Virus record (IMG/VR): IMGVR_UViG_3300009002_000037
Location: 1-25,968 of that record
Origin: a virus
Length of the DNA: 25,968 nucleotides
Strand: one strand, 5' to 3'
The translations under genes and the position numbers were made by a program. This document shows positions 1-25,968 of the stretch, one piece after another; the first letter of the stretch is position 1, and each line of letters begins with the position of its first letter. Below the pieces are notes generated by a model. The model ran no database searches, was not told where the DNA came from, and saw only the letters and a program-made list of their open reading frames with translations.

Positions 1-44
1 CTTGTTCCATAGACAATGATGATTGTGAAGCGTGCGGTAGCTAA
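1..44 (+). CDS. 3' end of an upstream gene (partial)
   Basis: The frame from base 3 is open from the window edge to a TAA at 42-44 and encodes a Cys/Asp-rich tail ending CEACGS. The next ATG follows directly after the stop (TAAATG), as expected for adjacent phage genes. Only 13 codons are visible, so no family can be named and the frame could be open by chance. Confidence 0.35.
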   Translation, partial: CSIDNDDCEACGS

Positions 45-131
45 ATGATTAACGAGAGCTTCCTGCGTGAGTGGAGCATAAACAAAGCCCTACCGATACT
101 TTTAATACCTTATGGGATAGGCGTTAATTGA
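45..131 (+). CDS. tiny ORF, 28 aa, unknown
   Basis: The ATG abuts the TAA of the preceding frame and the ORF ends at TGA. The predicted peptide begins MINESFLREW and continues with a hydrophobic stretch (ALPILLIPYGIGV), so it could be a short membrane peptide. Support rests only on stop-start coupling and co-orientation with the early genes. It is not recognised, and it may be chance. Confidence 0.25.
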   Translation: MINESFLREWSINKALPILLIPYGIGVN

Positions 132-147
132 AGTAGGCAGTCAGCGT

Positions 148-172
148 CAAAAGTGGGTATTCCCCACTCTTG
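148..172 (+). other. stem-loop between tiny ORFs
   Basis: An inverted repeat pairs 148-157 with 163-172 (10 positions, one mismatch) around the 5-nt loop 158-162. The GTGGG/CCCAC core is GC-rich for this genome. No T-run follows on the + strand, so this is more likely an mRNA structure, such as a processing or stabilising hairpin before the next ORF, than an intrinsic terminator. Confidence 0.4.
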
Positions 173-200
173 GCTTTGATTAAAAGCAAAACAAAGTACA

Positions 201-284
201 ATGATTGGAAATATTTTTATTATATTAGCAACAATAACTTCATTTTGGGTTGTTATAGATTCATTTTCAACTAAAGAAAAATAA
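201..284 (+). CDS. tiny membrane peptide, 27 aa
   Basis: ATG at 201 and TAA at 282-284, two bases before the next gene's ATG at 287. Residues 2-20 are almost entirely hydrophobic (MIGNIFIILATITSFWVVI), followed by a short charged tail ending KEK, which suggests a single-pass N-out/C-in or N-in micro-membrane protein. The upstream leader is A-rich (AAAAGCAAAACAAAG), matching the A-rich initiation regions seen elsewhere here. No family was recognised. The position, tight spacing and membrane-like composition support a real gene, but its size limits certainty. Confidence 0.45.
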   Translation: MIGNIFIILATITSFWVVIDSFSTKEK

Positions 285-286
285 AT

Positions 287-616
287 ATGCAGATAGCAGA
301 GGAAGCATTAAAAGTTCTTAGGGAGTCCCAAACAACTTCCGATGAAAACAACTATATGCACGCATACTCTAGTATGACTGTAGAGGTTTCAAAAATGAGA
401 GACGAATTAAACACCAAAGCAGGGATGATTGCTAACGATGTTTATGATTCTAAATTAAAAAGAGTTGAAGACTTAGATAAATGTTTGTTGTTATTCAACG
501 AGTGTTATTTTAAAATGATGTACTACAAGCAGGAAATGGTTGCTAATAAGTCAAAGTTGGTTAGCAAAGAACTTGAGTTTGTTAATTTTGTTACAAAACA
601 TATAGATAGTGAGTAG
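287..616 (+). CDS. hypothetical helical protein, 109 aa
   Basis: An ORF with ATG start, two bases after the tiny membrane peptide and overlapping the following GTG-start gene by 8 bases, so it sits in a tight rightward operon. The sequence is rich in Glu, Lys, Leu and Met, with spaced hydrophobic residues typical of long amphipathic helices or a coiled coil. No signal peptide or membrane segment is seen. I do not recognise the family. Its position beside a MazG-like protein and a DNA nuclease fits an early, non-structural role, but that is context only. Confidence 0.7.
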   Translation: MQIAEEALKVLRESQTTSDENNYMHAYSSMTVEVSKMRDELNTKAGMIANDVYDSKLKRVEDLDKCLLLFNECYFKMMYYKQEMVANKSKLVSKELEFVNFVTKHIDSE

Positions 617-923
617 TATAGAATATAAAGTTTGCACTAAGATTACACAGCGAGCTGAGCTAGGTAAAGAAAAGTACGGAACAACTATGGAGAGGAGTGA
701 TTTAAGTAGCTTAGAGTGGCTTATACACGCTCAAGAGGAAGCTATGGACTTATCCGTATACCTTGAAAAGTTAATAGGACTTGAACAAGAATTGTTATTA
801 GCAAAAAAACTTATAGATGAGGAACAGAAGAAAAAGCCCTGTGAGAACTGCCGCTGTAAAGGCGGGATTCCGAAGTGGACTAGAACATCGAGTTTGGAAG
901 AACTTGATTCAGAGAAAGGTTAA
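609..923 (+). CDS. MazG-like helical protein, putative
   Basis: A 104-aa ORF with GTG start at 609. Residues about 13-57 have the pattern RAELGKEKYG, then a DL..EWL.HAQEEAMDL..YLEKL helix. This recurs in small phage proteins usually classed as MazG-like or all-alpha NTP pyrophosphohydrolase-like; the EE and D in the second helix would be metal-ligand candidates. The assignment comes from the motif alone. The C-terminal 35 residues (with a CENCRCKGG Cys cluster) lie in DNA that also encodes the start of the next gene in another frame, a 107-base overlap. A nucleotide-pool role (clearing non-canonical NTPs) is inferred from the family. Confidence 0.6.
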   Translation: MSSIEYKVCTKITQRAELGKEKYGTTMERSDLSSLEWLIHAQEEAMDLSVYLEKLIGLEQELLLAKKLIDEEQKKKPCENCRCKGGIPKWTRTSSLEELDSEKG

Positions 924-1233
924 AGGTGCTGCCTACGAGCCTATAAAGATTTCATACGTAATCCCCCTGAGTGAACACTCTTATACCCCCGATATAGTAT
1001 TAGCCAATGGTATTATATTGGAGGTTAAGGGTCGTTTAGTCAAAGCAGATAGGGATAAACATTTGTTAATCAAGGAACAATACCCCGATATAGACCTTAG
1101 ATTTGTATTTCAGAACGCAAATAATAAGATTAGAAAAGGTAGTCAAACCACTTACGCTCAATGGTGTGAAAAAAATGACATAAAATGGTGCGAAAAACTA
1201 GTGCCTGATAGTTGGCTTAAAGAGAAAAAGTAG
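817..1233 (+). CDS. T7 endonuclease I-type Holliday junction resolvase
   Basis: A 138-aa protein close to phage T7 gp3 in length and sequence pattern: FRSGLE at 18-23, YTPDI at 56-60, NGIILEVKG at 64-72, then a KHLLIKEQYP segment, a KGS..TYA.WCEK segment and a terminal W near the C-terminus. The four T7 catalytic residues (Glu20, Asp55, Glu65, Lys67) have counterparts at Glu23, Asp59, Glu69 and Lys71, with the D-to-E and E-to-K spacing identical. It is expected to act as a dimer that cleaves four-way and branched DNA before packaging. The ATG at 817 is used; GTG at 841 is an alternative start that would reduce the overlap with the upstream gene. Confidence 0.93.
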   Translation: MRNRRKSPVRTAAVKAGFRSGLEHRVWKNLIQRKVKGAAYEPIKISYVIPLSEHSYTPDIVLANGIILEVKGRLVKADRDKHLLIKEQYPDIDLRFVFQNANNKIRKGSQTTYAQWCEKNDIKWCEKLVPDSWLKEKK

Positions 1234-1241
1234 TATATTTG
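1212..1241 (+). promoter_or_regulatory. Bacteroidota-type promoter
   Basis: TTG at 1212-1214 and TATATTTG (TAnnTTTG) at 1234-1241 are separated by 19 bases, the canonical Bacteroidota -33/-7 spacing. The promoter overlaps the end of the resolvase gene. Transcription would begin near 1245-1250 and soon meet the hairpin-T8 terminator at 1290-1321. Confidence 0.65.
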
Positions 1242-1244
1242 AAT

Positions 1245-1321
1245 ATTCCCTGTTTATCTCTGCATTGTTTGTTTGGTTAGAGACTTGGTAGCCCTTGCAT
1301 TTGCAGGGGTTGCTTTTTTTT
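1245..1321 (+). ncRNA. candidate small RNA (promoter to terminator, ~75 nt)
   Basis: A promoter-like element at 1212-1241 and an intrinsic terminator at 1290-1321 bracket about 75 bases without a convincing ORF. A short transcript is therefore predicted. It could be a stand-alone small RNA or an attenuated leader for the phosphoesterase gene at 1336. Apart from the terminator hairpin I see no recognised RNA family. The start point is inferred from the promoter. Confidence 0.3.
1290..1321 (+). terminator. intrinsic terminator
   Basis: A nine-pair stem (1290-1298 with 1303-1311, including two G-T pairs) has the loop ATTT and is followed by GC and eight Ts (1314-1321). It would end transcripts from the early genes upstream. 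The TTG of the next promoter lies inside the hairpin. Confidence 0.8.
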
Positions 1322-1331
1322 ACTATATTTG
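1300..1331 (+). promoter_or_regulatory. promoter embedded in terminator, leaderless start
   Basis: TTTG at 1300-1303 (in the terminator loop and 3' arm) and TATATTTG at 1324-1331 are 20 bases apart. Four bases after the final G comes the ATG of the phosphoesterase (1336), so the predicted transcript starts at or within a base or two of the start codon. The same TATATTTG-N4-ATG layout occurs before the protease gene. Confidence 0.65.
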
Positions 1332-1335
1332 TCTC

Positions 1336-2067
1336 ATGGAAAAACAATATAGACCTCGATTATCTGAATTTGAATGGAGTTTAGTTCAAAAAGCTAGAGA
1401 GTCAGAATCCCCATCAACAGGAAACGTCTTAGTTATAGGCGATATTCACGAACCTTTTTGTCTTGACGGCTATTTAGAACATTGTAAAGAGCAGATGCGA
1501 AAGTATCAATGCTCTGAAGTGGTGTTTATAGGCGATATAATAGACTCTCACTACTCTAGCTTTCATAGGCAAGACCCTGACGGTTACGGAGCAGGAGAAG
1601 AGCTAGAAAGAGCTATAGACAAGATACAAGCGTGGTATAACGCTTTTCCGATAGCTAAAGTTTGTATAGGAAATCACGATGCAATCGTTAGACGCAAGGC
1701 TTTTGATAGCGGAGTATCTAAAGTTTGGATACGGGATTTCGATGAAGTTTTAGGCGTTGAAGGTTGGGATTTTAAGGAGCATCACAAAATAGGTGGAGTT
1801 CTTTATGTTCACGGAACAGGAACTTCAGGTCGTAACGCTGCAGCAGGAAAATCTTTACAGTTTGGTTGCCCCGTAGTTCAAGGGCACATACACACCGAAG
1901 CCTCAGTTATTTATAACGGAGGACATTGGGGTATGCAAGTAGGGTGTGGAGTTGATAGAGACTCTTATGCTATGGCTTACGCAAAGCACTTCGCTAAGTC
2001 TTATAAGTTGGCTTGTGGAGTTGTATTGAACAACGGAACACTACCAATAGTAATTCCTTTTACTTAG
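1336..2067 (+). CDS. calcineurin-like metallophosphoesterase
   Basis: A 243-aa protein with the full binuclear-metal phosphoesterase signature: GDIH (35-38), GDIID (66-70), GNHD (112-115), the lone His in YVHG (159) and GHIH (183-186). The family hydrolyses phosphomono- or diesters; the substrate cannot be read from sequence. Start: the frame stays open upstream to a TTG at 1273, but that would translate through a terminator. ATG 1336 follows a TATATTTG promoter by four bases and is preferred. It converges with the lysis gene at 2060-2341, overlapping it by 8 bases tail to tail, with no terminator between them. Possible roles include nucleotide or nucleic-acid end processing in early infection (inference). 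Confidence 0.88.
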   Translation: MEKQYRPRLSEFEWSLVQKARESESPSTGNVLVIGDIHEPFCLDGYLEHCKEQMRKYQCSEVVFIGDIIDSHYSSFHRQDPDGYGAGEELERAIDKIQAWYNAFPIAKVCIGNHDAIVRRKAFDSGVSKVWIRDFDEVLGVEGWDFKEHHKIGGVLYVHGTGTSGRNAAAGKSLQFGCPVVQGHIHTEASVIYNGGHWGMQVGCGVDRDSYAMAYAKHFAKSYKLACGVVLNNGTLPIVIPFT

Positions 2068-2341
2068 AATCAGGAGCGTAAACGGTTAAAGTCGCTAAAG
2101 CAAACATAACTAAATGTTGCCAAGTGACTTCCCCTGCGACTTCAGTTTGATGTACAGCAGCTATAGCTATAACACCACCTATAGTTCGCTTACTAGACCA
2201 CTTACCGTTTTTATCTCTAAACATTTTAGGGACAATAAACGACATAATCTTAGCCCCTGTAGTAATTAAAGGATTAATCATAGGTTTAACGTCTTTTAAC
2301 TCCTCTTCTTTTAGCTTTCTATTCTTCCTTCTTAGACCCAT
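2060..2341 (-). CDS. small membrane protein, candidate holin or spanin-like
   Basis: A 93-aa protein with a Lys/Arg-rich N-terminus (residues 1-20), a central amphipathic part, then two hydrophobic segments at about 52-66 (TIGGVIAIAAV) and 75-88 (LVMFALATLTVYA). Basic N-terminus plus C-terminal membrane segments, and its place as the last late gene after an endolysin and a short holin-like gene, suggest a lysis role. It overlaps the previous gene by 23 bases in another frame. I recognise no specific holin family, so the call rests on topology and context. Confidence 0.6.
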   Translation of the reverse strand: MGLRRKNRKLKEEELKDVKPMINPLITTGAKIMSFIVPKMFRDKNGKWSSKRTIGGVIAIAAVHQTEVAGEVTWQHLVMFALATLTVYAPDSK

Positions 2342-2498
2342 AGTTCGGGATTAAAAATTCAAATACCTTATCTATCTTACCGAAGATAGCGTCATCTTTT
2401 ACGTTAGGGGTTAGCCTTACAAATACTTTTGCAGCAGCCATTAACCCAACTAATACAGCTACAATATCTGCTCCGTTCTGTGAAATGTACTCAATCAT
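2319..2498 (-). CDS. short holin-like membrane protein, 59 aa
   Basis: An ORF with ATG at 2498 and TAG at 2319-2321. Residues 8-27 are hydrophobic (GADIVAVLVGLMAAAKVFV), followed by R.TP...KDDAIFGKI and a FEFLIPN tail. This layout (one membrane segment, then an LTP..KDD motif) is familiar from small holin-like proteins next to endolysins in Bacteroidota and marine phages. It lies 6 bases after the endolysin gene. The motif is recalled from general knowledge; no search was possible. Confidence 0.65.
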   Translation of the reverse strand: MIEYISQNGADIVAVLVGLMAAAKVFVRLTPNVKDDAIFGKIDKVFEFLIPNYGSKKEE

Positions 2499-2504
2499 TT
2501 TTTC

Positions 2505-2906
2505 TTAAATTATAGTTATGTAAAATGAATCAGGAAGTACAGACAATAATGAGTCCATAGTATCCCTACTAGAAGTGACGTCTAGTTCTCCGTCTTTGTT
2601 TATATCAGCGTAAGCCTTTCCAACAGCAATACAACCTCTTAATTGAGAATGATAATTAGCTGCGTGTATAAGGATATAATCCCTGCCTTCGACATCTTCA
2701 ATTATAAAATGCTCTCCGTGTTTAGCTGAGAATCTTATATTTACAAGATACTCCCCTCTAGGAATGCAAGACACATTTGTCTTATTTTCTTTCCAAGAAA
2801 GCTCTAGGGTTTTACAAGAGAAACACTCTTTAATTTCATCGTGAATCGTTAGCTTTCCTAACGTCTCTTTCCCTGTATCTACTAGTCTATTTAAAACTAC
2901 TTTCAT
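2505..2906 (-). CDS. DUF5675-type cell wall hydrolase (candidate endolysin)
   Basis: A 133-aa protein matching the DUF5675 pattern: TLGKL near 15-19, C..LE at 31-35, SCIPRGEY at 46-53, ILIHAANY at 78-85 and GCIAVG at 91-96. His81 and Cys92, eleven residues apart, mimic the His...Cys catalytic arrangement of L,D-transpeptidase-like folds, so cleavage or remodelling of peptidoglycan peptide links is a reasonable inference. There is no signal peptide, which fits export through a holin encoded just downstream. The family is small and common in Bacteroidota phages. It begins inside a 28-codon ORF that overlaps it by 20 bases. Confidence 0.75.
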   Translation of the reverse strand: MKVVLNRLVDTGKETLGKLTIHDEIKECFSCKTLELSWKENKTNVSCIPRGEYLVNIRFSAKHGEHFIIEDVEGRDYILIHAANYHSQLRGCIAVGKAYADINKDGELDVTSSRDTMDSLLSVLPDSFYITII

Positions 2907-2973
2907 CTCTATTTGTTAAGGCTTCTCCCATTTCAGCTATTAGCCTAGTTAAACTTCTAAAAAAACGCTTCAT
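2887..2973 (-). CDS. tiny basic ORF, 28 aa
   Basis: The ATG at 2973 overlaps the stop of the previous gene by one base (TAATG). The ORF ends at TAG 2887-2889, 20 bases inside the endolysin gene. The peptide begins MKRFFRSLTRLIAEMGEAL and may form a short amphipathic helix. It fills what would otherwise be a 66-base gap in a gap-free operon. Coupled start and position are the only support. Confidence 0.4.
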   Translation of the reverse strand: MKRFFRSLTRLIAEMGEALTNRDESSFK

Positions 2974-3221
2974 TACTTAGCTCTGTTTACTTTTTTAGCA
3001 ACCTTCTTACTGTAAGAAGCTTTTTGTTTTCCTTTAGCAGTTGCTTTCTTTTTTTTCTTATTTTCTGCAGCTTTTTGAGCAGGCGTAAGAGACTCTCTAA
3101 CACTCTTTGGTAAGTATCTGCCTCTTTTACTTTTAGGTTTCTTCTTATCCTTCTCTGAGATGTAATCCCAATCCTGATTAGTCCATTTCTTGAGACTTTT
3201 TTGAGGTTTCTTAGTAGCCAT
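2973..3221 (-). CDS. Lys-rich small protein, 82 aa
   Basis: A strongly basic, low-complexity protein with KKW..QDWDYIS near the N-terminus, GRYLPK..RESLTPAQ in the middle and a Lys/Ala tail (SKKVAKKVNRAK). The QDW...RYLP...LTPAQ pattern resembles small conserved proteins I know from marine phages, function unknown. Its ATG overlaps the upstream gene's stop by one base (TAATG), so the two are likely coupled. The charge suggests DNA or RNA contact, for example packaging-associated condensation, but this is inference. Late-block position favours virion or assembly use. Confidence 0.75.
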   Translation of the reverse strand: MATKKPQKSLKKWTNQDWDYISEKDKKKPKSKRGRYLPKSVRESLTPAQKAAENKKKKKATAKGKQKASYSKKVAKKVNRAK

Positions 3222-3406
3222 TATTTATATCCTCCTCCTGCTTTTTTATATTCGTTAGCTAATAGTTGGGCTTTTCTTGCAGACCATTGACCTGCTCCAC
3301 CGCCTTTAGTTCCTGCTTTTATCTTATTAAATAAACGCTTTCTCATGGTTGGTTTAGTGTAGTTACCTGAACTATTAACCGTGCTTTTCTTTTTCTTTAC
3401 AGCCAT
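3221..3406 (-). CDS. Lys/Gly-rich small protein, 61 aa
   Basis: A basic 61-aa protein with a clear motif: KPTMRKRLFNKIKAGTKGG, then GAGQWSARKAQLLA.EYK..GGGYK. The KxG..GG..GQWSARK..LL...YK pattern is a recurrent conserved hypothetical in marine phages as I recall; no function is known to me. It begins 4 bases after the preceding gene and its stop overlaps the next ATG by one base. Its grouping with two other basic proteins suggests a shared nucleic acid-related role (inference). Confidence 0.75.
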   Translation of the reverse strand: MAVKKKKSTVNSSGNYTKPTMRKRLFNKIKAGTKGGGAGQWSARKAQLLANEYKKAGGGYK

Positions 3407-3409
3407 AAT

Positions 3410-3691
3410 TTACCACTTTACTTTATCAGCCCAATAAGCAGCAGACATTTTGCCTTTAGCAATATTCTTTCCGTGACGAGCCTTAAATGATTTGCGTTTA
3501 GCTTTCATTTTATCAGACTCTCCTTTCTTTGGCTTTCCCGCAGTACTTGCGCCTTGTTCTCCAAATCGAATAGTCTTTATCTTGTCTCCTTCTTTAGCCA
3601 CAACAACGTGTGATTTCTTAGGATGACCAGGGGTTCGCTTAGGTTTGTTAAACCCTGTAACACCCGCTTTTTTTAGTCTAGAGTCTTTCAT
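3410..3691 (-). CDS. conserved basic protein, 93 aa
   Basis: It has an N-terminal KDSRLKKAGV..FNKPKRTPGHPKKSH segment, a short strand pair (VVVAKEGDKIKTIRFGEQG) and a C-terminal RHGKNIAKGKMSAAYWADKVKW segment. The VVVAKEGDK..TIRFG and K.MSAAYWA.KVKW parts are familiar from many marine phage genomes, where they are hypothetical. His, Lys and aromatic spacing could suggest a small nucleic acid-binding fold. It follows the beta-rich virion protein by one base and leads the Lys-rich cassette. Function unknown. Confidence 0.75.
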   Translation of the reverse strand: MKDSRLKKAGVTGFNKPKRTPGHPKKSHVVVAKEGDKIKTIRFGEQGASTAGKPKKGESDKMKAKRKSFKARHGKNIAKGKMSAAYWADKVKW

Positions 3692-3692
3692 A

Positions 3693-4421
3693 TTAACTTG
3701 CTGTCCAATTAGCAGAACGTTTAGTTCCGATTAAAGTTGCTTGTATATTTATAATCTCGCTACCTGATGCGCTATCGTTTTTTAACATAATCCAAACCAT
3801 TTTGTTAGCCTCAACTTTACCTGCTAAACTAAAACCAAAATTATAGTTAGTATTTGTTGCCGCTATATTAATAACTTGAGAACCTATTAAAGTCATATTT
3901 TGAGCATAAAGATTTGAGCCATCATCTTGGTCTGAATAATAAGCGTGAACACTAATATTACCCGTACTGCTAGAGTTTTTAACAAATCCTCTAACAGTTA
4001 AATTATGTGCATCGTAAGGTAATCTAATAGCATTGTGAGAATAAGCCGCATCTATATTGTTTACGTTTGTAGTAAAAGAACTCCAAGAGTGATACATATA
4101 CCCATAAGTAGTGCTTCCATAATAAAATCTAATTGTACTACTAGCGACTATCCTTCCCGACCTTTGAGCTATTACTTGAACGGGGCTATCGTCAGCAACA
4201 ATAAAGCAAGACTTAACTAATGTGTGTAGAAAGGCTCTTAAATTAGAAAGAGTTACTCCGCCTTTTTTATTTGTCTTAAATTTATCTTCAATAAAATGAA
4301 GTAAATTATCTCTATCAAATTGTTGATTACCTGTTAGTGCGGCAGAATCATTGCTTCTAGCTTGACCTTGAAAAGCCAAACCATAAGACGCTGCTGAGTC
4401 TGTATAATTATCCGTAGGCAT
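3693..4421 (-). CDS. beta-rich virion-associated protein, 242 aa
   Basis: Residues 1-75 are polar, with a helical element (FDRDNLLHFIEDKF, then GGVTLSNLRAFLHTLVKS) that could be a virion anchor. Residues 80-242 are rich in Ser, Thr, Asn, Val and Ile with alternating hydrophobics, as in a beta sandwich or jelly roll. No catalytic motif is seen. Similar two-part proteins occur among head or tail appendage proteins of environmental phages, so a receptor-binding, decoration or short fibre role is plausible. It is late-expressed, 5 bases after a small membrane protein and next to head-tail genes. Family not identified. Confidence 0.65.
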   Translation of the reverse strand: MPTDNYTDSAASYGLAFQGQARSNDSAALTGNQQFDRDNLLHFIEDKFKTNKKGGVTLSNLRAFLHTLVKSCFIVADDSPVQVIAQRSGRIVASSTIRFYYGSTTYGYMYHSWSSFTTNVNNIDAAYSHNAIRLPYDAHNLTVRGFVKNSSSTGNISVHAYYSDQDDGSNLYAQNMTLIGSQVINIAATNTNYNFGFSLAGKVEANKMVWIMLKNDSASGSEIINIQATLIGTKRSANWTAS

Positions 4422-4425
4422 ATTT

Positions 4426-4602
4426 TTATTTCTCTTTAGTTAGTGTTTGATATATTCTAACAGAAGTATATGCTACAGCAACCACTAAAGATAGTATTCT
4501 AAGAGTTTGCTCGACCTCCGCCATAGTTGAAACCATTACAGCCCCACCATTAACAGCAGTAACTTCTATTGAGTCTTTTATTTTAGCTATAGTATCGTTC
4601 AT
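4426..4602 (-). CDS. small single-pass membrane protein, 58 aa
   Basis: ATG at 4602 lies 20 bases inside the connector gene; stop TAA at 4426-4428. Residues 29-34 (AEVEQT) lead into a hydrophobic span at about 35-50 (LRILSLVVAVAYTSVRIY) and a short charged tail. One membrane segment in a late gene could mean an accessory holin or a virion-associated membrane peptide. A coupled start and near-zero spacing to the next gene (ATG 4421) support a real gene. No family recognised. Confidence 0.65.
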   Translation of the reverse strand: MNDTIAKIKDSIEVTAVNGGAVMVSTMAEVEQTLRILSLVVAVAYTSVRIYQTLTKEK

Positions 4603-5182
4603 CTTTATTTCTTATGGAGTCATATCTGTTTATTTTATTCCCATAAGCTAGAATACCTCCAAGCCTAGTAACGTTATCTCCGTCTATGTGTCTATCGTTA
4701 TTTGCGTGGTCGTAATTAGGAAACTCTCCGTCATTGTCAGAATCCTCTATCCACTCAATCATATCTTTAACTAAAATTTCTGCTTTTCTAAAAGTGTCAG
4801 ACTTTAATATTGATAATTCACTAGATTCTACAGGGTCGCTCCAATCATCATCATTAGTAACAACGCCTGATGAAGTTGTGTTAAACTGAATGTCATTTAA
4901 AACTTCGTATTTAACAAAAAAAGCTAAAGCAGGCTTTATATAATCATCTAGTAGTATATTTTCATTAGCACTTAGCGTGTAACTTGAATTACTAGTATTG
5001 CCTTGTCTTAACTTTCCCCAAAAATAATCTCCTAACCTTTGTTTTAAGTGAGTAATCTCAGCTATAAGAATAACGTCTGACTCTATTAGTGATTGGTCTA
5101 AGTTATCGTTAGCCATAGCCTTATTAACAACCTCTTCCGCTGTTATTAGATTATTGTATTGTCTATAATTTACAACAGCCAT
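4583..5182 (-). CDS. head-tail connector (adaptor)-like protein
   Basis: A 199-aa, mostly helical protein: helices with AEEVVNKAMAND and ILIAEITHLKQRLGDYFWGKL, a central YIKPALAFFVKYEVLNDIQF helix, then a loop with SSGVV..DDDWS and a SDTFRKAEILVKDMIEWI helix. This pattern (LG..y...L...Y..P.L....kyevl...n..sSGV) matches the head-completion/adaptor proteins that follow portal genes in Bacteroidota phages as I know them (DUF6712-like). It starts one base after the portal stop (TAA-T-ATG). Expected to sit in the ring joining portal to tail. Name inferred from pattern and position. Confidence 0.65.
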   Translation of the reverse strand: MAVVNYRQYNNLITAEEVVNKAMANDNLDQSLIESDVILIAEITHLKQRLGDYFWGKLRQGNTSNSSYTLSANENILLDDYIKPALAFFVKYEVLNDIQFNTTSSGVVTNDDDWSDPVESSELSILKSDTFRKAEILVKDMIEWIEDSDNDGEFPNYDHANNDRHIDGDNVTRLGGILAYGNKINRYDSIRNKDERYYS

Positions 5183-5183
5183 A

Positions 5184-6479
5184 TTATTCCTTATTAGTTA
5201 ATTTTTCTAAATAAATATCTTCTAAGTCTGGTCGTTCTTCTAATCCTATTAAAGCTCTCAATTCATTTACATCAGCTATTTTAGTAATGTCAATGTCAGC
5301 AGCAAATCCTATAGGAGATTCAAACTGAACCTCTAAAGACGAAGCGTCTAACTTTAACACCTTACCTAAAGCGTCTCGCATAGGCTTAAATACTTGCTCT
5401 ATAGTATCTTGAATCACAGTTCTCATAACTAAATCATAAGATATTCTAATCTCACTACCTGTGTTATTCATTTTACCACTAGAAACAATACCCGAAAGAG
5501 CAGGTTGCCATCTATGAGCAGTTACAATGTTGTTACGGGTTAGTTCTTGATACTCCATAAAGCTTCCGTCTTTGTCGTCTTTAAGTATCTGAACATTAGA
5601 ACCTCCACCTCCTGCTCCGTCTTTTACTAAGAATAAAATCTTACCATTATTTCCTTCTCCTGTAAGTTTGTCTTGAGCTAAAGATATTAATTCTTCAGCC
5701 TCTCCGTCACTCATAGCTCCGTCTATTTCAATAATAGCAGAAGGCATAAATCCATTCTCAAACTTTGTTCTATTGTATTTTTGTATAAGGTAATCTATTT
5801 CTATAGAACCACTTTCTGCGGCAGCTATGTAGTCAGGAATACCGTATCTTTGGAATCCGCTTTCGTAATCCTTAAACATAAGAACAGAACGACCATTTTT
5901 AAAGTTTGGAAACATAGGTAGTTTACGAACCTCTTTATCTTTTAGGTCGTAGTAATTCCAATCAGGATTAATGTAAACTGAATCCATATTCTTGCCTACA
6001 CGAACCATAGTCGCATCAACGTGATACATATTGCATCCACCCTCGTATTCGACAAACTCTATGTAAGAGTTACCAAACGTATAAAAATCATCTACAACTA
6101 ACCTAAATAGGTTTCTTAGAGATTGTCCTGTAGGATTAATTTCCTTTATGTAGCTCTCTAATTTTGCGTTTACGGTAGTTATTTTACTACCCGCTGTATA
6201 AGTAGCTTTCTGAGAAAGGATAGCTCTGTGGGTACTAGATTTTCTTTTTAACTCAGCTAGGTATTGAGGAAATAAATTATCATCTCCAAATCGGTAATAC
6301 TCCTTAGAAGTTATATCGTGTTGTCGCTCTAATATATTAGGCATAGGAGCTAAGTTTACTATATCAAACTTAACCTTACCACTAGCCTTTTTTCTTATAG
6401 TATCTGAAGCGCTAGGAATAAATCTACCTTTAGAATCTCTTTTTCTTTCAGCCAAAACTTGTGTATAATGATTAAACAA
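5184..6479 (-). CDS. portal protein
   Basis: A ring-forming dodecamer at the capsid vertex for DNA entry and exit. The protein has a charged N-terminus, a RFGDDNLFPQYL segment and TYTAGSKITT, a helical core (FRLVVDDFYTFGNSYIEFV), a D-rich linker (KDGAGGGGSNVQ), and a C-terminal part with TAHRWQPALSGI and EIRISYDLVMRTVIQDTIEQVF. HRW.P.L.GI followed by an E....Y..v....I...Q pattern is characteristic of Bacteroidota siphovirus portals. The start is uncertain: the longest frame begins at TTG 6479, inside a TATATTTG promoter; no ATG follows nearby, and TTG 6455 (residue 9) is an alternative. Confidence 0.85.
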   Translation of the reverse strand: MFNHYTQVLAERKRDSKGRFIPSASDTIRKKASGKVKFDIVNLAPMPNILERQHDITSKEYYRFGDDNLFPQYLAELKRKSSTHRAILSQKATYTAGSKITTVNAKLESYIKEINPTGQSLRNLFRLVVDDFYTFGNSYIEFVEYEGGCNMYHVDATMVRVGKNMDSVYINPDWNYYDLKDKEVRKLPMFPNFKNGRSVLMFKDYESGFQRYGIPDYIAAAESGSIEIDYLIQKYNRTKFENGFMPSAIIEIDGAMSDGEAEELISLAQDKLTGEGNNGKILFLVKDGAGGGGSNVQILKDDKDGSFMEYQELTRNNIVTAHRWQPALSGIVSSGKMNNTGSEIRISYDLVMRTVIQDTIEQVFKPMRDALGKVLKLDASSLEVQFESPIGFAADIDITKIADVNELRALIGLEERPDLEDIYLEKLTNKE

Positions 6480-6484
6480 ATATA
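6477..6484 (-). promoter_or_regulatory. TATATTTG promoter element before portal
   Basis: TATATTTG reads leftward from 6484 to 6477, immediately after the hairpin at 6489-6523 and at the very start of the portal frame. No TTG is seen at the expected -33 distance, which lies in the hairpin loop. The octamer is identical to those at 1234, 1324 and 9823. Confidence 0.5.
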
Positions 6485-6488
6485 AGAA

Positions 6489-6523
6489 ATTAAAGGGATA
6501 CTCCCGTAGTTTCGCCCTTTAAT
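6489..6523 (-). terminator. hairpin terminator after tube-like gene
   Basis: A perfect nine-pair inverted repeat ATTAAAGGG/CCCTTTAAT (6489-6497 and 6515-6523) surrounds a 17-nt loop. Reading leftward, it is followed by a T-rich tract (TTCTTATATTTG) that also forms the next promoter. It lies 13 bases after the stop of the 189-aa gene. Confidence 0.6.
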
Positions 6524-6536
6524 CTTATAAATACTA

Positions 6537-7106
6537 TTATGCTTCCGTAGTGTACGGCAACTCTCCTTGAACAGCAGTAAGTTTTACTGTAGCTCCTGCG
6601 CCATCTTCCATAACAGCTCCTGAAGAAGCTTCTACAGACTCTAAGAATAATCCAAATTTAGAATGAAGATAATCTCCTGAACTTTCGTGTGTTCCTAGTA
6701 TATTATCCCAACCAACTAAAAAGTTGTTAGTTATACCGCCTGCTTTAGTAGCCATTTCTACTTGACCCATTAAGCATTTACCTACAAGCTCTTGTAGTGC
6801 GTTAAATTCAACTTTACTTATTTGTGGGATATAACCTTCTATAGAAATAGTAGCTAATGCTAGCCCTTTTTCTTGAGAAAGAGAAACATCCATTTTACCT
6901 GTTCCTTGAGCAAATTTATAAACCCCAACATTTCCTGGGGTAGAAGGTACGTCAAAATCAGTTATAACACCTGTTCCGACTGTTCCATTTGCCGAGTCAG
7001 TAACCGCGTGTCCTGTAGATAATTGCTCCCACAAGTTTACTTTTACGATTCCTCCTACCTTATCTTTACCGCCTTGAAAGGCGATAGTTAAATCTGTTAA
7101 TGCCAT
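6537..7106 (-). CDS. tube-like structural protein, paralog B (189 aa)
   Basis: Related to the next gene upstream (7132-7638). Both begin MALT, have GG(I/V)..(I/V) near residue 18, a VGTG/IGTG(R/V)(V/I)..F strand, then I(T/S)IEGYIP.I...(K/E)..(L/A)L.(S/E)L, a G.V strand, (F/Y)LVGW(D/E), and end in a strand plus a Pro. This beta-alpha-beta layout resembles small tail tube proteins of Bacteroidota phages. Since no other major tail protein gene is visible in the tail module, one or both copies likely form the tail tube; a capsid decoration role is the alternative. The A-rich leader (AAAAAAAAATAAAATGGC) suggests high expression. Confidence 0.65.
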   Translation of the reverse strand: MALTDLTIAFQGGKDKVGGIVKVNLWEQLSTGHAVTDSANGTVGTGVITDFDVPSTPGNVGVYKFAQGTGKMDVSLSQEKGLALATISIEGYIPQISKVEFNALQELVGKCLMGQVEMATKAGGITNNFLVGWDNILGTHESSGDYLHSKFGLFLESVEASSGAVMEDGAGATVKLTAVQGELPYTTEA

Positions 7107-7131
7107 TTTATTTTTTTTTAAGTATTAATTA

Positions 7132-7638
7132 TTAAAATGTAGCAGGTAAGTGAACTTGCTTGCAAGTAAACGTAAGAGTACAGCCATTTTGGTCTGATAG
7201 ACTTGAACCCGTAGCAACTTCTAATCCTGACATAACCATAGGAAATTCAGTAGATGAAGCTGATGTAGCTGTAGATTCTTCCCAACCAACTAAATAAACA
7301 ACACCATCCCAAGTAGTTACTTTACCCACTAAAGGAGCGTCAAGTAAAGATTGTAGTGATTCTAGTTTGTCATTTGTGATTTTAGGAATATACCCTTCTA
7401 TTGTGATTGTATTTACAGATAAACCAACCAATTCGCTAGAAGAAGATATAGTCATGTTTGCGCTTTCTTTTTCAAACTCAATAACTCGACCTGTACCTAT
7501 AGAACCTGCAGCTACATTAGTTCCTGCCGTGTAGGTTATATTTTGACTGCCTTCTGCGTAAGAAGCCACCTCGATGGATTTTACTCCACCTTTTCCAAAG
7601 TGGTCTGCAGCTCCTACTGATATTGCTGTTAATGCCAT
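7132..7638 (-). CDS. tube-like structural protein, paralog A (168 aa)
   Basis: A 168-aa, Ser/Thr-rich beta protein with HFGKGGVKSIEVA near the N-terminus, IGTGRVIEFEK, ITIEGYIPKITNDKLESLQ (about residues 78-97), VVYLVGWEES (about 113-122) and a C-terminal NGCTLTFTCKQ strand followed by LPATF. The ending (G..LTFT.K...PA) is one I associate with major tail proteins of Bacteroidota siphoviruses. It is a tandem paralog of 6537-7106. The gene sits between the capsid gene's terminator and its paralog and has an A-rich, Shine-Dalgarno-free leader. Tail tube subunit is the favoured role; capsid cement is possible. Confidence 0.65.
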   Translation of the reverse strand: MALTAISVGAADHFGKGGVKSIEVASYAEGSQNITYTAGTNVAAGSIGTGRVIEFEKESANMTISSSSELVGLSVNTITIEGYIPKITNDKLESLQSLLDAPLVGKVTTWDGVVYLVGWEESTATSASSTEFPMVMSGLEVATGSSLSDQNGCTLTFTCKQVHLPATF

Positions 7639-7660
7639 TTTATTTTTATTTTAAAGTTAT

Positions 7661-7698
7661 AAAAAAAAGGGAGCAGAGTAAGAACCCCAACTCCCTTT
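7661..7698 (-). terminator. intrinsic terminator after capsid gene
   Basis: Leftward reading gives an eight-pair perfect stem AAAGGGAG/CTCCCTTT (7691-7698 with 7666-7673) with a 17-nt loop and an uninterrupted T8 run at 7661-7668, partly in the stem. It lies 23 bases after the capsid stop codon. No clear promoter follows before the next gene, so partial read-through is likely and would lower expression of downstream genes relative to the capsid. Confidence 0.85.
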
Positions 7699-7720
7699 AG
7701 TATTAATCATTATACTATTA

Positions 7721-8737
7721 TTATCCTACTGAAATAGCGTCAGGTGTATAAGCAACAGCTAATTCACTGTTACCTAAAGCACAACCAATCATATAAGATA
7801 CTCTAAATCGGTAAGACTTTTCGTCTTGAGAGTACCATTGTTCAGCTTGAGTTTCATCAAAGTCAGTACCTACGATAAACGCATTTTGACAAGTCAATAT
7901 TGCAGCGTAGTTTTCAGCAGCAGCACTCATAAAATTGATTTTAGCGTGGTCAGCAGCCATATGCACATCCCAATCTCTACGAACAACAATAGGAATACCT
8001 CTAAAGCTCATTTTACCGCCATCAACTAAAGCTCCGTAACCTGCCGCAGCATATCCGTTTGCTTCTAAGGTAGCTTGATAACTATCAGCGACAGCTCCAT
8101 TTACCATAAATACTCTGTTAGGAGCAGAAAGTAATTCAGGAGACGCAGCGTCATACATATCTTTAAGAACTTCAAGACCTCCGCCTGCAACAACTAATCC
8201 TGCGTTATCAGCAGAACCACTAAGGTTAGTTGAAGTTAATTGAGTACAAGAAGCTTCAGCAGCAGCTTGGAATAATCCATCGTAAAGACCGTAATCTGCG
8301 TCACTAGATGCAACGTCAGAAAAGATTAATTGACGATTAAAGTCATATTTAATACCTGTTCCGATTAAGTCTAGTAAAGCAGTCTTTACAATAGTTCCGT
8401 CAATATTATCAAAATCAGTACCTGACCGCATTAATTGACCTTTAATTTTACCAAATAAAGAGTCAGCTCTAAATTCAATTTCAGCTTCTACTCTACTTGG
8501 AGAAATAGTCACACCGCTAAAAGTACCTGCGTTTTCTCCGCTAAATGCACCGTTGTTAAATGCTTTCGTAACTTTTGTTAGCTTTCCTAAGTGGTCGATA
8601 ACTGTTGTTCCTTTAATGTTAGGAAGAACATCCATATAAGACATCATTTCGTCTCCTAAGAATAAAGGGGATATGATGTATTTATTTACGTCATACTGAT
8701 TAACAGCAGGTAAATTGTTAGTTGATGGAGTTGCCAT
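7721..8737 (-). CDS. major capsid protein (HK97-fold type)
   Basis: A 338-aa protein of typical size for an HK97-fold capsid without a long cleaved arm. Features: an Ala/Gly-rich body, VDGGKMSFRGIPIVVRRDWD (about 238-257), a KINFMS...AILTCQNAFIVGTDFDE segment and a C-terminal SYRFRVSYMIGCALGNSELAVAY strand-helix. GIPIV.R.DWD and the final R..Y..G...N.EL....Y recur in capsid proteins of Bacteroidota phages. It follows the ClpP-type protease gene, the normal pairing, and has a strongly A-rich leader and its own terminator, consistent with being the most abundant product. Capsid identity is inferred from these patterns and from context. Confidence 0.87.
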   Translation of the reverse strand: MATPSTNNLPAVNQYDVNKYIISPLFLGDEMMSYMDVLPNIKGTTVIDHLGKLTKVTKAFNNGAFSGENAGTFSGVTISPSRVEAEIEFRADSLFGKIKGQLMRSGTDFDNIDGTIVKTALLDLIGTGIKYDFNRQLIFSDVASSDADYGLYDGLFQAAAEASCTQLTSTNLSGSADNAGLVVAGGGLEVLKDMYDAASPELLSAPNRVFMVNGAVADSYQATLEANGYAAAGYGALVDGGKMSFRGIPIVVRRDWDVHMAADHAKINFMSAAAENYAAILTCQNAFIVGTDFDETQAEQWYSQDEKSYRFRVSYMIGCALGNSELAVAYTPDAISVG

Positions 8738-8767
8738 TTTTTTTCTTTTTTAATTATTAATTATAGT
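8738..8767 (-). promoter_or_regulatory. A-rich translation initiation region of capsid gene
   Basis: The 30 bases before the capsid ATG contain no Shine-Dalgarno match but end in AAAAAAGAAAAAAAATGGC. Similar A-runs precede the two tube-like genes (AAAATAAAATGGC) and the distal tail gene (ATAAAAAAATGGC). Bacteroidota ribosomes are known to favour A-rich, unstructured leaders over Shine-Dalgarno pairing. Confidence 0.6.
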
Positions 8768-9811
8768 TTACTTAAATAAGTTTTTTCCTAATTCAGCCCA
8801 TTCATCTTTAGTCACTATTTTATCCGTAGAAACCTTTGGCTCATTCTCGGCTAAAGTAACTGAAGGTGTAGCCTCTAGTTTTGAAATTCGTTGAGCCATA
8901 GTCTCAAACTGAGTTTTAAGCTCTTCCTTAGATTCATTTGACTTTTCTTTTTGAACACTTAGTTTCTGAGATAAAGAATCTCTTTCTTCAGTCAATGCGT
9001 CTAATCGAGCCTTTAAGTCATCTACATTAACAGCCTCTTCGGTTGCTACTGCTTCTGTCTGTGCGGCAGGCTCTGTTTGTGCCGTTTCTTCTGCTTTACC
9101 TACAATTAGGTTTTTGATTTCGGTAAACCAATTTTTCATAGTTTCTTCGTTCATTTTACTCTCTGTTTTTATTTCTTCGTTTCCGAAGGTGGTTAATATA
9201 TCCTCTGCTGTTTTGTTTTCGAAGCCACTCATATCGTACTTAGCGACAATCTCCATTTTACCTGACACGCTATCTACAAAGCCCATCTCTTTAGCCTCAT
9301 CAGCACTAAGCCAAGTTTCAGCTTCTAGCATAAAAGAAATCTTTTCTTCATCTAAACCTGTTCGTTTAGAGTACACGTTAAGCATAGTAGACTCTACTTT
9401 CTCTAAAGCGTTTACTTGTCTTCGCATCTGAGACTTATTACCGAATACATTACTCATAGGAGAATGAATCATAAATAAGCTATTAGAAGTCATTTCTATG
9501 GTGTCTGCTGCTAAAGCTATTACCGTAGCCATAGACGCCGCCAAGCCTTCTATTTTTGCCGTTACCTTCCCTGTGTAGTTCTTTAACGCTGTGTAGATTG
9601 CTTGCCCTTCGAAAACATCTCCACCTGTACTATTAATGTGGAGGGTAATATCTTTTCCTTCTAAACCTTTAAGGTCTTGCAAAAAGCTTTTAGCTGTAAT
9701 CCCGTGAACACCTATCTCATCGTAAATGAAGATGTCTGTAGACTTACCTTTAGCTTTTGCCTCTATCGGATTGATAGCATACCAAGACTTATTTTCGTAG
9801 ATATTTTCCAT
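8768..9811 (-). CDS. ClpP-like prohead protease with C-terminal scaffold-like coiled coil
   Basis: A 347-aa protein. Residues 25-190 form a ClpP/S49-like serine peptidase: INSTGGDVFEG (59-69), the nucleophile in GLAASMA (Ser93), the His in FMIHSP (His116) and a later AETWLSADEAKEMGFVD segment carrying the third acidic position. Residues about 215-330 are Glu/Lys/Gln-rich, with TEPAAQTEAVATEE low complexity and a long coiled coil (LKARLDALTEERDSL...), matching a fused scaffolding or delta domain. Expected to assemble inside the prohead and process head proteins. The gene has its own TATATTTG element four bases from the ATG and lies directly upstream of the capsid gene. Confidence 0.9.
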   Translation of the reverse strand: MENIYENKSWYAINPIEAKAKGKSTDIFIYDEIGVHGITAKSFLQDLKGLEGKDITLHINSTGGDVFEGQAIYTALKNYTGKVTAKIEGLAASMATVIALAADTIEMTSNSLFMIHSPMSNVFGNKSQMRRQVNALEKVESTMLNVYSKRTGLDEEKISFMLEAETWLSADEAKEMGFVDSVSGKMEIVAKYDMSGFENKTAEDILTTFGNEEIKTESKMNEETMKNWFTEIKNLIVGKAEETAQTEPAAQTEAVATEEAVNVDDLKARLDALTEERDSLSQKLSVQKEKSNESKEELKTQFETMAQRISKLEATPSVTLAENEPKVSTDKIVTKDEWAELGKNLFK

Positions 9812-9815
9812 AATA

Positions 9816-9823
9816 CAAATATA
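9816..9823 (-). promoter_or_regulatory. TATATTTG promoter element, leaderless protease start
   Basis: TATATTTG reads leftward from 9823 to 9816, followed by TATT and the protease ATG at 9811: the same octamer-N4-ATG spacing as at 1324-1338. No TTG is present at the -33 distance, so strength is uncertain. It would launch the protease-capsid transcript independently of the main late promoter. Confidence 0.55.
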
Positions 9824-9834
9824 GTTAATTAATT

Positions 9835-10116
9835 TTATATAGTGTTGCCATTGATTGACACTTTGTTCTTCATATAATCATACACTACTCTTTGAGTTTG
9901 CCTGATAGATATTCCGTACTTTTCTGATAAGTCTATAAATATATTTTTTATAAGCTCAGAATTGTTTTTAGTTAAGGCTTCATCAAAGTCAGCCCTAATT
10001 AAATAGTTTCTAACTAAGTTGTTATTAAGTAAGCCCTCATTGTATAGAGAGTTCACTACTTCGGAAGAATCTAATTCGCAAAGATTTGTTATTCTTTTTA
10101 TAAGTTCCTGTTTCAT
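9835..10116 (-). CDS. small helical HTH-like protein, 93 aa
   Basis: An all-helical 93-aa protein between the tape measure and the protease. Residues 60-85 (IDLSEKYGISIRQTQRVVYDYM) look like a helix-turn-helix: a helix, a GIS turn, then a recognition-like helix. The N-terminal part (ELIKRITNLCELDSSEVVNSLYNEGLL) is also helical. It could be a late regulator, a tape-measure-associated protein or a capsid-assembly helper; position alone does not decide. Starts 2 bases after the tape measure stop (TAA-AT-ATG). No family recognised. Confidence 0.65.
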   Translation of the reverse strand: MKQELIKRITNLCELDSSEVVNSLYNEGLLNNNLVRNYLIRADFDEALTKNNSELIKNIFIDLSEKYGISIRQTQRVVYDYMKNKVSINGNTI

Positions 10117-10118
10117 AT

Positions 10119-13091
10119 TTAAAATCTAGATGAAGATTCAATTACTTTTAATCTATTCTCAGTTTCTCTTAACGCTTCCACAGGCAGAACTACATTTGTG
10201 TTTCTACCAACAGCAGCCCCGATAGCGTTGTAGTCTATGAATCCTGAGTTACCGAAGTTTGGAGACGAGAATCCTACACCCCCGCCTGCTTGATTCATTG
10301 CGCTTAAAGCTCCTCCAAACATAGCGGTACTCCTTTTGTTTATAACAGCTTCGCCTCCTTCTAGCTCGACCACTCTACCACCAACTCCAAACTTTTCTCC
10401 ACCTTTTGAGTGAGAGTTTCCGTGAACCATACCACCGTTCGCAAACTTCTGAGATTTTATTGAGTCTACATTAGCAGCATATCTACCTAAAGCTAATGCA
10501 GCCATAATTGTGTATTGAGCACCACCCGCAGCACCAAACGTAAATGCGTTCCCAGGATTTGCTGCCGCTTGAACAGCGATATTAGCAAGCTCTTGAGCTA
10601 GACTTATTCTAGCTAACTTTAATTCGTTTTCTTTTCTTAGCTTAAAAGACTCTTTTTCTATAGCGTCTTTTCTTTTCTTAGCAACTCTATCGTTTATAAG
10701 TCCGTCTTGATTAGCCCTTTCATTGGCTTCGGTTTTCTTGTCTAAGATTCTTTGTTGATTAGCAAGCTCTACCTCCGCAGCTTTCTTTGCAGCATCAGCT
10801 ATTAAGTTTATACCCTCTATCGCAAACTTGACTTTTTGGTCACGCTTACTTGCTTCAGTTTGTTCATCAAGTTTAGCTAATTGCCCCTCAGCATTTGCTT
10901 TTTTAGCTTTAAGTTTTGCTAATGTTTCATCACTCTTTCTTTCTTCAGCATTTATTAACTCATCAAAATAAGCTATGTCTATTTTTAACATATCCCTTCT
11001 AAACTCTGCGTTAGTAAGGTTGTTTTCTTTCGCTTCTCTTTTAGCTTCAAATATCTTTGTGTCAGCAACCTCTGTAGCTAATTGAGTTTGCATATCGTCA
11101 TACTCTTTACTATTAGAGCGCTCTACTTGCAGCCTTTTTTTCTTTATAGATAACTCAGCCTTAGCAATATTATCTTTTATTCTAGCTAACTCAGTCTCAT
11201 CATCAATATTATTTAAGTAATACTTTTGCTCTAAACCTCTAAATGAATCTAGTTTTGCTTCTAGCTTCTCTAATTCTATTACGTTAGCGTATTCTCCATC
11301 TTCAAACCCTTGAGCGTCTAAATCTTGAAGTTCTTTTTGTAAAGCTAATCTTTGATTCCGTTCAGCATTATTGTAAGCTATTCTATCATTTGCTTTTTTA
11401 TCATCAATTGTTTTTTTATCAGCAGCAGCTTTTGTATCTGCAGCAAGAATTTTCTCGTTGTAATCTCTGTAAGCGGTTATAAATGACTGATAGTTAAGGT
11501 GATGCATGCCCGCTAAAGCAGCATTAAATTCTCCCTTTTTATTTCTAGTCTTATCTATGTTAGTATTAAAAGTGTCTACTTTTTGTTTTTGTTCATCAGT
11601 AAGCCTTGTAGTATTGCCAGGGTTTCCAAATCCATACATAATTGAATTTAGCTCTTGTATCTCAGGAGCCATTTTTTTAATCTCTGCTCTAGTATCTTTT
11701 AAAGCTTGCGCAGCATTTCTCTTCAACATCTTTTTGTAAGTTGAAGTTTGACTAGTAAACGGGTTTACTTTTTCGAAAAAACTTAACTGTTCGCTAGCTA
11801 GTATTTCCATACTCTTAGTCATTTCACTAACTAATTCTCCAAAGAATGAAGAGTCTCCTATAGCTATTTTAAAGTTTTTCCAAGAATTACCAAGTGTGTT
11901 TAACTTAGTATCCATAGAATCCATTAATTCATTTTCAGCTCTAGTTAAATTACTAGCCCTTAATGTTTCATCATTTAGTTTTCCTAGAATTTCATGATAT
12001 TGGTCTGCGTTATCCCCTGCAACAGAGAATACAGCGGTTAGACCACGAATATTACCAAACATAGCCTCTATGTCAGCAGGGTTATCTTTAAACGCTTTAT
12101 TTAGCCTTTTCATTGTCTCAGTAAATCCTACCGCCTTAAGCTGAGCAGAACCCATAGGTATTCCTAACTTTATAAATAAATCTCTAGCTTGAGCTGAAGG
12201 TTTTTGCATTTGAGCTAAAGCAGCACGAATAGCTGTAACCGATTTAGCGGCATCCAAACCTGTTCTAGTGGTAACAGAAAGAGTAGCTCCTAATTCCTCA
12301 AGGCTAACTCCTGAAGATGCAGCTAAAGGTAAAACAACCCCTAAAGACTTAGATAATTCTTCTACAGTTGTTACACCATATTTTTGAGTTGTAAATAGTA
12401 TTTCAGCAACTTCCCTTGCTTTATCTGCAGATTCTCCGTAAGCGTTTAATGCTGTAGTAATACCTAGTGTTGCAGACTTCAAGTCAGTAACACCTGCCAT
12501 TGCTAAAGTAGACGCCTCTCCTAAAAACTCGATAGCCTCTCCTCCCTTAATCCCTGCGGAAACAGAGTTGAACATAGCTTTGTTTATATCTGCTAAACCA
12601 AAACCAAACTTCCTACCTATATCTAAAGCTCCTTGATATAACTTTGGTTGGAGTAAAGAACCCTCATCTCCATTTAATAAGGTTGCAACATTTTTAACTC
12701 CTTTTTCAAAAGCGGCAAAATCCTTAACTCCTGTCATTAAAAATTGAGACAACTTTCTAAAGGCTTGAATAGCAATTCCAACTGAAGCTCCCATCTTAAG
12801 CATACCTGCCGCTGAAGACTTCCCTGCTTTTGCATTTCTTCTCTTGGCTGTAGTGTTTCTGTCTAAGCTTTTTATATGTGAATCAACTGCTCTTTTTTGC
12901 TTTTTCTGAAGTAAAGTTAGTTTTGCTATTTGACTAGCTTGAGCTGAGTTTGCAGCCTTTTGACCTTTTACTTTTTTATTTAAAGCTGATAAAGTTTTGT
13001 TTGTAAGCCTTAAGTCTTTTTGATATTCTTTCAGTTTATTTAACCCAACAATGTCTAGGTCAATCTGATACTTATCTTTTTTAGTTGCCAT
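10119..13091 (-). CDS. tail tape measure protein (TP901 family)
   Basis: A 990-aa protein. Residues 1-90 are basic and helical; 93-118 are hydrophobic (MLKMGASVGIAIQAFRKL). Residues about 128-360 match the TP901-type tape measure core (FEKGVKNVATLL, SAGIKGGEAIEFLGEA, GITTALNAYG, AEILFTTQKYGVTTVEEL, GVSLEELGATLSV, MFGNIRGLTAVF). About 550-830 is a Lys/Glu-rich coiled coil, then a hydrophobic stretch near 845-885 and a Gly-rich tail (FANGGMVHG, KFGVGGRVVELEGGEAVI). It sets tail length; with the rule of about 0.15 nm per residue, a tail near 150 nm is expected. It shows the phage has a long tail, most likely siphovirus type. Confidence 0.95.
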   Translation of the reverse strand: MATKKDKYQIDLDIVGLNKLKEYQKDLRLTNKTLSALNKKVKGQKAANSAQASQIAKLTLLQKKQKRAVDSHIKSLDRNTTAKRRNAKAGKSSAAGMLKMGASVGIAIQAFRKLSQFLMTGVKDFAAFEKGVKNVATLLNGDEGSLLQPKLYQGALDIGRKFGFGLADINKAMFNSVSAGIKGGEAIEFLGEASTLAMAGVTDLKSATLGITTALNAYGESADKAREVAEILFTTQKYGVTTVEELSKSLGVVLPLAASSGVSLEELGATLSVTTRTGLDAAKSVTAIRAALAQMQKPSAQARDLFIKLGIPMGSAQLKAVGFTETMKRLNKAFKDNPADIEAMFGNIRGLTAVFSVAGDNADQYHEILGKLNDETLRASNLTRAENELMDSMDTKLNTLGNSWKNFKIAIGDSSFFGELVSEMTKSMEILASEQLSFFEKVNPFTSQTSTYKKMLKRNAAQALKDTRAEIKKMAPEIQELNSIMYGFGNPGNTTRLTDEQKQKVDTFNTNIDKTRNKKGEFNAALAGMHHLNYQSFITAYRDYNEKILAADTKAAADKKTIDDKKANDRIAYNNAERNQRLALQKELQDLDAQGFEDGEYANVIELEKLEAKLDSFRGLEQKYYLNNIDDETELARIKDNIAKAELSIKKKRLQVERSNSKEYDDMQTQLATEVADTKIFEAKREAKENNLTNAEFRRDMLKIDIAYFDELINAEERKSDETLAKLKAKKANAEGQLAKLDEQTEASKRDQKVKFAIEGINLIADAAKKAAEVELANQQRILDKKTEANERANQDGLINDRVAKKRKDAIEKESFKLRKENELKLARISLAQELANIAVQAAANPGNAFTFGAAGGAQYTIMAALALGRYAANVDSIKSQKFANGGMVHGNSHSKGGEKFGVGGRVVELEGGEAVINKRSTAMFGGALSAMNQAGGGVGFSSPNFGNSGFIDYNAIGAAVGRNTNVVLPVEALRETENRLKVIESSSRF

Positions 13092-13102
13092 TACTATATA
13101 TT

Positions 13103-16100
13103 CTATTCAGTTATTAATAATAATTCTACTTCTGTTGCTTCTCCCGAGAAATTGTAATCTTTTACTTTGCTTATAATATACTTATTATTGTTTATATAAA
13201 CTAATCTTCTAAAGTCTAAATTAAAAATATCAAAAGGAGTTAAGTGAACTTTTGCGGTTATCAACTTATCTGCCTTTTTAAGATTGTTAATTAACTTGCT
13301 ATGATAAAGCTCAGTTAAACTAGAACCATTAATAGCGCTAGAAAAAGAGAGGTTTGGATAGCCCGAAGAGGTGTCTGAAAAAGAAGCGTACTCTCTATAA
13401 ATACTAGCGTTATTAGCGTCTCCTAAAAACCCTCCTTCATAAGCTTGAATGCCAAATTGAATGAACTTTTTTTCAAGTACATACCTAATAAAACGATTGC
13501 TTTCTAACTCTACTAAATCGCCTTCATAAGCTAGCTTATATCCGTGAGAATTATTCGCTTCAGGTTTTTGTTCAACTATATCAGGAGTTAGTGTAGATGA
13601 TGAGTTCCCCCAAACTTTAGGTAACCTTATAGATGAATAAGTTATTTCATTCCAATCTGACATGCTTCTAACAATAAACTTGTCGAAATCCATTTCTAAG
13701 AAAGAGAATATATTCAACCCTATTACTGTAGGTTCTGATAAGTTATCAGGATTTATTTGAGCGTGGAAATCGCCAAGACCTACCGTTGTTCCTCCAACTG
13801 TATAAGAGCTTGCGTCTTCCCCATCTTCATTCATTTTAAGTATTATGTTAGAATTACTTACATTGTTTTGCTTAACGCTTGTTATTGTAGACTTCTCAGT
13901 CCAATCTAATGCTTCTGTAGTTTCAGAATCTAAATCAAAAAAGCTTGAATAAGGTTCTGCTGTAACAACATTACTGTATGGATTAAAAGACCATATTAAA
14001 TTAAACATCTTAGTTACATCACTAATAAACTCTAAGCAAGTAGCGTCAGGTAAAACCTCTCTATACGAAACTCTAGGTGTAGCCTCTGAGTTGTAAACAG
14101 CCATAGACTTCCCTTTTAACGGAGAAATACTCTTACTTAACTTCATTGAAATATCAAACTCATGAACTACATAAGTAACAGAACCTAAAGTTGGGAAACT
14201 TGTATGGTCAGGGGAGGTAGCGTTAGTTTTAGAGCCTGTAGCAGTCATTACAATGTATTCTTGACCTGCTTTTAAGTATTGGACTCTATTTAATTCTAAT
14301 CTTGTATTATTAAGCCTAAGCGTCTCAGTTGCCATACCTTCTGCATCCGTGACATCATTCATTATTGACTTTTCTATTAATATAGACGCATCATCTTCTA
14401 AGTCAAATAACTCTCCTCCAAACTTATTGTTATTCGCTCCATAAATAGAGTCATCAGCATACTGAGCAGGCATCAACATAGTTGTGTAAATAAACTCGCT
14501 AGGTCTATGAAGGTAATGTGAAAAGCTAGTATTTCCTGGACTCCTCCACTTAAAAGATACTTTTGATTGAGTTGAAATCTCGTAGTAACCACTTTTCTTA
14601 ACAGTTATTCTAGACCTTTCAGGATTGTAATCAAGTAGAGGTTGCCCTGTGCCACTTGCGTATCCGTGAACTGAGGAAGCAAAAGGTCTAGAGCCAAAAG
14701 TTGAAGAGGAATTATACAAGTTATCTTGATTATCAGGATGATATAATCCATTTATAGCTGTCACGTTAGAGCTGTAAGAATGAGTAGACCCTACATCGCT
14801 AAGTATATTACTGAACCTTATAGGACACCAATCAACGACATAAGCGTAAACACCACTATTAGACAGTATTGATGATTTTAAATAACACCTAAGAGAGATA
14901 GCTATTGAGGAGCTACCTTCTCCACTATCTAATATAGCGTAAGAACTAAAAGTTCCAAGTTCGGTTGTTGCTTCAAATCTAGAGTTTAAAATATCATCCT
15001 CGTGTATCCTCATCTCAGGAGCTATAGACACAAGTTTAGATGTTAAGTCTGTAAATTCAGTAGAGAAATCTGAACTCCACTCATCTTGATTATTAAAGAA
15101 GTTACTATTAAGAGTATATCCCTCTGATTCAAAGATTTTTACTAGTAAGTTTTTAATTCGAAAAGCAGCTTTTACATTATCAAATCCAACTGAAGCTTCA
15201 TTTTCCACATCTCCATTAGTGTCTTGCATTAAATCCCATAAACCATTATCTACTAAAGGAAATACTATTTCATCATCAAGAGATGTAAACTCTTGAGAGT
15301 CTATAATATCATTACTACTAACTAAGTAAGTAGCTGATTCTATATCCCTTAGATTCTTGTTTGAAATAGGATTTGACCAAGAACTATTTCCTGTTTTTAA
15401 ATTAAAAACTAATTCGTCAAAACCATTAATGCCTAGCGAAGATTCAGTTAAGAATAACTGACCTTTAAGTATATCGAGTCCTTTAGACTTTACTATACAA
15501 GGGAAGCCACTTGAATCAATCAAACTTTTAGTAGCGTTTATTTCGTTTGTAAAAAGCAATGCTTTTTTATTGTTATTAGTTGCGGGAACTCTAATTGTTT
15601 TAGAATAACTACCGCTACTTTTACTAACCTCATTAAAATCTTTGACAGAAAAATTTAAAGAAGTATTAAAATCATCACTTAAATCTAGGCTTGTAAATGT
15701 GAAGGTTGTAGTTGGAGTAGAAACATTACAAGTAATTTTGACTGAGTTTATAATAGTATCTACAATAGTGCTGTTACCCTTTATCTTTAAAGTTAATAAC
15801 TGAACATTATCTCCCAAGCTCCAAACTTTATCTTCACAATCTATAGTTGTTATTCCTGTAGAATTAACGGTAGTAACTCTATCCGCTGTGCTAGAGTAGT
15901 TTTCTATAACCTCTATAGTATTTCCTGTGTTAATTTTTTTAACATCAATTATAACCTTAAAAATATAAGATATGTTTGCATCTTCTATATTTGAAAACAT
16001 AAGAAAGTCAAACACACTAGAATTAATAACGTGTTCCCTTTGAAGTATTATCTCAGGGTTAGCTGCTGCTGCATTGCCTGTTAAGTGGTCGTAACTTCTG

Positions 16101-18478
16101 ACTCTAAAAGCTGCTTCGTAAGGAGCAACTAAAAGTCCTGTATTGATAGTTGTTTCATCTCCGTATTTTTCTAAACCTACTACAGTCCCAACATTAGCCC
16201 CTATATTTAAAAGAACGTAAGTTATAACAGCGGAAGTTGTTCCTAATGCTTGATTGCTATTTTCTTGAACTGTAGCTAGTCTTATTCTTAACTTACCGCC
16301 TGTAAGCGTTATAGTATGAGAAGTAAGCCCTGCTGAACTTATTTCTGAAGCCTCAGTTCCGTCTCCCGAGTCTAAAAACAATGAATCTCCTGAGTGGCTT
16401 GCTAAGTGAACCTGAATTGTTATAGGAGTGGTTGTGTCTGTAATTTCTTGATTTAATACAATGTAAGGAGGTTCAACACCTGCAGAAGTAGCGTTATAGT
16501 AAAATTGTATTTCATTATTACCTGAAGTTCCTTGGCTTATGTATGCGTTTTCAGCAGTTTTAAATTCAATAGAAGATACGAGTACTACTGAGTTTAATAA
16601 AGTAGTTCCCGTTATTGAATCGGCAAATATGTGCATATCGGTAGAGCCTATTATAAAGCTTCCGCTTATTAAGTTTTCAGCATTTGTTTGATTTCTCTCT
16701 GCGTCTACAGCAAAATCATTTTTAGGATTTACTCTAAAAGACTCTTCTTCGTTAAATTTAGAATTACCGTTAGTGTCGAAGAAATTTATTGTTTGCTGTT
16801 TAGATAGAACAGGCTCTTGAAGATTGTCTGAAGTGCTTTCTATTTCATCTGCAACAACTTGAGAGCCATTGTAATAGTGGTATTTATTAATAAATGTATC
16901 GTTAGAAAAGTCAGTTGAAGTTATGATAATATCTTTGTTTGAGCGTACAGCTCCTTCTCCAAGATATTGAACAAAAGATGGAGAACTCAGAAGATTATGA
17001 TTCCCATTAAGCTTTATTATAGGAGCTGTATCACTATAAAGTCCTGCTGCCGCTCTTAGCTTTATGTATCCTAATCTAAGTATATCTTCCTCTTGTGAGC
17101 CTTGTATTTTTATTATTATTTTAAAAGGAGTAATTGTTTCTTGTAGAGGGGTCGTAAAAAATCCGTGTCTAGCACCCGTAAGGCTACTTAACCCTGCATT
17201 AGTAGTTACTAATTCATTATACTGTAACTCCTCGTTAGTTACACGTATAATAAATGGGCAATTAGACTCAAGTATATATACCCCTAAATTAAATTCACTA
17301 CCTGCTCTAAGGTTTAATCTAGTCTCAGCTTGAGTGCTGTAAAGCCCTTCTGAACCATTACCTCTTAATACAACTTGAGCTTGACCCGAAGTCGTGCTTG
17401 ACGCTAAGCTAGTATAGTCAATATTATTAGGATATGGATTCCAAAAAGTGTGACTATTAACTGCAGGCTCAACAGCTACAGATACAGCGTTTGAATTTAC
17501 GGAGTCTGTGTGACCCCCACTTAAAGACGAGGTATTGTTTAGTCTTACTCCATTGTCAGCAGGCGCACTTCCTTGAAAGCCTATAACAAATGATACCCTT
17601 TTACCTATGTCTGATGTAGAAAATATATTTTCAAGAGTAAGAGCTATAGGTTGTCCAACTCTAGTGTGACCACCATAACTTAAAGATTGAGGTATTTCAG
17701 GAATCTTATGACTAACAAAAAAATCTTGATTATACCCTTCCCATAAGTGCATATGACCTTGATTAAAAGAGTATTCGCTTGAAAATGCTATCAAGCTAGC
17801 GTCTTGAGACTTAAGCCTAATCAAATCCCCATCAGTAACATTTTTAACGCTACTAATCTGTTCTGCAACTGCAGATTGATTTGTAGTCCTATAAGAACCA
17901 AATTCATACATTAAATTAGTGTTCTGAGTATAAGGTAAAAGAGTTACATCTCCACCTCCGCTAATATTATTTACAGCAGCAGGTATCCCTGAAAGATTAT
18001 CAGTAGTACCTATTCTTTCAGCGTGAGTATTGCCGCCACCTAAGTGGCTCATAAGGTTTAAACTAGGAATGATAGCTCCATTATCCCCGTTGTAATAAGA
18101 ATACCCATTAGTTGTGTCATCTTCAGATAACTGATTACCTGCAGCGTTTAATCCTGAGTTTGCTATAGAAGCATTGTAAACAGTCCAACCAACAGGCTCG
18201 TAAAAAGAATGATGAGCTGAAGGGTATAAACTATCTGTATCGTTATTAAATCCTTCATCAAACCCATTAGCAAATATATCAAGAAGAGCATTCGCTTCAA
18301 AATCAGGGATAGGAGAATATCCTTGTACAGACCAAAATGAAGGAACTTTTTGATTTGAATAATCGTTGTATAAAAAAAAGTTAGAGTTCGTTAGAGTAAT
18401 CTCTTCAAATATAGAGAATACACCACTTTCAGGAGCTAAAGGGTTCTGAACTATTATTTCAAATATATTGTTATCCAT
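13103..18478 (-). CDS. giant baseplate/tail-tip protein with adhesin-like N-terminal half
   Basis: A 1791-aa protein. The C-terminal half carries a marker of Bacteroidota phage tail-tip proteins: DFNEVSKSSGSYSKTIRVPATN at about 945-966, then a long beta-rich region ending in a FDIFNLDFRRLVYINNNKYIISKVKDYN...EVELLLI segment. The N-terminal ~930 residues are Ser/Thr/Asn/Gly-rich with many short strands and no obvious enzyme motif, suggesting stacked beta-sandwich or carbohydrate-binding domains. It lies between the distal tail protein and the tape measure. Likely combines hub/baseplate functions with host-receptor contact. No internal frameshift or signal peptide is seen. The domain split is approximate. 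Confidence 0.8.
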   Translation of the reverse strand: MDNNIFEIIVQNPLAPESGVFSIFEEITLTNSNFFLYNDYSNQKVPSFWSVQGYSPIPDFEANALLDIFANGFDEGFNNDTDSLYPSAHHSFYEPVGWTVYNASIANSGLNAAGNQLSEDDTTNGYSYYNGDNGAIIPSLNLMSHLGGGNTHAERIGTTDNLSGIPAAVNNISGGGDVTLLPYTQNTNLMYEFGSYRTTNQSAVAEQISSVKNVTDGDLIRLKSQDASLIAFSSEYSFNQGHMHLWEGYNQDFFVSHKIPEIPQSLSYGGHTRVGQPIALTLENIFSTSDIGKRVSFVIGFQGSAPADNGVRLNNTSSLSGGHTDSVNSNAVSVAVEPAVNSHTFWNPYPNNIDYTSLASSTTSGQAQVVLRGNGSEGLYSTQAETRLNLRAGSEFNLGVYILESNCPFIIRVTNEELQYNELVTTNAGLSSLTGARHGFFTTPLQETITPFKIIIKIQGSQEEDILRLGYIKLRAAAGLYSDTAPIIKLNGNHNLLSSPSFVQYLGEGAVRSNKDIIITSTDFSNDTFINKYHYYNGSQVVADEIESTSDNLQEPVLSKQQTINFFDTNGNSKFNEEESFRVNPKNDFAVDAERNQTNAENLISGSFIIGSTDMHIFADSITGTTLLNSVVLVSSIEFKTAENAYISQGTSGNNEIQFYYNATSAGVEPPYIVLNQEITDTTTPITIQVHLASHSGDSLFLDSGDGTEASEISSAGLTSHTITLTGGKLRIRLATVQENSNQALGTTSAVITYVLLNIGANVGTVVGLEKYGDETTINTGLLVAPYEAAFRVRSYDHLTGNAAAANPEIILQREHVINSSVFDFLMFSNIEDANISYIFKVIIDVKKINTGNTIEVIENYSSTADRVTTVNSTGITTIDCEDKVWSLGDNVQLLTLKIKGNSTIVDTIINSVKITCNVSTPTTTFTFTSLDLSDDFNTSLNFSVKDFNEVSKSSGSYSKTIRVPATNNNKKALLFTNEINATKSLIDSSGFPCIVKSKGLDILKGQLFLTESSLGINGFDELVFNLKTGNSSWSNPISNKNLRDIESATYLVSSNDIIDSQEFTSLDDEIVFPLVDNGLWDLMQDTNGDVENEASVGFDNVKAAFRIKNLLVKIFESEGYTLNSNFFNNQDEWSSDFSTEFTDLTSKLVSIAPEMRIHEDDILNSRFEATTELGTFSSYAILDSGEGSSSIAISLRCYLKSSILSNSGVYAYVVDWCPIRFSNILSDVGSTHSYSSNVTAINGLYHPDNQDNLYNSSSTFGSRPFASSVHGYASGTGQPLLDYNPERSRITVKKSGYYEISTQSKVSFKWRSPGNTSFSHYLHRPSEFIYTTMLMPAQYADDSIYGANNNKFGGELFDLEDDASILIEKSIMNDVTDAEGMATETLRLNNTRLELNRVQYLKAGQEYIVMTATGSKTNATSPDHTSFPTLGSVTYVVHEFDISMKLSKSISPLKGKSMAVYNSEATPRVSYREVLPDATCLEFISDVTKMFNLIWSFNPYSNVVTAEPYSSFFDLDSETTEALDWTEKSTITSVKQNNVSNSNIILKMNEDGEDASSYTVGGTTVGLGDFHAQINPDNLSEPTVIGLNIFSFLEMDFDKFIVRSMSDWNEITYSSIRLPKVWGNSSSTLTPDIVEQKPEANNSHGYKLAYEGDLVELESNRFIRYVLEKKFIQFGIQAYEGGFLGDANNASIYREYASFSDTSSGYPNLSFSSAINGSSLTELYHSKLINNLKKADKLITAKVHLTPFDIFNLDFRRLVYINNNKYIISKVKDYNFSGEATEVELLLITE

Positions 18479-18479
18479 A

Positions 18480-19850
18480 TTAGTAATTTATTGTATGTGA
18501 TTCTTTAATAAAGGATAGTTCGAAGATAGAAGGCTTCCCATCTCCACTAGATATAACCATGTCGCTTTGAATAACTGATACAGCAACAAAAGAGTTATCT
18601 TCGTATATAAATACCTTACTACTTCTTTGTATTTCAGATAAGAACTCTAATGTTTCTTCGTTCGCTAAAGTTCTACAAGTATTAACTTCTAACGTAGAAC
18701 CCCTAGACACACCTCTGTTGTTTTTATTTCTAGAAGTATGTCTTGTGTATGATGATTTTGATTTAGCAAAAGTTGTAGCTACTTGTTGATGAGATACACT
18801 AGTAAACCCTTCAAAAAGATAGAAATCTAAAACTCCGAAATCATTGTAAAAATATATAAGAGCTGAATCAATCGGAACTGAACCGAAATTTTGATTAATA
18901 ACATTAAGCCCTCTCTCTACTATTTCAAAGTTCAACCTAACACCTGTAGCGTCAGTAGTTTTTAAGGCTACAGAAAACCTCCCGCTTTTCAACCCTGGTT
19001 CAGTTCCTGCATTTAATAACCCAAAAAGATTTTCGTCTATAGACATGTTAGATATTAATATGTCTGTAGTATCATTTGTATATATAGTGTGAACACTTTC
19101 GTTAGCTACAGCAACTCCTGAATCGTTAGTATAGTCTACAACTAAAACAATTTCATTCGCTGTAGCTCCTTGAGTTAAAGCCTGAATTAACAATGGTGCT
19201 TTGCGAGGAATCTTTCTTATTGTTGATGAAGGACAGTTTGTTAGAGGTCTTCTAAACAAACCATTTACACTTGATGTTATTAAAGCGTTACTAATCCATC
19301 CTGCTTTTGGTATAAATCCTGATGCGGCATATAAATTTGAAAACTTGTTTGCTATAATTAATTCATCTTTAGCGTATGCGTTTATAGTTGTAATTTCGTG
19401 AGATGTTATGTGATTGCTAAGGTCAAGCGTTAAAACACCTGTATCCGCATCTTTAAAGTAAGAACGCCCAAGAACTCGTACCTTCATTACAATCCCCGTA
19501 CTTAAACCGTAAACAGGCGCTGCCGTTTGCAGCGAACCGTCAATTACATCTTCAAATACTTTAATTTCATCATAGATATAAGCCGAAGCAAACGAAGAAA
19601 CATCGAAGGTAAAAGTAGGGTTAGTAGATGATGAGTCAAAATCTCTAGATTGAACTATAGGAGTGCCTAACCTAGACCAAGAAAATGTAGCGCCTTCATC
19701 AAAAGTAGCGTAACCTTCTACTGTACATTCAACTGAATAAGGAATGTCTGTTCCTGAATCTTTTCCAAATTGAAAAAAAATAGGTCTTTTAGTTGACTGA
19801 AGCCCTAATCCTGCAACAGATTGATTTGTTAATACTATATTATGAGCCAT
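18480..19850 (-). CDS. distal tail protein-like, 456 aa
   Basis: A beta-rich 456-aa protein. The segment SALIYFYNDFGVLDFYLFEGF (about 328-348) followed by a Lys/Ser/Tyr-rich part (KSSYTRHTSRNKNN) resembles the F.N..GG.D.F.F motif of tail proteins next to the baseplate gene in Bacteroidota siphoviruses. The C-terminal LSEIQRSSKVFIYEDNSFVAVSVIQSD...IFELSFIKES region fits a Dit-like beta domain. It precedes the giant baseplate gene by one base and has an A-rich leader. Likely forms the ring joining tail tube to tip; family name not certain. Confidence 0.7.
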   Translation of the reverse strand: MAHNIVLTNQSVAGLGLQSTKRPIFFQFGKDSGTDIPYSVECTVEGYATFDEGATFSWSRLGTPIVQSRDFDSSSTNPTFTFDVSSFASAYIYDEIKVFEDVIDGSLQTAAPVYGLSTGIVMKVRVLGRSYFKDADTGVLTLDLSNHITSHEITTINAYAKDELIIANKFSNLYAASGFIPKAGWISNALITSSVNGLFRRPLTNCPSSTIRKIPRKAPLLIQALTQGATANEIVLVVDYTNDSGVAVANESVHTIYTNDTTDILISNMSIDENLFGLLNAGTEPGLKSGRFSVALKTTDATGVRLNFEIVERGLNVINQNFGSVPIDSALIYFYNDFGVLDFYLFEGFTSVSHQQVATTFAKSKSSYTRHTSRNKNNRGVSRGSTLEVNTCRTLANEETLEFLSEIQRSSKVFIYEDNSFVAVSVIQSDMVISSGDGKPSIFELSFIKESHTINY

Positions 19851-19857
19851 TTTTTTA

Positions 19858-20349
19858 TTATTTTAATGTATTTAAAGTTGATTTCTGAAAGGCGTGAAAC
19901 AAGTCTTTCCGAACGCTTGACTTTAATCTTTGCATTTCTTTAGCTAAAATTACGTCAGCCCAACCTACTTTATATTTGTTCACGCTAGCAAACCCGTTTT
20001 TCTTTATACTTATAGCAATTATTAAAGCTAATTGCCTTCTAGTTCTAATTTTTGCTTTTGTTTTAGACCTATCTATCTTTATTCCTTTAGCATCCATCCA
20101 AGCAAGTATTGCGTCTATGTTTGGAAGTGAAGTAGGTTTTATGTTTCTATTTAGTATATTACCGTAGCTTAACATTAATGTTTGAAGAGATAGTCCTACT
20201 TTAGTTTCAACAACCCTAGTCTTAATACTTCTCCTTAAGCTACCTGTAGCTACGTGCCCTCTAGCATCTAAACCCTCCTGAAGCTTCAAGCTTAATCTAC
20301 CCCCATAGGCGGCTAAGCTTTTTTTAAGATTACTTAAACCTTTACTCAT
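19858..20349 (-). CDS. HK97 gp10-like neck/tail-completion protein
   Basis: A 163-aa basic protein from ATG 20349, one base after the previous stop. The frame is open to 20370 (seven more codons), but that would overlap the upstream gene by 20 bases, so the later ATG is chosen. HVATGSLRRSIKT near 39-51 and KGIKIDR...KKNGFASVNKY in the second half match the ATG.L..S......G.....G pattern of HK97 gp10-like minor tail/neck proteins. Expected to work at the head-tail interface during tail joining. Found here within the tail module between the terminator-like and distal tail genes. Confidence 0.7.
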   Translation of the reverse strand: MSKGLSNLKKSLAAYGGRLSLKLQEGLDARGHVATGSLRRSIKTRVVETKVGLSLQTLMLSYGNILNRNIKPTSLPNIDAILAWMDAKGIKIDRSKTKAKIRTRRQLALIIAISIKKNGFASVNKYKVGWADVILAKEMQRLKSSVRKDLFHAFQKSTLNTLK

Positions 20350-20350
20350 C

Positions 20351-21571
20351 CTATAAATTATTAAGAGCAAGCATTACACTAAACACGTCTTGTTGTGATA
20401 AAGCTTCTCTATATAGAGCTACATTGCTAACCTCTGCAATTAATCCTGAGTTGTTATCAGTTCCGTCTTGCCTCGCTCCAAGCCTAAAAGTCTTTGAGCC
20501 CGAAGATATATACTCCTGCTCTATTTCTCGGGATTGTATAACATAAAGTTCGTTTTGCCAATAGACTCTAATCTTACCTTCAGATGATTCGTGAACTAGG
20601 GCTATAGTTTTAGGATTACCTAAAGTTCCGTAAGGCTTAACATTTGACGTATTAACAATATAAGAACCTACACTTGTTCTAGGATTGTTACCTAAACCCA
20701 TGTCTTGTACTATATCTAAATACATAGTGCCTTCAGACTGTCCAAAGTTTTGAATTTTTAGAATTAAGTTATCCAAGTCATTATTCCCTTTTATATTAAA
20801 TATAGTTGAATATCCCGAGGGGCTAGGCTCTTCAGGAGTTTGCAATGTTACGAATACTGTAAAGTCTGCGTTATTCAAGGTAAAAAAAATATTTGATAAG
20901 GACTCCGAAGAGCTAGTATCAGTAGGCGCAGAAAAATCTATAGTATTTCTTGTTGTAAGAGTTGGTACTTGGTCTGTTTCTTCACTTGCTAAAGCAAAAG
21001 TTCCGCCTGTATTATTAATTAAAGGCAACCAAGACATATAACCATCCGTTGTTGTAACTCCAAATACTGAAGTGTGAAACGACCATAAGTTATTTGTATA
21101 AGGTAGAGTAGATAAAGCAGGCGTTGTTCCTGCGAAAGCTAGTTTAGATGGGGCTAATAAAGTAAAATTAACCTTAATTCCAATACTCATATCAGAGCCA
21201 AATCTAGACACTCTTTCTATATCAAAAGACTCTCCATCTATAACGTACTGCCCGTTTCTTTGAGCAGCTAAAAATCCGATAAAATTGTTGAACAAAGATA
21301 AAGACTCGTCATACAATGAAGCAGGGTTATAATCAACTTCTCGCAATGATTTTTTTATTAAAATAAAACAAGTTAAGTCGTACTCCTCTCTAGCCCTATT
21401 TATGTCCGATATTTTTGAAGAAGGTGGCTCTACAACGCACAAAGGATATGAAATGTTTTTTAATCCATTTATCTCACTTTCTGTAATTAAGTGAAACGAT
21501 TTTGAAGTCGAAGCTAAATACCAAGATGAAGCAAAGTCAGTAGCTAGGTTTTGTATATTCTTAAAACTCAT
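20351..21571 (-). CDS. tail terminator-like domain fused to LamG/lectin-like domain
   Basis: A 406-aa, two-part protein. Residues 1-145 have the layout of Bacteroidota phage tail terminators: a helix, YPLCVVEPPSSKI, REEYDLTCFILIKKSL, a YDESLSLFNNFIGFLAAQ helix, then GQYVIDGES and SIGIKVNFTLLAPSK. Residues about 150-406 form a concanavalin-like jelly roll: FTVFVTLQTPE, YSTIFNIKG, LVHESSEGKIRVYWQNEL and the closing GLIAEVSNVALYREALSQQDV typical of LamG-type domains. Such a domain is normally absent from tail terminators, which are about 130-150 aa. The fusion could display a glycan-binding module at the top of the tail. The domain calls are by eye. Confidence 0.65.
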   Translation of the reverse strand: MSFKNIQNLATDFASSWYLASTSKSFHLITESEINGLKNISYPLCVVEPPSSKISDINRAREEYDLTCFILIKKSLREVDYNPASLYDESLSLFNNFIGFLAAQRNGQYVIDGESFDIERVSRFGSDMSIGIKVNFTLLAPSKLAFAGTTPALSTLPYTNNLWSFHTSVFGVTTTDGYMSWLPLINNTGGTFALASEETDQVPTLTTRNTIDFSAPTDTSSSESLSNIFFTLNNADFTVFVTLQTPEEPSPSGYSTIFNIKGNNDLDNLILKIQNFGQSEGTMYLDIVQDMGLGNNPRTSVGSYIVNTSNVKPYGTLGNPKTIALVHESSEGKIRVYWQNELYVIQSREIEQEYISSGSKTFRLGARQDGTDNNSGLIAEVSNVALYREALSQQDVFSVMLALNNL

Positions 21572-21574
21572 AAT

Positions 21575-22410
21575 TTATTTTTTATATCTAATATCATTTA
21601 TTTCAGAGTCGTAATTAGCCTTGAGCGCAAGATACGATAAATATCTGAATACTTCCCCCGTATTTGTATATAAAACACTATTAATCGGAGTTTTATCAGG
21701 TTGGTTAAATATACCACACTCTGCCAATTCGTATAGCGTTTTAATCCAACCAAGCCCAGCAAAAGCCTTTTCGTAAGCGGCAATTTCTTTAGCTGAGCCG
21801 CTGCTTCGTATTGAAGGTATGCTAGACTGTATACTTGACACTTCTTGGACAAAAAAAAAGCGAAGTCAAAGCCTACTGACATAGGTAACTCTTCAAATTT
21901 TTCAGCTAACAAATCTCTTTCCTCAGTATCCCACTCTTCTCCGTAATCCACTATGTGTGCGGCTTGATGAGCTAAATATATTACAGAGTTTTTATCTGTA
22001 TACTTAGAAACCATCTCCGCCTGCAAGGATTCTATATACTGCCCAAACTTAGTATTAATTGGCAATAATTCAGGTAGATTATATTTCCTGCCTTGAAACT
22101 CAAAAGACTTTAATTTTTTAGGCTTATACTTTTCTCTTAAGAAAAATAACTTATCAACGTAACTCAAAGCTACAGCGTAATCTAAAGCGGAAGTATCTTC
22201 TTCGCTTAAGCCTGTAAAACTTTTGACTATTTCGAAGTTTAACTCTAATTCTTTGGTTAATATCCTCCTACTATAATCCTCATCAGACTCTTCTTCTATA
22301 GGCTCTGTTGCTTCTTGAAAATCAACCAACGCTTTATTGTAAGCTGAAAATTGTCGTAAGTTTACGTCATCCCAAGATTCAGGTAATTTCAAGCCATTTA
22401 ATTCCGTCAT
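21575..22410 (-). CDS. tail assembly chaperone, two frames joined by a -1 frameshift
   Basis: Start ATG 22410. Frame 0 runs to a stop at 21598-21600 (270 aa). A T9 run at 21851-21859, after codon 183, gives the slippery heptamer T-TTT-TTT. A -1 shift enters a frame open to 21575 and yields a 278-aa product: 186 residues plus 92. After the run, the -1 frame has AT-ending codons like neighbouring genes and a balanced protein sequence (GLGWIKTLYELAECGIF), whereas frame 0 has many rare G/C-ending codons and looks non-coding. In siphoviruses the chaperone (lambda G/GT-like) binds the tape measure and recruits tube subunits. Alternatives: transcript slippage on T9, or a homopolymer sequencing error (10 or 7 Ts would give one ORF). 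Confidence 0.75.
21851..21860 (-). other. T9 slippery site for -1 frameshift
   Basis: Leftward, the frame-0 codons read GCT TTT TTT TTG TCC. Slipping back one base after two Phe codons continues as TTT GTC CAA GAA GTG. The run of nine Ts is long enough both for ribosomal -1 frameshifting and for RNA polymerase slippage. The GTG at 21841 in the -1 frame is probably an internal codon rather than a start. Confidence 0.6.
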
Positions 22411-22417
22411 AATTTGT

Positions 22418-23863
22418 TTATCTAAATGCTGTTATTCGTTTTCCTTTACTATATAAATCTAATGCTATCTGCAAGCAGTCTACCATATCATCGTGCCTTG
22501 CGTTAGGGAACTGTGCGCATTGGCTTACAAAATTATCCACCCACATACCATCCAACAGGTTGACTCTACCTCCCTCAATTATATTTACTACGTCAGAAAT
22601 TCTAGCCACTTTATCTTTAGAAGGGGACTTAGATTCAATAACGGTAAGTCTAGTGTTTCGCCTTAAAGTTTGGACTATTGATTTCCCACTAGCTTTAGGT
22701 TCTACGTATATCTTTGAAGTTCTTGAGTACCCATTTCTTAAGCAAAAAGTTTGTATATACTTAACTAATTCAGGGAACTCTAAATACTTTTCCTCTACAC
22801 ATCTGATGTAATATTCGTTTTCGTATAAAGCGTAAGCTAATAAAGCCGAAGGGTCGTTATTTTCTTTTGAAGTGTAAGCGGGGTCTACAACAAAATTCCA
22901 ATTCATAAAGATTTCATCACTAAAGCTTTTGTGTATATTAAACCACTCTTTCTTTATTATCCCTCCGTCAGCAGGCGCAGGTTGTTGTTGAAGTTGTCCT
23001 GCGTATTCGTAGCTTCCTAATTGGTATTTATAGTCTTGCAATATTTTTCTAGAGAATCTAGTATCCCAAAACAAGTCGTTTTTATAGAATTTAAGGAGTC
23101 CTTTAGGACTCAAAATTTTTGAAGACTCCGCAGGTATGCAAATATGTTTGTAACCATCAGGGTTGTTACGCAAAAGGTATCCACTTAAATCATCTTCATG
23201 TAGCCTTTGCATAATTATTATCCTAACGCCCGTTCTAGGGTTGTCTAAACGACTATAAAGAGTTGTGTTATACCAATCATTAGCGTGAGTCCTTTCAGCC
23301 TGTGAGGCAGCTTGTTTTGGGCTTATAGGGTCATCCACTATTATAATAGATGCTCCTGCCCCTGTTACAGTCCCTCCAACCGAAGTTGCTCTACGATTTC
23401 CTGTGTGGTCATTAACGTAATGATGTTTAGTGTTCTGGTCAGGCTTTATAACAAATAAATCCCCCCAATTATCTTGAAACCACTTACTTTGTATAACATC
23501 TCTAGACTTTGCACTATGCTCAACACTTAATGAAGCAGAATAGGATGCTGTTATGAATCTAAGCTTTGGGTCTCTTATCCAACACCAAACAGGAAATAAT
23601 ATCGTACACATAAGAGATTTAGATGCACGAAAAGGGACATTTATGATTAAGTCTTCTGTTTTAGGTTTATCGGCTATAATTCTTTCAGCCTCCTTCTGTA
23701 GAAGTTGGCAAACATATTGATGATGCCAATTAATATCTAACTGAACAGCAGGCTCAACAACTTTAAATGCCTCCTTAAAAAATTCAAAGTAAGACATTTC
23801 ACAGAGCTTTCTCCTTAGAGCCTCTGCCATTTCTTTAGTTGTAGCTTCGTTCAAGTGATTCAT
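22418..23863 (-). CDS. terminase large subunit
   Basis: A 481-aa packaging motor with ATPase and nuclease. Walker A-like NVPFRASKS at 75-83 (a Ser/Lys variant of the P-loop), Walker B IIIVDDP at 173-179, then a coupling region around IIMQRLHEDD. The RNase H-like nuclease carries acidic residues in VVDPAY (about 327), YVEPKASGK (about 386) and HDDMVDC (about 458). Length is normal for the family. The gene follows the TerS-like and stalk-like genes in the first part of the late block. It should bind the portal, cut concatemeric DNA and pump it into proheads. The packaging strategy (cos or pac) cannot be read here. Confidence 0.95.
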   Translation of the reverse strand: MNHLNEATTKEMAEALRRKLCEMSYFEFFKEAFKVVEPAVQLDINWHHQYVCQLLQKEAERIIADKPKTEDLIINVPFRASKSLMCTILFPVWCWIRDPKLRFITASYSASLSVEHSAKSRDVIQSKWFQDNWGDLFVIKPDQNTKHHYVNDHTGNRRATSVGGTVTGAGASIIIVDDPISPKQAASQAERTHANDWYNTTLYSRLDNPRTGVRIIIMQRLHEDDLSGYLLRNNPDGYKHICIPAESSKILSPKGLLKFYKNDLFWDTRFSRKILQDYKYQLGSYEYAGQLQQQPAPADGGIIKKEWFNIHKSFSDEIFMNWNFVVDPAYTSKENNDPSALLAYALYENEYYIRCVEEKYLEFPELVKYIQTFCLRNGYSRTSKIYVEPKASGKSIVQTLRRNTRLTVIESKSPSKDKVARISDVVNIIEGGRVNLLDGMWVDNFVSQCAQFPNARHDDMVDCLQIALDLYSKGKRITAFR

Positions 23864-23870
23864 TTTTAAA

Positions 23871-24269
23871 CTATGCTTGTATTACAAATCTTTCTCTACT
23901 AGCAATGTGTTCTATCGTTAAAGTCCCTCTAGCTCCACTTCTTCCTGCTCTGTAAGTAAATTTAAAAGGGGCTATTTTAGCAACTTCAGTAGCACTATTA
24001 GTTATGCTTGAAGACTGAGAAGAGCTAATTCCGTTTTTAGCTGTGTTAGCTGCAATAGCTGAAGCCTGAGCAGGAGATAAAGCTGCTTTATTCTCGTTTA
24101 TAGCTGATAAATCACAAAGGGCGTTTATATCATCTCTTAAATCTTCTACAACATCTTCTAGCTCAGGCTCTCTCCCTTGCTTGTTGTTATCTTCAATTAA
24201 AGGTGGTCTAGTGCCTATTACTTTTGCGTATTTAGTGTCTGTATTTTTTTCTCTTCTTGCTACTGCCAT
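23871..24269 (-). CDS. stalk/fibre-like protein, 132 aa
   Basis: Start at ATG 24269, one base after the upstream stop; an in-frame ATG at 24284 would overlap that gene and is less likely. The middle part (ALSPAQASAIAANTAKNGISSSQSSSITNS) carries the (S/T)..QA.AI..NTAK.GI pattern that I know from trimeric stalks in Bacteroidota phage fibres and head-fibre proteins. Residues about 100-132 are a compact beta-rich end with GARGTLTIEHIASRERFVI. The N-terminus is basic with a Glu/Asp-rich helix (EPELEDVVEDLRDDI). Likely a virion appendage such as a head or neck fibre; its place between the TerS-like gene and TerL is unusual for a tail fibre. Confidence 0.6.
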   Translation of the reverse strand: MAVARREKNTDTKYAKVIGTRPPLIEDNNKQGREPELEDVVEDLRDDINALCDLSAINENKAALSPAQASAIAANTAKNGISSSQSSSITNSATEVAKIAPFKFTYRAGRSGARGTLTIEHIASRERFVIQA

Positions 24270-24270
24270 T

Positions 24271-24633
24271 TTATAAATCTTCAAAGTTTATATCCTCAAC
24301 ACTTTCTGAGCCTTCGCCTAATAATTTTTTTAGGTCAGCCGTTGTAGTGTCTTCAGTTAAATTAATTTCTATTTTATGTGTCTTCTCTTCGTTTATCTGA
24401 GCCGCTAACAGCTTAGGTGTAACGTAAGGAAGTAGTTTTACTATGCAATCTATGTAATCTTTAGCACTCTTCTCTCTAACCTCTTCTAAAGCTTTCTTTA
24501 TTTCTATAGTACTGCCCTTTAATGCAAACGCTATAGTTTCTCTAGTGATTTTAGTTAGCTTATTAGGCTCTCCCTTTTTTCTCCCGTTAGGATTTGCGCT
24601 TACCCCTGCCTTAAATTTGGTTGATTTAGCCAT
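24271..24633 (-). CDS. terminase small subunit-like protein (DUF5681-type N-terminus)
   Basis: A 120-aa protein. The N-terminal FKAGVSANPNGRKKGEPNKLT is the F..G.S.NP.GR.KG signature of DUF5681, which is often encoded immediately before large terminase genes. Then come helices (ITRETIAFALKGSTIEIKKALEEV; AKDYIDCIVKLLPYVTPKL) and an acidic C-terminal tail ending VEDINFEDL. A TerS role (DNA recognition, TerL stimulation) is inferred from position two genes upstream of TerL and from size. Its ATG overlaps the preceding stop by one base (TAATG). Confidence 0.72.
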   Translation of the reverse strand: MAKSTKFKAGVSANPNGRKKGEPNKLTKITRETIAFALKGSTIEIKKALEEVREKSAKDYIDCIVKLLPYVTPKLLAAQINEEKTHKIEINLTEDTTTADLKKLLGEGSESVEDINFEDL

Positions 24634-24770
24634 TAATATCCTTTTTTCTTCTTTACTTTAGGTTTAGTGTGCCCCCAACCCTTTGCTTTAAGGGCTAAGT
24701 GTTCTTTATTAGTCTTAGCCGTTTTTACTTGACCTGACTTGCTATACATTTTGTGTGGTTTGAATGCCAT
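24633..24770 (-). CDS. Lys-rich small protein, 45 aa
   Basis: ATG at 24770, two bases after the preceding stop; TAA at 24633-24635 overlaps the TerS-like ATG by one base. The sequence begins MAFKPHKMYSKSGQVKTAKT and ends GHTKPKVKKKKGY, giving a very high pI. It fills an otherwise empty 137-base slot in a compact operon with coupled ends, which supports a real gene. It may form part of the same functional group as the Lys-rich cassette at 2973-3691. Function unknown; nucleic acid contact is an inference from charge. Confidence 0.65.
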   Translation of the reverse strand: MAFKPHKMYSKSGQVKTAKTNKEHLALKAKGWGHTKPKVKKKKGY

Positions 24771-24772
24771 AA

Positions 24773-25051
24773 CTATTTTTTACCTCGATTTCTAGCTCTA
24801 TTTTTAGATGCTTTTTCTTTAACTAACTTACCTTTTTTAGTGTGAGACATATCCATTCCGTCTTTATTACCATAAGTTCCTGCCTTTCTGTTTGCAGCGT
24901 TTAGTTCTGCTCTATATTTCTTGGCTTTAGAAGTTTTATTGTATTTTTTTTGGTAGTCAGCTTTTTTCTTTTTAGCCTTTGGATTTTCAGCGTAGTACTT
25001 AGCACTCTTGCTTTTTCCTGTACTTTTGCCTGCTAATGTATTTCTTGCCAT
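24773..25051 (-). CDS. conserved Lys-rich protein, first gene of late block (92 aa)
   Basis: The frame is open to 25171, but the extra 40 residues look non-coding and would span a promoter; ATG 25051, about 18 bases after TACATTTG, is preferred. The protein is highly basic: YYAENPKAKKKKADYQKKYN, then KKYRAELNAANRK, then a conserved-looking GTYGNKDGMDMSHTKKGKLV and a SKNRARNRGKK end. The NR..GTYGN.DG.D.SH...G pattern is one I recall near terminase genes in marine phages, without known function. The D..SH and N/R residues could suggest a nuclease-like or DNA-binding fold, but I cannot support more. Confidence 0.7.
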   Translation of the reverse strand: MARNTLAGKSTGKSKSAKYYAENPKAKKKKADYQKKYNKTSKAKKYRAELNAANRKAGTYGNKDGMDMSHTKKGKLVKEKASKNRARNRGKK

Positions 25052-25068
25052 AATATTACCTTTATTGG

Positions 25069-25076
25069 CAAATGTA
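25069..25076 (-). promoter_or_regulatory. TAnnTTTG element, main late promoter candidate
   Basis: TACATTTG reads leftward from 25076 to 25069, 17 bases before the first late ATG (25051). A T-run (TTTTTTTT) lies just upstream on the same strand. No TTG is found at the usual -33 distance, so activation by a phage factor binding the repeats further upstream is possible. Confidence 0.5.
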
Positions 25077-25557
25077 AGAAAAAAAATTGTAAAATCCTTG
25101 ACTTTACGGAAATAAAAGTATAACTTCGCTCGAAGTATTCGCTGAGTCTTTACGAAGCTATCTAAAAACAAGGGCGCACTGTATTCTTTTTACGAATCAA
25201 CCTTGACTATACCCCCTTATTATTTTTGAGCATACCCCTTAACCCTTACCTCAACACTATGGGAGAGTTCACAATTTATGTGTTGTGTATAATAATAGCA
25301 CCCAACATATTGACGGTTCTATATATATAACTAGCTGAGTATGTAGGAGTGGTCGTATATAGGTATCTACATGCTTAAGTGTTTAGGTAGTTAAGTATCG
25401 TGTTAGTTGATAGTGAAGATACAACTGTTAGCTTGCTCCTGTAATTTATTGCAATCTTTTGTACATTTCCTTGCGTAGTTTGTTCAAAAACCTTACCTTT
25501 ATCAAAGATAAAAAGGAGATAAACTATTTCCACATCTAACAAACTAAATATGTAGTT
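25077..25557. promoter_or_regulatory. divergent intergenic control region
   Basis: About 480 bases separate the leftward late block and the rightward early-type genes, the only large gap in the window. I see no convincing ORF. It holds direct repeats (25096-25250), a small hairpin ACTTC-GCTC-GAAGT at 25123-25136, an AT-rich tract (TATATATATAA near 25320), an inverted repeat ATGTAG/CTACAT at 25341-25346 and 25367-25372, and a weak rightward promoter (TTG 25471-25473, TACCTTTA 25494-25501, 20-base spacer). A leftward TATCTTTG lies at 25510-25503. Promoter switching and possibly a replication origin are plausible functions; neither is shown. Confidence 0.6.
25096..25243. repeat. clustered short direct repeats (possible operator sites)
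   Basis: CCTTGACTTTAC at 25096-25107 recurs as CCTTGACTATAC at 25201-25212 (11 of 12 matching). TTTACG occurs at 25103, 25149 and 25189, extended to TTTACGAA in the last two. ATACCCCCTTA at 25209-25219 recurs as ATACCCC-TTA at 25232-25241. All lie just upstream of the leftward late promoter element, as expected for activator or repressor binding sites. Confidence 0.45.
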
Positions 25558-25830
25558 ATGATTAAGTTAAAATTTGAAGACGAAATTAAAAGAGTAAAAG
25601 AAGTAAAAAACTTTTCTGAGATGTTCGCAATACTTATAGAGATTGAGAACAAAAGATACTCAATAGAAAACTATTCTTATGAGTTATGGAATGAAATAAA
25701 AACAGACGCTATAGGCTTATTTAACAATGAGTTTGAATTGTTTTTTAATACAGATTTGAATACAAAAGCAGACTTAATAAATTTCTTTTACTTAAGTTTA
25801 AAACTAGAACCAAACAAAATAAAAAGCTAA
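25558..25830 (+). CDS. hypothetical protein, 90 aa
   Basis: ATG start after a long leader, TAA stop at 25828-25830. The protein is rich in Lys, Glu, Phe and Asn and is probably mostly helical (FEDEIKRVKEVKNFSEMFAILIEI, then a Tyr/Asn-rich segment, then LNTKADLINFFYLSLKL). No membrane segment, signal or catalytic motif is seen. It is the first rightward gene beyond the control region, so probably immediate-early. Small, unique helical proteins at this position in phages often interfere with host processes, but nothing in the sequence shows that here. Confidence 0.65.
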   Translation: MIKLKFEDEIKRVKEVKNFSEMFAILIEIENKRYSIENYSYELWNEIKTDAIGLFNNEFELFFNTDLNTKADLINFFYLSLKLEPNKIKS

Positions 25831-25833
25831 GCC

Positions 25834-25932
25834 ATGACACAGACACATTTAATTGTATTAATATCTTCAACGATATTTTCAATAGGTAGCTTTTCACTAC
25901 TATGTTATTTTAGTGAAGCATTTAAAAAATAA
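25834..25932 (+). CDS. tiny membrane peptide, 32 aa
   Basis: ATG three bases after the previous stop; TAA at 25930-25932. Residues 6-26 are hydrophobic (LIVLISSTIFSIGSFSLLCYF), ending in SEAFKK. It resembles the 27-aa peptide at 201-284 in plan: one membrane span and a short charged Lys-ending tail. Spacing within the early operon and composition support a real gene; no family is recognised. Confidence 0.45.
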   Translation: MTQTHLIVLISSTIFSIGSFSLLCYFSEAFKK

Positions 25933-25968
25933 ACCAAACAAAAACAAACCAAACAAAAACAAACAAAA
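25931..25968 (+). repeat. 15-base tandem repeat in an A/C-rich leader
   Basis: AAACCAAACAAAAAC occurs twice in tandem (25931-25945, 25946-25960), then AAACAAAA to the window edge. G- and T-free sequence of this kind is unstructured and resembles an A-rich translation leader of a gene starting beyond the window. Confidence 0.7.

Follow-up and report, generated by a model that had tools for sequence, protein, structure and literature searches.

The uncultured viral contig IMGVR_UViG_3300009002_000037 (25,968 bases, 35% G+C), taken over its whole length and called the window here, contains between two plus-strand genes an element that is predicted to specify a new small RNA of about 75 nt, belonging to a single phage lineage. 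The first-pass annotation had predicted an RNA of this size, and comparison with relatives supports it: the element combines a promoter box, a conserved 5' block and a terminator, has no coding frame, and is independent of the gene downstream. We consider it slightly more probable than otherwise that this is a stand-alone RNA acting in trans, whose terminator would also end the preceding operon and serve as the -33 element and spacer of a second promoter.

Gene context and anatomy of the element

Plus-strand genes, including those for endonuclease I and a metallophosphoesterase, lie at the left of the window, and minus-strand structural genes, among them a terminase domain and a Clp-type protease, fill most of the remainder. 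In a relative (G004), the plus-strand side carries a 5'-3' exonuclease and a DnaA-type domain, and the two gene blocks converge right after the phosphoesterase; we infer that the plus-strand side holds the early genes. The closest annotated relatives of the phosphoesterase and the terminase are from phages of Flavobacteriia (Cellulophaga, Flavobacterium, Tenacibaculum, Nonlabens, Chryseobacterium and Croceibacter). Mainly on these two proteins, and on the promoter type described below, the host is inferred to belong to the Bacteroidota, and the virus probably infects flavobacteria-like (Flavobacteriales-like) bacteria. The best annotated relatives of endonuclease I come from Pasteurella and Pseudomonas phages (51–54% identity), not from Bacteroidota phages. 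Two small open reading frames, 287-616 and 609-923, lie upstream of endonuclease I, the second overlapping it; a PHROG search matched 609-923 to PHROGs of unknown function only, and 287-616 to none.

The features of the region are listed below. Row counts refer to alignment A4, which spans the P1 box to the ATG in 24 rows (23 distinct), and identity is the mean over all pairs of 11 representatives.

817..1233, plus strand: endonuclease I gene (T7 endonuclease I family; Pfam PF05367, E 6.6e-50), immediately upstream of the element
1212..1214, plus strand: putative -33 TTG of promoter P1, inside the endonuclease gene, spanning an NNT-TGG codon pair, N19 from the box
1234..1241, plus strand: -7 box of P1, TATATTTG, of the Bacteroidota primary sigma type; TAHHTTTG in 22 of 24 rows
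1246..1320, plus strand: predicted small RNA, about 75 nt, from anatomy and conservation; fold z -3.60
1245..1267, plus strand: conserved 5' block, beginning at the predicted start 1245-1247; identity 0.82 (11 representatives)
1268..1286, plus strand: variable middle; identity 0.52, about neutral; hairpin in some relatives
1287..1314, plus strand: terminator stem-loop of 12 bp, loop ATTT, -18.9 kcal/mol; arms 1287-1298/1303-1314
1314..1321, plus strand: T8 tract; identity 0.98 over 11 representatives
1300..1303, plus strand: putative -33 TTTG of promoter P2, made of the last three terminator loop bases and the first base of the 3' arm
1324..1331, plus strand: -7 box of P2, TATATTTG; TAHHTTTG in 20 of 24 rows; 4 nt ahead of the ATG in the window
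1336..2067, plus strand: calcineurin-like metallophosphoesterase gene (PF00149, E 1.9e-8; PHROG 221, E 2.8e-43), predicted to be leaderless from P2

Promoters of the Bacteroidota primary sigma factor are described as a -33 TTTG and a -7 TAnnTTTG (PMC7366714). In Flavobacterium johnsoniae the -7 element is given as TAHHTTTG, in which G is excluded from the two middle positions and the final G sits at -5, with a gap of 4 or 5 nt before the start, and the -33 element is reported as much less evident (PMC6847099); in F. psychrophilum the box lies at -12 to -5 (PMC9723704). The first-pass annotation had proposed a promoter on each side of a hairpin-T8 terminator, with the terminator loop supplying the TTG of the second. 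Both promoter sites and the terminator lie where it placed them, and the loop does contribute that TTG in every aligned row; what changes is the promoter type, which by sequence is Bacteroidota sigma-ABfr/sigma-A rather than sigma-70 -35/-10, both sites having the -7 box and a -33 TTTG/TTG. Matches to E. coli-type promoters occur at chance level (bases 1-20000 hold 67, shuffled sequence 62.5 with sd 9.7). P1 reads TTG(1212)-N19-TATATTTG(1234-1241), its -7 box abutting the endonuclease I stop codon, and P2 reads TTTG(1300-1303)-N20-TATATTTG(1324-1331). The string TAnTATATTTG is found in the window at these two sites only. The predicted start of P1 is 1245-1247 and that of P2 is 1336, the A of the ATG.

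When the boxes of P1 and P2 are pooled, 42 of 48 are exact TAHHTTTG, and H fills both middle positions in all 48. The two exceptional P1 boxes read TATATTTA and TATCTTTA, and TAHHTTT(G/A) holds in 24/24 rows; the four exceptional P2 boxes read TATATTTA (3) and TAACTTCG (1). The P1 TTG is kept in 10 of the 11 representatives and lost in L014, which is weak evidence because 51% of the S/A/T codons of both genes end in T anyway. In L008, L009 and L010 the endonuclease I stop codon falls two codons earlier than in the window, and TTG-N19-TATATTTG is kept. At P2, the TTG stands exactly 20 nt ahead of the box in all 24 rows (TTTG in 21), a spacing that stays constant although the stem, the loop flanks and the length of the T-run differ between rows. 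The distance from the P2 box to the ATG of the following gene is 4-8 nt in 22 rows and 20 nt in two. Since the box lies 4 nt ahead of the phosphoesterase ATG in the window, a leaderless mRNA is predicted. Bacteroidota mRNAs are described as being without Shine-Dalgarno sequences (PMC6847099), and leaderless mRNAs as a minority, 5.5% in F. psychrophilum (PMC9723704). A further TATATTTG occurs on the minus strand at 9816-9823, 4 nt ahead of the ATG of gene 8768-9811 (Clp-type, prohead protease-like), and is predicted to be a second leaderless promoter in the window.

Six of the 12 terminator pairs are G-C, the most among the 14 terminator-like sites found in bases 1-20000 (8.9, sd 3.3, in shuffles). 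Pairing is kept in 96.3% of cells over the 23 distinct rows, partly through double changes, which affect 10 cells in two pairs (G-C to A-U in seven, C-G to G-C in three). The number of double-changed cells and the covariation score were each reached by 0/500 shuffles, with the counts inflated by related rows, while the count of double-changed pairs (2) was reached by 177/500 and the further pair types by 395/500, neither of which is unusual. The stem is shortened in L045 and L046, and much of it is rebuilt, still pairing, in L016, L017 and L112; the folded terminators of L045, L046, L016 and L017 reach -12.3 to -15.5 kcal/mol.

Upstream of the terminator, the start of the conserved 5' block coincides with the flavobacterial +1 position, 4-5 nt past the box, and TCTCTGCAT within the block is invariant in 24/24 rows. 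The fold of 1246-1320 (z = -3.6) owes its stems mostly to the terminator. In the window, the fold also pairs UCUCU with AGAGA, leaving the 5' block partly base-paired. For the middle stretch we do not claim a conserved hairpin: 5 of 11 distinct sequences support one (p<0.09 against mononucleotide shuffles), and the window does not (p 0.56). The RNA is free of ATG in 23 of 24 rows, and its length varies between rows by non-multiples of three, as expected of a non-coding transcript. A search of Rfam with bases 900-1700 returned nothing near threshold (best E 3.3, 15.5 bits versus 45). By sequence, several marks of an independent small RNA are found together: a promoter of its own, an intrinsic terminator at the 3' end, non-coding character, and conservation beyond neutral, as set out below.

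Distribution in relatives and conservation against a neutral yardstick

A protein search with the phosphoesterase returned 42 viral loci. All 25 with a full-length match of at least 81% identity (L002-L026) carry the element, directly upstream of the gene in 23 and about 1.15 kb upstream in L016 and L017. The other 17 gave no credible match to model R1, with L027 and L028 cut inside the gene; in the more distant loci (L029-L043) the gene sits in different surroundings. The pattern ATTCCCTN{2,4}TATCTCTGCAT returned 29 viral stretches, 27 real and 2 due to chance, and added L047, L054, L057 and L058; L112 came from the endonuclease I relatives, and L246, which is cut by the contig end, from a further pattern. 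The total is 31 uncultured phage contigs besides the window, one of which (L002) is identical to it over the element. In 30 of the 31, the gene immediately before the element is endonuclease I (73-100% identity); L246 is the exception, being cut at that point. A scan for endonuclease I gave 105 relatives, of which 80 were kept. Of the 30 loci with at least 73% identity, the downstream sequence can be read in 29, every one of which has the element; R1 was run on 32 of the 50 more distant loci and did not find it in any.

Searches farther afield gave chance matches and ordinary terminators. In bacterial and archaeal contigs, 27 stretches fit the 5' block pattern and none continues, by reading, into the rest of the element, as expected of chance. 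In four whole genomes, model R2 gave a single match (E 0.099), on the opposite strand of a long open frame; it gave no credible match in 299 genomes of one order under strict filters that lose weak matches; the single match in those genomes (E 7.6e-4) is an ordinary terminator between converging genes. Three weak matches in phage records were likewise rejected: G008 runs antisense to an extended open frame, G010 proved to be no more than a terminator, and the best match in Flavobacterium phage 11b (E 0.034) is antisense to the annotated erf. The viral matches L050 and L053, and L248-L262 (15 of another 42 stretches), are due to chance. Within what was searched, the element is restricted to this phage lineage.

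Four-fold degenerate sites of the flanking genes served as the neutral yardstick, with identities of 0.47 in endonuclease I and 0.51 in the phosphoesterase. Against these values stand 0.895 for the P1 box, 0.82 for the 5' block, 0.52 for the middle, 0.71 for the stem-loop, 0.98 for the T-run and 0.83 for the P2 box; the boxes, the T-run and the 5' block all exceed the yardstick. The blocks of L016 and L017 are only 0.62 identical to that of the window. The first-pass annotation had looked to relatives for conservation and stem covariance, and held that sequence varying outside the stem would refute its reading. Conservation and compensated pairing are both seen in the 24 aligned rows; variation outside the stem is found at 1268-1286 and not in the 5' block, which is better conserved than the stem-loop. 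It is this conservation in relatives that lifts the observation beyond chance.

The element does not follow the downstream gene. In L016 (1100-2242) and L017 (4866-6008), the element and the phosphoesterase are separated by a gene for a C5-cytosine methyltransferase (a Pfam run on L016 gave PF00145, E 1.9e-76); the element still stands behind endonuclease I, and P2 would then serve the methyltransferase. In L112, the bases past the element match the start of the same methyltransferase gene. Because the methyltransferase intervenes while the element stays behind endonuclease I, the element is not a leader of the phosphoesterase. A riboswitch or attenuator leader is disfavoured on the same ground, the downstream gene being the methyltransferase in L016 and L017 and the phosphoesterase in the other 23 of L002-L026, and on the lack of a match to any known leader family in Rfam. 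The element is independent of the downstream gene but always adjoins endonuclease I where this can be read. An attP site or an operator was set aside from sequence only.

Proposed mode of action and competing explanations

In the reading we favour, the host's RNA polymerase, carrying the primary sigma factor of Bacteroidota, would start at P1 (1245-1247) and produce a transcript of about 75 nt that ends with the hairpin and its T8 tract. The RNA's conserved 5' end (AUUCCCU..UAUCUCUGCAU) would work in trans, the simplest mode being pairing with an RNA of the host. Besides ending the small RNA, the terminator would close the operon that finishes with endonuclease I, and the DNA from its loop to the T-tract would also provide P2 with its -33 element and spacer. 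From P2 the next gene would be transcribed into an mRNA with no leader or almost none. A polymerase halting near 1320 would cover the P2 box, and traffic from P1 and the operon would probably dampen P2. On geometry, interference of the kind suggested earlier, where transcription through the terminator may occlude P2, is likely, as a polymerase stopped near 1320 would sit on the P2 box. A stricter version, in which a dedicated trans RNA directs a 5' seed made of two parts, UCC(C)U and UCUCUGCAU, against a conserved host RNA, and the welding of its terminator to a leaderless promoter makes the RNA and the neighbouring gene mutually exclusive, is put forward as a tentative and rather doubtful proposal.

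Complementarity searches bear on the proposed pairing. In a search of eight of the phage contigs, no group of sites recurs in all eight and the two widest recur in five, each contig giving 30-76 matches of at least 10 nt with G-U allowed. As no complementary site is present in all eight, the trans mode is argued from the usual anatomy of small RNAs. Two candidate targets were discarded: a 10-nt match recurring in five of the eight contigs was not taken, and another of 12 nt, also in five contigs, falls on the codons for DRDKH in endonuclease I and is explained by the protein. In a sampled flavobacterial genome (9 tRNA/tmRNA genes, rRNA absent from the sample), the longest tRNA complementarity for two forms of the block was to tRNA-Ala(GGC), at 12 and 10 nt respectively; a third form matches this tRNA over 9 nt and finds its best match, 11 nt, in tRNA-Cys, G-U pairs being used. 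This lead was dropped. The conservation of the 5' block could instead reflect a DNA signal or an initial-transcription signal.

The strongest competitor, which we nevertheless regard as unlikely, holds that the element is a boundary between genes: the terminator closes the operon, P2 starts the next gene, and the P1 transcript is a functionless RNA that only interferes in cis. The geometry that places a terminating polymerase on P2 fits this explanation, as does the arrangement in a flavobacterial genome (G019, 3.98 Mb, 900 kb sampled; L198-L202, L205-L244), where 7 of 56 stringent terminators have TAnnTTTG 3-19 nt past the start of the T-tract, the genome-wide density predicting 0.52. Ten boxes fall in the next 100 nt, making the enrichment three- to fourfold over local background. 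Three of the seven boxes are 4-6 nt ahead of an ATG, and one of the seven has a loop TTG at 17-23 nt. On this one sampled genome, the fusion of terminator and promoter looks like ordinary flavobacterial economy. The special part is the fixed loop TTG, and the novelty lies in the RNA, given that the fusion also occurs in the sampled genome. The fusion places one stretch of DNA under two constraints: the stem may drift with pairing kept, and the loop TTG and its 20-nt spacing are fixed (24 rows).

Phages with about 60% endonuclease I identity (L131-L135) also favour the boundary explanation, in that by reading they use the same TTG for the box of the next gene without the small RNA. In these phages the TTG in the end of the endonuclease gene stands N20 from TATATTTA, a few nucleotides before the next ATG, and the small RNA is absent between endonuclease I and the next gene. 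This layout is a possible ancestral state, and it suggests that P1 is older and that the RNA, the terminator and P2 arose between P1 and the next gene. What the boundary explanation leaves unaccounted for is a transcribed block of about 25 nt, conserved away from the boxes and beside a drifting stretch.

We think it distinctly improbable that the element is an antitermination leader, whose 5' block, as DNA or RNA, is recognised by a phage or host factor that lets the P1 polymerase pass the terminator. The order of promoter, conserved initially transcribed block and nearby terminator is as such a leader would have it, and in 21/24 rows the block contains TATCTCTG, one base off a -7 box. In addition, UCCCUG of the block pairs with CAGGGG of the terminator 3' arm in 99.1% of the cells of alignment A1, with an A-U double change in three rows; against this, the pairing score was reached by 41/500 shuffles, and the 6-bp helix is half of the 12-bp terminator. 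Moreover, the downstream gene is not constant and P2 already serves it, and only one or two genes precede the converging late genes, which leaves no late operon to switch on. Least probable, and very unlikely in our view, is that the RNA derives from the 3'-UTR of the endonuclease I operon, either by cleavage or as the stable end that remains, rather than being transcribed independently. Endonuclease I does adjoin the element upstream in 30 of the 31 other contigs (L246 being cut) and the same hairpin terminates, but the P1 box is TAHHTTT(G/A) in 24/24 rows and, by reading, its spacing to the TTG is kept in L008 despite the moved stop codon.

Comparison with known systems

Full-text literature searches brought up no small RNA described for a Bacteroidota phage among the matches listed, which is a weak negative. 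A conserved RNA with a sharply defined 5' block offers a concrete probe for RNA-based regulation in these phages.

An isolate, Nonlabens phage P12024L, has an analogous place and layout (L095 ~2770-2880, between the holin and gp16/gp17): by eye, TATATTTG is followed by about 60 nt, a hairpin and a T-run, also just upstream of a metallophosphoesterase gene. The stretch gave no model match and by reading has no -7 box past its terminator.

In phage lambda, Q antiterminates at pR', from which a short 6S RNA is made. The lambda pR'-tR' region shares with the element a promoter, a conserved early-transcribed region and a terminator within about 200 nt; unlike it, the element is without a late operon downstream, is followed by a variable gene, and has a separate P2.

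The phage small RNAs DicF, AsxR, CfrI and c4, as presented in a review (PMC12197685), are likewise phage-borne, terminator-ended or intergenic, and presumed to be regulatory. Unlike the window, they come from phages or prophages of other phyla, and the words Bacteroid and Flavobacter are absent from the main text of that review. Closer in promoter type is GibS of Bacteroides thetaiotaomicron, described as intergenic with its own transcription start site (PMC7366714), with which the element has in common a sigma-ABfr-type promoter, an intrinsic terminator and being conserved in sequence. The RNA predicted here differs from GibS in being phage-borne and about 75 nt long, compared with about 145 nt (PMC7366714).
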